Shown here: one piece after another, positions 1 to 64,000 of the stretch | Layout: each line of letters opens with the position of its first letter | Numbering within the stretch: position 1 is the first letter of the stretch | Assembly: GCF_003269065.1 (NCBI RefSeq) | Contig: NZ_QLTA01000007.1 | Coordinates: forward strand, 62,001-126,000 | Length of the DNA stretch: 64,000 bases | Origin: Paracidovorax anthurii | GTDB taxonomy: Bacteria > Pseudomonadota > Gammaproteobacteria > Burkholderiales > Burkholderiaceae_C | Reading direction: 5' to 3' | Translations under genes and position numbers: made by a program | Notes under the pieces: generated by a model | Databases searched by the model: none | What the model saw: only the letters and a program-made list of their open reading frames with translations | What the model was told of the DNA's origin: nothing

Positions 1-1342
1 CCTGCGGGCCGGCGTTGCGCAGCACCATGATGTGGCCGGGCGTGACGTCCAGGTCGGGGTCTTCCACGGCGGCCTTCATGCTCGGGTAGTCGTCGAAGAC
101 CAGCGCCGGGCCGGTGTGGCGCTGCAGGTGCGGCGCGCAGGCGCTGGGCTTGATCACCGCGCCGCCGGGGGCGATGTTGCCGCGCAGCACGGCCAGGGCG
201 CCCTCGGCGTAGATGGGGTTGTCGATGGGGCGGATCACGTCGTCGTTGAACACGCCGGCGCCCTCGATGTTCTCGCCCAGCGTGCGGCCGGTGACGGTGG
301 CGGCCCCCAGGCGCAGGTGGCCGCGCAGGCGCGTCATCAGGCCCGGCAGGCCGCCCGCGTAGTAGAAGTCTTCCATCAGGTAGGTCTCGCCGCTGGGCCG
401 CACGTTGGCGATCACGGGCACGCGGCGGCTGGCGGCGTCGAAGTCCTCCAGCGTCACGGCGCAGTGCGCGCCCGCGCGGCGCGACATGGCCACCAGGTGC
501 ACGATGGCGTTGGTGGAGCAGCCCACGGCCATGGCTACGTCGATGGCGTTGAGGAACGCATCGCGCGAGAGCAGGCGCGCGGGCGTCTGGTCGTGCCACA
601 CCATGTCCACGATGCGGCGGCCGCTCTCGGCGCTCATGCGCACGTGGTTCGCGTCCGGCGCGGGGATGGAGGAGGCGCCGGGCAGCGTGAGGCCCATGGC
701 CTCGATGATGGCCGTCATGGTGCTGGCCGTGCCCATGGTCATGCAGGTGCCGTGGCTGCGGGCGATGCCGCCTTCCACGCCCGTCCATTCGGCCTGGGTG
801 ATGCGGCCGGCGCGGCGCTCGTCCCAGAGCTTCCAGGCGTCGGAGCCCGAGCCCAGCACCTGGCCGTTGTAGTTGCCGCGCAGCATGGGCCCGGCGGGCA
901 CGAAGATGCAGGGCAGGCCCATGCTGATCGCGCCCATCACCAGGCCCGGGCCGGTCTTGTCGCAGCCGCCCATGAGCACCGCGCCATCGACCGGGTGGCT
1001 GCGCAGCAGCTCCTCGGTCTCCATGGCCAGCAGGTTGCGGTAGAGCATGGTGGTGGGCTTCACGAACGCCTCGGCCAGCGAGATGGCCGGCAGCTCCACC
1101 GGGAAGCCGCCGGCCTGCAGGATGCCGCGTTTCACATCCTCCACGCGCTGCTTGAAGTGGCCGTGGCAGGGGTTGATGTCCGACCAGGTGTTGACGATGG
1201 CGATGATGGGCTTGCCCGTCCAGTCCTCGGGCGCGTAGCCCATCTGCATGATGCGGGAGCGGTGGCCGAAGGAGCGCAGGTCGTCGGGGGCGAACCAGCG
1301 TGCGCTGCGCAGGGACTCGGGGGGGCGGCGTGGGATCGTCAT
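1..1342 (-). CDS. IlvD/Edd-family dehydratase, C-terminus cut by window edge
   Basis: Cytosolic Fe-S dehydratase of the IlvD/Edd family, which removes water from sugar acids or dihydroxy acids to give 2-keto acids. About 447 residues of a usual 570-600 are present. Reading from an ATG at 1342 the protein starts MTIPRRPPESLRSARWFAPDD. Family hallmarks include NTWSDINPCHGHF, the cluster-binding MGGCDKTGPGL, and GTCMTMGTASTM. The start and the ARWFAPDD opening resemble the pentonate/arabinonate dehydratase subgroup more than biosynthetic IlvD; that is recollection, not a search. It is divergent from a GntR regulator, a common arrangement for sugar-acid catabolism. The last 120-150 residues lie beyond position 1. 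Confidence 0.9.
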   Translation of the reverse strand, partial: MTIPRRPPESLRSARWFAPDDLRSFGHRSRIMQMGYAPEDWTGKPIIAIVNTWSDINPCHGHFKQRVEDVKRGILQAGGFPVELPAISLAEAFVKPTTMLYRNLLAMETEELLRSHPVDGAVLMGGCDKTGPGLVMGAISMGLPCIFVPAGPMLRGNYNGQVLGSGSDAWKLWDERRAGRITQAEWTGVEGGIARSHGTCMTMGTASTMTAIIEAMGLTLPGASSIPAPDANHVRMSAESGRRIVDMVWHDQTPARLLSRDAFLNAIDVAMAVGCSTNAIVHLVAMSRRAGAHCAVTLEDFDAASRRVPVIANVRPSGETYLMEDFYYAGGLPGLMTRLRGHLRLGAATVTGRTLGENIEGAGVFNDDVIRPIDNPIYAEGALAVLRGNIAPGGAVIKPSACAPHLQRHTGPALVFDDYPSMKAAVEDPDLDVTPGHIMVLRNAGPQ

Positions 1343-1357
1343 ATGAAACACATTAAA

Positions 1358-1375
1358 GCACTAATATATTAGTGC
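1358..1375. promoter_or_regulatory. 18-bp perfect palindrome, probable GntR operator
   Basis: GCACTAATATATTAGTGC is a perfect inverted repeat in the 66-bp divergent region between the dehydratase (start 1342) and the GntR gene (start 1409). GntR/FCD regulators bind short palindromes like this. The position would let one dimer control both genes. Confidence 0.75.
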
Positions 1376-1408
1376 GTCAAAGCACCACGGTGCGACAATC
1401 CGCCGCTT

Positions 1409-2098
1409 ATGAACGTGAGAGAGAAAGTCCGCCTCGACCGCTCGCGCCACGCCGCGCCGCAGGTGTTCGAGAAGCTGCGCGAGGCGATCGTGGGCCTCGA
1501 CCTCGCGCCCGGCACGGTGCTGGCGCGCGCCGAACTGGCCGAGCGCTTCGGCATCAGCCAGACGCCCGTGCGCGACGCGCTGCTGCGCCTGGGGGAGGAA
1601 GGGCTGGTGGACATCTTCCCGCAGCATGCGACGGTGGTGAGCCGCATCGACGTGCCGGCCGCGCGGCAGGCGCACTACCTGCGGCGGTCCATCGAGCTGG
1701 AGGTGGTGCGCACGCTGGCGCTGGAGCCAGCCGACGCCACGCTCGCGCGCCTGCGCGCCCAGGTGGAGGCCATGGCCGCGCTGGCGGCCCCCGGCACCTA
1801 CCGCGAATTCGTGGAGGCCGACCAGGGCTTCCACCGCCTCATGTACGAGGCCGCGGGCGTGGCGGGCCTATGGGACCTGGTGCGCCGCCGCTCCGGCCAC
1901 GTGGACCGGCTGCGCCGGCTGCACCTGCCGAGCGAGGGCAAGGCGCAGGCGGTGCTGGCCGACCACCGCCGCATCGTGGAGGCCATCGCGGCCGGCGAGC
2001 CGCTGGCCGCGCAGGAGGCGCTGCGCACCCACCTCTCGGGCACGCTGAGCCAGGTGGACGAGATCTGCGCCCGGTACCCGGATTACGTGGAAACCTGA
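1409..2098 (+). CDS. GntR-family transcriptional regulator, FCD subfamily
   Basis: 229-residue regulator with an N-terminal winged helix (about residues 15-80; AELAERFGISQTPVRDALLRL is the recognition-helix region, quoted here as two parts AELAERFGIS and QTPVRDALLRL) and an all-helical FCD ligand domain (about 90-220). The FCD metal/ligand His pattern is visible in EADQGFHRLMYEAAG, DHRRIVEAI and RTHLSG. FCD members sense small carboxylic acids, often the substrate of the neighbouring enzyme. The divergent dehydratase and the palindrome between them support repression of sugar-acid catabolism. The inducer cannot be read from sequence. Confidence 0.9.
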   Translation: MNVREKVRLDRSRHAAPQVFEKLREAIVGLDLAPGTVLARAELAERFGISQTPVRDALLRLGEEGLVDIFPQHATVVSRIDVPAARQAHYLRRSIELEVVRTLALEPADATLARLRAQVEAMAALAAPGTYREFVEADQGFHRLMYEAAGVAGLWDLVRRRSGHVDRLRRLHLPSEGKAQAVLADHRRIVEAIAAGEPLAAQEALRTHLSGTLSQVDEICARYPDYVET

Positions 2099-2209
2099 CG
2101 CAGGCCCCTCGCCGGCCCGCGGGGCCGCGCGTTCCGGCGGCGCTGGCGGGTGTCGGTGCCCCGGGCGCGGCCCGCGGTTGCCGCCGGGCGGTACGGAAGT
2201 GGTGGTGTT

Positions 2210-2234
2210 TTCGCATTTCCGCAGGGCGCTTCGC
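2210..2234 (+). promoter_or_regulatory. PIP box (HrpX-type activator site) upstream of effector gene
   Basis: TTCGC, 15 bp, TTCGC: an exact match to TTCGB-N15-TTCGB. It lies 76 bp upstream of the ATG at 2311. At 32 bp downstream, GAAGCT (2267-2272) matches the YANNNT -10 element except at its first base. HrpX-type AraC activators bind PIP boxes to switch on type III effector genes in Xanthomonas, Ralstonia and plant-pathogenic Acidovorax. Confidence 0.85.
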
Positions 2235-2310
2235 ATGGGCAGCGCGGGCCAGGGGGCTTCGATCGCGAAGCTCACCCGTGCCAGACCGTCCTGGCGACGG
2301 AAAGAAAACC

Positions 2311-4020
2311 ATGTTGTCAGAGAACACCTTCCGGACCGCCCGGAGCTTCCTGCCCAGCGTGTCCGGCACGCCCAATGCGTCACGCGATGCCCCCGGTGCC
2401 GAGGCCCCCGCGCCGGCATCGCATCCGCCGGCCGTGCTCCAGGCTCCTGCCGGGCTGAGCGGTGCGCCGCAGCGGCCCGATGGCGCGGCCGCCGGGCCGC
2501 TCCCGCGCGGCCCGCTGCCCCGGCCGAGTGGCGAGATGCGGTCGCAGTCTTCTTCTGCCGAAGCGAATCCGCCGCAGCGCCCGGAGGCGGCCCGGCAGCC
2601 CTCGCAGGCGAAGCGCACGACGCTGGGCGAGTTGCTGGCCCTGGAGCGCCAGCAGGAGCAGGCCGAGCGGGCCCAAAAGGCCCGGAAGGCCCTGCGCGCC
2701 CAGCAGGCGGAGCTGGTGGGTTCGGCGCTGCCCAAAGGCGGGAAGACCATGAGGCGGCTGAAGGGCCGCGCGGCAAGGCAGCATCCGGCCACGTTGGCCG
2801 AGAAATGGCACGCGCGCTTGCAAGAACCGCCCAAACCCATGGAGGGCCGGCGCAGGGAAGCGTTCGAGGCGCGGGTGCGCGCCGACCTGATGGCGATCGC
2901 CCAGGCCGGCGGGATCGATCCCGTACAGGCCGTCGATGCGATGGGTACGGCCCTGGAGGACGGGATGCTGGGCCAGGGCATCCTCGAAGAGGACCGGAAG
3001 CTGCTGCTGAACGTGCTCGACCAATGGGCCATGGACCGCCTCTACGAACGGCTGGACCTGAAGGTGACGCGCGACACCCGGCCCGCCTACACCAACGTGC
3101 ACGTGCAGGAAAAGCCCCGGAAGCTGGGATCGGGCGCGTTCCACACCGTCTTCGAGGTCAAGCTCGCAGGCCCCGATGGCCGCGCGTTCGATGGCGTGTT
3201 CAAGCCGCTCAAGAAGAAGGAGGGCGGATGGGCCGCCGCGGTGACCGGTATCCCGGGCGACAACCCGCAGACCGCCATGCGCAATATCGCGACGGTCTCC
3301 TACGCCCGCAAGCTCGGCCTGCCCGTGATCGCGGATACGCGCGTGGCGCTGATCGACACCGGGGGCGGCCCCTTCGCCTCCCACCTCGGCCTGATGATGG
3401 AGCGGGCCCGAGGCCAGCCGGCCCGCGAGGTCGATCTGAGCGTCCTGAACCGCCCGGAGGTGTGCGTGGAGGTGACCAAGCTCCAGTTGCTCGACCACCT
3501 GACGGGCCAGTGCGACCGCCATGGCTACAACTACTTCATCCACCGCGGGCCGGACGGGAGCGTCCAGGTCACGGGCATCGACAACGACCAGTGCTTCGGC
3601 AAGAGCGCGACCGAGCCGGGCGATATTGCTCAGATCCAGAATGACCCCTGGCGCTTCGGACTCCACGGCACGGAACCGCCTCCGGTGGTCGACACCGGGA
3701 TGGAGCGTGCCATCCAGACGCTCACGGAAAGGGACATCCGTTCGATGCTGGAAGATAAGCTGACCGAGCCCGAGATCGACGCGGCGGTCCAGCGCCACCA
3801 GGGCCTCAAGGACCACATCGCCCAACTGCGGGCCGGTGGCTGGGTCATTGAACCGGAACAATGGGGCCGCCCGGATATCGCGCAGCTCCTGACCCCGAAA
3901 AACAGCTACATAGGGCGCGAACGCCACCGGGCGCAGGTCAAGGCGGCCAAGGAGGCCGCCCAGGCCGCCCAGGCGGCGCCCGGACCCGGCAATGCCGCGA
4001 CCGCAAACCCACCTTGGTGA
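2311..4020 (+). CDS. candidate type III effector with PI3/4-kinase-like catalytic core
   Basis: 569 residues from the ATG at 2311, the first Met after the PIP box; the frame is open further upstream without a better start. The first ~110 residues are Pro/Ala/Ser-rich and disordered-looking, as in type III secretion signals, followed by a charged coiled-coil-like stretch (about 105-150). From ~270 there is a kinase-like fold: glycine loop LGSGAFHTVF (272-281), FKPLKKK with Lys298, a catalytic loop CDRHGYN (D402, R403, H404, N407) and then GIDNDQCFG (D424). DRHxxN followed by G-x-(V/I)-x-x-(I)D matches PI3/PI4-kinase loops and, less closely, HipA-like kinases. Inferred role: a phosphotransferase delivered to plant cells. 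No signal peptide. I do not recognise a named effector family. Confidence 0.7.
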   Translation: MLSENTFRTARSFLPSVSGTPNASRDAPGAEAPAPASHPPAVLQAPAGLSGAPQRPDGAAAGPLPRGPLPRPSGEMRSQSSSAEANPPQRPEAARQPSQAKRTTLGELLALERQQEQAERAQKARKALRAQQAELVGSALPKGGKTMRRLKGRAARQHPATLAEKWHARLQEPPKPMEGRRREAFEARVRADLMAIAQAGGIDPVQAVDAMGTALEDGMLGQGILEEDRKLLLNVLDQWAMDRLYERLDLKVTRDTRPAYTNVHVQEKPRKLGSGAFHTVFEVKLAGPDGRAFDGVFKPLKKKEGGWAAAVTGIPGDNPQTAMRNIATVSYARKLGLPVIADTRVALIDTGGGPFASHLGLMMERARGQPAREVDLSVLNRPEVCVEVTKLQLLDHLTGQCDRHGYNYFIHRGPDGSVQVTGIDNDQCFGKSATEPGDIAQIQNDPWRFGLHGTEPPPVVDTGMERAIQTLTERDIRSMLEDKLTEPEIDAAVQRHQGLKDHIAQLRAGGWVIEPEQWGRPDIAQLLTPKNSYIGRERHRAQVKAAKEAAQAAQAAPGPGNAATANPPW

Positions 4021-4029
4021 GGGATTCCC

Positions 4030-4663
4030 ATGAATGCATCCGTCCACGAGCCTGACCGCGACGGCACCCTGCCGCCGGCCCGGGCAATGTTCGAAGAAGA
4101 GCGCCTGCCCTTCCCCCCCGTGCCGGCACCGCTGGCGGCTGCGTTGCAGCAACAGGGGCCGGGCTGGTTCGCCACGCGGCCCGTCGCATCGTCGCCCTAC
4201 GGCTTCGATCATTTCCTGGCCGAGGTCGAGGCCCACCCGGACCTGCCGGACTACGCCGTGGTCGGCTTCGACGGCCACGGCACCAATAGCTGGGCGGTGC
4301 ACTTCTACCTCGTCGGCCAGGGCATCGCGCTCTTCATCCAGCTGCCCTGGGGTGGGGCCTACCTGGAGCCCGGGCCGGCCCGCGCGGAGATCGCCGACCT
4401 GTTCGCATGGGCCGAGGCCCTGCTGACCCGCGTGCGGCTGGCCGAGGCCGCCCGCAAGATCCCGCAGGGCATGCGCCTGCAGGTCGCCGCGAGCCGCTTC
4501 GGCCACGCCGGCTGGCGCTGGCTGGCGCTGGCTCGGGGCCGGCCAGGACGCGGCCACGGTGCCCTGGAACCCGTCGGGCGGCATGAAGGCCGCCATGCTG
4601 CAGGAGCTCGACGACGTCATCGCCGGCCGGCGGCTGCTGCCGACTTCGGCGGCGGTGGCCTGA
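4030..4663 (+). pseudogene. unknown companion of the effector gene, frameshifted by a 10-bp duplication
   Basis: It starts 9 bp after the kinase-like effector, probably in the same HrpX-driven transcript. The frame is convincing to about residue 168 (ending GHAGWRWL) and then degrades into Arg/Gly-rich sequence that runs to 4743. At 4511-4530 the 10-mer GCTGGCGCTG occurs twice in tandem. Removing one copy restores a frame reading GWRWLGAGQDAATVPWNPSG and ending naturally at the TGA at 4661-4663, for 207 residues. So either the gene is recently broken, or this is a reversible slippage site or an assembly error. The protein has aromatic-rich stretches such as GHGTNSWAVHFYLVGQ and no recognised domain. 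At 207 residues it is long for a type III chaperone. Confidence 0.75.
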
Positions 4664-4708
4664 GCCCTCGGGCGGGGCCTGGAGGTTGGATTTCAGCCGG
4701 ATCGCCGC

Positions 4709-4754
4709 CATGTCGCCGTATTCTTTCAATAGTTTGCTATTAAATAAATAGCAA
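4709..4754. repeat. ATGTCGCC/TTGCTAT hairpin repeat, copy A
   Basis: CATGTCGCCG followed about 14 bp later by TTGCTATT, a 5-base loop and AATAGCAA (8-bp stem). Related copies lie at 28653, 30349, 38430 and 60140, with a bare stem at 6863. Confidence 0.8.
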
Positions 4755-4870
4755 TTGTCAGGACTGCAGAGGGCGGGATGCGACCAACGGTCTGGCCGGT
4801 GGCGCTCCTGCGGCCGATAATCCGGCATCCCTCCGCCGTATCCTTAGCGCCGTTCCAGGAGCACTCCGCC

Positions 4871-5173
4871 ATGGCCTCCATCTCCTCCATCGCCTCGTCC
4901 GGCCTGCGCGCCGCGCAACTGCAGCTGGACACGTCGGCGCACAACGTGGCCAACCTGAACACGGAGGGGTTCCGCCGCCAGACGGTGGAGCAGGAGACTC
5001 AGCCCGACCAGGGCGGCGTGAGCGCCCGCGTCGGGCGCGCCGCGCAGGACGGCTCCTCGCTGGAGGAGGACGCGGTGGGGCAGATGTCCGCCACCTATTC
5101 GTTCGCGGCCAATCTGCAGATGGTCAAGACCGAGGACCGCATGCTGGGTTCGCTGCTCGATACCAAGGCCTGA
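4871..5173 (+). CDS. mini flagellar rod-like protein (FlgC-type ends only)
   Basis: 100 residues from ATG 4871. The N-terminus (about residues 5-32) carries the flagellar axial-protein signature: SGLRAAQLQLDTSAHNVAN, then NTEGFRRQ. The C-terminus (about 70-100; SATYSFAANLQMVKTEDRML, then LDTKA) resembles the FlgC/FlgE terminal helix. The central rod/hook domain is absent: a normal FlgC is about 135 residues and FlgG about 260. It therefore keeps just the two D0 helices that pair as a coiled coil. No flagellar genes are nearby. It may be an orphan rod/hook accessory protein or a repurposed secreted helical protein. Confidence 0.75.
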   Translation: MASISSIASSGLRAAQLQLDTSAHNVANLNTEGFRRQTVEQETQPDQGGVSARVGRAAQDGSSLEEDAVGQMSATYSFAANLQMVKTEDRMLGSLLDTKA

Positions 5174-5214
5174 TTTTCCGACCCGGGCCGACCCGGACCC
5201 GGGGCTGCGGGCGC

Positions 5215-5316
5215 TCAGCGCGCCCCGGCGAGGCCTGCCAGCCGTTCGATGAGCCAGCGCTGGAAGGGGGCCGCGGCGCGGGCGGTGCCGCGTGCTGCCG
5301 CGGTGTGGGCGTGCAT
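5215..5316 (-). CDS. possible 33-residue small protein downstream of DUF2061 gene
   Basis: ATG at 5316, preceded by GGAGG with an 8-bp spacer, encodes 33 residues ending in the amphipathic helix FQRWLIERLAGLAGAR. It begins 23 bp after the DUF2061 gene on the same strand. The strong ribosome site and the location suggest a translated small protein. There is no homology I can recognise. Confidence 0.45.
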   Translation of the reverse strand: MHAHTAAARGTARAAAPFQRWLIERLAGLAGAR

Positions 5317-5339
5317 GGGGGTTGCCTCCGCGTTGTCCG

Positions 5340-5597
5340 TCAGGCGGGGGCCGTGGCGGCGTCGGACTGTCCGGCCGCGGCGCGCCGGCGGGCCGCGCGC
5401 TCCCAGGCCTTTTCATGGAAGAAGAACGCCACGGCCTGCACCGTGGGCTCCAGCAGGCTGAGCGTGAGCGAGGCGATGAGGTTGCCCGTGACCGCGTAGG
5501 CCACCAGGGCCGCCACGCAGATGTGGATCACGTAGTAGCTGCCCGTCTTCATGAGGGCCGGGCGGTTCTGGAGGGCGGCTTGGCGGATGCGGTCCAT
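5340..5597 (-). CDS. DUF2061 small membrane protein
   Basis: 85 residues with two hydrophobic segments (about 20-40, YYVIHICVAALVAYAVTGN, and 42-62) and the DUF2061 pattern, including the C-terminal EPTVQAVAFFFHEKAWER motif. An inner-membrane protein of unknown function. A short Ala/Arg tail follows. It is probably co-transcribed with the small ORF at 5215-5316. Confidence 0.85.
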   Translation of the reverse strand: MDRIRQAALQNRPALMKTGSYYVIHICVAALVAYAVTGNLIASLTLSLLEPTVQAVAFFFHEKAWERAARRRAAAGQSDAATAPA

Positions 5598-5767
5598 GGG
5601 GGCTCCTGTTGTGTCGCGGGGATGGGTGAATGCTAGGCATTCGCATTGGCGGGCGCCAATTGATCCTCTCGAAACCCGCGATAGCGGAGCGGCGGGGCGC
5701 CGCTATGATCGGCCACCGCAACGGCGGTCCGAAGCCCTATTCCTCACCACGACAGACGGAGCATCGC

Positions 5768-6820
5768 ATGGCCCTCATGGACTTCATCAAGAAGCAGTTC
5801 ATCGACATCATCCAGTGGACGGAGGACGGCGATGGCACGCTGGCCTGGCGTTTTCCGATGCGCGACCTGGAAATCCAGAACGGCGGCACGCTGGTGGTGC
5901 GCGAGTCGCAGATGGCGGTGTTCGTCAACGAGGGCAAGGTGGCCGACGTGTTCGGCCCCGGCACCCACAAGCTCACCACGCAGACGCTGCCGGTGCTGAC
6001 CTACCTGAAGAACTGGGACAAGCTCTTCGAGTCCCCGTTCAAGAGCGACGTGTACTTCTTCAGCACGCGCCAGCAGGTCGATCAGAAGTGGGGCACGCCG
6101 CAGCCCATCACCATCCGCGACAAGGACTTCGGCGCCGTGCGCCTGCGCGCCTTCGGCAACTATGCCTACCGCGTGGCCGATCCCAAGCTCTTCCACACCG
6201 AGATCTCCGGCACGCGCGCCGAGTACACCGTGGGCGAGCTGGACGGGCAGCTGCGCGGCCTCGTGCTGCAGAACATCAGCAACGCGATCGCGGCCAGCGG
6301 CCTGCCGTTCCTGGACCTCGCGGCCAACCAGATCATGTTCGCCGACGCGCTCGCGAAAGAGCTGCAGCCGGCCTTCGCGAAGATCGGCCTGCAGCTGGAG
6401 GCGATGACGGTGCAGAACCTCTCGCTGCCCGAAGAGCTGCAGAAGGTCCTCGACCAGAAGATCGGCATGGGCATGGTCGGCAACGACATGGGCAAGTTCA
6501 TGCAGTACCAGACGGCGCAGTCGATCCCGAAGTTCGCCGAGGGCGCGGGCAACGGCGGCGGCATCGCGGGCGACGCGATGGGCCTGGGCGCCGGCGTGGC
6601 GCTGGGCCAGGTGCTCGCGCAGAACCTGCAGCAGGGCCTGCAGGGCGGCGGCCAGGGTGCGGCCCCGGCGGCGGCTGCTGCTGCCGCGCCCGTGGCCGGC
6701 GTGCGGCCCGAGGAGGTGATGGCGACGCTGGAGAAGCTCGGCGACCTCAAGGCCAAGGGCATCCTCACGCAGGAAGAATTCGACGCCAAGAAGGCCGAGC
6801 TGCTCAAGAAGCTGGTCTGA
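5768..6820 (+). CDS. SPFH-domain protein with C-terminal SHOCT motif
   Basis: 350 residues from ATG 5768 (MALMDFIKKQFIDIIQWTED). The SPFH/band-7-like domain covers about residues 20-270 and belongs to the group annotated as virion-core-protein-like. A Gly-rich linker (about 255-310) precedes a SHOCT motif (LEKLGDLKAKGILTQEEFDA, then KKAELLKKLV) at the C-terminus. SPFH proteins organise membrane microdomains. The tail acts as an oligomerisation or targeting module in other families. It lies directly upstream of DUF4178 and DUF350 genes in the same direction, an arrangement I associate with an envelope-stress/polyamine gene set. Confidence 0.85.
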   Translation: MALMDFIKKQFIDIIQWTEDGDGTLAWRFPMRDLEIQNGGTLVVRESQMAVFVNEGKVADVFGPGTHKLTTQTLPVLTYLKNWDKLFESPFKSDVYFFSTRQQVDQKWGTPQPITIRDKDFGAVRLRAFGNYAYRVADPKLFHTEISGTRAEYTVGELDGQLRGLVLQNISNAIAASGLPFLDLAANQIMFADALAKELQPAFAKIGLQLEAMTVQNLSLPEELQKVLDQKIGMGMVGNDMGKFMQYQTAQSIPKFAEGAGNGGGIAGDAMGLGAGVALGQVLAQNLQQGLQGGGQGAAPAAAAAAAPVAGVRPEEVMATLEKLGDLKAKGILTQEEFDAKKAELLKKLV

Positions 6821-6862
6821 CGCGCGGCCACGCGCACGGGGCGGCCCCCGCTGCCCCTGCTT

Positions 6863-6882
6863 TTGCTATGTTTTAAATAGCA
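6863..6882. repeat. bare TTGCTAT hairpin, possible terminator
   Basis: TTGCTAT and ATAGCA flank a short T/A-rich loop in the gap between the SPFH and DUF4178 genes. It matches the stem of the ATGTCGCC/TTGCTAT repeat but lacks the left half. Confidence 0.5.
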
Positions 6883-6930
6883 TCCTGTCGAATGGAATCA
6901 GCGACAGGAGGCCGAAAACACCGATCAAGA

Positions 6931-8454
6931 ATGGCCGACCCCCACCTCCAGCGCCACTACCGCGCGCCCTGCCCGGGCTGCGGCGCGCCGGTCGAATTCC
7001 GCAGCGCGCAGTCCACGCACGCCGTCTGCCCCTATTGCCAGAGCACCGTGGTGCGCAGCGGCGAGGTGCTCACGCGCGTGGGCAAGATGGCCGAGGTCTT
7101 CGACGACCACAGCCCGCTGCAGCTCATGGCGAGCGGCCGGGTGTTGCTGGACGCGCGCGAGCAGTCCTTCACGCTGATCGGCCGGCTGCAGTACCAGGCC
7201 GAGACGGGCACCTGGGCCGAGTGGAACGCCATCCTGGAGGACGGCAGCACCGCCACGCTGGGCGAGGACAACGGCGCCTACGTGTTCACGCGCCCCATGG
7301 ACCCGGGCCGCGAGCTGCCGCCGCCCGAGCGCTTCCGCGTGGGGACCACCACGGCCGTGAGCGGCAAGCCCTACAGCGTGGCGGCGAACGTGCAGGCGCA
7401 CCTCGTCTCCGCGCAGGGCGAGCTGCCCCGGCTGCCGCCGCTGGGCCAGCCATTCGCCGTGGTGGAGCTGCGCAGCGAGCAGGGGGATGTCCTCTCCTTC
7501 GACTACGGCCAGACGCCCCCGCGCGTCGAGCGCGGCCGCACGGTGCGGCTCGAAGACCTGCGCATGCAGGGCCTGAAGAATGAGTCCGCCAAGGAAGAAA
7601 AGGCGCGCCAGTTCAACTGCCCGCACTGCGGCGCGCCGGTGGCGGTGAAGTTCGACACCACCCGCAGCCTCACCTGCCCCTCGTGCGCGAGCCTCATCGA
7701 CGTCTCGGGCGGCATCGGCGGCGAGCTGCGCCACGCCGTGCAGGACGAGCCCGTGCAGCCGCTCATTCCCCTGGGCACCACCGGGCAGCTGGAGGGCGGG
7801 GTCTGGCAGGTGGTGGGTTTCCAGCACCGCATGGGCAGCGAGCCGGGCGACGACGAGAGCTTCGGCTGGGACGAATACCTGCTCTACAACCGCCAGCGCG
7901 GCTTCGCCTTCCTCGTGGACGCGACCGACGGCTGGAGCCTCGTGCGGCCCACCACGGGCGCGCCCAAGCTCTCGGCGAACGGGCAGGGCGCCACCTACCT
8001 GGGCAGCACCTACCGGCTCGACTCGCAGTACCGCGCCGAGACCACCTACGTGCTGGGCGAGTTCTACTGGCCCGTGGCGCGCGGGCAGGTCACCCAGAAC
8101 CGCGACTTCAGCGGCGCGGGCGGCAGGGGCCGGCTGTCGATGGAGCAGACCCCGCGCGAGATCACCTGGTCGGCCGGCAACCTGCTGGACAGCGCCCTGG
8201 TGGCCAAGGCGTTCAAGCTCGACGGCCAGAAGGACCTCTTCCGCCGCGACGACGCCAGCCCGCTCGCGAGCGCGGGCAGCGTGGGCTGCGGCACGGTGAT
8301 CATCATCGCCGTGGTGCTGGTCCTGCTCCTGCTGCTGTTCTCGCGGGGCTGCAGCTCGTCGTGCGATCCGCAGCGCGAGAACTGCACCTCGTCGAGCTAC
8401 CGTTCCTCGGGCGGGTCGTTCGGCGGCTGGTCCAGCGGGGGCGGGCACAAGTAG
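6931..8454 (+). CDS. DUF4178 protein with two zinc-ribbon-like segments and C-terminal membrane anchor
   Basis: 507 residues from ATG 6931 (MADPHLQRHYRAPCPGCG). An in-frame ATG at 6892 has no ribosome site and overlaps the preceding repeat spacer. Two CxxC pairs form a zinc ribbon at the N-terminus (CPGCG...CPYC) and again mid-protein (CPHCG...CPSC), each followed by a DUF4178 beta domain. Near the C-terminus is one strong membrane helix (VIIIAVVLVLLLLLF) and then a Cys/Ser/Gly-rich tail. DUF4178 proteins recur with SPFH, DUF350 and spermidine-synthase-like genes. The biochemical role is unknown. Confidence 0.8.
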   Translation: MADPHLQRHYRAPCPGCGAPVEFRSAQSTHAVCPYCQSTVVRSGEVLTRVGKMAEVFDDHSPLQLMASGRVLLDAREQSFTLIGRLQYQAETGTWAEWNAILEDGSTATLGEDNGAYVFTRPMDPGRELPPPERFRVGTTTAVSGKPYSVAANVQAHLVSAQGELPRLPPLGQPFAVVELRSEQGDVLSFDYGQTPPRVERGRTVRLEDLRMQGLKNESAKEEKARQFNCPHCGAPVAVKFDTTRSLTCPSCASLIDVSGGIGGELRHAVQDEPVQPLIPLGTTGQLEGGVWQVVGFQHRMGSEPGDDESFGWDEYLLYNRQRGFAFLVDATDGWSLVRPTTGAPKLSANGQGATYLGSTYRLDSQYRAETTYVLGEFYWPVARGQVTQNRDFSGAGGRGRLSMEQTPREITWSAGNLLDSALVAKAFKLDGQKDLFRRDDASPLASAGSVGCGTVIIIAVVLVLLLLLFSRGCSSSCDPQRENCTSSSYRSSGGSFGGWSSGGGHK

Positions 8455-8526
8455 CCCCCGCCGGACGGCGCCGCGGCATCGACATCCATCCTCCATCCAC
8501 CCATTTCCGACTGAAGGGAGTTCACC

Positions 8527-8751
8527 ATGGCACTCGAATGGCTGCGTCCCGCCGCCTTTTTCGGCTCCATCCTGTTCGCGCTGATCGGCGTGCTCGTGTT
8601 CTGGGTCAGCTTCATCATCATCGACAAGGTCACGCCCTACAACCTGTGGGCCGAGATCGTCGAGAAGCAGAACAAGGCCCTGGCCATGGTCGTGGCCGCG
8701 ATGTGCCTGGGCATCAGCATCATCGTGGCCGCGGCCATCCACGGCGGTTGA
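8527..8751 (+). CDS. DUF350 small membrane protein
   Basis: 74 residues, two membrane helices (about 12-32 and 52-71) with the DUF350 signature around the second helix and a central polar loop (DKVTPYNLWAEIVEKQNKA). A ribosome site (AAGGGAG) precedes the ATG. It continues the SPFH-DUF4178 unit. It is shorter than the two-repeat YjfL type (about 130 residues), so this is a single-repeat form. Confidence 0.85.
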   Translation: MALEWLRPAAFFGSILFALIGVLVFWVSFIIIDKVTPYNLWAEIVEKQNKALAMVVAAMCLGISIIVAAAIHGG

Positions 8752-8768
8752 GTGCATTCCACGCATCG

Positions 8769-8814
8769 GAACAATAATTGTTCTGATGTATGATTGGGAA
8801 TGATTCTCGTGCGC
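8769..8814. promoter_or_regulatory. 15-bp palindrome and Fur-like box before the AT-rich islet
   Basis: GAACAATAATTGTTC (8769-8783) is a perfect odd palindrome. GGGAATGATTCTCGTGCGC (8796-8814) matches 13 of 19 positions of the classical Fur box. Both lie between the DUF350 gene and the next gene (8953), at the left edge of the AT-richer islet. Confidence 0.4.
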
Positions 8815-8952
8815 ATCACGAGATGGATCAACACGTATTGATCGCCGTTGCCATCTCGTTGGCGACAGAAATATTTCCGTGCAGCGGCGTTCGTGCTGTC
8901 GCTATTGGTGCCGAGATAGCCGACTGGCTTGCGCGGCGATTGGAGAGAGCCT

Positions 8953-9933
8953 GTGATCAAGCCATTTGAGAAGCTTTTCGGAAAAAGAGGCTCGTATCTG
9001 GCCGCATTTCTTTTGGCTGTACTAGCGCTCGTGGGGGTATTTCTGGCAAGGGTGGATCGGCCTGTGCCAGAAGGAAAGACAGCCGACGAGGTAAAAGCTG
9101 GGCAACAGGCAAGTGCATCTCAAAGCCAATTTCCATGGCATTTGGCGACCGGGCAGGAACAGGGGGGCAGAAGGGGCGAGCTCGCCGCGCATGAGGAAAA
9201 AAAGGATTTGAAGCAATCCCTGGCAAGTATGCTGAGCCCCCTGGAAAATCCCAGACTGCCCGTGGATAAGATGGTTGCCCAATACTTGGGGAAACATAAA
9301 AGGAGCCTGGAAGATCAAATGGAAATAATCTCTGCGCTGAGTTTTTGTGCAAACCGCAGAGGGCTGGGAAATGTTATTGCACAAAGCAGATCGGCAGGTC
9401 TCGCGGAGGAAGTCAGAGAGCTTTCGGTGTCGTATGATGCATACGTTGAATATTGTAAGAATCTGGGGGATGGATATTACTCCCTGCGCAAGGATATTCT
9501 TGGGAGTCTGGCCGCTTCGGGGGATCTGGAAGCAAAGAAGCTTTACTTCGAAGTAGGACCCATGGGGCGCTGGCTCGGCGATGAGGAGTACTTGCCGTTG
9601 ACCAAGGAGCAGATCAATGAATGGTCCGCACTGGCAGTTTCGTATTTACAGCAAAGCGCTCAGGCTGGTGACAGGGGGGCTTACAAGACGCTGGCGTCGA
9701 TTTACAAGGTGGATAGCGAAGATCGCATCATCGGTGGCTATTCCGACAAGATGACTTCATATGCCTATGATTATGTATGGGCTGCCTCCGTCATTGCAGA
9801 TCCAGATGTGCCGGAAACTACCAAAAGAAGCGTTACGGCATACATCAGGAAAATTGAAAGTGGATTGAGTTCCACTGAGAAAGACGAGGGCCGTGCCAAG
9901 GCATTGGCGATCCATTCGAAGGTCAAAAATTAG
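8953..9933 (+). CDS. unknown membrane-anchored protein of AT-rich islet
   Basis: 326 residues from GTG 8953, which has GGAGAG five bases upstream; a TTG at 8929 is also in frame but less likely. A single N-terminal membrane helix (about 15-32, SYLAAFLLAVLALVGVFLA) is followed by a polar helical domain with alternating short helices (about 90-320), reminiscent of Sel1/TPR-like solenoids (QQSAQAGDRGAYKTLASIYK) but without a clear repeat. Codon use and GC are well below the surroundings, suggesting transfer. It ends 11 bp before another unknown secreted protein, so the two are probably co-expressed. No function recognised. Confidence 0.75.
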   Translation: MIKPFEKLFGKRGSYLAAFLLAVLALVGVFLARVDRPVPEGKTADEVKAGQQASASQSQFPWHLATGQEQGGRRGELAAHEEKKDLKQSLASMLSPLENPRLPVDKMVAQYLGKHKRSLEDQMEIISALSFCANRRGLGNVIAQSRSAGLAEEVRELSVSYDAYVEYCKNLGDGYYSLRKDILGSLAASGDLEAKKLYFEVGPMGRWLGDEEYLPLTKEQINEWSALAVSYLQQSAQAGDRGAYKTLASIYKVDSEDRIIGGYSDKMTSYAYDYVWAASVIADPDVPETTKRSVTAYIRKIESGLSSTEKDEGRAKALAIHSKVKN

Positions 9934-9944
9934 AGAGGGTATAT

Positions 9945-10412
9945 ATGCTGAAGAAGCTTTCGATTTCTGTTCTGATGCTTGCGGCGCTCTTGTGTATCGC
10001 TGCTGATTATGGGAGATATCTTTGCAGGGGATGCACGACTCCGATGAGTCCGCCGGATGTACGCGCATTCGTCTCGGTTCATGTGAATCCGAACGTACCC
10101 ATGTGGCAAGCAAATGACACGGTTTCCATATGCAATGGATCGGTGTGCGTGAAGTATCTGACCCCATCTTCCAATGCCGTGATGTGGAGTCCGGTTGGAA
10201 CCACGCCAGACCCTGGCCACGGCTACAAGGGCGTTGGGGAAAGTGTTACGGGAACCTATATCGGGGATTACTTCGCCATTAATCTTTGGGCGCCTATGGA
10301 GACATTGATTGCGGAAGGATGGGATTTCTCGGGTCTGGATGGTGTCGTCTACATCGAGCCGATGTGCACCGGAAACTCCGAGCATGACGCCAAGATCGGC
10401 GCGTGTGGGTGA
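9945..10412 (+). CDS. unknown secreted Cys-containing protein of AT-rich islet
   Basis: 155 residues with a Sec signal peptide (MLKKLSISVLMLAALLCIA; cleavage near residue 20) and six cysteines after it, which suggests disulfides in the periplasm or outside. It starts 11 bp after the preceding unknown gene with GAGAGGG as ribosome site. Low GC like its neighbour. No family recognised. A membrane-anchored protein paired with a small secreted protein is also seen in effector/immunity pairs, but nothing here proves that. Confidence 0.7.
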   Translation: MLKKLSISVLMLAALLCIAADYGRYLCRGCTTPMSPPDVRAFVSVHVNPNVPMWQANDTVSICNGSVCVKYLTPSSNAVMWSPVGTTPDPGHGYKGVGESVTGTYIGDYFAINLWAPMETLIAEGWDFSGLDGVVYIEPMCTGNSEHDAKIGACG

Positions 10413-10539
10413 CGAGCGGGATTGCCCGCATGGACTTGTGGGTGCCACCGCCGGCGGGGCTTCATTGAAGAGCCCGTGGCTTGGTGGAGTCCGGATTCCT
10501 TTGTGCGGAAAGCGGTGAGACTTGCACATCTGTTATTAA

Positions 10540-10554
10540 TATTGATTATCAATA
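10540..10554. promoter_or_regulatory. Fur box upstream of TonB receptor
   Basis: TATTGATTATCAATA is a perfect odd palindrome inside an AT-rich stretch 65 bp before the receptor start. It fits the TGAT-N-ATCA core of Fur sites, as expected for an iron-repressed siderophore receptor. Confidence 0.65.
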
Positions 10555-10618
10555 GTATTACGATTCGTTCTCCTTCCGACGAGACTGCTGTTGCTCGTGG
10601 ATCCTTGCAGAGAGCGAT

Positions 10619-12829
10619 ATGGCCAAACGATGCATTCCCGGCGTGCGGGAACCCAGGAGCTGCGGTACTGCCGCGCGATCCCTGAACTCATCTTCCCTGT
10701 GTGACGCCGGCCCTGCCCCCCTGCGCGCCGCCCTGCTCTGGGCGGGCCTGGCGGGCGCCGCCTGGGCGCAGGCCGAGGCCCCCGGCGAAAGCGCCGCCGC
10801 GCACGCGGCGCTGCCCACCGTGCATGTGTCGGGCGCGCAGTACGACCCCGACGATGTGCGCCCCGAGGGCGTGACCACCGCCACCAAGACCTACACCGCG
10901 CCGCGCGACATCCCGCAGACCATCGACACGGTGGAGGTCAACAAGTACAAGAGCTACGGCATCAACGATCTCGCCACCATGCTCGACGGCCTGCCGGGCG
11001 TGAGCACCAGCTACGACATGCGCGGCGAGGGCGTGATGATCCGGGGCTTTGACGCGAGCTCGGGCGACATCTACCGCGACGGCGTGCGCGAGGCCGGGCA
11101 GGTGCGCCGCAGCACCGCCAACGTGGAGCGCATCGAGATCCTCAAGGGCCCGGCCTCGGTGCTCTACGGCCGCGGCGCGGGCGGCGGCGTGATCAACATG
11201 GTGAGCAAGCAGGCGCGCTTCGATGCCAAGAGCAGCGTCACGCTGCGCGGCGGCTCGTGGGAGAACGTGGGCGGCACGCTGGACATCAACCGGGTGCTGA
11301 GCCCGAACGTGGCCGTGCGCCTCACGGCCGATCGCGAGCAGGCGCACAGCTTCCGCAGCGGCATCCGCAACCAGAACGACATGGTCTCGCCCAGCATCCT
11401 CGTGGACACGCGCACGGGCCTGCGCTGGTCGGGCCAGTACACCTACGACAGCGTCTGGCGCGTGCCGGACCGCGGCCCGGCCTACGAGCAACTGCCCGCG
11501 GGCGTCTCGCCGCGCCAGGGCTTCGCGCAGCCGGGCGACTACGTGGAAGACCGCCTGCGCGTGCTGCGCTCGGACCTGAGCTACGACTTCAACCCGCAGT
11601 GGAGCGTGCGCTGGCTCGCCAGCAAGCGCGAGGCCCGGCAGGACTTCGACCACTACTTCCTGGGCACCTACTGCAATGCGCGCGGCCGCACGCCCACGGG
11701 CGCCACCTGCACCAACCCCGGCCTGCTGCGCCAGAGCTACGCCTGGCAGCAGACGAACAACAAGACCACCATCCACACCGTGGACCTGACCGGCCGCTTC
11801 GAGTGGGCCGGCATGGCGCACGAGCTGCTGGTGGGCGTGGAGCACAGCGACGAGGAGCGCCAGCCGCGCCTCTTCTCCACGGCCGCGAGCAATGGCTTCG
11901 TCGATCCGTTCAACCCCGTGTTCAACGCCGTGCGGCCCGCGCAGGGCACGCCCTCGCAGTACAACCTGCACCTGGGCGCGGCCAAGGCGCTCTACGCGCA
12001 GGACCTCATCAGCCTCACGCCGCAGTGGAAGCTGCTGGTGGGCGCGCGCTACGACGACTACGACTTCGACAGCCTCAACCGCCTCACGAACGCCTGGCGC
12101 AATTCCAGCGGCAGTTCGGTGAGCCCGCGCGCGGGCCTGGTGTGGCAGCCCAGCCGCGAGCACAGCCTCTATGCCTCGTACAGCAAGAGCTTCTCGCCCT
12201 TCGGCGGGCGCGGCACGCTGGGCATCAGCGGCGCGCAGGACGACGAGCCGCAGTACTCGCGCCAGTTCGAGGCCGGCATCAAGAGCGACTGGCTGCAGGG
12301 CGCGCTGTCCACCCAGTTCTCGGCCTACCAGATCGACCACTACAACATCCGCTACCAGCCCGATCCCACCAACCAGCCCGATGTGTGGGCGGTGCGCGGC
12401 CAGGAGCGTTCGCGCGGGGTGGAGTTCAGCGTCTCGGGCCGTGTGGCGCCCGCGTGGTACGTGCGCGGCGGCGCGGGCATCACCCACGCCACCGTGGTCG
12501 AGAACAAGGCGAACGTGGCCCTGGAGGGCAAGGACCTGCGCGACGTCGCGCGCCGCACGGGCAGCCTGTTCGTGCGCTACGCGCCGGCCGGCGCGTGGTA
12601 CGGCGAGCTGGGCGTCACCCATTCCGGCCCGCGCTGGGCCAACGACGCCAACACCTCGCGCATGGCGGGCTACAGCCGCTGGGACGCGCTCATCGGCTGG
12701 CGCGCCGCGCCCTGGACGGTCACGGCCGCCATCTCCAACCTGTTCGACAAGGAATACTGGCGCCCCGGCACCAGCGCGCTGCCGGGCACGCCGCGCTCGC
12801 TGCTGGTGAGCGCTAATTACCAGTTCTGA
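10619..12829 (+). CDS. TonB-dependent siderophore receptor
   Basis: 736-residue outer-membrane receptor of the FhuA/FoxA-like ferric-siderophore family. A signal peptide ends near residue 52 (GLAGAAWAQA). The plug domain (about 85-210) shows PQTIDTVEVNKYKSYGINDL, RGEGVMIRGFDA, VERIEILKGPASVLYGRGA and GGVINMVSK. The 22-strand barrel follows to a C-terminal Phe (LLVSANYQF), the outer-membrane assembly signal. There is no N-terminal signalling extension, so no sigma/anti-sigma partner is expected, and none is adjacent. A Fur-like palindrome precedes it. The substrate cannot be assigned from sequence; hydroxamate siderophores are typical for the group. Confidence 0.9.
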   Translation: MAKRCIPGVREPRSCGTAARSLNSSSLCDAGPAPLRAALLWAGLAGAAWAQAEAPGESAAAHAALPTVHVSGAQYDPDDVRPEGVTTATKTYTAPRDIPQTIDTVEVNKYKSYGINDLATMLDGLPGVSTSYDMRGEGVMIRGFDASSGDIYRDGVREAGQVRRSTANVERIEILKGPASVLYGRGAGGGVINMVSKQARFDAKSSVTLRGGSWENVGGTLDINRVLSPNVAVRLTADREQAHSFRSGIRNQNDMVSPSILVDTRTGLRWSGQYTYDSVWRVPDRGPAYEQLPAGVSPRQGFAQPGDYVEDRLRVLRSDLSYDFNPQWSVRWLASKREARQDFDHYFLGTYCNARGRTPTGATCTNPGLLRQSYAWQQTNNKTTIHTVDLTGRFEWAGMAHELLVGVEHSDEERQPRLFSTAASNGFVDPFNPVFNAVRPAQGTPSQYNLHLGAAKALYAQDLISLTPQWKLLVGARYDDYDFDSLNRLTNAWRNSSGSSVSPRAGLVWQPSREHSLYASYSKSFSPFGGRGTLGISGAQDDEPQYSRQFEAGIKSDWLQGALSTQFSAYQIDHYNIRYQPDPTNQPDVWAVRGQERSRGVEFSVSGRVAPAWYVRGGAGITHATVVENKANVALEGKDLRDVARRTGSLFVRYAPAGAWYGELGVTHSGPRWANDANTSRMAGYSRWDALIGWRAAPWTVTAAISNLFDKEYWRPGTSALPGTPRSLLVSANYQF

Positions 12830-12830
12830 A

Positions 12831-13044
12831 GCCCCCCTGAGTCGCCTTCGGCGCCTTCCCCCCGGAGGGGGGACGACGCTAGCGGCCGGGCGGAGCCCGC
12901 TCCGCGGCGTCTGCTGGTATGGCCTGCTCCGCGGCCTTCTGAGGGGGATGCCGCATGGGTTCGTGGGCCTTGGGCGGTGCCAATAGCCCGGCAAAGCCGG
13001 TGATGCGTCTGCTGGCGTGGCCTGCTTCGCGGCCATCGGACGGG
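12831..13044. repeat. GC-rich convergent-end repeat, copy 1 (two partial units)
   Basis: A run of C (CCCCCC) with GGCGCC hairpins and GGGGGG is followed by the module GCGTCTGCTGG-TATGGCCTGCTCCGCGGCC (12907-12937). That module recurs at 13005-13044 and at 32438-32478. It fills the gap between the receptor stop and the convergent panE gene. Strong GC hairpins make it a likely two-way terminator. Confidence 0.75.
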
Positions 13045-13077
13045 TGAGGCCGTGCCAGTTCTTGGGCCGCTTGCGCG

Positions 13078-14070
13078 TCAGAGGCCCAGGGCTTGGCGCA
13101 TCTGTGCGCCCGTGAGCCTCTGGCGCGGGCCGGCGAGCAGGGTGCACATGCGTTCGTTGCAGGGCGCGGGCAGGCCGTGCGCGGCGGCCAGGCGCACGAC
13201 GGCGCCGCAGAGGTCGCCGATCTCGGTGGGGCGGCCGGCCTCCAGGTCGTCCCACATCGATGAGCGCGCCGTGGCATCGATGCGCAGCATGCGGCGCGCG
13301 AGCTGCGTGAAGAGTGCATCGGGCAGCCGCAGCACGTGCGGCAGCAGCGCCGGTGGCAGCGGCGCGACCTTCGCGGGCCGGATGCCCGCACGCGCCATGG
13401 CGCGCAGCGCCTCGGCCTGCAGGGCGGCGAAGACGCGCCGGCAGTCGCGGTCCAGCAGTTCCTCGCGCAGCGGCAGGTCGGACAGCGCATTCACCGGGTT
13501 GTTCAGGTTCAGCAGCAGCTTGCCCCATTGCACCGGCCGGATGTCGTCCACCAGCGTGGTGGCGAGACCGGCGGCCTCGAAGGCCCCGGCCAGCGCGGTC
13601 GTGGCCGCGTCGCGCTGCAGGTGGATGCGCCCCAGGGTCGTGCGGCGGGCCTGCGTGCCGCGCAGCACGACGTTGTAGGGCACCATGGCCCCCAGCGCGC
13701 GCAGCGCCGGCGCCTGGGCGGCGATGCGCGCCACGTTGTCCACGCCGTTCTGCAGCGAGACGACGGGCGTGCCGTCCGGGCAGGCGCCGGCCAGCGTCCG
13801 TGCGGCTTCTTCCGTGGCGCCTCCCTTCGTGCACAGCAGCGCCACGCAGTCCGCCGGCGCCCGCCAGCCGTCCAGTGAGGCCACCGCCCGCAGCGCGCCG
13901 GGCGGCACCCGCGCGTCGAAGCCTTCCAGGTCGCTCACCCGCAGGCCTTCCTGTGCGATGGCGTCCAGGATGCGGGGGCGGCCCACCAGCGTCACGGCCT
14001 GCCCGGCCGCGGCGAGGCGCCCGCCCACGTAGAGGCCGACGGCGCCGGCGCCCATGACGATGAAATGCAT
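13078..14070 (-). CDS. panE: 2-dehydropantoate 2-reductase (ketopantoate reductase)
   Basis: 330 residues from ATG 14070 with GGAGG six bases upstream. The NADPH Rossmann motif is at the N-terminus (MHFIVMGAGAVGLYVGGRL; GAGAVG at 7-12). The ApbA/PanE C-terminal helical domain shows VQWGKLLLNLNNPVNALSD with the catalytic Lys and Asn, and then EIGDLCGAVV. It reduces 2-dehydropantoate to pantoate in coenzyme A synthesis, although Comamonadaceae carry several paralogs that may act on other keto acids. Transcribed against the spermidine-synthase-like gene, with a divergent start about 125 bp away. Confidence 0.85.
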   Translation of the reverse strand: MHFIVMGAGAVGLYVGGRLAAAGQAVTLVGRPRILDAIAQEGLRVSDLEGFDARVPPGALRAVASLDGWRAPADCVALLCTKGGATEEAARTLAGACPDGTPVVSLQNGVDNVARIAAQAPALRALGAMVPYNVVLRGTQARRTTLGRIHLQRDAATTALAGAFEAAGLATTLVDDIRPVQWGKLLLNLNNPVNALSDLPLREELLDRDCRRVFAALQAEALRAMARAGIRPAKVAPLPPALLPHVLRLPDALFTQLARRMLRIDATARSSMWDDLEAGRPTEIGDLCGAVVRLAAAHGLPAPCNERMCTLLAGPRQRLTGAQMRQALGL

Positions 14071-14196
14071 GCGAAACCTCCTGTGCGGGGCGGCGTGCGC
14101 CCGGTGTTCGTATCCCGGCCTCGCATCCCGGGCCGGCGCCGGGGGGCGGGTGAAGGCGGGTGGGGGCGGGTGGACGCATCCCCCAAAATAGCGGGC

Positions 14197-15759
14197 TTGA
14201 CCGCCTCCGCCCCTCCCTCCCCTCCGTCCTTCGCTCCCCGTCCCCTCGACGTCGCGCTGCTCGCCAGCGTCTTCGTGGTGGCGGCCTGCGGCCTGCTCTA
14301 CGAACTCGCCGCCGGCGCGCTCGCATCCTACGTGCTGGGCGATTCGGTGCTGCAGTTCTCCACCATCATCGGCACGTACCTCTTCGCGATGGGCGTGGGA
14401 TCGTGGCTGTCGCGGTACTTCGAGCGCCAGTTGCCCGCGCATTTCCTGCGCATCGAGCTGCTGGTGGCGCTGGTCGGCGGGGCGCTGCCGGCCACGCTGT
14501 TCCTGGCCAATGCCTACGTGCCGGGCGCGTTCCGCGTGCTGCTCTACGGGATGGTGCTGCTGGTGGGCATGCTGGTGGGGCTGGAGATCCCGCTGGTGAT
14601 GCGCATCCTCAAGCGCAACGTGGCGCTCAAGGACCTGGTGTCGCAGGTGCTCACCTTCGACTACCTGGGCGCGCTGGCGGTGTCGCTCGCGTTTCCGCTG
14701 CTGCTGGTGCCGCACCTGGGGCTGATCCGCACGGGGCTGCTGTTCGGCATCCTCAACGCCGTGGTGGCGGTGTGGGCGCTGTGGCTGTTCCGGCACGAGC
14801 TGCGGCGGCTGCGCGCGCACGCGCTGGCCTGCGCGGCGGTGCTGGCCGCGCTGGTGGCGGGCTTCGCGGGGGCCGAGCACATCACGCGGCTGGCCGAGGA
14901 CAAGTTCTACCAGGACCGCATCGTGATCAGCAGCGCATCGCCCTACCAGCGCATCGTGGTCACCCACGGCCGCATGGGGCACCGCCTGTACCTCAACGGC
15001 AACCTACAGTTCGCCGAGCGCGACGAGTACCGCTACCACGAGGCGCTGGTGCACCCGGCCATGGCCGCGCACGGAGCGCCCCGGCGCGTGGCGGTGCTGG
15101 GCGGCGGCGACGGCATGGCGGTGCGCGAGATCCTGAAGTACCCGTCGGTGGAATCGGTCACGCTGGTGGAGCTGGACCCGGCCATGACGCGCCTCTTCCG
15201 CACCGATCCCGCGCTCTCGCGCCTCAACGGCGGCGCGCTGTCCGACCCGCGCGTGCACGTCGTCAACACCGATGCCTTCCAGTGGCTGCAGCAGGGGAGC
15301 GTGGGGGCGCAAGATGCTTTCGACGTGATCGTGGTGGATTTCCCCGACCCCACCAATTTCGCGATCGGCAAGCTCTACACCAACAGTTTCTACGCGCTGC
15401 TGGAGCAGCGCCTCGCGGCCAGTGGCTACGCGGTGGTGCAGACCACCTCGCCGCTGGTGGCGCGCCAGAGTTTCTGGACGGTGGTGCAGACCATCGAGTC
15501 GGTGGGCCTCACGGCCGCGCCCTACCACGCGCACGTGCCGAGCTTCGGCGAGTGGGGCTTCGTCATCGCCAGCCGCCGGCCGTGGCGCTTGCCGCAGCGC
15601 CTGCCCGAGGGGCTGCGCTTCCTCTCGCCCGCCACGCTGCCGCTGCTGTTCGACTTTCCGCTCGACATGGCGCGCGTGCCGGCCGAGGTCAACCGGCTGT
15701 CGAACCAGATCCTCGTGCACACCTACGAGCAGGAGTGGGGGAAGGTGATCGCGCATTGA
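14197..15759 (+). CDS. membrane-bound spermidine-synthase-like protein (polyamine aminopropyltransferase family)
   Basis: About 520 residues. The start is uncertain: TTG 14197 (LTASAPPSPPSFAPRPLDVA) is preferred; GTG 14170 is possible, and the longest frame (14065) would overlap panE. The N-terminal half has about seven membrane helices, beginning DVALLASVFVVAACGLLYEL. The C-terminal half is a spermidine-synthase fold with the AdoMet-type motif VAVLGGGDGMAVREIL, the acidic VTLVELDP, and DVIVVDFPDPTN. Such fused proteins accompany DUF350, DUF4178 and SPFH genes and are thought to modify polyamines at the membrane. Here the partner genes end at 8751, separated by the iron islet and panE. Confidence 0.85.
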   Translation: MTASAPPSPPSFAPRPLDVALLASVFVVAACGLLYELAAGALASYVLGDSVLQFSTIIGTYLFAMGVGSWLSRYFERQLPAHFLRIELLVALVGGALPATLFLANAYVPGAFRVLLYGMVLLVGMLVGLEIPLVMRILKRNVALKDLVSQVLTFDYLGALAVSLAFPLLLVPHLGLIRTGLLFGILNAVVAVWALWLFRHELRRLRAHALACAAVLAALVAGFAGAEHITRLAEDKFYQDRIVISSASPYQRIVVTHGRMGHRLYLNGNLQFAERDEYRYHEALVHPAMAAHGAPRRVAVLGGGDGMAVREILKYPSVESVTLVELDPAMTRLFRTDPALSRLNGGALSDPRVHVVNTDAFQWLQQGSVGAQDAFDVIVVDFPDPTNFAIGKLYTNSFYALLEQRLAASGYAVVQTTSPLVARQSFWTVVQTIESVGLTAAPYHAHVPSFGEWGFVIASRRPWRLPQRLPEGLRFLSPATLPLLFDFPLDMARVPAEVNRLSNQILVHTYEQEWGKVIAH

Positions 15760-16032
15760 TCCGCTGATCCGCCGGGCCCGTGAGTCTGCACTGGATCGAT
15801 GGTGCATGGGACGGATGCGCCAGGTGCCGGCGCGCGCGACCGATTCCAGCCGAACGCATCGGCGATGCCATGGCGCCGGGTTGCGGGGTTGCGCCTCTTT
15901 GGCGAATCAGGAACGCTGATGGCAGCCATCAGGCGCCGCTACTTCACTGCAGCCAAGCCTCCTCCTAACATCGGGACGGATTGGCATCGGCCGGATGGAC
16001 CGGCAATGGCCGCTGACGGGGGACTCTCGCGG

Positions 16033-16359
16033 ATGATCTACGAACTGAAACGCTATACGCCGCATCCAGGGAAGGGCGAAGCGCTGCGCGCGCGTTTCAT
16101 GGCCCATACCCTGCCTGTCTTTGCCCGCCTGGGCATGGATGTCGTGGCGGTGTTCGCCCCCAGGCCGCCGCTGGAAGAACTCGTCTATATCCTGGCTTTC
16201 GAGGACGAGGACCGCCGCACGGCGGCCTGGGCCGCGTTCGGCTCCGACAGCGAGTGGCGCGAGATCAAGGCGCGGACCGAGCAGGACGGCCCGCTGCTCG
16301 CGCAGCAGCAGACCGAACTGCTCCACGCGCTGCTCGCTCCCGCCCTGCCGCTTCGCTGA
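16033..16359 (+). CDS. NIPSNAP-family protein
   Basis: 108 residues from ATG 16033 (MIYELKRYTPHPGKGEALRA); the frame is open upstream to 15799 and an ATG at 16006 is an alternative. The dimeric alpha/beta-barrel NIPSNAP pattern is clear: YxxxxYxxxPGK, then VAVFAPRPPLEELVYILAFED, then AWAAFGSDSEW. Small NIPSNAP proteins often accompany catabolic clusters and may bind reactive or aromatic intermediates. It is convergent, 5 bp from the alpha/beta hydrolase, at the left edge of the catabolic cluster. Confidence 0.8.
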   Translation: MIYELKRYTPHPGKGEALRARFMAHTLPVFARLGMDVVAVFAPRPPLEELVYILAFEDEDRRTAAWAAFGSDSEWREIKARTEQDGPLLAQQQTELLHALLAPALPLR

Positions 16360-16364
16360 AGGCC

Positions 16365-17183
16365 TCAGGCGGCGGCGCGGGCCAGGTGGTGCAGCAGGAC
16401 CGTGTCGAACGCCTCGCGCCGGTCGATATTGGGCAAATGCCCGGCGCCCGGAATGACCTCCAGCGCCGCGCCGCGAATCCGCGCCGCGAGTTCGGCCATG
16501 GCGGCGGGCAGCACGCCGTCCTTCTCGCCAACGACCAGCGTCGTCGGCAGCGCAATGCCATCCACGCCTGCCAGATAGTCGAGCGACTGGATGGCGCGGG
16601 CGCACGCCACGAAGCCGTCCACCGTGGTATCCGCGGCCACGGCCCGCAGGCGTGCCGCCGTGTCCGGATGGGCTTGCAGGAAGGCGGTGCCGAACCAGCG
16701 CTCCAGCGTGGGCATCGCCAGGGCGGCGCAGCCTTCGGCACGGGCGGTGGCGATGCGCGCGTCCCAGGGTGCGGCCACCTCCGGCGGCGCATCGGCGCGG
16801 GCATCGCACAGGCAGAGGCTCGCCAGGCGGTCGGGGTGCTGGAGGGCCAGGCCGAAGCCGCTCATCCCGCCGAGCGACAAGCCGACGTAGTGCACCCGGG
16901 AGATGTCCAGCGCATCGAGCACCGCGACCGTGTCGGCCACCAGGGTGTCCATGCGGGCGTGCCCGCCGGTGCAGCGCGAGGCGCCGTGGCCGCGGGTATC
17001 GGCGCACACGACCCGCCAGCCCCGTGCGGCGAGCAGATCGGCCTGCGCCGTCCACATGGCGCTGCTCGAAAGGATGGAGTGCGCAAAGAAGACCACCGGC
17101 GCCTGCGGGTCTCCCTGGAGGTGAACCGCCAGGTCCGCATCCGGACGCGAAACGGTGCGGCTGCTGCGAGTGCTGTCGTGCAT
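16365..17183 (-). CDS. alpha/beta hydrolase, 3-oxoadipate enol-lactonase-like
   Basis: 272 residues from ATG 17183 with GGGAG five bases upstream; an in-frame ATG six codons earlier is less likely. The oxyanion region is VVFFAHSILSSSAMW, the nucleophile elbow is GLSLGGMSG (Ser), then the acid in VVGEKDGVLP (Asp) and the His in IPGAGHLPNID. This resembles PcaD-type enol-lactonases and MhpC-like hydrolases. It is the last gene of the minus-strand unit that starts with the ferredoxins and is likely co-transcribed, with 14 bp to the reductase. It may open a lactone or ester made by the pathway; the actual substrate is unknown. Confidence 0.8.
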   Translation of the reverse strand: MHDSTRSSRTVSRPDADLAVHLQGDPQAPVVFFAHSILSSSAMWTAQADLLAARGWRVVCADTRGHGASRCTGGHARMDTLVADTVAVLDALDISRVHYVGLSLGGMSGFGLALQHPDRLASLCLCDARADAPPEVAAPWDARIATARAEGCAALAMPTLERWFGTAFLQAHPDTAARLRAVAADTTVDGFVACARAIQSLDYLAGVDGIALPTTLVVGEKDGVLPAAMAELAARIRGAALEVIPGAGHLPNIDRREAFDTVLLHHLARAAA

Positions 17184-17197
17184 GGGGGCTCCCTGTT

Positions 17198-17962
17198 TCA
17201 ATAGCCTGCGAAAAATTCGATCACGACCTGCTCCGGCGGCACCTCGCAGGCATCCAGGCAGTCCTGCATCGCGGCCACCATGGCGGTGGGGCCGACCACG
17301 TAGTAGCGGCAGGCGCGCCAGTCGGCGACCTCCTGGCGGATGGTGTCGGCGTCTATCAGGCCGGAGCGCGGCGTGCCGCCGGCGGCGGCCGGGGCGGCGC
17401 CCTGCTCCGACAGGACATGCACCACGCGCAAGCCGGGCAGGGCCGCCGCCATGGCGTCGATCTCGGCGCTCCAGGCGGCCAGGGCGCTGCTGCGGTTTCC
17501 GTACAGGAGCGTGACCGGCGGCACGGCCTCGCCGCCCTCCGCGCGGTGCTGCAGGTGGCGCAGCATGCTGTAGAAAGGCGTGATGCCGATGCCCCCGGCG
17601 ATCATCACCAGCGGCTGCAGTCCGTCGGCGGGCAGGACGAAGTCGCCCATCGGGGGGCTCAAGTGGAGGGGCGCGCCCTGTTCACCGACGGCGCATGCGG
17701 CCAGATGGCGCTTGAAGGCGGTGTCCCGCATGCGCATCGCCACCAGCAGCCCGGCATCGTGCGGGGCGCTGGCGATGGACAGCATGCGTTCGCCGTCGTC
17801 CGAGCCGTCCTCCGGGGCGATGAAGCCGGGCAGCTGGATGCTGACGTACTGGCCGGCCTCGAAGTCGAAGCCGGCCGGCCGCTCGATGGCGAAGGCCATG
17901 GTGTCCTGGGCGATGGGGGTGCGGGCGAGCACGCGCACGGTGAAGTTTTCGGGATCGGTCAT
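17198..17962 (-). CDS. ferredoxin-NAD(P)+ reductase-type flavoprotein
   Basis: 254 residues from ATG 17962. The FAD-binding barrel (about 1-110) has the RxxS motif ERMLSIASAP, and the NAD(P) domain (about 115-254) begins MIAGGIGITPFYSMLRHLQ and includes YYVVGPTAMVAAMQDCL. There is no fused 2Fe-2S domain, so it should reduce a separate ferredoxin. Two ferredoxin genes lie upstream in the same unit. It is 38 bp downstream of the ThDP enzyme. Inferred role: it passes electrons from NAD(P)H to the ferredoxins and on to the cluster's oxygen-dependent enzyme. Confidence 0.85.
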   Translation of the reverse strand: MTDPENFTVRVLARTPIAQDTMAFAIERPAGFDFEAGQYVSIQLPGFIAPEDGSDDGERMLSIASAPHDAGLLVAMRMRDTAFKRHLAACAVGEQGAPLHLSPPMGDFVLPADGLQPLVMIAGGIGITPFYSMLRHLQHRAEGGEAVPPVTLLYGNRSSALAAWSAEIDAMAAALPGLRVVHVLSEQGAAPAAAGGTPRSGLIDADTIRQEVADWRACRYYVVGPTAMVAAMQDCLDACEVPPEQVVIEFFAGY

Positions 17963-18000
17963 GGGCAGTGTCTCCAAGGCAGGGCAATGGGAAAGGCGCT

Positions 18001-19680
18001 TCAGGCCTTGCGTTGCTCGCGCACCGAATCGACGGTGGCGCGGGGTGACAACGCGTCGGGGCTGACGCGCAGCTCGATCAGGGCCGGCCGGCCGGCGGCC
18101 TGGGCCCGCCGCCAGGCCGGTGCGAAGTCTTCGGTGCGTTCGACGACTTCCCCGTGGGCGCCATAGGCGCGCGCCAGTTCGGCGAAGTCGGGATTGACCA
18201 GCGACGTGCCCACCACCCGTCCCGGGTAATGGCGCTCCTGGTGCATGCGGATGCTGCCGTACATGCCGTTGTTGACCACCACCACGATGACGTGGGCGCC
18301 GTACTGGGCCGCGGTGGCGAGTTCCTGGCCGGTCATCAGGAAACAGCCGTCGCCCGCGAAGCAGACCACCGTGCGTTCGGGGTGCGCCAGCTTGGCCGCG
18401 ATGGCCGCCGGCAGCCCGTAGCCCATGGTGCCGCTGCAGGGCGCCAGCTGGGTCCGCAGGCCGCGATACTGGTAGAAACGCTGCACCCAGAGCGTGTAGT
18501 TGCCGGCGCCGTTGGTGAGCACGCTGTCGTGCGGAAGGCTGTCGCGCAGCGCCGCCATGATCGCGCCGAAGTCCACCGGTCCGGGCATGGGCGTGGGCTG
18601 CAGGTTGTCGCGGTAGTCGGCGCACGCCGAGGCGGTCCAGCCGCTCCAGGCGGGCGCCGCCGCGGGTGCCGGCAGCGCGGCGGCGGCGGCGGCGAAGCCG
18701 GCCGGGCTGGAGTTCATCGGCAGGTCGGCGTGGTAGACCTTGCCGAGTTCCTGCGGATCGGGGTGCACGTGCACGAAACGCTGGCGCGGCCGCGGCAGCC
18801 GCACCAGCGTATAGCCCTGGGTGGTGGTCTCTCCCAGGCGAGCGCCCACGCTGATGAGCAGATCGGCATCGCGCACGCGCTGGGCGAGGCGCGGGTCCAT
18901 GCCCAGGCCGGCCTCGCCGGCGTAGAGCGGATGCCGGTTGTCGAAGAGGTCCTGGCGGCGGAAGGCGCAGGCCACCGGCAGCTGGAAATGCTCGGCGAAG
19001 GCCGCGATGTCGCTGCAGGCCTGGGCCGTCCAGCCGCCGCCGCCCAGCAGCAGCAGGGGCTGGCGGGCCCCGCGCAGCAGGGCGGCCAGCGCCTGCATGT
19101 CGGCTTCGGGCGGGCAGGGCTGGCTGCGCCGGAAAGGCGGGCAGTCGGCGACGGCCGCGGCCTGCTCCAGCATGTCTTCCGGCAGGGCCAGCACCACGGG
19201 GCCGGGCCGGCCCGAGGTGGCGACGTGGAAGGCGCGGCTGACGTATTCCGGAATGCGCGCCGGGTCCTCGATCTGATCGACCCACTTGGCCATGCCGCCG
19301 AACATCTGCCGGAAATCGACCTCCTGCCAGGCTTCGCGGCCCCGGGCGTCGCGCGCCACCTGGCCGATGAACAGGATCATGGGGGTGGCGTCCTGGCTGG
19401 CGGTGTGCACGCCGATGCTGGCATTGGTGGCGCCGGGCCCGCGGGTGACGAAGCAGATGCCGGGCTGGCCGGTGAGCTTGCCGTGCGCCTCGGCCATGAA
19501 GGCGCCGCCGCCCTCCTGCCGGCAGACCACCAGCTCGATCTGGTCGCGGGCGTCGTACAGGGCATCGAGCACCGCGAGGAAGCTCTCGCCGGGCACGCAG
19601 AAGGCGCGCTCCACCCCCTGCATCCTCAGTGCATCCACCAGTATCTGGCCGCCCACGCGGCTGGGAATCGTCATGTCCAT
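18001..19680 (-). CDS. thiamine-diphosphate-dependent enzyme, acetolactate synthase/benzoylformate decarboxylase type
   Basis: 559 residues from ATG 19680 (MDMTIPSRVGGQ) with AAGGA upstream. The domain order is PYR (about 10-175; the cofactor-activating Glu in VPGESFLAVLDAL), the central domain (about 190-330), and PP (about 370-545) with the ThDP/Mg motif GDGCFLMTGQ...VNNGMYGS. It lacks the FAD-binding pattern expected of true acetolactate synthase; that is my reading, not an alignment. Placed between a hydroxy-acid oxidase and, across the cluster, an aldehyde dehydrogenase, the logical reaction is decarboxylation of a 2-keto acid to an aldehyde, as MdlC does with benzoylformate. Carboligation is the alternative. 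Confidence 0.85.
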   Translation of the reverse strand: MDMTIPSRVGGQILVDALRMQGVERAFCVPGESFLAVLDALYDARDQIELVVCRQEGGGAFMAEAHGKLTGQPGICFVTRGPGATNASIGVHTASQDATPMILFIGQVARDARGREAWQEVDFRQMFGGMAKWVDQIEDPARIPEYVSRAFHVATSGRPGPVVLALPEDMLEQAAAVADCPPFRRSQPCPPEADMQALAALLRGARQPLLLLGGGGWTAQACSDIAAFAEHFQLPVACAFRRQDLFDNRHPLYAGEAGLGMDPRLAQRVRDADLLISVGARLGETTTQGYTLVRLPRPRQRFVHVHPDPQELGKVYHADLPMNSSPAGFAAAAAALPAPAAAPAWSGWTASACADYRDNLQPTPMPGPVDFGAIMAALRDSLPHDSVLTNGAGNYTLWVQRFYQYRGLRTQLAPCSGTMGYGLPAAIAAKLAHPERTVVCFAGDGCFLMTGQELATAAQYGAHVIVVVVNNGMYGSIRMHQERHYPGRVVGTSLVNPDFAELARAYGAHGEVVERTEDFAPAWRRAQAAGRPALIELRVSPDALSPRATVDSVREQRKA

Positions 19681-19691
19681 CGGGCTTTCCT

Positions 19692-20864
19692 TCAAGGGCG
19701 TTCGGAAGCCGGCAGCACGGTGGCGGCGCGGCACAGGTAATCGGGGCCCAGCGCAGCCACGTCCGGACAGCCGAGCAAGGCCAGGTCGGTGTCCACCTCG
19801 CGCCGCAGCAGCGCCAGGGCGTGCGCGGCGCCGGCCTGGCCGGCTGCCGCCAGGCCGTACATCACCGGGCGGCCCACCAGCACGGCGCTCGCGCCCAGGG
19901 CCAGCGCCTTGAGCACATCGGTGCCGCGGCGGATGCCGCCGTCGAGGATCAGCGTCAGGCCGGGCGCGGCCGCGGCCATCGCCGGCAAGGCGTCCAGCGA
20001 TGCCAGCGTGCCGTCGAGCTGGCGCCCGCCGTGGTTGGACACCACGACGCCGTCCACCCCCACGGCCATCGCCGTCGCCGCGTCGCCGGCACGCAGCAGG
20101 CCCTTGAGCAGCAGCCGGCCCCGCCACCGTTCGCGGATCCAGCGGATCTCGTTCCAGGTCATGGCGGCGCGGCCGGCGCGGTGGTCGCCCTTGGCCGCCT
20201 GGATGATGGGACCGCCCCGCTCCGCGGTGAAATTCTCGAAGTGCGGGATGCCCTGGCGCACCAGCGTGCGGGCGAAGGTGGCGGCCAGCCAGTGCGGCCG
20301 CATCAGCCCGCCCCAGAGCAGTTGGGCGCTGGGCCGCAAGGGAATGGTGAAGCCGTTGCGCAGTTCGTTCTCGCGGACCGAGGCGATGGGCACGTCCACC
20401 GTCACGACCAGCGTGCCGATGCCGGCCGCGGCCACCCGGTCCAGCAAGGGGCCGATGACTTCGGTGCGGGCCGGCAGGTAGGCCTGGTACCAGGTGTCGG
20501 GATTGGCTTCGGAGACGCGCTCCAGCGGGGTGGTGGATGCCGCGCTCAGCACATAAGGCTGGCCGGCGTCGCGTGCCGCGCCGGCCAGGGCGATGTCGCC
20601 ATCGAAATGGCACAGCGCGGCGACTCCCATGGGCGCGATGCCCACCGGCGCCTCGTAGCGCTTGCCGAACAGGGTGACGGCTTGCGACCGTCGCGAGACG
20701 TCCACCAGCGGGCGCGGCACGAAGCGCCAGCCGTCGAAGGCGGCCCGGTTGGCGGCGACGGTGCGCCGGTCCTCGCTGCCGCCGCTGACGTAGCCGAAGA
20801 TGCTGGCGGGCAGGCGGCGGCGTGCGGCCTGCTCCAGGTCGTGCAGGGACAAGGCTTGTTTCAT
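19692..20864 (-). CDS. FMN-dependent alpha-hydroxy-acid oxidase/dehydrogenase
   Basis: 390 residues from ATG 20864 with AGGA upstream. A TIM-barrel flavoprotein of the lactate/mandelate/glycolate oxidase family. Visible features are FGYVSGGSEDRRTVAANR near the N-terminus, the catalytic His in VVVSNHGGRQLDG, and the FMN-phosphate site LILDGGIRRGTDVLKALALGA. It oxidises an (S)-2-hydroxy acid to a 2-keto acid. The next gene (11 bp on) is the ThDP enzyme, the same order of chemistry as MdlB-MdlC in mandelate degradation. The substrate side chain cannot be inferred. Confidence 0.88.
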   Translation of the reverse strand: MKQALSLHDLEQAARRRLPASIFGYVSGGSEDRRTVAANRAAFDGWRFVPRPLVDVSRRSQAVTLFGKRYEAPVGIAPMGVAALCHFDGDIALAGAARDAGQPYVLSAASTTPLERVSEANPDTWYQAYLPARTEVIGPLLDRVAAAGIGTLVVTVDVPIASVRENELRNGFTIPLRPSAQLLWGGLMRPHWLAATFARTLVRQGIPHFENFTAERGGPIIQAAKGDHRAGRAAMTWNEIRWIRERWRGRLLLKGLLRAGDAATAMAVGVDGVVVSNHGGRQLDGTLASLDALPAMAAAAPGLTLILDGGIRRGTDVLKALALGASAVLVGRPVMYGLAAAGQAGAAHALALLRREVDTDLALLGCPDVAALGPDYLCRAATVLPASERP

Positions 20865-20901
20865 CGTGGGATTCCTGGGGCGCGGCTGCGGGGCGCCCGG
20901 G

Positions 20902-21180
20902 CTACCAGGAGACGCTGACGTCGCCGTTGACGAAGGTCTGGCAGGCCATGCGGAAGCCTTGCCCCACCTCGTCGTCGGAGAGGTGTTTGCGCTCCTTGGG
21001 TTTGACCGCGTCGGCATGCTCCAGGCCGGACTCGATGCGGCACTTGCAGGTGCCGCACACGCCGCCGCCGCACTTGAACGGGATGCCGCCCTGGAAGCGC
21101 AGCGAAACCCGCAGCAGATTGCTGTTCTCCGGCACCTGCGCCACCTTGCCGGCGTTGCTCAGGAAGGTGATGGTGATCAT
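20902..21180 (-). CDS. 2Fe-2S ferredoxin
   Basis: 92 residues. The cluster ligands are visible: CGGGVCGTCKC (C-x4-C-x2-C) and a distal C in FRMACQTF. The compact plant-type ferredoxin fold starts MITITFLSNAGKV. Its ATG overlaps the stop of the upstream 103-residue gene by four bases, so the two are translationally coupled. It is one of two ferredoxins in this unit and a likely electron carrier between the FNR-type reductase and the diiron oxidase. It ends 37 bp before the hydroxy-acid oxidase. Confidence 0.88.
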   Translation of the reverse strand: MITITFLSNAGKVAQVPENSNLLRVSLRFQGGIPFKCGGGVCGTCKCRIESGLEHADAVKPKERKHLSDDEVGQGFRMACQTFVNGDVSVSW

Positions 21181-21488
21181 CCGAGCTCCACCCGCGCCAG
21201 GCGCACATCCAGCTTGCCGAAGGCGACCAGCTGGTGGAGTTCATGGCGGGCCTGCTCCAGGCTGTCGCAGCGCGGCAGGAATTTGGAGGGCACGAGGTTG
21301 CGGACATGCGGCGGCTGCTCTTCCACCAGCGCGACGCGCACCGGCCGCAGGAGCTCGGCGATGACGAAGCGGGCGCGCCGCTTGCCGTAGAAGAGGTAGT
21401 CGTATTGCTCGACGGGCACGAGGCCCTCGCACAGTTCGGTATGGAACTGCCCGTCCTTGTGGGTGAGGATGACGTATTCGTTGGCCAT
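21177..21488 (-). CDS. unknown 103-residue protein between two ferredoxins
   Basis: 103 residues (MANEYVILTHKDGQFHTELC). It has an alternating beta/alpha pattern, no signal peptide, and two separated cysteines with no metal motif. It overlaps the downstream ferredoxin by 4 bp and lies 25 bp after the upstream one. Being locked between two electron carriers suggests a small subunit or coupling/effector protein for the redox enzyme. I recognise no domain. Confidence 0.75.
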   Translation of the reverse strand: MANEYVILTHKDGQFHTELCEGLVPVEQYDYLFYGKRRARFVIAELLRPVRVALVEEQPPHVRNLVPSKFLPRCDSLEQARHELHQLVAFGKLDVRLARVELG

Positions 21489-21513
21489 GTCGTTCTTCTA
21501 TGGGTCGCCGGGC

Positions 21514-21819
21514 TCAGGCCGCGGCCTTTTCGTCCTGGCAGAGTTCGATGTCGTGGTGGATCCAGAGCTGGCAGGCCAGGCGGAAACCGGCGTCCAGGCG
21601 ATCGCCCAGCTGTTTCTTTTCCTTCCAGTTGGGTTCGGCCAGATGCTCCGCGCCCTGGAGCACCTTGCACATGCACTTGGAGCACTTGCCCATGCCGCAG
21701 CCGTAGTCCAGGTGCGGGAAGGGGAACTGCTTGATGCCGGCCCGCACCACCAGGTTGGTGTTGGGCCGCACCTCGCCTTCGAAGCACTGGCCGGCTTTTC
21801 TGATCACAACTTTGGGCAT
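21514..21819 (-). CDS. 2Fe-2S ferredoxin, first gene of the minus-strand unit
   Basis: 101 residues from ATG 21819 (MPKVVIRKAGQCFEGEV); an upstream in-frame ATG at 21843 is possible. The ligands are CGMGKCSKC (C-x4-C-x2-C) plus C in LACQLW, with an unusual extra Cys right after (CMC). It is distinct in sequence from the second ferredoxin (20902), so the two carriers may serve different partners or be donor and regulator. The promoter region is shared with the divergent diiron oxidase gene. Confidence 0.85.
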   Translation of the reverse strand: MPKVVIRKAGQCFEGEVRPNTNLVVRAGIKQFPFPHLDYGCGMGKCSKCMCKVLQGAEHLAEPNWKEKKQLGDRLDAGFRLACQLWIHHDIELCQDEKAAA

Positions 21820-21951
21820 AGGCACCTGTTCCGGGGTCGGCATGGCTCGAAGGGCCGCGGCCCTCGTCCACTCGTGGTTGCAGCAATGGCTCCGATGGTC
21901 GAAGCCTGCCCCGGGACACGTCAAACAACATCAGGAGCGGCGATGGGTTCG

Positions 21952-21988
21952 ATCAATAAGGTTGATGGACATTGTTGACTCCCATCAA
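21952..21988. promoter_or_regulatory. divergent operator, nested inverted repeats (LysR-type)
   Basis: ATCAA-N5-TTGAT (21952-21966) overlaps TTGATGG-N13-CCATCAA (21962-21968 and 21982-21988). It lies between the ferredoxin unit (start 21819) and the diiron oxidase gene (start 22083). Overlapping recognition and activation sites of this size are typical for LysR regulators; the cluster has its own LysR gene at 27714. An AT-rich stretch follows (21989-22001). Confidence 0.65.
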
Positions 21989-22082
21989 GAAAAAATATTA
22001 TTTGGCCTCCCCCGCAGCCGGGGCCGCACCGGGCAGCGGGTTGCCCGCACGGACCCCATCCCACCCAGAAGAAGGACATGCC

Positions 22083-22817
22083 ATGACCGCATTGATGAAC
22101 AAGGAAGATTTCCGCAACGCGCTCGAGGAAACCGTGCGCGGCAAGAGCGCCAACAAGTCGCCCTTCAGCGTCGCCTGGGCCGCCGGCAAGCTCTCGCGCA
22201 CGCACCTGGCGCGCTGGGCCGAGAACCATTACCACTACGTCGGCCCCTTCGCCGATTACCTGGGCTTCATCTATTCCCGCACCCCGCACAGCCTGATCGA
22301 CGTGAAGGATTTCATGCTGTCCAACATGTACGAGGAAGAGATCGGGGGCGACCGCCACACCGATCTGCTCATCCGTTTCGCCGAAGCCTGCGGCTCCTCG
22401 CGCGAACGCGTCACCAATCCCGACCACATGCTGCCTTCGACCCGCGGCCTGCAGAGCTGGTGCTATTCCATGTCCATGCGCGAGCATCCGGTCGTCGCCG
22501 TCGCCGGAATCGTGGTGGGCCTGGAGTCGCAGGTGCCCTCCATCTATCGCAAGCAGGCCCCCACGCTGCGGGATGTCTACGGCTTCAGCGATGAGGAGGT
22601 GGAGTTCTTCGACCTGCACATCGTCTCGGACGAGATCCACGGCGAGCGCGGCTACCAGATCGTGCTCGAGCATGCCGATACGCCCGAGCTGCAGCGGGCC
22701 TGCCTGAAGGCCTGCGAGGTCGGCGCCCAGATGCGCCTGCTCTACACCGCCGAGCTTTTCCGCGAGTACGTGGAAAAGGATCTGGCGACGAGCCAGGAGC
22801 CCGTGCTGGCGGATTGA
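22083..22817 (+). CDS. heme-oxygenase-like diiron oxidase (HDO; TenA/PqqC/CADD superfamily)
   Basis: 244 residues from ATG 22083 with AAGGA upstream. The seven-helix fold keeps a full set of diiron ligands: E85-x6-H92 in MYEEEIGGDRH, E148 in VVGLESQVP, and H179-x3-D183-x2-H186 in HIVSDEIH. The spacing nearly matches CADD (E81, H88, E142, H174, D178, H181), which I cite from memory. HDO enzymes use O2 for N-oxygenation, C-C cleavage or decarboxylation. This one is divergent from two ferredoxins and shares their operator, so it probably receives electrons from them. It is followed by a repeat and then the enolase-superfamily gene. It is not PqqC, because no pqq genes are present. Confidence 0.85.
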   Translation: MTALMNKEDFRNALEETVRGKSANKSPFSVAWAAGKLSRTHLARWAENHYHYVGPFADYLGFIYSRTPHSLIDVKDFMLSNMYEEEIGGDRHTDLLIRFAEACGSSRERVTNPDHMLPSTRGLQSWCYSMSMREHPVVAVAGIVVGLESQVPSIYRKQAPTLRDVYGFSDEEVEFFDLHIVSDEIHGERGYQIVLEHADTPELQRACLKACEVGAQMRLLYTAELFREYVEKDLATSQEPVLAD

Positions 22818-22922
22818 TACGGCTTCGCCATCGAAAAGATCACGGCGTTGCTGCGCCGTGCCGTGCGGCAAGCACCGCCCGCAGCTTCGCGCCTTGTTCT
22901 CTCTTGGATGGCCAACCCGCAT
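22817..22922. repeat. 106-bp stop-codon-abutting palindromic repeat, copy 1
   Basis: The ends are ATACGGCTTCGCCATC and GATGGCCAACCCGCAT, near-inverted copies of each other. The first A is the last base of the TGA stop of the diiron oxidase gene. Copies 2 and 3 are at 31189 and 50355. This is the most diverged copy in the middle. Confidence 0.85.
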
Positions 22923-23005
22923 GGGCGGCGGCACCACCGCGCGCCGGGACCGCGCTGGCGGCCCACGATGAAACCGGGATTCACAGAAATAAGGAGACAA
23001 ATCCC

Positions 23006-24178
23006 ATGAGCGGACGCTCCCCGGCCGCGATGCCTGATTTCGCCATCGCCGAAGTCAGGGCCTGGCCCATTTCCTTTCCCGTGCCCGCCGCCCACAGCGT
23101 GCGGCTGGGCGTAGGCCTCGCACTGAAGCGCGATGCGGTGGTGGTGCGGGTGCGCACCGCCGGCGGCCTGGTCGGCTGGGGCGAATCCCACCACGGCCGG
23201 GCCCACAGCAGCATCGCCCATTTCATCAACCATGCCCTGCGCCCACTGGTCGAGGGCATGGACGCCACCGATGTCCACGGCGTCTGGCAGCGCATCTACC
23301 GGGCGCAGCTGGCGGCCATGGGGACCGGTGCGGCCTGCGTGCTGGCGATGAGCGGCATCGATACGGCGCTGTGGGACATCCGCGCCAAGGCGGTGGGCTG
23401 GCCGCTGTACCGCCTGCTCGGCGGCGCCTCCCGGCCGCTGCGCGCTTACGCGGGCGGCGTGGCCCTGGGATGGCAGGAGCCCGATCAACTGGTCGAGGAG
23501 GCCGCGGCCCATGTGAAGGCGGGCTACAAGGCGGTCAAGCTGCGCGTGGGCGACAGCGTGGAGCGCGACATCGCCCGGGTGCGGGCGGTGCGCCAGGCCT
23601 TCGGCGACGGCCTGGCCATCCTCGTCGATGCCAACTGCGCCTATGCGCTGGACGACGCGCGGCGCGCCATGCCGCAGCTCGACGAGCTGGGCGTGGGCTG
23701 GCTGGAGGAACCCTTCCCCGCCCATGACTACCGCAGCTACGAGGTGGCCCGCGGTTTCGGCCGCGTCGCGTTCGCGGCCGGAGAGAACCACTACACCCGC
23801 TTCGAGTTCAGCCGCCTGGTGGACGACCGGGTGGTCTCCATCCTGCAGCCCGACCTGTCCAAGACCGGCGGCATCAGCGAGACCCTGCGCATCGCCGCGC
23901 TGGCCTCGGCCTACAAGATTCCGGTGCACCCGCATTCGTCCATGACCGGGCTCAACATGGCGGCCACGCTGCATGTGCTGGCGGCGATCGACGGCGACGG
24001 CTATTTCGAGGCGGACGTATCGCGCGGCAACCTGTTCCGCGACGCGCTGGTGCCCACGCCCTTCGCGGTGGACGCCGAAGGCCATGTCTGGCCGTCCGAG
24101 GCGCCGGGCATCGGCGTGGAGGTCGATGAGGCCTTCCTCGACGCGCATCCGGCCATCGAAGGCCCGGCCTACGCCTAG
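23006..24178 (+). CDS. enolase-superfamily enzyme, mandelate racemase/muconate lactonizing type
   Basis: 390 residues from ATG 23006 with AAGGAG upstream. It has a capping domain (about 10-130) and a beta/alpha barrel. Metal ligands are D208 (ILVDANC), E234 (WLEEPF) and E260 (AGENH). D283 and H310 (QPDLSKTGG, HPHSS) would form the His-Asp dyad of the mandelate racemase subgroup. The base motif reads K178-L-R180 where racemases carry K-x-K, so one general base is replaced by Arg. That favours one-sided proton abstraction (dehydration) over racemisation. Next to a Bug protein, aldehyde dehydrogenase and diiron oxidase, it likely processes the imported hydroxy acid. Confidence 0.87.
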   Translation: MSGRSPAAMPDFAIAEVRAWPISFPVPAAHSVRLGVGLALKRDAVVVRVRTAGGLVGWGESHHGRAHSSIAHFINHALRPLVEGMDATDVHGVWQRIYRAQLAAMGTGAACVLAMSGIDTALWDIRAKAVGWPLYRLLGGASRPLRAYAGGVALGWQEPDQLVEEAAAHVKAGYKAVKLRVGDSVERDIARVRAVRQAFGDGLAILVDANCAYALDDARRAMPQLDELGVGWLEEPFPAHDYRSYEVARGFGRVAFAAGENHYTRFEFSRLVDDRVVSILQPDLSKTGGISETLRIAALASAYKIPVHPHSSMTGLNMAATLHVLAAIDGDGYFEADVSRGNLFRDALVPTPFAVDAEGHVWPSEAPGIGVEVDEAFLDAHPAIEGPAYA

Positions 24179-24208
24179 GGCGTGTGACGCACCCAGAAGA
24201 GGACCCGC

Positions 24209-25183
24209 ATGCACACCATGAATCGCCGCGCGGCCGCCTCCGCCGTGGCCGCCCTGTCCCTGCCCTGCGCCTGGTCGCAGGAGGCCGCGCAGTATCCGGA
24301 CAAGCCGCTGCGCATCGTCGTGCCGTACCCGCCGGGCGGCTTCAACGACACCCTGGGCCGGCTGCTCGCCACCCATCTCGCCAATGCATGGAAGCAACCC
24401 GCCATGGTGGACAACAGGCCCGGCGGAGGCACCACCATCGGCACGCAGGCCGTGGCCACGGCGCGTGCCGACGGACTCACCCTGCTCGTGGCCCAGTTTC
24501 CCTTCGGCGCCAATCCCTGGCTCTACAAGCTGCCTTATGACACCGTTCGCGCCTTCGCGCCGGTCATGCTGGCGGGCCGCGCGCCCATGGTGCTGGTGGC
24601 CCATGCCGCCGCGCCGTACCGCAACGCCGCCGATCTGGTGAAGGCCGCCAGGGAGCGGCCCGGCGCCATCCCTTACGGCTCGTCCGGGCCGGGGTCCTCC
24701 AACCATCTCTTCATGGTGCTGTTCGAGAGCCTGTCCGGCATCCGCATGAACCAGGTGCCCTACAAGGGCAGCACGCCCATGCTGACCGATCTGGCCGGAG
24801 GCCAGATCGACGTGGCGGTGGACCTGCTGCCCCAGGCCCTGCCCTTCATCCAGTCCGGCAAGGTGCGGCCCCTGGCCATCGCCAGCGACAAGCGCTCGCC
24901 GCTGATGCCCGACATCCCCACCGCCGCCGAGGCCGGCGTGCCGGGCTTCGAGGGCTCCTCCTGGCACGGCATCGTCGCGCCGGCCGGCACGCCCGAGCCG
25001 GTCATCGCCAAGCTGAACGCCGAACTCAACCGTTTCCTGCAGTTGCCCGAGGCGAGGAAGACCTTCGCCGCGCAAGGCGTGGTGCCCGATGGCGGCACGC
25101 CCGCAGACTTCCAGCGCTTCATCGAAAGCCAGCTGGCACTCTGGAAACGGGTCGTGCAGCAGAACCACATCACCGCAGGATGA
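24209..25183 (+). CDS. Bug-family periplasmic binding protein (tripartite tricarboxylate transport, TctC-like)
   Basis: 324 residues with an N-terminal secretion signal (RRAAASAVAALSLPCAWSQ). The core is typical of Bug: YPDKPLRIVVPYPPGG, then GGGTTIG, ANPWLYKLPY, and LTDLAGGQIDVAVD. Bug proteins capture carboxylates in the periplasm. No TctA/TctB membrane genes are in the window, as is common for the many orphan Bug genes of Burkholderiales. It overlaps the aldehyde dehydrogenase by 4 bp, so they are translationally coupled. Confidence 0.88.
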   Translation: MHTMNRRAAASAVAALSLPCAWSQEAAQYPDKPLRIVVPYPPGGFNDTLGRLLATHLANAWKQPAMVDNRPGGGTTIGTQAVATARADGLTLLVAQFPFGANPWLYKLPYDTVRAFAPVMLAGRAPMVLVAHAAAPYRNAADLVKAARERPGAIPYGSSGPGSSNHLFMVLFESLSGIRMNQVPYKGSTPMLTDLAGGQIDVAVDLLPQALPFIQSGKVRPLAIASDKRSPLMPDIPTAAEAGVPGFEGSSWHGIVAPAGTPEPVIAKLNAELNRFLQLPEARKTFAAQGVVPDGGTPADFQRFIESQLALWKRVVQQNHITAG

Positions 25184-26631
25184 ACGACATGGACACGACA
25201 CGGATGGAAGCACCGAACCTGATCGGCGGCCGCTGGCAGCCCGCGGCGGATGGCACCTGGAGCCCGTCCCGGGACCCCGCCAGCGGCGAGGCGCTGGGCC
25301 GCTACGCGTCCTCGGCCCTGGCCGACGGCGAAGCCGCGATCGACGCCGCCCGCGCGGCCTTCGAGTCCCCGGCCTGGTCGCAGAATCCGCGCCTGCGGCA
25401 GAGGGTCATGCTGCGCTGGGCCGACCGGCTGGAGGCCCGGGCCGCCGCGCTGGCCGAGCTGCTGACCCGCGAGAACGGCAAGGTGCTGGCCCAGTCCCAC
25501 GGCGAACTGGCCGGCGCCGTCTCCGAGATCCGCTACTACGCCGGGCTGGCGCGCTACCTGCCCGGCCACGTCTTCGAGGTCGAACCCGGCAGCTTCTCCA
25601 CCCTCCTGAAAGAGCCGGCCGGCGTGGCGGGCATCATCGTGCCCTGGAATGCGCCGGTGGTGCTGCTGATCCGATCGCTCACGCCCGCGCTGGCGGCGGG
25701 ATGCACCGCCGTGGTCAAGCCCGCGCCCCAGACCGCGCTCATCACGGCGGCCGTCATCGCCGAGCTGCATGCGGTGGCCGAGCTGCCGCCCGGCGTGGTC
25801 AACCTGGTGAGCGAGGACGGCCACGCGGTGGCCCAGCTGCTCGCCGAATCGCCCCGCGTGGACGTGCTGAGCTTCACGGGCTCCAACGGCACCGGCCAGC
25901 GCATCATGGCCGCGGCCGCGCCCACCATGAAGAAGCTGTCGCTTGAGCTGGGCGGCAAGTCCTCCTGCCTGGTGTTCGAGGATGCCGACGTGGCGCGCGT
26001 GGCGCCGGCCCTGGCGGCTGCCGCCACCATCATCAGCGGCCAGCAATGCACGGCCGCCCGGCGCGTCCTGGTGCACGCGAGCCGCTACGAGGCCATGCGC
26101 GAGGCGCTGACCGCCGCGCTCGCGGGCCTCCGGCTCGCGCCCGGCCTGGAAGCCGGCGCGCAGATCGGCCCCCTGATCGACGCCGCCGCCGCGGACGCCG
26201 TGGACCGCCGCATCGCCGAGGCGGCGGACGCCTGCGACCAGGTCCTGCTGCGCGGCAGCCGCCAGGGCAACTTCGTCAGCCCCACGCTGGTGGCGCAGCG
26301 CGACACCTCGGCCTTCTTCGTGCAGGAGGAGATCTTCGGCCCCCTGGTGGTGCTGGAGCGCTTCGACGACGAAAAGGAGGCCGTGGCCCGCGCCAACCAT
26401 TCCGAGTTCGGCCTGTCCGCCAGCGTCTGGACCCACGATGGCGCGCGCGCCATGCGCGTGGCCCGGGCGCTGCGCAACGGCACGGTCTGGATCAACGACC
26501 ACAACAAGCTCTTCGCCGAAGCGGAGACCGGCGGCTACCGCCGCAGCGGCCTCGGCCGCCTGCACGGCTACGACGCGCTGATCGACTTCCAGGAGATCAA
26601 GCACATCTACCAGCACGCCGGCGTGGTTTGA
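25180..26631 (+). CDS. NAD(P)+-dependent aldehyde dehydrogenase
   Basis: 483 residues. Family motifs: GIIVPWNAPVVLLIRSLTPA (cofactor site), the general-base Glu in LELGGKSS, the catalytic Cys in SGQQCTAARR, and EEIFGPLVV. The ATG overlaps the stop of the Bug gene (ATGA). In the proposed chain it oxidises the aldehyde released by the ThDP decarboxylase to an acid, as benzaldehyde dehydrogenase does in mandelate degradation. The substrate is not predictable from sequence alone. Confidence 0.9.
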   Translation: MNDMDTTRMEAPNLIGGRWQPAADGTWSPSRDPASGEALGRYASSALADGEAAIDAARAAFESPAWSQNPRLRQRVMLRWADRLEARAAALAELLTRENGKVLAQSHGELAGAVSEIRYYAGLARYLPGHVFEVEPGSFSTLLKEPAGVAGIIVPWNAPVVLLIRSLTPALAAGCTAVVKPAPQTALITAAVIAELHAVAELPPGVVNLVSEDGHAVAQLLAESPRVDVLSFTGSNGTGQRIMAAAAPTMKKLSLELGGKSSCLVFEDADVARVAPALAAAATIISGQQCTAARRVLVHASRYEAMREALTAALAGLRLAPGLEAGAQIGPLIDAAAADAVDRRIAEAADACDQVLLRGSRQGNFVSPTLVAQRDTSAFFVQEEIFGPLVVLERFDDEKEAVARANHSEFGLSASVWTHDGARAMRVARALRNGTVWINDHNKLFAEAETGGYRRSGLGRLHGYDALIDFQEIKHIYQHAGVV

Positions 26632-26667
26632 GAGCCGACGCATTCCAATCGACAAAGGAGACACAGC

Positions 26668-27645
26668 ATGCAACTCAGCCGCAGAGATTTTTCCGCCGCA
26701 CTGGTCGCGCCCCTGGCCGGCGCGCTCATGCCCGCCTTCGCGCAGAACGGCTATCCCGGACGCACGGTGCGCATCATCGTGCCGTACCCGGCCGGCGGCT
26801 TCAACGACACCCTGGCCCGGGTGGTCGGCAAGAAGCTCCAGGACAGCCTGGGCCAGCCCTTCATCGCCGACAACAAGCCCGGCGGCGGCACCATCATCGG
26901 GACCGAGGCGGGCGTCAAGTCCCCGCCCGACGGCTACACGCTCTTCATCGCCAGCTTTCCGACGGTGGTCAACCAGTTCCTCTACAAGAACCTGCCGTAC
27001 AGCGTGCAGCGCGACGTCGCGCCGATCATCCTGGCCGGCTATGCGCCCAACCTCCTGGTGGTGCGCAGCGACTCGCCCTACAGGACGGTCAAGGACCTGG
27101 TCGCGGCGGCCAAGGCCGCGCCCGACCGGCTCAACTATGCCTCGGCCGGCAGCGGCACCTCGCTGCACCTGGCGATGGAATACTTCAAGAGCGTCACCGG
27201 CACCCGTATCGCCCACATCCCCTACAAGGGCAGCGCCCCCATGATCACCGACCTGCTCGGCGGCCAGGTGGACGTGATGTTCGACAACCTGCCCAACGCG
27301 ATGCCCCATGTCCAGTCCGGACGCATGCGTGCGCTGGGCGTGACGTCGCTCAAGCGGCTGGCCGCGCAGCCCGACATTCCCACCATTGCCGAACAGGGCT
27401 ACCCCGGCTTCGAGATCTCGCCGTGGTACGGCATCGCGGCGCCCGCCGGCACGCCGCGCGCCATTCTCGTGAAGCTCAATGCCGAAGTCGCCCGCATTCT
27501 CACCCAGCCCGATGTCAAGGCCATCTTCGCGGCCCAGGGCGTGGAAATCGCGGGCGGGTCGGTGGAGGACTTCGACCGGTACATCAAGGCGCAGAGCGCG
27601 CGCTGGGAGCCGATCGTCCGCAATGCCAACATCGCCCTCGACTGA
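26668..27645 (+). CDS. second Bug-family periplasmic binding protein
   Basis: 325 residues with signal peptide (FSAALVAPLAGALMPAFAQ) and the Bug hallmarks GYPGRTVRIIVPYPAGGFND, GGGTIIGTEAG, VNQFLYKNLPY and ITDLLGGQVDVMFD. It is clearly related to the first Bug protein (24209), sharing the FNDTL motif after the phosphate-like loop, so the pair may be a local duplication that handles two related ligands. It follows the aldehyde dehydrogenase by 36 bp. Confidence 0.88.
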   Translation: MQLSRRDFSAALVAPLAGALMPAFAQNGYPGRTVRIIVPYPAGGFNDTLARVVGKKLQDSLGQPFIADNKPGGGTIIGTEAGVKSPPDGYTLFIASFPTVVNQFLYKNLPYSVQRDVAPIILAGYAPNLLVVRSDSPYRTVKDLVAAAKAAPDRLNYASAGSGTSLHLAMEYFKSVTGTRIAHIPYKGSAPMITDLLGGQVDVMFDNLPNAMPHVQSGRMRALGVTSLKRLAAQPDIPTIAEQGYPGFEISPWYGIAAPAGTPRAILVKLNAEVARILTQPDVKAIFAAQGVEIAGGSVEDFDRYIKAQSARWEPIVRNANIALD

Positions 27646-27713
27646 AGGCCGGCCGGTTCGCGCCGGCCTCTACAATCCCGCGCGGCCCACGATCATCGGG
27701 CCGCCACGCAGCG

Positions 27714-28625
27714 ATGGACTTCCGCCAGATTCAGTATTTCCTCGCGCTGTTCGAGGACGGCTCCGTGACCCAGGCCGCACGGCGGCTCGGCATCGTGCAG
27801 CCCACCCTGAGCATGCAGATCGCGCGGCTGGAGGAGGAGCTGGGCCAGCAGCTGTTCGAGCGCAAGCGCCAGGGCATGTCGCCCACGGCCGCGGGCCGGC
27901 ACATGTACCGCCTGTTCTCGCCCATCGCCCGCGACTTCACGTCGGCCCGCGCCGAACTGCTGCAGCGCAGCGAGGCCGTCACGGGCCGGGTTTCGCTGGG
28001 CCTGCTGTCCTCGCTGGCTGAAAGCGTGCTGCCGGACGCGCTGTCGCGCTTCAGCGATGCCTATCCGCACGTGGAAGTCATGATCGCCGTGGGCTACAGC
28101 ACCAGCCTGATCGACTGGGTGAGCAACGGCCAGGTCGATGCGGCGATCATCAACCTGCCCCGCGCCAGGCTGTCGCTGGCGGTCGAGCCGCTGGCCGAGG
28201 AAGACATGCTGCTGGTGACGGGCAGCGCCTGCGGCCCGCTGCTCCCGCCCAGCATCCGGCTGGCGCGGCTGCCCGATCTGGAGCTCGACCTGATCCTGCC
28301 CACGCGGCGCCACGGCTTGCGCGGCGTGCTCGATACCGCCGCGCAGCAGGAGGGCATCACGCTCGCGCCCAAATACGAGGTCGATGTGCTGGGCACCATC
28401 GTGCGCCTGGTGGAGAGCACGCGTTTCGCCACCGTCCTGCCGCGGATCGTGGTCCAGCGAGCCGTCAACGAGGGAACGCTGCGGGTCTGCCCCATCCAGT
28501 CCCCCCGCATCGTGCGGCAGGTCGTCCGGGTCAGCGATCCCCAACGGCCCCTGGGCACCGCAGCGCATGCGCTGATCGACGCCGTGGCCGATGAGATCCG
28601 GCGCGTGCTCGGCGTCGCTGCCTGA
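27714..28625 (+). CDS. LysR-family regulator of the catabolic cluster
   Basis: 303 residues from ATG 27714. The N-terminal winged helix (about 1-60) is MDFRQIQYFLALFEDGSVTQ-type and includes RRLGIVQPTLSMQIARLEEE; the periplasmic-binding-like effector domain (about 90-295) follows. It resembles CbbR/nitrogen-assimilation-type LysRs with the FRQIQYFLA start. It is the last gene of the plus-strand run and the only regulator in the cluster, so it is the likely binder of the divergent operator at 21952-21988 and the sensor of the pathway substrate. Confidence 0.88.
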   Translation: MDFRQIQYFLALFEDGSVTQAARRLGIVQPTLSMQIARLEEELGQQLFERKRQGMSPTAAGRHMYRLFSPIARDFTSARAELLQRSEAVTGRVSLGLLSSLAESVLPDALSRFSDAYPHVEVMIAVGYSTSLIDWVSNGQVDAAIINLPRARLSLAVEPLAEEDMLLVTGSACGPLLPPSIRLARLPDLELDLILPTRRHGLRGVLDTAAQQEGITLAPKYEVDVLGTIVRLVESTRFATVLPRIVVQRAVNEGTLRVCPIQSPRIVRQVVRVSDPQRPLGTAAHALIDAVADEIRRVLGVAA

Positions 28626-28652
28626 CGCACTGATTTGGCGGGTTTTGGGTCG

Positions 28653-28698
28653 AATGTCGCCGTATCCATTGAAAAGTTTGCTATCGATTGCATAGCAA
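28653..28698. repeat. ATGTCGCC/TTGCTAT hairpin repeat, copy B
   Basis: ATGTCGCCGTA, then TTGCTAT (28678-28684), a 7-base loop and ATAGCAA (28692-28698). It lies between the LysR gene and the FAD oxidoreductase. Confidence 0.8.
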
Positions 28699-28798
28699 TC
28701 GCAGTCCGAGCCATCGGACCCTCGGGGAGCCGCCGCCGCGCGCTGGCGCTACAGTCTTCGATCCTCCCCCCTCCTGCGCGCGCCCGCGCGTCCCTGCG

Positions 28799-30514
28799 AT
28801 GACCTTGAACGCTGCTGTGCCTTCCCCCCTTCCGGCGCCAAGCCGTCGCCACTGGCTGCAGGCCGCCGGGGCCTCGGCCGCCGCTGCGCTGCTGCCGGGC
28901 TGCAGCGGCCCGCCGCCCCCGCCCGAGGGCGGCTTCACCGGCATCGACATGGAGCGCGGCCATGCGCTGCGCGACCGGCTGAGCAAGGGCGAGGCCATCG
29001 AGCCCGACATCGTGCGCCGCGCGCAGGTGGTGATCGCGGGCGGCGGCGTGGCGGGGCTGGCGGCGGCGCGCTCGCTGCGCCTGGCCGGGGTGGACGACTT
29101 CGTGCTGCTGGAGCTGGAGGACGCGGCCGGCGGCAACAGCCGGGCGGGGCAGGTGGGCGGCATCGCCTGCCCGCTGGGCGCGCACTACCTGCCCGTGCCG
29201 GGCGACGGCGCGCGCGAGGTGCAGGACCTGCTGGAAGAACTCGGCCTGCGCCGCCGCGTGGCCGGGCGCTGGCAGATCGACGAGCGCTACCTGTGCCACA
29301 GCCCGCAGGAGCGGCTGTTCTTCCAGGGCGCGTGGCAGGAGGGCCTGTTGCCCGTGAACGGCGTGGGCGCGGAGACGCTCGCGCAGTACCGGCGCTTTTC
29401 CGAGCGCGTGGCCGAGCTGGGGCGCGCGGCGCGCTTCGCCATGCCCACGTTCAAGCTCTGGAAGCCCGACCAGCCGCAGTCCGCCGCCCTGCGGTCCCTG
29501 GATGCGGTGACCTTCGAGGCCTGGCTGGCGCAGGAAGGCTTCAACGACACGCACCTGCGCTGGTACCTGGACTACTGCTGCCGCGACGACTACGGCGCAG
29601 GCGCCGCGCGGGTGTCGGCCTGGGCCGGCATCCACTACTTCGCCAGCCGCCACGGCTTCCACGCGCCGGGCGATGCCGCCTCCGAGGAGCGCGAGGGCGT
29701 GCTCACCTGGCCCGAGGGTAACGGCTGGCTCACCCAGCGGCTGGCCGCGCCGCTGCACGACGGCGGGCAACTGCGCACCGGCAGCACCGTGCTGCGCATC
29801 GAGGAGACCCGGCGCGGCGTGGAGGTGGACGTGCTGCACCACGCCAGCGACAGCATCGAGCGCTGGCAGGCGCGGCGCTGCGTGGTGGCGCTGCCGGTGT
29901 TCGTGGCCGCGCGCGTGGTGCGCAACCCGCCGGCCTTCCTCGCGCAGGCCGCGCGGCGGCTGCAGTGGGCGCCGTGGCTCGTGGCCAACCTGCGCACCGA
30001 CGCCCCGCTCGCGGACCGCGAGGGCGCCGCGCCCGCCTGGGACAACGTGCTCTATGCCGATCCCGCGCCCGGCGGCCTGGGCTACGTGGACGCGGGCCAC
30101 CAGCGCCTGGACCCGCGCCCGGGGCCCACGGTGCTCACCTACTACCGCGCGCTGGGCGATCTGCCCGACGGCCGCCGCCAACTCGCCGAGCAGCCCTGGA
30201 CGCACTGGCGCGACGCCATCCTGGCGAGCCTGTCCGTGCCGCACCCGGACCTGCGCGCCCGCGTCACGCGCGTGGAGATCACGCGCTACGGGCACGCCAT
30301 GTCCATCCCCGTGCCGGGCACGCTGGCATTCTTGAGCCAGATCGGCCGCATGTCGCCGTCGAATCGACGTTATGCGCTATCCAATGGAGAGCGCGTTCCC
30401 GCCCTGGCCGCGCCCGCTTCCGCGCGGCTGGCCTTCGCGCACGCCGACTGGTCGGGGTACTCGGTGTTCGAGGAGGCGTTCACGCGGGGCCATGCGGCGG
30501 GCCAGTGGGCCTGA
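28799..30514 (+). CDS. FAD-dependent amine-oxidase-like oxidoreductase, lipoprotein-like export signal
   Basis: 571 residues from ATG 28799. An Arg pair (PSRRHWLQAAGA) leads into a hydrophobic stretch and a lipobox-like LLPGCSG, so it is probably a Tat- or Sec-exported, membrane-tethered protein. The Rossmann FAD motif is VVIAGGGVAGLAAARSLRLAG, followed by ELEDAAGGNSRAG. The fold resembles phytoene-desaturase/amine-oxidase flavoproteins. I associate such genes with DUF350, DUF4178 and spermidine-synthase-like genes, which suggests a polyamine-type substrate. A copy of the TTGCTAT repeat lies in frame at 30349-30395, adding residues around RMSPSNRRYALSNGERV. Confidence 0.8.
   Translation: MTLNAAVPSPLPAPSRRHWLQAAGASAAAALLPGCSGPPPPPEGGFTGIDMERGHALRDRLSKGEAIEPDIVRRAQVVIAGGGVAGLAAARSLRLAGVDDFVLLELEDAAGGNSRAGQVGGIACPLGAHYLPVPGDGAREVQDLLEELGLRRRVAGRWQIDERYLCHSPQERLFFQGAWQEGLLPVNGVGAETLAQYRRFSERVAELGRAARFAMPTFKLWKPDQPQSAALRSLDAVTFEAWLAQEGFNDTHLRWYLDYCCRDDYGAGAARVSAWAGIHYFASRHGFHAPGDAASEEREGVLTWPEGNGWLTQRLAAPLHDGGQLRTGSTVLRIEETRRGVEVDVLHHASDSIERWQARRCVVALPVFVAARVVRNPPAFLAQAARRLQWAPWLVANLRTDAPLADREGAAPAWDNVLYADPAPGGLGYVDAGHQRLDPRPGPTVLTYYRALGDLPDGRRQLAEQPWTHWRDAILASLSVPHPDLRARVTRVEITRYGHAMSIPVPGTLAFLSQIGRMSPSNRRYALSNGERVPALAAPASARLAFAHADWSGYSVFEEAFTRGHAAGQWA
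30349..30395. repeat. ATGTCGCC/TTGCTAT repeat, copy E, inside a coding sequence
   Basis: CATGTCGCCG, TCGA, TGCGCTAT and GAGAGCGC follow the same order and spacing as the intergenic copies (compare 60140). It is translated within the FAD oxidoreductase. The left block is exact; the stem is degraded but still pairs GCGCT with AGCGC. Confidence 0.6.
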
Positions 30515-30617
30515 CCACGGCCACCGCAAACGGGGACCGTTAACACGCATCCGAGATGCACGCCTTGACCCCGAGCGCGGTGGGGGCATGGTGCCGTGGC
30601 CTGAAATCGATATGACT

Positions 30618-30648
30618 TCGATATATCTTATCGAGATCGATATATCTT
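30618..30648. promoter_or_regulatory. direct-repeat operator upstream of PadR-type gene
   Basis: TCGATATATCTT occurs twice (30618-30629 and 30637-30648), 19 bp apart, with further TCGATAT and TATCGA half-sites between and before. It ends 10 bp before the ATG at 30659. Spacing near two helix turns fits PadR/YqjI self-repression. Confidence 0.7.
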
Positions 30649-30658
30649 TTTCTGAACC

Positions 30659-31189
30659 ATGAGAGACCCCGAATTCCTCGACCCGCGCATGGGCCCTCCG
30701 GGCATGCGGCGCGGCGGCGGCCGCGTGTTCGGCCATGGCGGGCTGCGCCTCGTGCTGCTGCGGCTCATCGCCGACAAGCCGCGCCACGGCTATGAGCTGA
30801 TCAAGGCCATCGAAGAGCGCCTGGGCGGCAGCTACAGCCCCAGCCCCGGCGTGATCTACCCCACGCTCACCCTGCTGGAGGAGATGGGCCACGTCACCGT
30901 CAGCACCGAGGGCGGCGGCCGCAAGCTGCACACCATCACCGACACGGGCGTGGCGCACCTGCAGGAGCACCGCGAGGAGGTGGACGCGCTGCTGGCGCGC
31001 CTGGCCCCCGGCGCGGCGATGCGCGGCGGCGGCCCGCCCGGCGAGCGGCCCGCGCCCGTGGAGCGCGCCGTGCACAACCTGCGGCATGCGCTGCACATGC
31101 GGCTGGCGCGCGAGCCGCTGGCCGAGGCCCAGGTCCACGCCATCGCCGACGTGCTGGACGAGGCCGCGCGCCGGATCGAGCGGCTCTGA
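30659..31189 (+). CDS. PadR-family regulator, YqjI-like
   Basis: 176 residues. The PadR winged helix (about 28-105) reads GGLRLVLLRLIADKPRHGYE, SYSPSPGVIYPTLTLLEEMG and GGGRKLHTITDTG, which is the YqjI signature. A helical C-terminal dimerisation part follows. E. coli YqjI has a His/Cys-rich nickel-binding extension at the N-terminus; here the 25-residue extension (RDPEFLDPRMGPPGMRRGGG) holds no His or Cys. The next gene is a YqjH-like ferric reductase, as in E. coli, so the target is clear even if the signal may differ. Confidence 0.85.
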   Translation: MRDPEFLDPRMGPPGMRRGGGRVFGHGGLRLVLLRLIADKPRHGYELIKAIEERLGGSYSPSPGVIYPTLTLLEEMGHVTVSTEGGGRKLHTITDTGVAHLQEHREEVDALLARLAPGAAMRGGGPPGERPAPVERAVHNLRHALHMRLAREPLAEAQVHAIADVLDEAARRIERL

Positions 31190-31293
31190 TACGGCTTTGC
31201 CATCAAAAAGATAACTGCGTTGCTTCGCTTTGCCGTGCTACTGCACTGTCTGCAGCTTCGCGCCTTGTTCTCTCTTTGATGGCAAACCCGTAT
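31189..31293. repeat. 105-bp stop-codon-abutting palindromic repeat, copy 2
   Basis: ATACGGCTTTGCCATC at the left and GATGGCAAACCCGTAT at the right, near-perfect inverted ends. The first A is the last base of the TGA stop of the YqjI-like gene. It separates the regulator from the reductase. At its right end a second small repeat begins (31293). Confidence 0.88.
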
Positions 31294-31316
31294 GAGAGCG
31301 TGAACACGTTCTGAAC
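31293..31316. repeat. TGAGA-GAACA-CTGAA short repeat, copy 1
   Basis: TGAGAGCG-TGAACACGTT-CTGAA. Related sequences start at the TGA stops at 37459 and 60092. Here it is fused to the end of the 105-bp repeat. Confidence 0.55.
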
Positions 31317-31464
31317 GCCCCCGCCGCGCGGCCCCGTTGCGCAGCGCGCCGCCAGAGCGCGCCATGGCCCGGGTCCGCGGGCGCCGCCCCGCGATGGATG
31401 GCGCTTCCTTTCTTGCCTTCTTCCACCGTTTCCACCGCCGGCCGCGCCGGCAGAAAGCCAGAGC

Positions 31465-32334
31465 ATGACCCCCCATACCTCCGCTTCCCCCGCTTCCCCC
31501 GCCGCGCCGCAGCCCTCGCCCGAGCAACTGGCCGCCCGCGCCCTGCAGCGCGTGCGCCACGAGCTGCGTATGCGCACCCTCACCGTGCAGGGTGTCGAGC
31601 GCCTCACGCCGCACTGCGTGCGCGTCACGCTCGCGGGCGATGACCTCGCGGGCTTCCACAGCCCCGGCTTCGACGACCACGTGAAGCTCTTCCTGCCCGA
31701 TCCGGCCACGGGCGCCGTCGTGCTGCCCCGCTTCGACGCGCAGGGCGCGCCGGCCGCCGACGGGCCGCGCCCCACCATGCGCGACTACACCCCCCGCCGC
31801 CACGACGCGCAGGCCGGCACGCTCGCCATCGACTTCGCGGTGCACGACGCCGGCCCCGCCACCGTCTGGGCGCTGCAGGCCGCGCCGGGCCAGCACATCG
31901 GCGTGGGCGGGCCGCGCGGCTCGCTGCTGGTGCCGCTGGCCTTCGACGGCCACGTGCTCATCGGCGACGACACGGCCCTGCCCGCCATCGCCCGCCGCCT
32001 CGAAGAGCTGTCCGCCGGGGCGCCCGCGCTGGCGGTCATCGAGGTGGACGGCCCGGCCGACGAGCAGCCCCTGCCCACGCGGGCCGCCGCGCGCATCCAC
32101 TGGGTGCATCGCCAGGGCGGCGCGCCCGGCGAGCCCGCGCGGCTGCTGGAGGCCCTGCGCGCCCTCGACCTGCCGGCCGGCGACGTGCATGCCTGGGTGG
32201 GCTGCGAGACCTCCGTGGCCAAGGCGGTGCGCGCGCACCTGGTGGGCGAGCGCGGCGTGTTTCCCAAGTGGATCAAGGCCTCGGGCTACTGGCGGCGCGG
32301 CAGCGCGGGCGCGCATGAGACCGTGGAGGAGTGA
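31465..32334 (+). CDS. siderophore-interacting protein, YqjH-like ferric-siderophore reductase
   Basis: 289 residues. The FAD_binding_9/SIP domain (about 35-170) has the flavin motif MRDYTPRRHD and the ring-stacking region GPRGSLLVP; the C-terminal NAD(P)H-binding domain (about 175-275) contains GDDTALPAIARRLEEL and VGCETSVAKAVRAHLVGE. It releases iron from ferric siderophores in the cytosol by reduction. It follows the YqjI-like repressor, separated by the 105-bp repeat. It may work with the TonB receptor at 10619, although they are not linked. Confidence 0.9.
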   Translation: MTPHTSASPASPAAPQPSPEQLAARALQRVRHELRMRTLTVQGVERLTPHCVRVTLAGDDLAGFHSPGFDDHVKLFLPDPATGAVVLPRFDAQGAPAADGPRPTMRDYTPRRHDAQAGTLAIDFAVHDAGPATVWALQAAPGQHIGVGGPRGSLLVPLAFDGHVLIGDDTALPAIARRLEELSAGAPALAVIEVDGPADEQPLPTRAAARIHWVHRQGGAPGEPARLLEALRALDLPAGDVHAWVGCETSVAKAVRAHLVGERGVFPKWIKASGYWRRGSAGAHETVEE

Positions 32335-32337
32335 GGA

Positions 32338-32478
32338 GCACCCCCCCGGGCGGCTGCGCCGCCTCCCCCCCTCTCTGGCTGCGCTGCGCGCTGCCGGAGG
32401 GGGGGCGACGCCGGTGGACCGGCGGAGCCGGCTCCACGGCGTCTGCTGGCGTGGCCTGCTCCGCGGCCATCGGATGGG
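32338..32478. repeat. GC-rich convergent-end repeat, copy 2
   Basis: A C-run with GGCGGCTGCGCCGCC and GGAGGGGGGG hairpins is followed by GCGTCTGCTGGCGTGGCCTG and GGCCATCGGATGGG. It matches 12831-13044 in order. Like copy 1 it lies between two convergent gene ends (32334 and 32544). Confidence 0.75.
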
Positions 32479-32543
32479 TGGCGCAGCGCCGGTTTCATGT
32501 GGCGCGAGACCATGCCGGCGCGAGCCGTCGGTGCCCGATTCGC

Positions 32544-33497
32544 TCAGCGGCTTTTGGGGGGTGATCCGGCCTCCGTGGCCAGCCCCGCGGCCACGTGGTC
32601 GATCCAGGCCCGCGTGCGCGGTGGCAGGAAGCGGTTGGGTGGGTACAGCAGCCAGGCCGTGCCCGAGTAGGCCGTGTCGTGCCGCCAGCCGGCCAGCACG
32701 CGCACCAGTGCGCCGCTCTCCAGCGCCGCGCGCGCGGCGAAGCCCGGCAGGCTGGCGATGCCCAGGCCCGCCAGGGCCGCGTCGCGCCGCATCTCGCTGT
32801 GGTTGGCCGCGTAGCGCCCGCGCACGGCCACCGTGGCCTGCTCTGCCGCGCGTCCGGCGCCCCGCGCGAAGCGCCAGCGCCGGTCGTGCGCGTCCTCGCC
32901 CAGGCAGATGCAGTCGTGCCCCGCCAGATCGCGCGGATGCCGTGGCGTGCCGCGCCGCTCCAGGTAGGCGGGGCTGGCGCAGACGATGTGCTCCACCGCC
33001 TCCAGCGGCCGGCCCGCCAGCCCGGGCGGCGGCGCGTCGGTGATGCGGATCGCCAGATCGATGTCCTCGCCGAACAGGTCCACCACGCGGTCGGTGACGA
33101 CGAGTTGCACGTCCACCTGCGGATGCGCGGCCAGGAAGGGCGCCACCAGCGGGTGGATGCGCTGGCGCGCATAGGCCTTGGGCGCGCTCATGCGGACCAG
33201 CCCCTGCGGGGTGGCGCCGTGGTGCGCGTCGGCCAGTTGCAGCACCTCGCGCGCGGCGGCCTCCAGCGCCATGCAGCGCGCGTGGGCCGCGTGGCCCGCC
33301 GCCGTCAGCCGCAGCCGGCGCGTGGTGCGCTCCAGCAGCCGCACGCGCAGCACCCCCTCCAGCCGCGCCACCTGCCGGCTCACCGCCGAGGGCGTGAGCC
33401 CAAGCGTGCGCGCCGCGCCCGAGAAGCTGCCGGCCGCCACAACGCGGGCGAACACGGCCATGTCGGGCAGGCTGTCGAGGGCTTCATTCGTGCGCAT
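32544..33497 (-). CDS. LysR-family regulator, divergent from EamA exporter
   Basis: 317 residues. The winged helix (about 10-70) contains FARVVAAGSFSGAARTLGLT and PSAVSRQVARLE; the effector domain is of the CrgA/AaeR-like type. It is 67 bp from the divergent EamA gene. TGCCGATGGCA (33513-33523), a short inverted repeat in between, is a candidate site. The usual reading of this layout is control of the exporter by a small molecule, which is inference here. Confidence 0.87.
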   Translation of the reverse strand: MRTNEALDSLPDMAVFARVVAAGSFSGAARTLGLTPSAVSRQVARLEGVLRVRLLERTTRRLRLTAAGHAAHARCMALEAAAREVLQLADAHHGATPQGLVRMSAPKAYARQRIHPLVAPFLAAHPQVDVQLVVTDRVVDLFGEDIDLAIRITDAPPPGLAGRPLEAVEHIVCASPAYLERRGTPRHPRDLAGHDCICLGEDAHDRRWRFARGAGRAAEQATVAVRGRYAANHSEMRRDAALAGLGIASLPGFAARAALESGALVRVLAGWRHDTAYSGTAWLLYPPNRFLPPRTRAWIDHVAAGLATEAGSPPKSR

Positions 33498-33563
33498 GGG
33501 GAATCAATGCTGTGCCGATGGCATGGATTATCGATCCGGGCGCGTGAATCTACGATCCCCGCC

Positions 33564-34496
33564 ATGCCGTCATCCACGCCTTCTTCCTCCCGCGGCCCGG
33601 GCCCGCATGCCGCGCTCGTCCCGGGCCTCTCGGGTGCCGACGGGGCGCTGCTGCTCGTCGCCATCGTCTGGGGCACCAGTTATGGCGTGGCCAAGGGGGC
33701 GCTGGCGTTCTACCCCGTCTTCGGCTTCCTGGCGGTGCGCTTCCTGCTGGCGGCCGCGCTGCTGGCCCCCGTGGCGCTGCGCGGCACCACGCCCGCCCAG
33801 CGCCGCGCCGCGCTGTGCGCGGGGTTGCCGCTCGGGGTGCTGCTGATGGCCATCTTCGTGTGCGAGACCTATGGCGTGGCCCACACCCAGGCCAGCCATG
33901 CCGCGCTGCTCATCAGCCTGTGCGTGGTGCTCACGCCCTTCGCCGAATGGCTGCTGCTGGGCCGCAGGCCCGCGCCGGCGGTGTTCGGCGCCGCGGCGGT
34001 CTCGTTGCTCGGCGTGGCCCTGCTGACGGGGGGCTGGCGCATGGCGTGGGGCCGGGGCGACGCCCTGGTGCTGGCGGCCGCCGTGCTGCGCGCCCTGGCC
34101 GCCTGCGCCACCAGCCGGCTCGCGCGGCGCCACGCGCAGGCCCCCGTGCTGCTGCTGACGGCGGTGCAGTCCGCCGTGGTGGGCGGCGGCTGCCTGCTCG
34201 CGGCGGCATCGCTGCCGGGCGGCTTGCCCGCGCTGCCCGGGCAGGCGGCTTTCTGGGCCGCCTGCCTGTATATGGTGCTGGGCTGCACGGTGTTCGCTTT
34301 CATCGTGCAGAACCGGGCGCTGGCGCAGGGCGCGCCAAGCCGCGTGGGCCTGCTGATGGGCACGGAGCCGGCCTGGGGCGCCCTGTTCGCGGTGGTCTGG
34401 CTGGGCGAGAGCCTGGGCGCCACCGGCTGGCTGGGGGCGGCGCTGATCGTGGGCGCGGCGCTGTGGACGCTGCGCTGGCGACCCGGTGCCCCGTGA
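33564..34496 (+). CDS. EamA/DMT-family transporter
   Basis: 310 residues from ATG 33564. Ten predicted membrane helices in two EamA repeats (about 25-150 and 160-300), with IVWGTSYGVAKGALAF in the first and LGCTVFAFIVQNRALAQG in the second. An inner-membrane exporter of metabolites such as amino acids. Likely regulated by the divergent LysR gene. Confidence 0.87.
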   Translation: MPSSTPSSSRGPGPHAALVPGLSGADGALLLVAIVWGTSYGVAKGALAFYPVFGFLAVRFLLAAALLAPVALRGTTPAQRRAALCAGLPLGVLLMAIFVCETYGVAHTQASHAALLISLCVVLTPFAEWLLLGRRPAPAVFGAAAVSLLGVALLTGGWRMAWGRGDALVLAAAVLRALAACATSRLARRHAQAPVLLLTAVQSAVVGGGCLLAAASLPGGLPALPGQAAFWAACLYMVLGCTVFAFIVQNRALAQGAPSRVGLLMGTEPAWGALFAVVWLGESLGATGWLGAALIVGAALWTLRWRPGAP

Positions 34497-34606
34497 GCGC
34501 CCAGTAACCGCCCCGTGATCGTGTGGCACCGGGCGCCGGGCATGCGGGCCGCCGTGGATACTGGAGGGCCTCCCCGTTCCCTTCCTTGCGCTGCCCCTGC
34601 CCGACC

Positions 34607-35098
34607 ATGCCGACCCCTCCGCCCCGCCCGTCCCCTCCGCCCGCCCGCGCGCTGCGGGCCATCGCCGGCTTCGAGGCGCTCAAGGGCGCGCTGGCGCTGG
34701 CGGCCGGCATGGGGCTGCTGGGGCTGGCGCACCACGACCTGCACCGGGTCGCGGTGGCCCTGATCGGGCACGTGGGGCTGGACCCGGGGGCGCACTACCC
34801 GTCCCTGCTGCTCTCGCGCATCGACCTCTGGGCGCAGGCGGACCTGCGGCCGCTGCTGGCGGCGGTCTCCGCCTATGCGGCGGTGCGCTTCCTGGAGGCC
34901 TACGGCCTGTGGACCGCCCGGGCCTGGGGCGAATGGCTGGGCGCGCTGTCGGGGGCGCTCTACATCCCGTTCGAGCTGCGGCACTGGCTGCACCATCCCA
35001 CGCTGGCCGCCACCGCCGTGATCGCGCTCAACGCGGTGGTGGTGGGCTATCTGGGGTGGCGGCTGTGGGCGCGCCGGGAGGCCGCGCCACCGGCCTGA
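34607..35098 (+). CDS. DUF2127 membrane protein
   Basis: 163 residues from ATG 34607. About four membrane helices. The DUF2127 pattern includes LRAIAGFEALKGALALAAG, HHDLHRVAVALIGHVG and EAYGLWTARAWGEWLGALSG. Function unknown. It is a single gene with 131 bp before the histidine kinase. Confidence 0.85.
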   Translation: MPTPPPRPSPPPARALRAIAGFEALKGALALAAGMGLLGLAHHDLHRVAVALIGHVGLDPGAHYPSLLLSRIDLWAQADLRPLLAAVSAYAAVRFLEAYGLWTARAWGEWLGALSGALYIPFELRHWLHHPTLAATAVIALNAVVVGYLGWRLWARREAAPPA

Positions 35099-35229
35099 CA
35101 CCGACCGGGTGCGGATCGAGGCCGCCCGCCCGGCGCGGCGATTGCGTCACAATCCGACCCCTTGGGCCCGGCGGAAAGCGGCCGAGCGCGAACCGCGCGC
35201 CGGGCCTGTCCTGGGGGGAGGTTTCCACA

Positions 35230-37461
35230 TTGACCCATTCGTCCGCTCCGATTCCGGTGCCGCCGCAGGGCGGGGGCGCGCACGTCCCGCCGGCACCGGC
35301 CGACGACATGGCGCAGCGCCTGCGTGCGCTGGAGGCGCGCGAGGCGTACCTGCGCTTCGCCGCGCGGGCCGGGCGCCTGGGGCTGTGGGAGCTGGACCTC
35401 GACACGCTCGAACTCACCAGCTCGGAGGTCTGCCGCGAGAACTTCGGGCGCGCGCCCGACGAGCCGCTCAGCTACGCGCAGGTGCTGGCGGCGGTGCACC
35501 CCGATGACGCCGCGCGCATGCAGGCCGCGGTGGATCACACCATCGCCACCGGGGAGGAATACGCCATCGACTACCGCGTGGTCTTCCCGGACGGGCGCAT
35601 CCGCTGGGTGAACGTGCGGGCGCAGCGGTGGACCGACGCGCAGGGCCGGCCGATCCGCATGGCCGGCACGTCGCACGACATCACCGAGCAGGTGATCGTC
35701 GAGCGCCGCATCCAGGCCATGCTGCAGCTCGACGACAGCTTCCGCCTGCTCGAAGACCCGGCCGACATGGCCTACGAGGCATCGCGCCTGCTCGGCGAGG
35801 CGCTGGACGTGGGCCGCGCGGGCTATGGCGACATCGATGCGGGCACGCGCACGCTCCACATCGCGCGCGACTGGACCGCGCCGGGCATCCGCTCGGCCCA
35901 GGGCCCGCACCACCTGCCCGACTACGGCAGCTTCGTGGAAGACCTGCTGCGCGGCCACATCGTCGTCATCGCCGACACGGCCACCCACGAGAGCACCGCG
36001 CCCCACCCGGAGCCGATGGCCGCCGTGCAGACGCGGGCGCTGGTGAACCTGCCGCTCATCGAGGGCGGCCGGCTGGTGGCGATGCTGTTCATCAACCATC
36101 CCGTGCCGCGCGTGTGGACGCCGCCGGAGCTGGCTTTCATCCGGGCGGTGGCGCACCGCACGCGCATGGCCGTGCAGCGCCGCCTGGCCGAGCGGCAGCT
36201 GCGCGCCCTCGCCGACACGCTGGAGAGCAAGGTCGAGGCGCGCACGCGCGAGCTGATGGCCACCGAAGAGGCGCTGCGCCAGGCCCAGAAGATGGAGGCC
36301 GTGGGCCAGCTCACCGGCGGCATCGCGCACGACTTCAACAACCTGCTCGCGGGGATCATCGCGAGCCTCGACCTGCTGCGGCTGCGCGCCGGGCAGCAGC
36401 GCTACGACGAGCTCGGGCGCTACATCGACACCGCGCACCGCTCGGCCAAGCGCGCCGCCGCGCTCACCCACCGGCTGCTCGCGTTCTCGCGGCGCCAGAC
36501 GCTCGCGCCGCGCGTGGTGGACCTGAACCAGCTCGTCCTCGGCATGCACGAGCTGGTGCAGCGCACCGTGGGCCCGGGCATCGACGTGGTGTTCGGCGCC
36601 ACGCCCGGCCTGTGGGCCGTGCGCGCCGACGCGGGGCAGATCGAGAACTCGCTGCTGAACCTGTGCATCAACGCGCGCGACGCCATGCCCCACGGCGGCA
36701 CGCTGCGCATCCTCGCCGCCAACCACCACCTGGACGGCGCCCGGCCGCAGGCCTGCGGCGTGCGGGCGGGCGACTACGTCGCGCTGGCCGTGGCCGATAC
36801 CGGCGCCGGCATGCCGGCGGAGGTGGCCGCGCGCGCGTTCGAGCCCTTCTTCACCACCAAGCCCATCGGCCAGGGCACCGGGCTCGGGCTGTCGATGGTG
36901 TACGGCTTCGCGCGGCAGTCGGGCGGCTCGGCCTCCATCGCCTCGGCCGAGGGCGAGGGCACCACGATCACGCTCTGGCTGCCCCGGCACGACGGCCCGG
37001 TGCCGGCCGATGGCGCCGCGCCGGGCGAGGAGGCACCACCACCGCCGCTGGTGCCGGGCGCGCCGCCGGCGGGCGCGCGGGGCGCCGCGCCGTGCATCCT
37101 GGTGGTGGACGACGAGCCCGCGGTGCGCGCCATGGTGGCCGATGCGCTGCGCGAACACGGCTACGAGGTCGTGGAGGCCGCGGACGGCCCCGCGGCCCTG
37201 GAGGCGCTGCGCGCCGACGGCCCGCTGGACCTGCTGCTCACCGACGTGGGCCTGCCCGGCGGCATGAACGGCCGGCAGGTGGCCGACGCCGGCCGCGTGC
37301 TGCGCCCGGGCCTGCCGGTGCTGTTCATCACGGGCTATGCCGAACAGGCCGTGATCGGCGAGCGCGACCTGGAGCCGGGCATGGGCGTGCTCACCAAGCC
37401 CTTCGACCTGGGCGCGCTGGCCGCGCGCGTGGCCTCGGCGCTTGTGGGCGCCAGGGCCTGA
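35230..37461 (+). CDS. hybrid sensor histidine kinase (PAS-GAF-HisKA-HATPase-REC)
   Basis: 743 residues from TTG 35230, chosen because GGGGGGAGG lies eight bases upstream; no ATG fits. Domains in order: PAS/PAC (about 45-160; [20 protein letters not shown] and [12 protein letters not shown]), GAF (about 170-320), a coiled linker (about 325-355), HisKA with the phosphorylated His in [13 protein letters not shown], HATPase_c (N in [16 protein letters not shown], then [19 protein letters not shown]), and a C-terminal receiver ([23 protein letters not shown]). There are no membrane helices, so it is a cytosolic sensor. There is no separate regulator nearby. Confidence 0.9.
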
Positions 37462-37477
37462 GAACATGCTCTGAAGG
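37459..37477. repeat. TGAGA-ACA-CTGAA short repeat, copy 2
   Basis: TGAGAACATGCTCTGAAGG begins with the TGA stop of the histidine kinase. It is shorter than the copies at 31293 and 60092. Confidence 0.4.
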
Positions 37478-37542
37478 GCGGGCCATCGGATTTCTCCCGC
37501 AGGCCAGGGCGTGGCGCAGGCTGCATGAAACCTTCGCCATGC

Positions 37543-37564
37543 AGACAGAGGCCCATCTCTGTCT
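37543..37564. repeat. 8-bp-stem hairpin, possibly a degenerate 105-bp repeat
   Basis: AGACAGAG-GCCCAT-CTCTGTCT is a perfect hairpin. The flanks CCTTCGCCAT (37531-37540) and GATCGCCAGCCCGCGT resemble the ends of the 105-bp repeat, so this may be a decayed fourth copy. Confidence 0.35.
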
Positions 37565-37675
37565 CGTCGATCGCCAGCCCGCGTGGGCACAAAAAGCCCC
37601 GCGCGGCGCGGCCGGAGGGTGGGTGGCACAATGCCCGGCGCCCTTTTTCCCCTCTCCAGAAAGCACCTCCGCGCC

Positions 37676-38383
37676 ATGTTCACAGGCATCGTCCAAGCCA
37701 CCGCCACCCTCGCCGACCTGCAGGACCGCGAGGGGTTGCGCACCTTCGTGATCGAGTTCCCGGCGGGCTTCTGCGAAGGGCTCGCCATCGGCGCCAGCGT
37801 GGCCGTGGATGGCGTGTGCCTTACGGTGACCGAACTGCGCTCGCCCACCGCCGCAGCGTTCGACGTGATGCTGCAGAGCCTGAACGTGACCACGCTGGGC
37901 GGCTACGCCCAGGGGCGGCGCGTGAACGTGGAGCGCGCCGCGAAGGACGGCGCCGAGATCGGCGGCCACCCGCTCTCGGGCCACATCGATTTCCCGGCCG
38001 TGCTGGAGAGCGTGCGCGATTCGGAGAACAACCGCGTGTGGCGCGTGGCCGTGCCGCCCGCGTTCCGCAAATACGTCTTCGCCAAGGGCTACATCGCCCT
38101 GCACGGCGCGAGCCTCACGGTCTCGGAGGTGAACCGCTCCGAGGGCTGGTTCGAGGTCTGGCTCATTCCCGAGACGCGGCGCGCCACCGTGTTCGAGGCC
38201 ATGGCGCCGGGCGACCGGCTCAACGTGGAGATCGAGCGCAGCACCCAGGTGGTGGTGGACACCGTGCGCGAAGCCGTCGAGGAAAGCCTGGGCGGCCTGC
38301 GCCCGGTGCTGGAGGCGCTGCTGCGCGAGAAGGGCCTGTCGCTGGAGGATTTCGTGCAGCCGCCCGCCGGGCTGCCCCGCTGA
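37676..38383 (+). CDS. ribE: riboflavin synthase alpha-type protein
   Basis: 235 residues from ATG 37676 (MFTGIVQATATLADLQDREG). Two lumazine-binding barrels (about 1-95 and 96-195). Family motifs: MFTGIVQ, VAVDGVCLTVT, GGHPLSGHID in repeat 2, and GASLTVSEV. The enzyme joins two lumazines into riboflavin. A C-terminal tail of about 45 residues (ending FVQPPAGLPR) goes beyond the usual 200-215. There are no other rib genes and no FMN-riboswitch-like sequence upstream, so this may be a second, stand-alone copy or a lumazine-binding paralog. Confidence 0.85.
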   Translation: MFTGIVQATATLADLQDREGLRTFVIEFPAGFCEGLAIGASVAVDGVCLTVTELRSPTAAAFDVMLQSLNVTTLGGYAQGRRVNVERAAKDGAEIGGHPLSGHIDFPAVLESVRDSENNRVWRVAVPPAFRKYVFAKGYIALHGASLTVSEVNRSEGWFEVWLIPETRRATVFEAMAPGDRLNVEIERSTQVVVDTVREAVEESLGGLRPVLEALLREKGLSLEDFVQPPAGLPR

Positions 38384-38429
38384 GGCCTCCGCGGGCGCCC
38401 GAGGGGCCGGTTGGGAGCGTTTCAGGCTC

Positions 38430-38475
38430 CATGTCGCCGTGTTTGCTGGATTGTTTGCTATTGAAGATGTAGCGT
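38430..38475. repeat. ATGTCGCC/TTGCTAT hairpin repeat, copy C
   Basis: CATGTCGCCGTG followed by TTGCTAT (38455-38461) and a weak right arm (TGTAGCGTG). It lies between the convergent riboflavin synthase and diguanylate cyclase genes. Confidence 0.7.
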
Positions 38476-38491
38476 GCGTGCCGAGTGGCGC

Positions 38492-40228
38492 TCAGGCCGC
38501 TATCACCCGGTTGCGGCCCGCGTGCTTGGCGCGGTAGAGCGCCGCGTCGGCCTCCGAGAGCAGGTGGTCCAGCCCCAGCCCGTGGTGCTGCGACGCGGCC
38601 ACGCCCACGCTCGCCGTGAGCACGGCGCTCCCGCCCGAGGGCAGCGGCACCCGCACGGCCGCGATGGCCTGGCGCAGTTCCTCGGCCCGCGCCAGGCCCG
38701 GGATGGCCTCGCAGGGGCCCAGCAGCACCACGAATTCCTCGCCGCCGTGGCGGGCCGCCAGGTCGCCGGAGCGCAGCGCGGCGCGCACCGCCTGCGCCAC
38801 GGCGCGCAGGGCCTCGTCGCCGGCCGCATGGCCTTCCCGGTCGTTGAAGGCCTTGAAGCGGTCCACGTCGAGCAGCATGACCACCACCCCGAAGCGGTGG
38901 CGGTGCGCCTGGGCGATGCGTTCGCGCGCGGCGGTGAAGAACGCGCGCCGGTTGGGCAGCCCGGTGAGGAAGTCGGTGAGCGACTGCTCGCGCAGCTGCG
39001 CGATGAGGCCGTCGCGCTCGCGCTCCAGCACCTGGCGCGCGCGCGTTTGGTCCTGCAGGGCGCGCACCGCGCCGATCACGGCGGCGATCTCGTCGTTGGC
39101 GGCGGGGCGGGGCAGGGGCGCGTCGAGCCGGTTGTGCGCCAGGGCCTCCAGCGCCCGGGTGGTCTGGACCAGCGGCCGCAGCACCCGCCGGTGCATGACC
39201 ACCAGCGCGCCCGCCAGCGCCGCCCACAGCGCGGCCGAGGCGGCGACCACGGCCAGCAGGCTGCGCAGCGCGCGCTCGCGCGCGTCGGCGGCTTCCGCCT
39301 GGAGGCGGGCCAGCATCCGGTCGCGCAGCTCCAGCACCTTCGCCATCTCGGGCACGTAGCGCGCGGCGAACTCGGCCGCCGTGGTGCCGTAGCGCCCGTC
39401 GGTCTCGCCGGCGGCCATCACCGGCCCCACGATGGACTGCATCGCATGGCTGAAGTACCCCTGCTGCACTTCCTTCCAGGCCTGGGCGATGTCGGTCGGC
39501 ACGTCCTGGCGGGCGAGCCGCTGCTCCAGCAGGAACTCCAGCGCCTGGATGCGCCCGCGCGTCTGCTCGATGGCGCGCCGGTCCTCCGCCGTGAAGGGCT
39601 GCTGCCGCGCCAGCGCCGCCGTGAAGTGCGAGCCCAGCAGGCCCGCGTGCTCGCGCAGCTCGGCCGTGACCCGCAGCGCCTGCACGTCGCCGTCCAGCGC
39701 CGGCTGGGAGGCGCGCACGGCCTGGATGAGCGCGCTGGTGGCGGGGGCGAGCATGGGCACCACGGCCACCAGCCCATAGACGCTGGCGCGCACCTGCGCG
39801 GGCGTGCGCTCGGCCCGGGGCAGCGCGATGGTCGCATCGGCCATGGCCCGGGCCTGCGCGAGCGCCTCGGTGGCCGCGTCCACGTCGCGCGGCGCGGCAT
39901 CGGCCTGCGGTGCGGGGGCGCGGGCCTCCAGTCTCTCGCGCAGCGCGCGCAAGGCCTGGTCGGTGCGCGCCCGGGCCTGCGCGAGCGCGGCGACGGCCTG
40001 CGTGTCGGGCGGGTTGTCGGCCGCGCCCAGCCGGGCATTCGTGGGCCCGCGCTCGCGCGACACCATCTCCGCGGCGACCAGGCCCAGCCGCAGGTCCGCC
40101 AGGGCGTGCTCGCCCGCCTCGGCCGCGCGCCACGACCGCCACTCCGCCAGCGTCCCGCGCACGGCCAGCGTGGCCGTCACGGCGGCCAGCAGGATGCCCA
40201 GGAGGCGCAGCAGAAGATTCAGGGACAT
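38492..40228 (-). CDS. membrane diguanylate cyclase (HAMP-GGDEF)
   Basis: 578 residues. A membrane helix at about 5-22, a long periplasmic helical sensor (about 30-325), a second membrane helix (LLAVVAASAALWAALAGALV), HAMP (about 350-400), and GGDEF (about 420-575). The active site is RHGGEEFVVLL, so the cyclase should be active. RSGD lies five residues before it, an intact product-inhibition site. It makes c-di-GMP from two GTP. The signal sensed by the helical periplasmic part is unknown. Confidence 0.9.
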   Translation of the reverse strand: MSLNLLLRLLGILLAAVTATLAVRGTLAEWRSWRAAEAGEHALADLRLGLVAAEMVSRERGPTNARLGAADNPPDTQAVAALAQARARTDQALRALRERLEARAPAPQADAAPRDVDAATEALAQARAMADATIALPRAERTPAQVRASVYGLVAVVPMLAPATSALIQAVRASQPALDGDVQALRVTAELREHAGLLGSHFTAALARQQPFTAEDRRAIEQTRGRIQALEFLLEQRLARQDVPTDIAQAWKEVQQGYFSHAMQSIVGPVMAAGETDGRYGTTAAEFAARYVPEMAKVLELRDRMLARLQAEAADARERALRSLLAVVAASAALWAALAGALVVMHRRVLRPLVQTTRALEALAHNRLDAPLPRPAANDEIAAVIGAVRALQDQTRARQVLERERDGLIAQLREQSLTDFLTGLPNRRAFFTAARERIAQAHRHRFGVVVMLLDVDRFKAFNDREGHAAGDEALRAVAQAVRAALRSGDLAARHGGEEFVVLLGPCEAIPGLARAEELRQAIAAVRVPLPSGGSAVLTASVGVAASQHHGLGLDHLLSEADAALYRAKHAGRNRVIAA

Positions 40229-40421
40229 GGCGAGACAGCGGCCTGGCGAGGGCCTGGGTGAAGGGGGCGGACTAAGTCAATGGTTATCGGCTTATGGTTT
40301 GCGATGTTGACACTCTATTACATTCGGGTTTCACGGCCCTGTCGCGGGCGGGCGGGCCCACAATGCGCGGGCCGTCGCCTTCGGTGCATCTTCCTCGCCC
40401 CCCGGCCTTTCGGCCATTGCC

Positions 40422-40952
40422 ATGAACGCATCCCCCGACGCTTCTCCGCCGGCGCCCACCGTGCGCGCGCTCGTGCCCTCCGACCTGCCCGACCTGCTGG
40501 CGGTGCAGCTCGCCTGCTATGGCGAAGGCTTCGTCGAGAGCGGCGAGGTGTTCGCCCGCCGGCTGGCGAGCCCCGTGAACCGCTCGCTGGCCCTGGAGCG
40601 CGGCGGCGCGGTGCATGCCTATCTGGCCGCGTACGGGTCGCTGCTGGACAAGGTGACGCCGCTGCACGGCGATTTCGAGGCCCCGCCGTGCCCGCCCGAC
40701 ACACTCTACCTGCACGACATGGCCGTGCGGCCCGACTGCGCCGGCCAGGGGCTGGCCCGCGCGCTGCTGGAGCCGATGTGGCGGCGGGGGCGCGAAGCCG
40801 GCCTGCGCCACACGGCGCTGGTCGCGGTGCAGGGCTCCCGGGGCTACTGGGAGCGCCGAGGCTATGCCGTGCGCGCGCTGGAAGACCCGGCGCAGCGCGC
40901 CCGCCTGGCGGGCTACGGGCCGCAGGCGGTGTACATGGCGCGGCTTCTGTAG
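40422..40952 (+). CDS. GNAT-family N-acetyltransferase
   Basis: 176 residues. The GNAT fold begins TVRALVPSDLPDLLAVQLAC; acetyl-CoA binding is in LYLHDMAVRPDCAGQGLARAL, and motif B contains HTALVAVQGSRGYWERRGY. The substrate is unknown. Divergent from the diguanylate cyclase, with 193 bp between; convergent with the effector candidate across a VNTR. Confidence 0.85.
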   Translation: MNASPDASPPAPTVRALVPSDLPDLLAVQLACYGEGFVESGEVFARRLASPVNRSLALERGGAVHAYLAAYGSLLDKVTPLHGDFEAPPCPPDTLYLHDMAVRPDCAGQGLARALLEPMWRRGREAGLRHTALVAVQGSRGYWERRGYAVRALEDPAQRARLAGYGPQAVYMARLL

Positions 40953-40974
40953 GCCCGGGTGCCGCGGCCCGCTG

Positions 40975-41037
40975 CCTTGTGGGTCTTGTGGGCCTTGTGG
41001 GCCTTGTGGGCCTTGTGGGCCTTGTGGGCCTTGTGGG
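40975..41037. repeat. 9-bp VNTR, seven units of CCTTGTGGG
   Basis: Seven perfect tandem units, except that the second starts with T. It fills the gap between the acetyltransferase stop and the stop of the minus-strand effector candidate (TGA at 41039-41041). Read on the minus strand it encodes Gly-Pro-Gln triplets in one frame. The copy number is likely to vary among strains. Confidence 0.9.
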
Positions 41038-41038
41038 T

Positions 41039-42856
41039 TCAATGGGGTACGGGCTCGTAGGGCGCGTGGGCGGGGGTCTCGATCTCGGTGAGTTCCACCG
41101 ACGAGGGCGCGGGCGCATCGCGCCGCGCGCACCACCGGAACAGCTCCAGCGCGTTGTGGCCGATGCCGCGCGCGGCGTCCAACAGGTCGGCCGGCTTGAG
41201 CGACAGCAGCTTCTCGATCCCCGCGCCGGCCGCGTGCCCGATGGGCCCGGGGATGGTCATGTTCAGCACGGCCATCGCCACCGAGCCCAGCAGCATGCCC
41301 GTGGTGTCCTTCTCGATGAAATCGCCCGCCGCGCGGTTGGCGACCAGCACCGCGATCATCACCAGGCTCAGGCCGGCGAAGGACTTGAACTCCTCCAGCG
41401 CATCTTCGCGCGTCATGTTCGGGTTGTTGGCGTTGTGCAGCATCAGCGCGGCGGTGAAGGCCGCGTCGGAGCCCAGGTCCACCATGCCGATCCTGTCGGG
41501 GTACATCAGCGCGGTGGTGGTCAGGCACACCAACGTGGTGAACAGCGCGAGCGCGTTCTTCGCGATCCGGTCGGGGTTGTCGCCGGCTGCGGCCTGCGCG
41601 CCGTCCGTGCCCAGCACGCGCTCCAGGTCGGTGGCGATGTCGAGGAAGGCGTTCGCGGCCAGCGTGACCTGCTTGCTGGTGACGGGGCTCAGCTCCTTGC
41701 CCTGGTCGAGGAAGCCGGTCTTGCCGTCGCCCAGCGCCTTCTGGCCGGCGCGGGCGCGCTCCAGCGCCTCGGTGAGCAGCGTGCGTGGGGAAGGCGCGCT
41801 CTCCGCCGCCGCGGCGGCCGGCTCGTGCGTGGGCGGGTGGGGCGCATGGATGTCCACGTCGCCGTCCAGCGTGCGGCCGGCGGCCGCGAGTGCCGGGTCG
41901 GGCACGCCATGGCGCCGCTGGTTGTACATCTCGCGCATCTCCTTGCTGAAGAAGCCGACGAACAGGGCCGTCGTGGAGGCGATGCCCGCGGCCACGTTGA
42001 AGCCCGGGTTGGCATTGAGCTGCTGCAGCTTCGGCACGAAGGTGGGCAGCGCGAAGATCGCGGCCTGCACCACGTTGATGTAGTGCCGCGACATGAAATG
42101 GTCCATCACGCTGTGCCGGTTCGCGGCCGTGGGCGAGCGCACGGAGCCGACGGCCATCAGGGCCGTCTTCGCGTAGAGGCCGGCCAGCTCGGCCTCGAAC
42201 TGGTTCTGGTGGCTGTAGGCCGGGATGGCCACGGGCACGGCCGGCAGCAGCGTGTTCATGGCCAGGTAGACGGCGGCGCGGCGCGCGAGCGGCTGCTCCG
42301 TCTCCAGGGCATCGAGCGTGGACTCCAGGTGCGCGAGCTTGCCCTCGAAGTGCTGGCGCAGCCCCTCGGGGACCGCCGGGTCCTGCAGCCTGGCGCGCAG
42401 TTCGCCCGTGCCCTCGCGCAGCTCGGGCAGGGTGCTGCCGGCGGGCAGCGGAGCGCTTTCGGCATCGCCCCGGCCCCGCAGGGCCTGCATGAACTCGGCA
42501 TCGTCGCCCCGCATCAGCACCGTGCGCGCATCGGCCAGCCGCGCGGCGGCCTTGGCCGCGTTGCGTGCGCGGGTCCACACGCCGGTGGCGGCGCTCGCCT
42601 GCGCTTCCTGGGGGGTGGCGCTCGCGGTGCTGTCGTGGCTGGACGTGCGCGACAGGGTGGGCGAGGGCGTCGGCGAGCGCGGCGGCGTGGCGCCGCCCGC
42701 GCCGCGCCCGGAGCCCTGCGCGGAGGGCATGCCCTCGGGTGAGGCGAGGCGGGCTGGCGTGCGGGCCGGGCTGGAGGGCGCAGAGGTCTCCGTGGCGGCC
42801 GGCGGAACCATGGCGGCCGTGGGCGAGGTGGGACGGGGGGCTTGGATCGATGGCAT
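41039..42856 (-). CDS. candidate type III effector, multi-hydrophobic-segment protein
   Basis: 605 residues from ATG 42856; an upstream in-frame TTG at 42874 lacks a ribosome site. The first ~95 residues are Ser/Pro/Thr/Ala-rich with almost no acidic residues at the start (MPSIQAPRPTSPTAAMVPP), typical of type III signals, and there is no Sec signal peptide. The remainder is helical with several hydrophobic segments (FNVAAGIASTTALFVGFFS, ALALFTTLVCLTTTALMYP, SLVMIAVLVANRAAG), suggesting insertion into host membranes or a helical bundle. A perfect PIP box with a -10 element sits 71 bp upstream. I do not recognise the family with confidence. Confidence 0.75.
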   Translation of the reverse strand: MPSIQAPRPTSPTAAMVPPAATETSAPSSPARTPARLASPEGMPSAQGSGRGAGGATPPRSPTPSPTLSRTSSHDSTASATPQEAQASAATGVWTRARNAAKAAARLADARTVLMRGDDAEFMQALRGRGDAESAPLPAGSTLPELREGTGELRARLQDPAVPEGLRQHFEGKLAHLESTLDALETEQPLARRAAVYLAMNTLLPAVPVAIPAYSHQNQFEAELAGLYAKTALMAVGSVRSPTAANRHSVMDHFMSRHYINVVQAAIFALPTFVPKLQQLNANPGFNVAAGIASTTALFVGFFSKEMREMYNQRRHGVPDPALAAAGRTLDGDVDIHAPHPPTHEPAAAAAESAPSPRTLLTEALERARAGQKALGDGKTGFLDQGKELSPVTSKQVTLAANAFLDIATDLERVLGTDGAQAAAGDNPDRIAKNALALFTTLVCLTTTALMYPDRIGMVDLGSDAAFTAALMLHNANNPNMTREDALEEFKSFAGLSLVMIAVLVANRAAGDFIEKDTTGMLLGSVAMAVLNMTIPGPIGHAAGAGIEKLLSLKPADLLDAARGIGHNALELFRWCARRDAPAPSSVELTEIETPAHAPYEPVPH

Positions 42857-42889
42857 GGGATGGGCCGGACGCAAAAAAGGGAGGTTTGC

Positions 42890-42951
42890 AGCCTATGCGC
42901 GCCGCCCCCGCGCCCGGGCCGCCCGTGCGAAGGCCTGCGCCGCCGCGCGAA
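42890..42951 (-). promoter_or_regulatory. PIP box with correctly spaced -10 element
   Basis: On the minus strand: TTCGC (42951-42947), 15 bp, TTCGC (42931-42927), then 31 bp to TAGGCT (42895-42890), which fits YANNNT. The spacing agrees with the HrpX promoter rule (30-32 bp). It lies between the LysR stop and the effector candidate start. Confidence 0.9.
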
Positions 42952-42973
42952 GCGGCGCCCCGCCCGGGCCCGT

Positions 42974-43858
42974 CTATGCCCGGGCGGCGCAGGCGGCCTG
43001 CGCCGTGATCCAGCCATGGAAGGTGCGCAGGGCCGGGTCCACGAGCGCTTCGGGGCGGTACACGAGCCGGTAGGCCAGCGCCGTGGCGAGCGGCGCCGCC
43101 TGCACGCCCACGAGCGCGCGCGTGGCCAGCTCGCGGGCCACGAAGGCGCGCCGCGCCAGCGCGAAGCCCCGGCCCGCGAGCGCCGCCTCGATCGCGCCGT
43201 TGGAGCGCGAAAACACCACGCCCTGCTCGCAATCCAGGCCCGCCATGCCCTGGGCCGCGCACCACAGCCGCCAGTCGCCCCGGTGCTCGTCGTGCAGCAG
43301 GCGGTCGCTGGTGATGTCGGCCCTGCGCGCCACGCGGCGCGGCGCGATCAGGCGCGGGCTGCACACGGGCACGAGGTCGTCGGCCACCAGGACCTCGGAC
43401 CGCAGCCCGGGGTACGCGCCGAGCCCGTGGCGCACCGCGAAGTGCACGCCTTCGGCCGCCAGATCGACCAGCCGGTCGGTGGTGCTCACGTGCACGTCGG
43501 TATCGGGCGCGAGCCGGTGGAAATCCTGCAGGCGCGGCACGAGCCACTGCACGGCGAAGCCGGGCGTGCAGCTCACGAGCACCGCGCGGCGGCCCTGCAC
43601 GGACAGGCGCGCGGTGGCGTGGCCGATGAGCGCCAGGGCCTCGCCGCACGCCGCCCGGTAGTCCTGCCCGGCCGCGGTGAGCGCGAGCCCGCGCGGCAGG
43701 CGCTCGAACAGCGCGCAGCCGAGGAACTCCTCCAGCTTGCGCAACTGCTGCGACACGGCGCCGGGCGTGACGTGCAGCTCCTGCGCCGCGCCGCGCACGC
43801 TCAGGTGGCGCGCGGCGGCCTCGAAGAAACGCACGGCGGTGAGCGGGGGTAGGCGCAT
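42974..43858 (-). CDS. LysR-family regulator, GcvA-like
   Basis: 294 residues. The start is MRLPPLTAVRFFEAAARHLS, and RGAAQELHVTPGAVSQQLRK is the DNA-binding helix pattern of GcvA/AmpR-type LysRs. The effector domain covers about 90-290. It is 135 bp from the divergent EamA gene, its likely target. The effector gene downstream on the same strand has its own promoter. Confidence 0.87.
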   Translation of the reverse strand: MRLPPLTAVRFFEAAARHLSVRGAAQELHVTPGAVSQQLRKLEEFLGCALFERLPRGLALTAAGQDYRAACGEALALIGHATARLSVQGRRAVLVSCTPGFAVQWLVPRLQDFHRLAPDTDVHVSTTDRLVDLAAEGVHFAVRHGLGAYPGLRSEVLVADDLVPVCSPRLIAPRRVARRADITSDRLLHDEHRGDWRLWCAAQGMAGLDCEQGVVFSRSNGAIEAALAGRGFALARRAFVARELATRALVGVQAAPLATALAYRLVYRPEALVDPALRTFHGWITAQAACAARA

Positions 43859-43993
43859 GAGGGTTCAGTAGAAATAAACAGTCCGTCAGGATAAATCGTT
43901 TGGCTGGGCTGCACGAAGGTTCCGACAATCGCCGCAAGACCGGGGCATGTGCTCCGGGCCGGACACCGCTTTCCCACTGCCAGGGTTTTTTTC

Positions 43994-44899
43994 ATGCCGC
44001 CTGCCAGCCTGCTGCGCCTTCTCCTGCTGGCCGCCCTGTGGGGCGGCAGCTTCCTGTTCACCCGCTACACGGTGCCCGTGCTGGGCGCCGTGCCGACCGC
44101 TTTCGGGCGCGTGGCGCTGGCCGCGCTGGGGCTCATGGCGCTGCTGGCGCTGCCTCCGCGGCGGCCGGCCTTCCAGGGCCGGCTGGGCGCGGTGCTCGTG
44201 CTGGGGGTGGTCAATTCCGGCATTCCGTTCTGCATGTTCGCGCTGGCCGCGCGCGTGCTGCCCGCCGGCTACAGCGCGATGCTGAACGCCACCACGCCGC
44301 TCATGGGCGTGCTGATCGGCGCGGCGGTGTTCGGCGAGCGCATCACCGGCGCCGGGGCGGCGGGCGTGCTGCTGGGCATGGCTGGCGTGGCCGTGCTGGC
44401 GCAGGCCGGGCCGGTGGCGCTGTCGGCGCCGGTCCTGGCCGGCATCGCGGCGTGCCTCGTGGCGACGGCGTGCTACGGCCTGGCGGGATTTCTCACGCGC
44501 CGCTGGATCACGGCGCGCGGCGGGCTCGACAGCCGCATGGTGGCGCTGGGCAGCCAGTGGGGTGCGGTGCTGGTGCTGGCGCCCTGGGCGTTCTGGCAGG
44601 CGTGGAGCGAGCCGGGCCTGGCCGCGGCCTGGGTAGGGGCCTCGCCCCGGGTCTGGGGCGCCCTGCTGGCCATGGGCCTGCTGTGCACGGCGCTGGCCTA
44701 TGTGCTGTATTTCCGGCTGATCGCCGACGTGGGGCCGCTGAAGGCGCTCTCGGTCACCTTCCTGGTGCCGCTCTTCGGGGTGGCCTGGGGCTGGCTGCTG
44801 CTGGACGAGGCCGTCACCGGCGCGCACGCGGCCGGCGGCGTGCTGATCGCGCTGGCGCTGTGGCTGGTGCTGCGCCCCGCGCCGCCACGGCCGGGCTGA
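43994..44899 (+). CDS. EamA/DMT-family transporter
   Basis: 301 residues from ATG 43994. Ten membrane helices in two EamA repeats, starting LLLLAALWGGSFLFTRYTVP. The second repeat contains GLLCTALAYVLYFRLIADVG and KALSVTFLVPLFGVAWGW. A probable metabolite exporter controlled by the divergent GcvA-like regulator. Confidence 0.87.
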   Translation: MPPASLLRLLLLAALWGGSFLFTRYTVPVLGAVPTAFGRVALAALGLMALLALPPRRPAFQGRLGAVLVLGVVNSGIPFCMFALAARVLPAGYSAMLNATTPLMGVLIGAAVFGERITGAGAAGVLLGMAGVAVLAQAGPVALSAPVLAGIAACLVATACYGLAGFLTRRWITARGGLDSRMVALGSQWGAVLVLAPWAFWQAWSEPGLAAAWVGASPRVWGALLAMGLLCTALAYVLYFRLIADVGPLKALSVTFLVPLFGVAWGWLLLDEAVTGAHAAGGVLIALALWLVLRPAPPRPG

Positions 44900-44948
44900 G
44901 GGACGACCCGGAGCCCAACGGTAGCAACGCGTGGTCATAATGCGCGCC

Positions 44949-45431
44949 ATGCCCAACCGCTGGAAACCCAACGTCACCGTGGCCGCCGTCATCGAGCAGG
45001 GCGGGCGCTTCCTCCTCGTCGAGGAAGACACGGCCGATGGCCTGCGGCTCAACAACCCGGCCGGGCACCTCGATCCGGGCGAATCGCCCGAGCAGGCCTG
45101 CGTGCGCGAGGTGCTGGAGGAGACGGCCCACGACTTCACCGCCTCGGCGCTCGTGGGCGTGTACCTCAACCGCTTCACGCGCACCCGCTCGGGCGACGAC
45201 ATCACCTACCTGCGCTTCGCCTTCACGGGCACGCTGGGCGCGCACCACGCCTGGCGCGCGCTGGACGACGGCATCGTGCGCACCGTGTGGATGACGCCCG
45301 ACGAGCTGCGCTCCTGCGCCGACCGGCACCGCAGCCCGCTGGTGATGCGCTGCATCGAGGATTACCTCGCCGGACAGCGCCAGCCCCTGGGCCTGATCCA
45401 CACCGACGCGAGCGTGTTCTCGCCGCGATGA
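44949..45431 (+). CDS. nudJ: NUDIX hydrolase, NudJ-like
   Basis: 160 residues from ATG 44949. The NUDIX box is GHLDPGESPEQACVREVLEE (G-x5-E-x7-REVLEE), with Ala in place of the final conserved Gly. NPAGHLDPGE and the ending GLIHTDASVFSPR are typical of NudJ/YmfB, a phosphatase acting on nucleoside phosphates and thiamine-precursor pyrophosphate. It is directly upstream of mnmA, as in E. coli, which strengthens the assignment. Confidence 0.88.
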   Translation: MPNRWKPNVTVAAVIEQGGRFLLVEEDTADGLRLNNPAGHLDPGESPEQACVREVLEETAHDFTASALVGVYLNRFTRTRSGDDITYLRFAFTGTLGAHHAWRALDDGIVRTVWMTPDELRSCADRHRSPLVMRCIEDYLAGQRQPLGLIHTDASVFSPR

Positions 45432-45500
45432 CCCGGCGCGGCCCGGGCGTTCCCCGGGGCCGGGCGGCGGGCGCGGCGCCCGAAAAATACAATCCGGGCA

Positions 45501-46628
45501 ATGACATCCACCCCCAAGCAGCGCATCGTCGTCGGCCTCTCCGGCGGCGTGGATTCCGCCGTCACCGCCTATCTCCTGAAGCAGCAGGGCCACGAGGTCG
45601 TGGGCATCTTCATGAAGAACTGGGAGGATGACGACGACAGCGAATACTGCTCGTCCAACATCGACTTCGTGGACGCCGCCTCCGTGGCCGACGTGATCGG
45701 CATCGAGATCGAGCACGTCAACTTCGCCGCCGAGTACAAGGACCGCGTGTTCGCCGAGTTCCTGCGCGAATACGAGGCCGGCCGCACGCCCAACCCCGAC
45801 GTGCTGTGCAACGCCGAGATCAAGTTCAAGGCCTTCCTCGACCACGCCATGCGCGTGGGCGCCGAGAAGATCGCCACCGGCCACTACGCGCGCGTGCGCC
45901 ACAACCCCGCCACCGGCCTGCACGAGCTGCTCAAGGGGCTCGACCCCTCCAAGGACCAGAGCTATTTCCTGCACCGGCTCAACCAGGCGCAGCTCGCGCG
46001 CACGCTGTTTCCCGTGGGCGAGCTGCACAAGACCGAGGTGCGTCGCATCGCCGAGGAGATCGGCCTGCCCAACGCGAAGAAGAAGGATTCGACCGGCATC
46101 TGCTTCATCGGCGAGCGGCCGTTCCGCGAGTTCCTCAACCGCTACATCCGCCACGCGCCCGGGCCCATCCTGGACGAGCGCGGGCGCAAGCTGGGCCAGC
46201 ACGTGGGCCTTTCGTTCTATACCCTGGGCCAGCGCCAGGGCCTGGGTATCGGTGGCGTGAAGGACAAGGGTGCGCAGCGCGGCGGCGGCGAGCACGCGCC
46301 GTGGTTCGTGGCCCGCAAGGAGGTCGAGAAGAACGTGCTGCGCGTGGTGCAGGGCCACGGCCATCCGTGGCTGCAGTCGCATGCGCTGCAGGCCGCCGAC
46401 GCGAGCTGGGTGGCCGGCCATCCGCCGGCCCCGGGCGCCTGCGCCGCCAAGACGCGCTACCGCCAGCAGGACGCGGCCTGCACCGTCGCGAGTGCGCAAG
46501 GGGCGGACTTCGCGCTCGCTTTCCCCGAGGCGCAGTGGGCCGTCACGCCGGGCCAGAGCGCCGTGCTCTACGACGGCGAGGTCTGCCTGGGCGGCGGCGT
46601 GATCACGGCCGCCGACCCCCAGCCATAA
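45501..46628 (+). CDS. mnmA: tRNA-specific 2-thiouridylase
   Basis: 375 residues. The PP-loop [10 protein letters not shown] lies near the N-terminus, followed by [10 protein letters not shown]; the catalytic cysteines are in [12 protein letters not shown] and [11 protein letters not shown]; the middle domain includes [20 protein letters not shown]. It installs sulfur at U34 of tRNA-Lys, -Glu and -Gln. It lies 69 bp after nudJ. Confidence 0.95.
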
Positions 46629-46847
46629 GTCCGCCCACGCGCCCCAGAGGGTTTTCACCAGGGCGGGCCCCGCATGCCGGGGCCTGCGGCGGCGCCGCGC
46701 TTTGAAAAAGTCTCAACTCCGGCGATCATGTTTTTCACGGCGGAATACGGGGAGACGCTCCTACAGTGTTCTGCCGCTGTGCCGGGCGATGTCGATGCGC
46801 CCCGGCGGCGCGCCCGGAAAAACACACCACCCAACGGAGACAAGCGC

Positions 46848-48509
46848 ATGGCCTGGCAGCAAATCTACGACCCTCTCGGCAACATGGTCCTCTCGACCGC
46901 CCTCGCGGCGGTCCCGGTGGTGGTCATGCTCGCGGCCCTCGGCTTCTTCCACATCAAGGCGCACATCGCCGCGGGCATGGGGCTCGTCGCCGCGCTGCTC
47001 GTGGCGGTCTTCGCCTACGGCATGCCGGTGGACATGGCGGGCCGGGCGGCTTTGCTGGGCGGCTTCACCGGCCTGCTGCCGATCGGCTGGATCGTGCTCA
47101 ACATCATCTTCCTGCACCAGCTCACCGAGCAGAACGGCAGCTTCAAGGTGCTGCAGGATTCGCTCTCGGGCATCACCGAGGACCGGCGCATCCAGCTCTT
47201 GCTGATCGCCTTCTGCTTCGGCGCGTTCTTCGAGGGCGCGGCGGGCTTCGGCACGCCGGTGGCGGTGACGGCGGCGATCCTCATCGGGCTGGGCTTCTCG
47301 CCGCTCGCGGCGTCGGGGCTCTCGCTCATCGCGAACACGGCACCGGTGGCCTTCGGGGCGCTGGGCACGCCCATCATCACGCTGGCCAAGGTGCACGGCT
47401 ACGACGTGATGGAGGTGACGGCCATGGTGGGCCGCCAACTGCCGTTTTTCTCGCTGCTGGTGCCGTTCTGGCTGATCTGGGCCTTCGCGGGGCGTAAGGG
47501 CATGTGGGAGATCTGGCCCGCGATCCTGGTCACGGGCGTGTCGTTCGCCGTGCCGCAGTTCCTGGTGTCCAACTTCATCGGGCCGGAGCTGGTGGACATC
47601 ATCGCGGCCATCGTCTCCATGGCCTGCCTCGTGGGCTTCCTGCGAGTGTGGCGGCCGCGCACGGTGTGGACCTCGCCCTCGCTGCGCGGCCACGACCCCA
47701 GCGCCGCCGAGGCCAAGCCGCCGCAGCCGCTGGCGCGGCACACGCGGGCCGAACTCGTGCGCGCCTGGACGCCCTGGGTGATTCTTTCGGTGTTCGTCTT
47801 CATCTGGGGCCTGCCGCCCGTGAAGGCCTGGCTCAACAGCCTGTTCGCGCCCGCGTTCCCGATGGCGGGCCTGCACAACCTGATCGAGAAGGTGCCGCCC
47901 GTGGTGCCCACGCCCACCAAGGAGGGCGCGGTGTACACGCTGAACCTGCTCTCGGCCACCGGCACGGCCATCCTGCTGTCGGCCGTGGTGAGCGCGATCT
48001 TCATGAAATACAACCCGGTGGCGATCGTGGGCACCTTCTTCCGCACGCTGTGGCTGGTGCGCTTCTCGCTGCTCACCATCGTGCTGATGCTCGCGCTGGG
48101 CACGCTCACGCGCTATTCGGGCACCGACACCACGCTGGGCCTCGCGTTCGCCAACACGGGCGTGCTGTATCCGTTCTTCGGCACGCTCATGGGCTGGCTG
48201 GGCGTGGCGCTCACGGGCTCCGACACGGCATCCAATGTGCTCTTCGGCGGCATGCAGAAGGTGGCGGCCGAGCAGCTGGGCCTGTCGCCCAACCTCATGG
48301 GCGCGGCCAACAGCTCGGGCGGCGTGATGGGCAAGATGATCGATGCGCAGTCCATCGTGGTGGCGTCCACGGCCACGCGCTGGTTCAACAAGGAAGGCGA
48401 GATCCTGCGCTACGTGTTCTTCCACTCCATCGCGCTGGCCTGCCTCGTGGGCCTGTACGTCACGCTGCAGGCCTACGTGTGGCCCTTCACGCGGATGGTG
48501 GTGCACTGA
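46848..48509 (+). CDS. lldP: L-lactate permease
   Basis: 553 residues from ATG 46848, with AACGGAGA as ribosome site. About 13 membrane helices of the LctP family. Motifs include FGAFFEGAAGFGTPVAVTAA and ANTAPVAFGALGTPI near the N-terminus, and GVALTGSDTASNVLFGGMQ with ANSSGGVMGKMIDAQSI near the end. It is a proton-coupled lactate/glycolate importer. No lactate dehydrogenase genes are adjacent. The 219-bp gap before it holds no gene. Confidence 0.93.
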   Translation: MAWQQIYDPLGNMVLSTALAAVPVVVMLAALGFFHIKAHIAAGMGLVAALLVAVFAYGMPVDMAGRAALLGGFTGLLPIGWIVLNIIFLHQLTEQNGSFKVLQDSLSGITEDRRIQLLLIAFCFGAFFEGAAGFGTPVAVTAAILIGLGFSPLAASGLSLIANTAPVAFGALGTPIITLAKVHGYDVMEVTAMVGRQLPFFSLLVPFWLIWAFAGRKGMWEIWPAILVTGVSFAVPQFLVSNFIGPELVDIIAAIVSMACLVGFLRVWRPRTVWTSPSLRGHDPSAAEAKPPQPLARHTRAELVRAWTPWVILSVFVFIWGLPPVKAWLNSLFAPAFPMAGLHNLIEKVPPVVPTPTKEGAVYTLNLLSATGTAILLSAVVSAIFMKYNPVAIVGTFFRTLWLVRFSLLTIVLMLALGTLTRYSGTDTTLGLAFANTGVLYPFFGTLMGWLGVALTGSDTASNVLFGGMQKVAAEQLGLSPNLMGAANSSGGVMGKMIDAQSIVVASTATRWFNKEGEILRYVFFHSIALACLVGLYVTLQAYVWPFTRMVVH

Positions 48510-48515
48510 CCCCCG

Positions 48516-49508
48516 TCACGCGGCCGCGGGGGCTGGCCTCACGCGGTTCACCTCCACCGAGATGTGCGCCAGCTCCTCGTGCACGCGCAGCCTGCGCTTG
48601 AGGTCGTCGGGCTCCATCTCGCCGGTGGTGGCCAGCGAGACGATGCAGGCGTAGCGGTCGGCGCCCACGCGCCACACGTGCAGGTCGCACAGCGATGCGG
48701 GCACCGGGCTGCTGGCCACGGCCTCGCGGATTTCCTGCGCCACCGGCGCATCCATCTCCGCGTCCAGCAGCACGCGGGCGGTGTCGCGCATCAGGCCCAG
48801 CGCCCAGATCCCCACGAGCACCGAGCCCGCGATGCCCATGAGCGGATCGAGCCAGGCGGCGTTCCACAGCTTGCCGCCGCACAGCGCGACGATGGCCAGC
48901 ACCGAGGTGGCGGCATCCGCCACCACGTGCAGGTAGGCCGAGCGCAGGTTCAGGTCGGCGTGCCGCGCGCCGTGGTGTTCGTGGGGATGGCCATGGTCGT
49001 GGTCGTGGGAGTGCCCATGCCCGTGTCCGTGTCCGTGTCCATGCCGCAGCAGCCATGCGCAGGCGAGGTTCACCAGCAGCCCGAATGCCGCCAGCGCGAT
49101 GGCCTGGTCGTAGGCGATGGGCGAGGGCTCCATCAGGCGCGCCACGGACTGGAAGGCCATGAGCAATGCAATGCCCAGCAGCAGGATGGCACTGCTGTAG
49201 CCGCCCAGGATCTCGATCTTCCAGGTGCCGAAGGCGAAGCGCTGGTCGCGCTGCAGCCGCCGCGCCGCCGCATAGGCGAGGGCGGAGAGGCCCAGCGCCA
49301 GCGCGTGCGAACTCATGTGCCAGCCATCGGCCAGCAGCGCCATGGAGTTGAACCACCAGCCGCCCGCGATCTCCACGGCCATGGTGGATACCGTCAGCCC
49401 GATCGCCCAGCGGGCGCCGCGCTCGGCCAGCGGATTGCCCTGCGAGAAAACGTGGTCGTGGTGCCAGCCGTGGGCTGGCGTCTGGGCGGAATGGAGTGAA
49501 GATTGCAT
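48516..49508 (-). CDS. dmeF: cation diffusion facilitator, Co/Ni-type DmeF
   Basis: 330 residues from ATG 49508. Six membrane helices; the metal site HMSSHALALGLSALAY is in helix II, and DAATSVLAI in helix V. The cytosolic loop between helices IV and V is extremely His-rich (HGHGHGHGHGHSHDHDHGH, then PHEHHGARH), as in DmeF/ZitB-type exporters. The C-terminal domain contains CDLHVWRVGADRYACIV. The divergent gene is an RcnR/FrmR-type repressor with an operator-like palindrome in between, so cobalt or nickel is the probable substrate. Confidence 0.88.
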   Translation of the reverse strand: MQSSLHSAQTPAHGWHHDHVFSQGNPLAERGARWAIGLTVSTMAVEIAGGWWFNSMALLADGWHMSSHALALGLSALAYAAARRLQRDQRFAFGTWKIEILGGYSSAILLLGIALLMAFQSVARLMEPSPIAYDQAIALAAFGLLVNLACAWLLRHGHGHGHGHGHSHDHDHGHPHEHHGARHADLNLRSAYLHVVADAATSVLAIVALCGGKLWNAAWLDPLMGIAGSVLVGIWALGLMRDTARVLLDAEMDAPVAQEIREAVASSPVPASLCDLHVWRVGADRYACIVSLATTGEMEPDDLKRRLRVHEELAHISVEVNRVRPAPAAA

Positions 49509-49515
49509 GGTGGCA

Positions 49516-49530
49516 TACTCTACTCCAGTA
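49516..49530. promoter_or_regulatory. RcnR/DmeR-type operator
   Basis: On the minus strand TACTGGAGTAGAGTA: TACT and AGTA arms with a G-containing 7-bp centre, like the RcnR site (TACT-G6-N-AGTA) but with the G-tract interrupted. It lies just upstream of both dmeF and the repressor gene. Confidence 0.65.
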
Positions 49531-49566
49531 TGGTTATCGATCCATGAGGGTTCGTAGAATCGGCGC

Positions 49567-49842
49567 ATGGCCCACACCGTCCACGACAAATCCGCGCTGC
49601 TCAAGCGCATCCGCCGCATCCAGGGGCAGTCCCAGGCGCTGGAGCGCGCCCTGGAGGAAGAGCAAGGCTGCGCCGAGGTGCTGCAGCAGATCGCGGCGGT
49701 GCGGGGCGCGGTGAACGGGCTCATGGCGGCCGTGCTCGAAGGCCAGCTGCGCCACCATCTCGCGGACCCGGAGGCCGATCCGGCGCAGCGCGAGCGCGAC
49801 CTGCAGGCCGCGATGTCGGCCGTGCGTTCCTACATGAAGTGA
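49567..49842 (+). CDS. dmeR: metal-responsive repressor of the CsoR/RcnR/FrmR family, DmeR-like
   Basis: 91 residues, all helical, starting MAHTVHDKSALLKRIRRIQGQ. The metal/electrophile set of the family is partly kept: His3, Cys35 (EQGCAEVLQQ) and His64, but position 60 is Gln where RcnR and FrmR carry His. It is divergent from dmeF across a 58-bp region that holds the operator-like palindrome. Expected role: it represses dmeF until Co/Ni binds. A formaldehyde sensor is a weaker alternative, since no frmA is nearby. Confidence 0.85.
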   Translation: MAHTVHDKSALLKRIRRIQGQSQALERALEEEQGCAEVLQQIAAVRGAVNGLMAAVLEGQLRHHLADPEADPAQRERDLQAAMSAVRSYMK

Positions 49843-49873
49843 CGGGGTTCGCCCCCGGGCGGCCTCTGCGGCC

Positions 49874-50224
49874 TCAGCCGCCGCGCCGCGCGTCGGGATC
49901 GCTGGGGCCGTTGCGGTCCGAGAGCACCTCGGCGGGCGGGTCCAGGTCGCCGCTATCGCCGCCTTCCACGGCCCAGGTGCCGCCCGTGCGCCCGGTCTTG
50001 CCGCGCGGGTGGCCCATGTCGGTGCCGTCGTCGAAGTTGAGCGGCCCGCCCTCGCGCGGATCGTCGAAGGGCCGGGCGGATATCTCGTCGAGGCCGTCGG
50101 AGACGTCGTGCTCCGCGTTCAGCCGGTCGTTGATGTCATCGCCCCGGGTCAGCCCGGCGAGCGGGTCGTCCGAGGGGTCGATGCCGGGGTCGGTATCGGG
50201 GTCGGTGGCATGGGGCGTGCGCAT
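49874..50224 (-). CDS. unknown acidic, disordered small protein
   Basis: 116 residues from ATG 50224 with AAGGAG upstream. It is rich in Asp, Gly and Pro (DPDTDPGIDPSDDPLAGL, GGPLNFDDGTDMGHPRGKTG) with no predicted fold or signal. This looks like the small acidic proteins often annotated as hypothetical in Acidovorax. No function recognised. Confidence 0.65.
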   Translation of the reverse strand: MRTPHATDPDTDPGIDPSDDPLAGLTRGDDINDRLNAEHDVSDGLDEISARPFDDPREGGPLNFDDGTDMGHPRGKTGRTGGTWAVEGGDSGDLDPPAEVLSDRNGPSDPDARRGG

Positions 50225-50354
50225 GGGAGGCTCCTTCCTGGGCCGTGCCGTGGAATGGCGGCAGTGCCGCCGCGATGCCTCCAGCTTCGCGCGGGGCGCC
50301 GGAGCCGGCGGTGGGCCGGGGGCCCGCATGCGGGTAGGAACCGTTCCATGGCCC

Positions 50355-50459
50355 ATACGGTTTCGCCATCAAAAAGATCGCTGCTTCGCTTTGCCGTGCT
50401 GCTGCACTGTCTGCCGCTGCGCGCCTTGGTTTGTTCTCTCTTGGATGGCAAACCCGTAT
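50355..50459. repeat. 105-bp stop-codon-abutting palindromic repeat, copy 3
   Basis: The ends are ATACGGTTTCGCCATC and GATGGCAAACCCGTAT. On the minus strand it begins with the A of the TGA stop of the metallo-hydrolase gene (50459-50461), the same geometry as copies 1 and 2. Confidence 0.88.
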
Positions 50460-51364
50460 CAGCGCGGCGCCTGTCCGAACACGTTGAGCGGAATGCGCAG
50501 GTAGGCGATGCCGTTCGCCTCGGCGGGCGGCAGATGCCCGCCGCGCACGTTCACCTGGATGGACGGCAGCAGCAGCGTGGGGGCTTCCAGGGTGGCGTCG
50601 CGCGCGCGGCGCAGCGCCACGAAGTCGGCCTCGCTGGCCTCGTTGCCCACGTGCAGGTTGTGCCGGCGCTGCGCCTGCACCGTGGTTTCCCAGCGGGGTT
50701 CCCGGCCCTCGGGAGGGTAGTCGTGGCAGACGAACATGCGCGTGTCGCCCGGCAGGGCCAGCAGCCGCTGGATGGAGCGGTACAGCGCGGCCGCGTCGCC
50801 GCCGGGAAAGTCCGCGCGCGCCGTGCCCACGTCGGGCAGGAACAGCGTGTCGCCCACGAACACCGCGCCGTCGATCAGATAGGCCATGTCGGCCGGCGTG
50901 TGGCCGGGCACGCCGATCGCCCGGGCCTCGGTGGCGCCGATGCGGAACACCTCGCCGTCCTCGAAAAGGTGGTCGAACTGGCCGCCGTCCTGCGCGAGCC
51001 CTTCCATGCCGAACAGCGGGCCGAAGGTGTGCTGCACCGTGCGGATGGCCGCGCCGATCGCCACCTGGCCGCCCGCGGCCGCCTGGACGTGGCGCGCGCC
51101 CGAGAGGTGGTCGGCGTGGGCGTGCGTCTCCAGGATCCACTGCACCGCCAGGCCCTCGCCGCGCACGTAGGCGAGCAGCCGGTCGGCCGAGGCGGTGTGC
51201 GTGCGGCCGGCCTTGGGGTCGTAGTCCAGCACCGGGTCGATCACGGCGGCATGGCGCGTGGCGTGGTCCCACACCACGTACGAGACGGTGCCGGTGGCCG
51301 CGTCGAAGAAGGGCTGTACGGTGGTGGCGGGGCCGCGGGAGGCAGGGAGCAGGCGGGAGGGCAT
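50459..51364 (-). CDS. blh: metallo-beta-lactamase-fold hydrolase, BLH/persulfide-dioxygenase-like
   Basis: 301 residues. Metal motif THAHADHLSGA (HxHxDH), then PGHTPADMAYL, VFVGDTLFLPDVG and MFVCHDYPPEGREP. This is the BLH protein of BigR operons, related to ETHE1 persulfide dioxygenase, which oxidises sulfane sulfur with O2 to protect from hydrogen sulfide. It is divergent from the BigR-like regulator and two YeeE-type sulfur transporters, completing the set. The 105-bp repeat directly follows its stop. Confidence 0.88.
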   Translation of the reverse strand: MPSRLLPASRGPATTVQPFFDAATGTVSYVVWDHATRHAAVIDPVLDYDPKAGRTHTASADRLLAYVRGEGLAVQWILETHAHADHLSGARHVQAAAGGQVAIGAAIRTVQHTFGPLFGMEGLAQDGGQFDHLFEDGEVFRIGATEARAIGVPGHTPADMAYLIDGAVFVGDTLFLPDVGTARADFPGGDAAALYRSIQRLLALPGDTRMFVCHDYPPEGREPRWETTVQAQRRHNLHVGNEASEADFVALRRARDATLEAPTLLLPSIQVNVRGGHLPPAEANGIAYLRIPLNVFGQAPR

Positions 51365-51382
51365 GGCGATCTCCGGGTTTTC

Positions 51383-51423
51383 AGTATGTTGATGAATATT
51401 ATGTCTTTCGATATATTGATGTC
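51383..51423. promoter_or_regulatory. AT-rich divergent promoter/operator of the bigR-blh region
   Basis: A strongly AT-rich 40-bp stretch containing TTGATGAATATTATG and ATATATTGATG between blh and bigR. Its position and composition fit a BigR site that also covers the -10 regions. Confidence 0.5.
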
Positions 51424-51450
51424 AAACGACGCACCCCGCGAATCCCGGCC

Positions 51451-51783
51451 ATGACCTCTCCTCCCTCCGACCCGCAGGCTTCCCTCGATCCCCAGGCGCT
51501 GCGCCAGGCGGCCTCGCAGGCCGTGGCGGCGCTCAAGGTGCTGGCCAACGAAGACCGGCTGCTGCTGCTGTGCCAGCTCTCCCAGGGCGAGATGTGCGTG
51601 AGCGACCTGGAGGCGCGCCTCGACATCCGCCAGCCCACCCTGTCGCAGCAGCTCGGCGTGCTGCGCAACCAGGGCGTGGTGGCCACGCGGCGCGAGGGCA
51701 AGAACATCCATTACCGCGTGGCCGATCCCGCGCTGCTCGACATCCTGGCGGTGCTCTACCGCCTCTACTGCCCCAAGGAGTGA
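51451..51783 (+). CDS. bigR: ArsR-family persulfide sensor, BigR/SqrR-like
   Basis: 110 residues, winged helix (about 25-100; EARLDIRQPTLSQQLGVLRN). Two of the cysteines match the redox pair of BigR/SqrR: Cys41 (LLLLCQLSQ) and Cys107 (RLYCPKE); Cys49 is extra. It senses sulfane sulfur by forming a polysulfide bridge and then releases DNA. It is followed after 4 bp by two YeeE-type genes and is divergent from blh. Confidence 0.87.
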   Translation: MTSPPSDPQASLDPQALRQAASQAVAALKVLANEDRLLLLCQLSQGEMCVSDLEARLDIRQPTLSQQLGVLRNQGVVATRREGKNIHYRVADPALLDILAVLYRLYCPKE

Positions 51784-51787
51784 TCCC

Positions 51788-52231
51788 ATGCCCGCCATCG
51801 ACTGGCCATCCTTCACCCCCGGCGCGGCGCTCGCGGGCGGGGTGCTCATCGGCCTTGCGGCCGGGGCCTTCATGCTGCTGTCGGGCCGCATCGCCGGCAT
51901 CAGCGGCGTGCTGGGCGGCCTGCTGCGCCCGGCGCGCGGCGACGTGGGCTGGCGCGCTGCATTCGTGATCGGGCTGGTGGCGTCGCCCTGGCTCTATGCC
52001 CTGTTCGCCCCCGTGCCGCTGCCGCGCATCGGGGCGGGCACGGGCTGGCTGGTGGCCGCGGGCCTGCTCGTGGGGGTGGGCACGAGGGTGGGCTCGGGCT
52101 GCACCAGCGGCCACGGGGTGTGCGGGCTCTCGCGCCTGTCGGGCCGGTCGCTTGCGGCCACGCTGGTGTTCATGCTTGCCGGCATGGCCACGGTGTACGT
52201 GCTGCGCCATGTGATGGCGGGGCACGCCTGA
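51788..52231 (+). CDS. YeeE/YedE-family membrane protein, PmpA-like half transporter
   Basis: 147 residues, about four membrane helices. The thiosulfate/sulfur-transport signature is GLLVGVGTRVGSGCTSGHGV with the conserved Cys, and GVCGLSRLSGRS. It is a half-size YeeE protein that pairs with the next gene. In BigR operons the two halves are thought to move sulfur compounds across the inner membrane. Confidence 0.87.
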   Translation: MPAIDWPSFTPGAALAGGVLIGLAAGAFMLLSGRIAGISGVLGGLLRPARGDVGWRAAFVIGLVASPWLYALFAPVPLPRIGAGTGWLVAAGLLVGVGTRVGSGCTSGHGVCGLSRLSGRSLAATLVFMLAGMATVYVLRHVMAGHA

Positions 52232-52265
52232 GCGCGCCGCAGATTTGCACCCTGGAAAGGACCGG

Positions 52266-52694
52266 ATGATGTGGAACGTTTTCGTGGCCCTGGGCGTGGG
52301 CCTGCTTTTCGGCCTGGGGCTGATCGTCTCGGGCATGGCCGATCCGGCCAAGGTGCTCGGGTTTCTCGACGTCGCGGGCCCCTGGGACCCCTCGCTCGCC
52401 TTCGTGATGGGCGGGGCTGTGGGCGTGGGCCTCGTGGCCTTCGCGGTGGCGCGGCGGCGGGCGCGCACGCTGCGCGGCACGCCCCTGCACCTGCCGGCCG
52501 CGCGCGGCGTGGATGCGCGGCTGCTGGGCGGCGCTCTGCTCTTCGGCATCGGCTGGGGGCTGGCGGGCTTTTGCCCCGGCCCCGCGTTGGTGGCGCTGGG
52601 CATGGGCGAGCGCGGTGCGCTGGTGTTCGTGGCGGCCATGGTGGCGGGCATGGCGCTGTTCGAGGGGCTGGAGCGCCTGCGGCCGCGCCGCTGA
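52266..52694 (+). CDS. YeeE/YedE-family membrane protein, PmpB-like half transporter
   Basis: 142 residues from ATG 52266 (a second ATG follows at once). About four membrane helices with GLIVSGMADPAKVLGFLD and GIGWGLAGFCPGPALVALG, where the conserved Cys sits in GFCPG. It is the second half of the sulfur transporter pair, 34 bp after the first. Confidence 0.87.
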   Translation: MMWNVFVALGVGLLFGLGLIVSGMADPAKVLGFLDVAGPWDPSLAFVMGGAVGVGLVAFAVARRRARTLRGTPLHLPAARGVDARLLGGALLFGIGWGLAGFCPGPALVALGMGERGALVFVAAMVAGMALFEGLERLRPRR

Positions 52695-52710
52695 CACGCC
52701 GGAGGTGCCC

Positions 52711-53379
52711 ATGCTGCCGCACGATGTCCTCGCATCCGGTGTCCCTGCCTGGATGGGCGCCGTGGCAACGCTGGCCGTGCCCCTGGCCTACGAGGCCTGG
52801 TCCGCCGCGGTGTCCCGGCGCCATCCCGGAACGCGCGCCCGCGGGGCCCATGCCCGCCTGCGCACCGATTGGCTGGATGCCGTGTCGGCCCAGCCCGGCT
52901 CGGAGATACTGGCCGTGCAGACGCTGCGCAACGCCCTCATGTCGGCCACCATGGCGGCGTCCACGGCGATGCTGGGCCTGATGGGCGCGGTCGGCATTGC
53001 CGCGCCCTCGCTGCGCGCCTTGCTCCAGGGCGGGGCGGATGCGCGGGGTGCCGCCGGCGCGCCAGGGGTCCTGCTGGAAGTGGCGCTGCTGACCTTGCTG
53101 TGCGCGTCACTCACCGCGCTCGTGATGGCCGTGCGCCACTACCACCATGCGGGCTTCGTGGCCGGCATGCCGGTCGGCTCGCCCGCGCGGCTGCGCTGGA
53201 CGCCTGCCGGGCAGGACCACCTGCGCAAGGCGGGCGGCTTCTACAGCCGGGGGCTGCGCTGGCTGGTGTTCGTGGTGCCCGTGATCGGCGGCCTGCTGCA
53301 TCCGGCGATGGGACCGCTGGTGGCCGTGGCGCTGGTGGCGGGGCTGGTGCGCTGGGACGCCGCAGGCACCACGGACTGA
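52711..53379 (+). CDS. DUF599 family membrane protein
   Basis: 222 residues from ATG 52711 with GGAGG upstream. About four membrane helices. The DUF599 pattern includes AVQTLRNALMSATMAASTAM and FYSRGLRWLVFVVPVIGGLL. Function unknown. It follows the sulfur transporter by 16 bp but is probably not part of that system. Confidence 0.8.
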   Translation: MLPHDVLASGVPAWMGAVATLAVPLAYEAWSAAVSRRHPGTRARGAHARLRTDWLDAVSAQPGSEILAVQTLRNALMSATMAASTAMLGLMGAVGIAAPSLRALLQGGADARGAAGAPGVLLEVALLTLLCASLTALVMAVRHYHHAGFVAGMPVGSPARLRWTPAGQDHLRKAGGFYSRGLRWLVFVVPVIGGLLHPAMGPLVAVALVAGLVRWDAAGTTD

Positions 53380-53455
53380 CGGCCTGCGCAGGCCGAGAAG
53401 CACCGCGTCGTTTCTGGACGCGGGCCCCTGCCCCTAAAAAGTCTATTGGCCCGAC

Positions 53456-54013
53456 TCAGAACGGGATGTCGTCGTCCATGTCGTCGAAGCCCGAGGCCGC
53501 GCGCGGCGGCTGGGCCACGGGTGCCGGTGCGGGGGCCGGGCGCGGGGCCGGCCGGGGCGCCGCGGCGGCGGGGGGCGGAGCCGGGCGGCGCGCGGGGGCG
53601 CTGTCGTAGCCGCCGTCGTTGCTGCCGTAGCCGCTGTCCTCGTAGCCGCCCTGGCCGCCACCCGGGCCGCCCATGCCCTGGCGGCTGCCCAGCATTTGCA
53701 TGGTGTCGGCGCGGATTTCGGTGGTGTACTTTTCCTGGCCGGTCTGGTCCGTCCACTTGCGGGTGCGCAGGCTGCCTTCCACATAGACCTGCGAGCCCTT
53801 GCGCAGGTACTGGCCCACGATCTCGGCCAGGCGGCCGTTGAACACCACGCGGTGCCACTCGGTGGCTTCCTTGTTCTCGCCGCTGTTCTTGTCGCGCCAG
53901 CGGTCGGTGGTGGCGATGGTGACGTTGGCGACCTGGTCGCCGCTCGGGAAGGTGCGCATCTCGGGGTCGCGCCCGAGGTTGCCGACGATGATGACTTTGT
54001 TGACGGATGCCAT
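53456..54013 (-). CDS. ssb: single-stranded DNA-binding protein
   Basis: 185 residues. The OB fold (about 1-110) starts [20 protein letters not shown] and includes [20 protein letters not shown]. It is followed by a Gly/Ala/Pro-rich flexible linker and the acidic tip DDMDDDIPF, which recruits repair and replication partners. It belongs to the usual uvrA-MFS-ssb neighbourhood, here separated by the ClC gene. Confidence 0.95.
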
Positions 54014-54204
54014 GGCGGTGAGGGGCCTGTAGAGAATGGTGGTGAAGAGGCACTACGGCCTGCGCGGCGCCGGGGGCCGCGTGGGAGAGCGGGGATTGTG
54101 CCCCAAGCCGCCCGGGCCGTGCGCGCTCCGGCGGCCATGCCCGCGGGCGCGGCGTGGAACAATGGCCCGCCGCCATCCTCCGCGGATCTTCCGCCTGCCC
54201 GCCC

Positions 54205-55566
54205 ATGCAAAGAGAACCCGATTTCCTGGACAACCTCCGCTCGGAGCTGCGCGACGGCCGCCGCTGGATGGAGCGCAGCATCGTGCTGGCCTACGCGGTG
54301 GCGGCGGGCCTGTGCGTGGTGGCGTTCACGCTGGTGGCCGAGTGGGCGTTCGAGGTCTTCCAGAAGGTCTATCACTGGCAGGGCGGCTGGGCCGTGCTGG
54401 TGTGGACGCCCGCCATCACGGCGGCCGTGGTGTGGGCCACCCGGCGCTGGGCGCCCAGCGCCGCGGGCTCGGGCATTCCGCAGGTGGTCGCCGCGCTGGA
54501 GCCGGGCCTGACCACGCCGCAGCGCGGCCGCTTCGTGTCGCTGCGGCTCTCGCTCGCCAAGATCGTGCTGACCGGCATGGCCTTTCTCGCCGGGCTGTCC
54601 ACCGGCCGCGAGGGGCCGTCGGTGCAGGTGGCGGCGGGGGTGATGCACCATGCGCGGCGCTGGTTCGGCCCGCGCTCGGGCATCACGGCCCATGCGCTGC
54701 TGGTGGCGGGCGGGGCGGCGGGCATCGCGGCGGCCTTCAATGCGCCGCTGGCGGGGGTGGTGTTCGCCATCGAGGAGCTGTCGCGCAAGCTCGAATCGCG
54801 CAGCAGCGGCCTCATCATCGCGGCCATCGTGCTGTCGGGGCTCATGGGGGTGTCGGTGTTCGGCAATCTCAGCTACTTCGGCCGCATCCAGGTGCCGCGC
54901 TTGGGCTGGGACGCGCTGCTGCCGGGTTTGGGCGTGGCGCTGGCCTGCGGCGTGCTCGGCGGCCTGTTCGCCAAGCTCATGGCGATCTCGCTCACGGGGG
55001 CGCCCGACCGCTTCAACCGCTGGCGCGCGCGCTGGCCCGTCCGCTTCGCGGCGGCGGGCGGGCTGGCGGTGGCGGTGATCGGCCTCGTGACGGGCGGCGC
55101 CACCTTCGGCGCGGGGTCGGAGGCGGTCAAGCACATGCTGGCGGGCCAGGCCGACGTGCCGGCCTTCTACGTGACGCTGAAGTTCATCGCCACGTGGCTC
55201 TCGGCCTGGGTGGGCGTGCCGGGCGGCATCTTCGCGCCCTCGCTCTCGATTGGCGCGGGCGTGGGGCACAACGTGGCGCTGTTGGCGGGCGGCGACATCG
55301 CTCCGGCCCTGATCGCGATGGGCATGGCCGCGTTTCTGGCGGCGGTGACGCAGGCGCCGCTCACGGCCTTCATCATCGTGATGGAGATGGTGGACGGGCA
55401 CGCGCTGGTGCTGAGCCTCATGGCCTCGGCCATGCTCGCGAGCCTGGTGTCGCGCATGGTGGCGCGGCCACTTTATGAAACGCTGGCGGCCGCCATGCTG
55501 AGCGCCGCGCACCTGCCCGAGGCGCCCGCCGCCCCGGTGGACACCTCTCCGCCGCCGAGGCCGTGA
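54205..55566 (+). CDS. ClC-family chloride channel/antiporter
   Basis: 453 residues from ATG 54205. ClC filter motifs in order: GSGIPQVVAALE, GREGPSVQVAAG with the gating Glu, and GGIFAPSLSIGAGVG. The AIEELSRK segment keeps a Glu in the position used for proton coupling in E. coli ClcA, so H+/Cl- exchange is likely. There are no CBS domains. A roughly 35-residue Pro-rich tail. Confidence 0.9.
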   Translation: MQREPDFLDNLRSELRDGRRWMERSIVLAYAVAAGLCVVAFTLVAEWAFEVFQKVYHWQGGWAVLVWTPAITAAVVWATRRWAPSAAGSGIPQVVAALEPGLTTPQRGRFVSLRLSLAKIVLTGMAFLAGLSTGREGPSVQVAAGVMHHARRWFGPRSGITAHALLVAGGAAGIAAAFNAPLAGVVFAIEELSRKLESRSSGLIIAAIVLSGLMGVSVFGNLSYFGRIQVPRLGWDALLPGLGVALACGVLGGLFAKLMAISLTGAPDRFNRWRARWPVRFAAAGGLAVAVIGLVTGGATFGAGSEAVKHMLAGQADVPAFYVTLKFIATWLSAWVGVPGGIFAPSLSIGAGVGHNVALLAGGDIAPALIAMGMAAFLAAVTQAPLTAFIIVMEMVDGHALVLSLMASAMLASLVSRMVARPLYETLAAAMLSAAHLPEAPAAPVDTSPPPRP

Positions 55567-55578
55567 ATACCGCGGCGG

Positions 55579-56766
55579 CTACCGGGCGCGCGTGCCCTGC
55601 CGCGCCACGGGCCGCATGCCCCAGGCCGCGGCCAGCCACGCAAGGCACAGCAGCGCCGTGACCGCGAAGAGGCTGGGCGCGCCGCCCCAGCGCACCAGCG
55701 CGCCGCCCAGCGCGCCGCCCGCGAACAGGCCCAGCGACTGCAGGGTGTTGTAGGCGCCCAGGGCCGCGCCGCGCACGGCCGGCGGCGCGGTGCGCGAGAC
55801 GAGGCTGGGCTGGCTGGCCTCCAGCGCGTTGAAGCCGCAGAAAAAGAGGAACAGCAGCCCGCCCAGGGCCCACAGGCCCGGCGGCGTGCCGGCCGCGGCG
55901 AGGGCGCCCAGCCCCGCCTGCACCAGCAGCACGAGGCCGATCGCGCCCAGCAGCGCGCCGCGCAGCCGCCCGGCGCGCTCCAGCGCGAACAGCCCGCCCA
56001 TGGCGGCGAAGGACAGCACCACGGCCGGCAGGTAGAGGTGCCAGTGGTCGCTCTTGGGCAGGCCGGCCTGCACGAGCAGGGCGGGCACGGCCACCCACAT
56101 CGAGAGCTGCACGGTGTGCAGCACGAACACGCCCAGGTTCAGGCGCAGCAGGTCGGCGTGGCGCCACACGTCGGCGAGGCGCCCGCGCGGCGCGTCGGCA
56201 TGGCGCGCGGGCTCGGGTGGCACCACCCAGAGCACCACGGCGATGCCGGCCAGCGCCAGCAGGCCGGTGAGGCCGAAGATGCCGGGCAGGCCGAAGCGCG
56301 CCGCCAGCGGCGGGCCGGCCACGAGCGCCACGGCGAACATGAGCCCGATGCTGCCGCCCACGAGGGCCATGGCCTTGGTGCGCACGCCGTCGCGCGTCTG
56401 GTCGGCCAGCAGTGCGGTGACGGCGGCGGAGACGGCCCCCGCGCCCTGCAGCGCCCGGCCCGCGAGCAGCCCCGTGAGCGAGTCGGCCAACGCCGCCAGC
56501 AGGCTGCCGGCCGCGAACACGAGCAGCCCCAGCACGATGACGCGCTTGCGCCCGAAGCGGTCGGAGGCCATGCCCAGCGGCAGCTGCAGCACGGCCTGGG
56601 TGAGTCCGTAGATGCCCATCGCCAGCCCCACCAGGGCCGGGTCGTCGCCCCCGGGGTACTTGCGCGCCTCCAGCGCGAACACCGGCAGCACCAGGAAGAG
56701 CCCCAGCATGCGCAGGGCGAAGATGAGCGCCAGCGCCAGGCTGGAGCGGCGCTCCAGCGGAGTCAT
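55579..56766 (-). CDS. MFS transporter
   Basis: 395 residues from ATG 56766; an in-frame TTG at 56835 would add 23 Pro/Ser-rich residues. Twelve membrane helices. The MFS loop motif is [16 protein letters not shown] between helices 2 and 3. It belongs to the small-molecule/drug exporter type found next to uvrA and ssb in Comamonadaceae. The substrate is unknown. Confidence 0.87.
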
Positions 56767-56971
56767 GGTGGTGGCGGGGTGGGGGCCGCTGGACGGTGGC
56801 GAGGGCGGCGAGGTTTCCGGCACGGCAGTGGGCAAGGGAGTGCGAGCGATGGGACAGGACGGGAAGGGCGATTCTCGCCCATCGGCCCCGGGCCGCCTTC
56901 CCGGCCGCGCCGCTGCGGCGAAAGGGCCGCTCGCCTATCATGGTGGGTTTCCCCGCCCGGAGCCGATTCCC

Positions 56972-60091
<3,120 letters not shown>

Positions 60092-60094
<3 letters not shown>

Positions 60095-60115
60095 GAGCCT
60101 GAACACGCCCTGAAA
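60092..60115. repeat. TGAGA-GAACA-CTGAA short repeat, copy 3
   Basis: TGAGAGCCTGAACACG followed by CCCTGAAA, beginning with the TGA stop of uvrA. It closely matches 31293-31316. Confidence 0.6.
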
Positions 60116-60139
60116 GTGGTTTCAGGGCCTGGGGGCCTC

Positions 60140-60185
60140 CATGTCGCCGGTTTTGCTCGATAGTTTGCTATTTAAAGAGTAGCAA
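60140..60185. repeat. ATGTCGCC/TTGCTAT hairpin repeat, copy D
   Basis: CATGTCGCCGG, then TTGCTAT (60165-60171) and GTAGCAA (60179-60185). It ends exactly before the complement of the TGA stop of the DUF1501 gene (60186-60188). Confidence 0.8.
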
Positions 60186-61631
60186 TCAGCCCATGAAGCC
60201 CAGGTCGATCGGGTAGGCCGATCCGCCGAAATTGCCGATCCGGGGCAGCACGCCGGTCAGCTCGGTGTTCGCCACGCCGAACCAGCGCGCCAGGGTGGCG
60301 GCGTACTGGTCCACGGCGGTGCCGGGCAGCAGCCGGCCCTGGCCCACGTGCCACTGGTCCTCGCTGCCGCTGCCGTTGCCCACGCTGATGGGCGGCGGCG
60401 CGCCGTAGAACGCGGCGCCGCGCACCGCGCCGCCCACGACGAAGTGGTGGTTGCCCCAGCCGTGGTCGGAGCCGTCGCCGTTGGAGGTGAGCGTGCGGCC
60501 GAAGTCCGAGGCGGTGAAGGCCGTGACCTTGTCGGCCACGCCCAGCTCCACCGTGGCGGCGTGGAACGCCGCCATGGCGCTGCTCACGCGGTCGAGCAGC
60601 ACGGCCTGGGTGGCGATGAGGTTGTCGTGCAGGTCGAACCCGCCCAGCGACACGAAGAACACCTGCCGCCTCGTGCCCAGCGCGCCGCGCGCGGCGATCA
60701 GCCGCGCCACCACCTTGAGCTGGTCGGCCAGCGAGTTGCCGGTGGGGAAGGCCGTGGACAGGCTGGTGCTGGCGAGCGCGCCGGAGATCTGCCCCTCCGC
60801 GCCGATGGAGCGCTGCGTCACGCGCGCGTATTCCGATTCCAGCGCGTGGCTGCTGGCCGCCTGCACCAGCTCGCCGAGCAGGCCGCGCACGGCGCTGGAG
60901 CCATAGACGTTGTTCTTCACGCCGTTGATGGGCACGGCGCCGCTGGGGCTGATCTGGTATTGCAGCGCCTGGTCGCCCGAGAGGAAGACGGCGTTGCCGC
61001 TGGCCGAGATGCAGGTGAAGAGCGAGGTGGCGTTGGACGAGAGCGCGAGGTCGCCCAGGTTGCCGCCCCAGCCCACGGTGGAGCCCTCGGCGCCCTGCGA
61101 CTGCCAGACCGATTGCTGGTCGTTGTGCGAGAAGAGCTTGGGCGGCAGCGGGTAGTTGCGCCGGTCGGCGCTGGCGTACTGCGCGCGCGTGAGCGGCACC
61201 ATCAGCGGCCCCACGTTGAGCTGCACGGCCGCGCGGCCGCTGTTGAAGAGGCCCGCCATGCCGGTCATGGCCGGGTGCAGTGCGTACTGCTGGCCGCCCG
61301 CGAGCGGCGCGCTGGGCTGCAGCAGCGTGCCGCCCAGCGCGGCGCGCCCGAGCGCGATGCCGCCGGCCGCGCCGTCGGCGCCGCCGCCCCGGATGGCGGC
61401 GTACTGGGCGTAGCGCGTGCTGTCGTAGGCCACGACGGTGTTGGCGTAGTCGCAGCCGCCGAAGAGGAAGACGCACACCAGCGCCTTGTAGTCGCTGGCC
61501 TCGAAGGCGGCGGCCTCGCCCAGGGCCGCGAGGTTGAGGGCGAAGGGCAGCGCGGTGCCGGTGGCGGCGAGCTGGGCCGAGCGCCGCAGGAAGGCGCGGC
61601 GGGTGTGGCGGGCGGGGTCGATGAAGGGCAT
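60186..61631 (-). CDS. DUF1501 family protein, Tat-type export signal
   Basis: 481 residues from ATG 61631. The N-terminus HTRRAFLRRSAQLAATG, followed by a hydrophobic stretch, is a twin-arginine-like signal. The sulfatase-like DUF1501 fold shows VFLFGGCDYANTVV, SHNDQQSVWQSQG, VSLGGFDLHDNL, TASDFGRTLTSNGDGSDHGW, and a C-terminal LPRIGNFGG. It pairs with the DUF1800 gene upstream on the same strand (29 bp), a conserved pair thought to act on extracytoplasmic material. The exact reaction is unknown. Confidence 0.88.
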   Translation of the reverse strand: MPFIDPARHTRRAFLRRSAQLAATGTALPFALNLAALGEAAAFEASDYKALVCVFLFGGCDYANTVVAYDSTRYAQYAAIRGGGADGAAGGIALGRAALGGTLLQPSAPLAGGQQYALHPAMTGMAGLFNSGRAAVQLNVGPLMVPLTRAQYASADRRNYPLPPKLFSHNDQQSVWQSQGAEGSTVGWGGNLGDLALSSNATSLFTCISASGNAVFLSGDQALQYQISPSGAVPINGVKNNVYGSSAVRGLLGELVQAASSHALESEYARVTQRSIGAEGQISGALASTSLSTAFPTGNSLADQLKVVARLIAARGALGTRRQVFFVSLGGFDLHDNLIATQAVLLDRVSSAMAAFHAATVELGVADKVTAFTASDFGRTLTSNGDGSDHGWGNHHFVVGGAVRGAAFYGAPPPISVGNGSGSEDQWHVGQGRLLPGTAVDQYAATLARWFGVANTELTGVLPRIGNFGGSAYPIDLGFMG

Positions 61632-61660
61632 GGTCGTGCTCCGGGGGCGGGGTGCGGCGG

Positions 61661-63511
61661 TCACTTCTGCACGAGGTATTCGGGGCTGGCCATGACCAGC
61701 AGCACGGCGGCGGCGACGCGGTTGAGCTGCGCGGCGCTGCTCGTTGCGGCCACCGGCGTGGCCGCCAGCGCGGCCGCGATGCGCGACTGCGTGGTGGCGG
61801 ACACCTGCCCCGCCGACAGCAGCAGCGCCACCTTGCGCGCCAGCGCGCCGGTGTCGGCCACCAGCGGCAGCAGGTTGGCGTAGCTGCAGGTGATGTCGAA
61901 GCCGTTGTTCGCGTTGCTGGCGCTCTGCGGCAGGTCGGGCGCGTTCACGTAGAGGCCGTTGCGGAGGGTGTTCTGCATGAAGTTCAGGTAGCCGCTCACG
62001 CTGGTCTCGGTGACGATCTGGAATTCCGGCGCCACCTGGCCGGCGGTGGCCATGGCAGTGGAAGGCGGCACATAGCCGGGGCGGAAGAAGTTGAACACCG
62101 AGGGCGAGCGCAGCGGGCTCTGGCCCAGGCGCGAGGCGGGGTCGCTCAGGTCGCCGATCTTCCAGCTGCCCTGCGCCGAGCGCAGGCCGAAGGTGCGGCC
62201 CCACTGCACGAAGCGCACCATGGGCTCGCGCAGCCGCCCGAAGCCGCTGGCCGTGAGGCCTGCGGCGCCGCGCGCCTCCACGTCGAGCAGCACGGCGGCG
62301 ACCACGGCGCGCAGGTCGCCGCGCACGCCGCTGCCGTTGTCGGCGAAGGCGGCCGCCACGCGGCCCACGTAGGCGGGGCTGGGGTTGCTCGTCACCAGCC
62401 GCTGGATGAGCTGCCGGCCGATGAAGGGCCCCACGTTGGGGTGGCCGAAGAGCGTGTCCAGGGCGGTCTTCAGCGCCGCGTCGCCGGCCGTGCCCGCCGC
62501 GATGGTGGTGCCCAGGAAGGTGGCGGCCAGCGTGGAATGGCGGCTGGCGGTGAGCACCATCGGCAGCCGCGCCTGCTGCGGGCCGGGCACGGTGCTGGTG
62601 CCCACCGTGGTGGACTGGTTCTGGCTGCGGTCGTAGTCGTAGCCGGTGAACACGCGCGCAAGGTTGCTCACGTCGGTGGCGGCGTAGGTCTCCAGGCGGT
62701 TGCCGCTCGCGTCGCGCTGCTCGGTGCCGTCGGCGTTCAGGCGGTACAGGCCGATGGTGAAGAGCTGCATCACCTCGCGGGCGTAGTTCTCGTCGGGCTG
62801 GCGGCCGGTGCGGGTGTCTTCCTTCTGGTTCCCGCGGGTGTTCAGGTACACGCCCATGGCGGGGCTGAGCGTCACGGCCTCCAGCAGCGCGCGGAAGTTG
62901 CCGAACGCATGCTGGTTGAGCACGTCCCAGTAGCCGGCGGCGAGGAACGCGGGCCAGGGCTGGTCCATGCCGCTGGTGGAGACGACCAGGATCTCGGAGA
63001 GCGCCAGCGCCACGCGCTTGCGCACCGCGTCGCGCGCGGTGAAGAGCTGGTTCCACAGCATGTAGTCGGCCGGGTACGAGGCGCTCTGGAAGCGCACGTC
63101 GGCGCTGGCCGCGCCGTAGCCGCGCTGGGCCAGCCAGTCGGTGCCGGTGGTACCCACGGGCTGGGCGAACTGCTCGGCCAGCCAGGCGCCGTAGCCCTTG
63201 GCGCGCAGCGCGGCGATCTCCTCGTCGGTGGCCGAGAACTGCGCCTGCAGCAGGAAGCGCGCGGCCTCTTCGTCGGTGGCCGGACCCGCGGCGGTGGCGG
63301 CCCCGGTGACGGGCGTGCCGTCCGGCAGGGCTTCGCCGCCGCCTCCGCCGCAGGCGGCCAGGAGGGCGCCGGCCAGGGCGGCCGCGAGGGCGGCGGGGGC
63401 GCCGGAGGAGGGGGGGGCGGGCCGGGAGTCCGGAGGCAGGCCGGCAGGCAGCGGGGGCTCCGGGGATTCCGGGGACGGCGGCGCGGCGCAGGCCGTGGGG
63501 ATCGGCATCAT
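61661..63511 (-). CDS. DUF1800 family lipoprotein
   Basis: 616 residues from ATG 63511 (MMPIPTACAAP) with TGGAA upstream; ATG 63535 is an alternative. A Pro-rich leader runs into a lipobox LLAACGGGGG, so it is an outer-envelope lipoprotein. The DUF1800 body has RFLLQAQFSATDEEIAALRA, the conserved NYAREVMQLFTIGLY and VFTGYDY. It is the usual partner of DUF1501. No enzymatic role is established. Confidence 0.87.
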   Translation of the reverse strand: MMPIPTACAAPPSPESPEPPLPAGLPPDSRPAPPSSGAPAALAAALAGALLAACGGGGGEALPDGTPVTGAATAAGPATDEEAARFLLQAQFSATDEEIAALRAKGYGAWLAEQFAQPVGTTGTDWLAQRGYGAASADVRFQSASYPADYMLWNQLFTARDAVRKRVALALSEILVVSTSGMDQPWPAFLAAGYWDVLNQHAFGNFRALLEAVTLSPAMGVYLNTRGNQKEDTRTGRQPDENYAREVMQLFTIGLYRLNADGTEQRDASGNRLETYAATDVSNLARVFTGYDYDRSQNQSTTVGTSTVPGPQQARLPMVLTASRHSTLAATFLGTTIAAGTAGDAALKTALDTLFGHPNVGPFIGRQLIQRLVTSNPSPAYVGRVAAAFADNGSGVRGDLRAVVAAVLLDVEARGAAGLTASGFGRLREPMVRFVQWGRTFGLRSAQGSWKIGDLSDPASRLGQSPLRSPSVFNFFRPGYVPPSTAMATAGQVAPEFQIVTETSVSGYLNFMQNTLRNGLYVNAPDLPQSASNANNGFDITCSYANLLPLVADTGALARKVALLLSAGQVSATTQSRIAAALAATPVAATSSAAQLNRVAAAVLLVMASPEYLVQK

Positions 63512-63733
63512 GGGGGGTTCCAGGGGATGGACCATGGGGCGGCGGGCCCGTGGGGAAAGGCCCGCCGCGGGGCCTCTGCCATGCGGCGTGGCGGGCTCCC
63601 GGATGTCAGCATCGCGCAGAAAATTGCGGCGAATTGTGTGAGAGTGTTACTTGCCGGTCCGGTTGTTGCGTCCGCGAGTCAGGCGGCGCGGCGGCGGGCG
63701 GGCATGCCGGGCCCGCCTGCGCTTTCCCCGCCG

Positions 63734-64000
63734 TCAGCGCCCCAGCAGCGCGGCCACGGCCGGGTCGAGCGAGGCCATGAAGTCCTCCACCGCACGGGTG
63801 TAGCCGCTGTCCTGCCCGAGCGTGCCGTTGATGTCGCCGTGCGACAGCGGCTCGGGCAGCACCTCGGCGCGGCCGCCCAGGCCGCGCACCTGCCGGGCCA
63901 TGTGCGCGGCCTGCAGGCAGGGGCGGTCCGGGCGCTGCGTGGAGCACACGAACTGGAACGGCGCGGTGCCGGCCTCCAGCGGGTGGTAGGGCGAGAGCGC
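63734..64000 (-). CDS. alpha/beta hydrolase, C-terminal fragment (cut by window edge)
   Basis: The last 88 residues, running in from beyond 64000. FVCSTQRPDRPCLQAAHMAR and then LPEPLSHGDINGTLGQDSGY match the C-terminal part of alpha/beta-hydrolase esterases, where the His in SHGDIN is the catalytic base. The 200 bp between it and DUF1800 hold no gene. The nucleophile and acid are outside the window. Confidence 0.7.
   Translation of the reverse strand, partial: ALSPYHPLEAGTAPFQFVCSTQRPDRPCLQAAHMARQVRGLGGRAEVLPEPLSHGDINGTLGQDSGYTRAVEDFMASLDPAVAALLGR

Follow-up and report, generated by a model that had tools for sequence, protein, structure and literature searches.

A conserved gene quartet for a putative heme-oxygenase-like diiron oxidase, two ferredoxins and an orphan protein in Paracidovorax anthurii

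The window (the whole stretch of 64,000 nucleotides of Paracidovorax anthurii contig NZ_QLTA01000007.1 that was analysed, and to which all coordinates refer) contains two divergent operons. The left operon, on the minus strand, starts with the genes for a [2Fe-2S] ferredoxin (Fd2, 21514..21819, PF00111 with an E-value of 1.9e-08; a start at 21843 is also possible), a 103-residue orphan protein (21177..21488) and a plant-type [2Fe-2S] ferredoxin (Fd1, 20902..21180, PF00111, 2.1e-13). It continues with an FMN-dependent, mandelate-dehydrogenase-like alpha-hydroxy-acid oxidase/dehydrogenase (19692..20864, PF01070, 2.2e-125), an acetolactate-synthase-like ThDP-dependent enzyme of the PRK08199 subfamily (18001..19680, NF006052, 905 bits for a cut-off of 539) and a ferredoxin-NAD(P)H reductase without a ferredoxin domain of its own (17198..17962; its Pfam match, PF00175 at 5.6e-16, covers only the NAD-binding domain). 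The last gene of the left operon encodes a PcaD-like alpha/beta hydrolase (16365..17183, PF00561, 4.5e-27), which may start from a TTG codon at 17201 and scores below the PcaD cut-off (TIGR02427, 200.7 versus 255.85 bits). On the plus strand, the gene for a heme-oxygenase-like diiron oxidase/oxygenase (HDO, 22083..22817, PF14518, 3.3e-38) is followed by those for an enolase-superfamily (MR/MLE) protein resembling dehydratases or epimerases (23006..24178, PF13378, 5.9e-62), a tripartite tricarboxylate-type binding protein (Bug1, 24209..25183, PF03401, 3.9e-66), an aldehyde dehydrogenase (ALDH, 25180..26631, PF00171, 1.9e-138), a second binding protein (Bug2, 26668..27645, PF03401, 2e-81) and a LysR-type regulator (27714..28625, PF00126 and PF03466). 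A gene for a NIPSNAP-domain protein (16033..16359, plus strand, PF07978, 3.4e-13) lies at the flank of the cluster. With refined start codons, the frames of Fd1 and the orphan protein overlap by 4 bp (21177–21180), as do those of Bug1 and ALDH (25180–25183). Every gene named in the first-pass annotation is present as an open frame at or near the place assigned to it, and all except the orphan gene have Pfam matches. The same annotation described the genes as lying in chemical order, which the DNA contradicts, as the layout is that of two divergent operons with the racemase-like gene in one and the FMN and ThDP genes in the other.

The divergent region contains a candidate LysR operator (21952..21988), composed of ATCAA-N5-TTGAT at 21952–21966 and the inverted repeat TTGATGG-N13-CCATCAA at 21962–21988. 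The element ATCA(A/G)-N5-TTGAT is conserved at three related loci (L010–L012) and has decayed at a fourth (L055), and no sigma-70-like site was found in the divergent region. The regulated promoter of the HDO cluster would offer a route to the substrate. The GC content dips to 63–65% across the genes of HDO, Fd2, the orphan protein and Fd1, which form the core of the cluster; since their GC3 (0.86–0.94) is close to that of neighboring genes, this dip was not used as evidence of transfer, and an argument for lateral origin from composition was dropped. The module is patchily distributed (1 genome out of the 17 in the genus), which suggests transfer.

HDO belongs to the heme-oxygenase-like family, as it also matches the TENA-PQQC model PF03070 (7.2e-09). 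Its putative 3H/3C ligands are E85, H92, E148, H179, D183 and H186, whose positions match in the alignment those that we take to be the ligands of CADD; among E84–E86 the choice of ligand rests on this alignment. All six residues are conserved at the 97% level across 81 sequences, and by this complete ligand set HDO is a putative diiron enzyme. About a dozen HDOs have been functionally validated, and those studied so far require no protein effector, according to the available sections of a 2026 review (PMC13108848).

In total, 491 relatives of HDO were found, and neighborhoods were compared for the best 80 of them; 65 of these 80 loci are longer than 20 kb (full-flank loci), and one locus, L022, is cut by a contig edge. 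Neighbors were counted when they matched above identity limits that we set. The conserved unit is the quartet of HDO, Fd2, the orphan protein and Fd1, which is kept across beta- and alphaproteobacteria. Where a locus contains the complete trio of small genes, as 78 do, these are closely packed in the order Fd2, orphan, Fd1 in 77 cases. The trio lies within 700 bp of HDO at 52 of the 78 loci and farther away at 26, so it is not always part of the HDO operon. Fd1 and Fd2 are each found near HDO in 64 of the 65 full-flank loci (of the best 80 of 491), and this linkage provides a candidate redox partner that is genetically tied to HDO. In the exceptional locus, L025, an Fd2 relative (65% identity) and another ferredoxin-like match are located about 64 kb away. 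Four cysteines are kept at the 97% level in each ferredoxin (Cys37, Cys42, Cys45 and Cys80 in 78 Fd1 sequences; Cys50, Cys55, Cys58 and Cys92, numbered from the longer start, in 79 Fd2 sequences). The window orphan protein has no family in Pfam, NCBIfam or the PDB and no solved relative (best E-value 0.51). Among 58 members of its family, nine Pfam families gave any match, all of them stray (the best, Phage_Bbp19, in 2 of 58 members at 6.8e-07), and none matched an MmoB/DmpM-type effector family; the family alignment comprised 57 of 78 relatives after near-copies were removed. The orphan protein is thus a candidate effector or coupling protein.

The first-pass annotation had proposed a search for conserved co-occurrence of HDO, both ferredoxins and the orphan protein; HDO and the orphan protein do co-occur in the two genome sets searched. 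HDO is present in 8 of 299 genomes of the family (E ≤ 1e-20), and the orphan protein in 9 (E ≤ 0.001), i.e. the 8 HDO genomes and G137, in which the orphan gene opens a 10.8-kb contig that carries other module genes and no HDO (Fisher p of 6e-15 for co-occurrence, with the kinship of the genomes ignored). Among 398 genomes of the phylum, 4 contain an HDO of at least 75% identity and the same 4 contain the orphan protein, while six more have weaker HDO relatives (27–45%) and no orphan protein. The association of HDO with the ferredoxins and the orphan protein is therefore far beyond chance. HDO genes without the ferredoxins, which the annotation had regarded as evidence against its reading, do exist at 45% identity or below, where the trio or the orphan protein is absent. 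In the clade at 45% identity, a Rieske-family gene (assigned by Pfam for the L127 member only) is divergent to HDO in 9 of 10 loci (an outgroup set of 13, from which L158–L160 of the main clade were excluded), so [2Fe-2S] neighbors recur.

Among the 65 full-flank loci of the best 80 of 491 relatives, the nearby reductase is fused to a ferredoxin in 50 and of the window type in 4, and the nearby ALDH is of another type in 54 and of the window type in 4; the two reductase types and the two distant ALDH types look as if they had been recruited twice. Seven Acetobacteraceae loci among those listed (three of them full-flank) have the quartet but neither a reductase nor an ALDH of the types searched for, which shows that these two enzymes are not obligatory neighbors. 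The window-type reductase and the LysR gene are retained in four LysR-type relatives, the hydrolase and window-type ALDH genes in L010–L012 and L055, and Bug1 in L010 and L011. In the same full-flank set, genes of the HbpS/DUF336 family occur in 59 of 65 loci, TauE exporters in 44, ornithine-cyclodeaminase-family proteins in 29, amidases in 19, GGT-family proteins in 7, and isochorismatases and alpha/beta hydrolases in 4 each. The NIPSNAP gene is found in 1 of 65, and its membership in the cluster is doubtful. Members of the HbpS/DUF336 family, to which the formaldehyde sensor EfgA belongs, have been noted in pathways that produce aldehydes, as stated in the sections available of PMC8153426. 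The window HDO has no HbpS gene next to it, and the two HbpS relatives in its genome (32%) are both on other contigs. A 512-residue membrane protein that has no relative in Pfam or the PDB recurs in 51 of the 65 loci. Transporters and GntR/LysR regulators among the annotated neighbors point to a catabolic role. A GntR-type version of the cluster is carried by Cupriavidus necator (L014, L018, L020). The selected, annotated neighbors do not converge on a single compound when searched for one recurrent substrate chemistry, so sulfonate, amide and amino-acid substrates all remain candidates.

We consider it reasonably probable that the genes specify a multicomponent HDO that is fed by ferredoxins and serves catabolism. 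Electrons would pass from NAD(P)H through the flavin reductase (17198–17962) to Fd1 and/or Fd2 and on to the diiron site of HDO, which would activate O2 on a small organic substrate that the hydrolase and the Bug proteins may help to free or import. The orphan protein would be a dedicated partner, most likely for docking or gating between HDO and ferredoxin. The product of HDO would be an aldehyde or its alcohol precursor, and ALDH would then oxidize the aldehyde. In P. anthurii the left operon may have acquired the FMN oxidase and the ThDP enzyme, and the right operon the enolase-superfamily enzyme; the three would lengthen the route, with a hydroxy acid, an oxo acid and an aldehyde as intermediates. 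The quartet is probably a new multi-part oxygen-using enzyme for the breakdown of a compound. This agrees with the earlier suggestion of an undescribed oxygen-dependent route built on HDO, its own ferredoxins and the orphan protein, as the quartet is conserved and no description of the module was found among the listed results of searches in an open-access library; a word search of a mercaptosuccinate paper (PMC5373536) gave no word beginning with 'ferredoxin', 'oxygenase' or 'redox enzyme'. More tentatively, it is possible that the module is the first multicomponent HDO, comparable in its components to methane or phenol monooxygenases although its heme-oxygenase fold is unrelated to theirs. 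It would then depend on a reductase and two ferredoxins, with the orphan protein as an effector that carries no cofactor, and would be the entry enzyme to a widespread, undescribed form of proteobacterial aerobic catabolism.

A different role for the small proteins would be, as for YfaE with ribonucleotide reductase, to load or maintain a labile diiron center rather than to supply electrons at each turnover. The quartet is indeed found also without an adjoining reductase of the queried types, and Fd1 weakly matches the YfaE model (16 bits for a cut-off of 75). However, Fd1 scores higher with the electron-transfer models of BenC (42.9 bits) and NqrF (39.5 bits), and two distinct ferredoxins with a reductase in most full-flank loci suit turnover better, so maintenance appears unlikely even though the diiron site is labile in many HDOs according to the accessible sections of PMC13108848. 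The same sections present HDOs chiefly as biosynthetic, natural-product enzymes, and the nearest solved relatives of the window HDO are p-aminobenzoate synthases (9pj4, 2.4e-20; 1rcw, 2.5e-15). It could thus be a biosynthetic enzyme, either for natural products or as a divergent p-aminobenzoate synthase, and lie near catabolic genes by chance, a reading that we regard as hardly credible. The sacrificial Tyr27 and the amine donor Lys152 of CADD (PMC11965152, in the part available) are replaced by Ser29 and Gln158, both kept at the 97% level; the protein falls below the cut-offs of the CADD family (TIGR04305, 99 versus 200 bits) and of PqqC (TIGR02111, 45.7 versus 240 bits), and the genes around it are for transporters, hydrolases, ALDH and regulators of a catabolic type. 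Heme degradation, with HDO as a ferredoxin-dependent heme oxygenase and HbpS as a heme-binding protein, is suggested by the Pfam names Haem_oxygenas_2 and HbpS-like and by the ferredoxin that partners plant heme oxygenase (PMC7948506, in the part available), but it is extremely improbable given the full 3H/3C ligand set, the lack of heme uptake genes among the annotated neighbors and the lack of an HbpS gene adjoining the window HDO.

The first-pass annotation had viewed the locus as a mandelate pathway of MdlA-B-C-D logic with HDO added. This logic holds for the FMN enzyme, which is predicted to be a relative of (S)-mandelate dehydrogenase: its nearest solved relative is 6bfg (305 bits), with which it lines up at the NHGGRQ motif and at R and Y residues surrounding the site. 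It does not hold for the ThDP enzyme, which appears not to be of the benzoylformate-decarboxylase type (239 bits with acetohydroxyacid/acetolactate synthases versus 147 bits with a probable benzoylformate decarboxylase). Among solved structures, the enolase-superfamily protein comes closest to 3bjs, whose table name gives the superfamily only. In an alignment with 3bjs it has the same K-L-R motif, where classical mandelate racemase has KxK. ALDH had no match to solved structures at the limit used. A ThDP enzyme and an ALDH would continue the same chemistry, and the three mandelate-like genes sit within the two operons, but none of the best 80 of 491 HDO relatives (65 full-flank) has an FMN, ThDP or enolase-superfamily gene above the identity limits, set at 45%; below them, ThDP matches of 31% were found in L011 and L012 and an enolase-superfamily match of 28% in L054. 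In the nearest relatives the reductase directly adjoins Fd1, and HDO directly adjoins Bug (L010, L011) or ALDH (L012). A mandelate core is therefore not borne out and seems very unlikely; judged from these neighborhoods, the three genes look as if they had been added locally to the two divergent operons, and the quartet replaces them as the conserved unit. The FMN enzyme was also rejected as a marker of the module, because its family is common (at E ≤ 1e-100, a further 39 of the 299 genomes have relatives of up to 57% identity).

The ferredoxin-fed catabolic HDO proposed here can be compared with four known systems. The cluster has in common with MdlA-B-C-D the grouping of an FMN hydroxy-acid dehydrogenase, a ThDP enzyme and an aldehyde dehydrogenase; it differs in that comparison with solved structures places only one of three enzymes, the FMN enzyme, closest to the Mdl protein of the same name, and in that the mandelate-like genes are not conserved with HDO. 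The self-sacrificing p-aminobenzoate synthases CADD and NePabS are the nearest solved relatives and have equal ligand positions in the alignment, but they use a sacrificial Tyr and Lys that the window HDO lacks, and the portions of their descriptions available mention no ferredoxin partner. MboA is an HDO whose diiron site likewise has 3H/3C ligands and which has its own flavin/[2Fe-2S] redox partner, MboB. This partner is required for the second oxidation by MboA, and chemical reductants could not substitute for it in the full reaction (PMC13185094, in the sections available). As described there, MboA is a biosynthetic acetylenase of mangotoxin that acts on a tripeptide and forms its first two-electron product without MboB; MboB is a single reductase, whereas the present cluster, whose setting is catabolic, has a separate reductase, two stand-alone ferredoxins and the orphan protein. 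In working principle the cluster resembles multicomponent monooxygenases such as soluble methane monooxygenase, in which a reductase, a ferredoxin and a small protein without a cofactor work with a diiron oxygenase. Their oxygenase is ferritin-like, with a fold unrelated to that of HDO, and the orphan protein does not match their effector families in Pfam. If the proposed reading is true, a catabolic HDO with two dedicated ferredoxins and an orphan partner protein would represent the logic of multicomponent monooxygenases on the HDO fold.

All of the genes named in the first-pass annotation were found in the window as open frames, each with a Pfam match apart from the 103-residue protein. They form two divergent operons that flank the intergenic region 21820–22082. 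The left operon (minus strand) contains, in order, a [2Fe-2S] ferredoxin (Fd2), a 103-residue orphan protein, a second [2Fe-2S] ferredoxin (Fd1), an FMN oxidase, a ThDP enzyme, a reductase, and a hydrolase. The right operon (plus strand) contains the heme-oxygenase-like diiron oxidase (HDO), an enolase-superfamily (MR/MLE) protein, the tripartite tricarboxylate-type binding protein Bug1, an aldehyde dehydrogenase (ALDH), a second such binding protein (Bug2), and a LysR regulator. Frames overlap by 4 bp between Fd1 and the 103-residue protein and between Bug1 and ALDH. The ATCAA-N5-TTGAT element at 21952–21966, a candidate LysR box, is spaced as is typical for such boxes and is conserved in three Variovorax relatives; it is decayed in the Burkholderia locus L055, and in the window it is overlapped by a TTGATGG-N13-CCATCAA repeat. 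No sigma-70-like promoter was found in the intergenic region 21820–22082. Directly downstream of the LysR gene lies a flavin amine-oxidase-like protein (28688–30514), and a 611-residue open frame without a Pfam match at 1e-8 (41039–42874, minus strand) may be a false frame.

A scan of 84,980 species genomes identified 491 HDO relatives, the best 80 of which (72–91% identity) were kept; tblastn was then used to look for the genes of the window in their loci. Among the 65 of these loci longer than 20 kb, Fd1, the 103-residue protein, and Fd2 were each present in 64. In the exception, L025, a search for ferredoxins located an Fd2 relative (65% identity) and, 0.4 kb on, a weaker ferredoxin match, ∼64 kb from the HDO. 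The order Fd2, 103-residue protein, Fd1, on one strand with gaps below 250 bp, was observed in 77 of the 78 loci that have all three genes (the trio is rearranged in L054), and the distance from the trio to the HDO gene is at most 700 bp in 52 loci and larger in 26. At the family level (299 genomes), the HDO occurred in eight genomes and the 103-residue protein in the same eight and in one more, in which it stands at the start of a 10.8-kb contig that also carries both ferredoxins and further genes of the module, without the HDO. At the phylum level (398 genomes), HDOs with at least 75% identity and the 103-residue protein occurred in the same four genomes, and six genomes with weaker HDO relatives (27–45%) had no 103-residue protein. 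Both genes were also found on the same six plasmid records. The co-occurrence gave Fisher p values, which ignore relatedness, of 6e-15 (family level) and 1e-9. The same five-member LysR-type clade (the window, L010, L011, L012, and L055) was recovered in the HDO tree, rooted on an outgroup, and in the midpoint-rooted trees of the 103-residue protein, Fd1, and Fd2 (support 0.90, 0.78, 0.89, and 0.94, respectively), as expected if the four genes travel together. Three loci (L066, L080, and L161) contain two HDO genes. GC content is 63–65% over the quartet (21000–23000) versus 69–76% elsewhere in 12–32 kb; GC3 is nearly normal there, so protein composition may explain the drop.

The majority of relatives are of a GntR type. 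With Pfam names taken from one member of each family, the 65 loci included an HbpS/DUF336 protein in 59, GntR in 58, another ALDH type in 54, a ferredoxin-fused reductase in 50, a TauE exporter in 44, an ornithine-cyclodeaminase-family protein in 29, and an amidase in 19. A 512-residue membrane protein (L013:6150–7688, minus strand, and relatives), present in 51 of the 65 full-flank loci, had no Pfam, NCBIfam, or PDB match and is a candidate new transporter family. The window belongs to the small LysR type, and its own ALDH, reductase, and hydrolase were each found in 4 of 65 loci. That the same HDO is accompanied by ALDHs of two distant types and by reductases of two types suggests separate recruitment for the same need. 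In the next HDO clade (L127, L150–L157, and L161; ∼45% identity to the window HDO), which we would guess to be alphaproteobacterial, HbpS and GntR accompany the HDO in all ten loci, and a Rieske-family gene (assigned by Pfam on the 272-residue L127 member and extended to the others by blastp) is divergent to it in nine. Neither the ferredoxins nor the 103-residue protein were found near the HDO in these ten loci. This clade is common in one genus: of 76 genomes of the order, 32 give a match at 1e-25, and three of these have main-clade copies.

The first-pass annotation had likened the cluster to the mandelate pathway. A mandelate core was not supported, as FMN, ThDP, and enolase-superfamily genes above the identity limits that we set (weaker matches exist below them) were found in none of the 80 HDO loci. 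In the Variovorax locus L010, Fd1 directly follows the reductase and Bug1 directly follows the HDO, whereas in the window the ThDP and FMN genes sit between reductase and Fd1 and the enolase-superfamily gene between HDO and Bug1. Both operons have thus probably gained these genes by addition. This speaks for a functional link between them in this genome, though not for a mandelate core. In similarity comparisons, (S)-mandelate dehydrogenase comes closest to the FMN enzyme, acetohydroxyacid/acetolactate synthases come closest to the ThDP enzyme, and 3bjs, named only by superfamily, comes closest to the enolase-superfamily protein.

Alignment to CADD, a self-sacrificing p-aminobenzoate synthase with a solved structure, places the putative ligands of the HDO at E85, H92, E148, H179, D183, and H186, the same positions as in CADD, and all six are kept at the 97% level among 81 sequences. 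Tyr27 and Lys152, which CADD sacrifices according to an excerpt of PMC11965152, are replaced by Ser29 and Gln158. Judged by its sequence, the protein is thus a canonical 3H/3C HDO rather than a synthase of the self-sacrificing kind. In the most likely route, electrons would pass from NAD(P)H through the reductase and the ferredoxin(s) to the diiron HDO, which would convert O2 and substrate to an aldehyde (or alcohol) for the ALDH. An aldehyde is also hinted at, as an indication only, by the DUF336 neighbors of HDO relatives, since an excerpt of PMC8153426 describes this family as including the formaldehyde sensor EfgA and occurring in aldehyde-producing pathways; the window cluster itself has no DUF336 gene. 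The 103-residue protein, whose alignment of 58 members has 4 columns that are invariant and 16 that are nearly so, is a candidate docking or gating partner. It has no solved relative, and no consistent Pfam match was found among the 58 members; nine Pfam families each match one or two members (best, Phage_Bbp19, 6.8e-07).

Searches of an open-access library found no description of an HDO/ferredoxin/103-residue protein module. The mangotoxin HDO MboA and its flavin/[2Fe-2S] reductase MboB may, as an excerpt of PMC13185094 puts it, be the first characterized dedicated HDO–redox partner pair. If our reading holds, the present system would be a second kind, with more parts than MboA/MboB.
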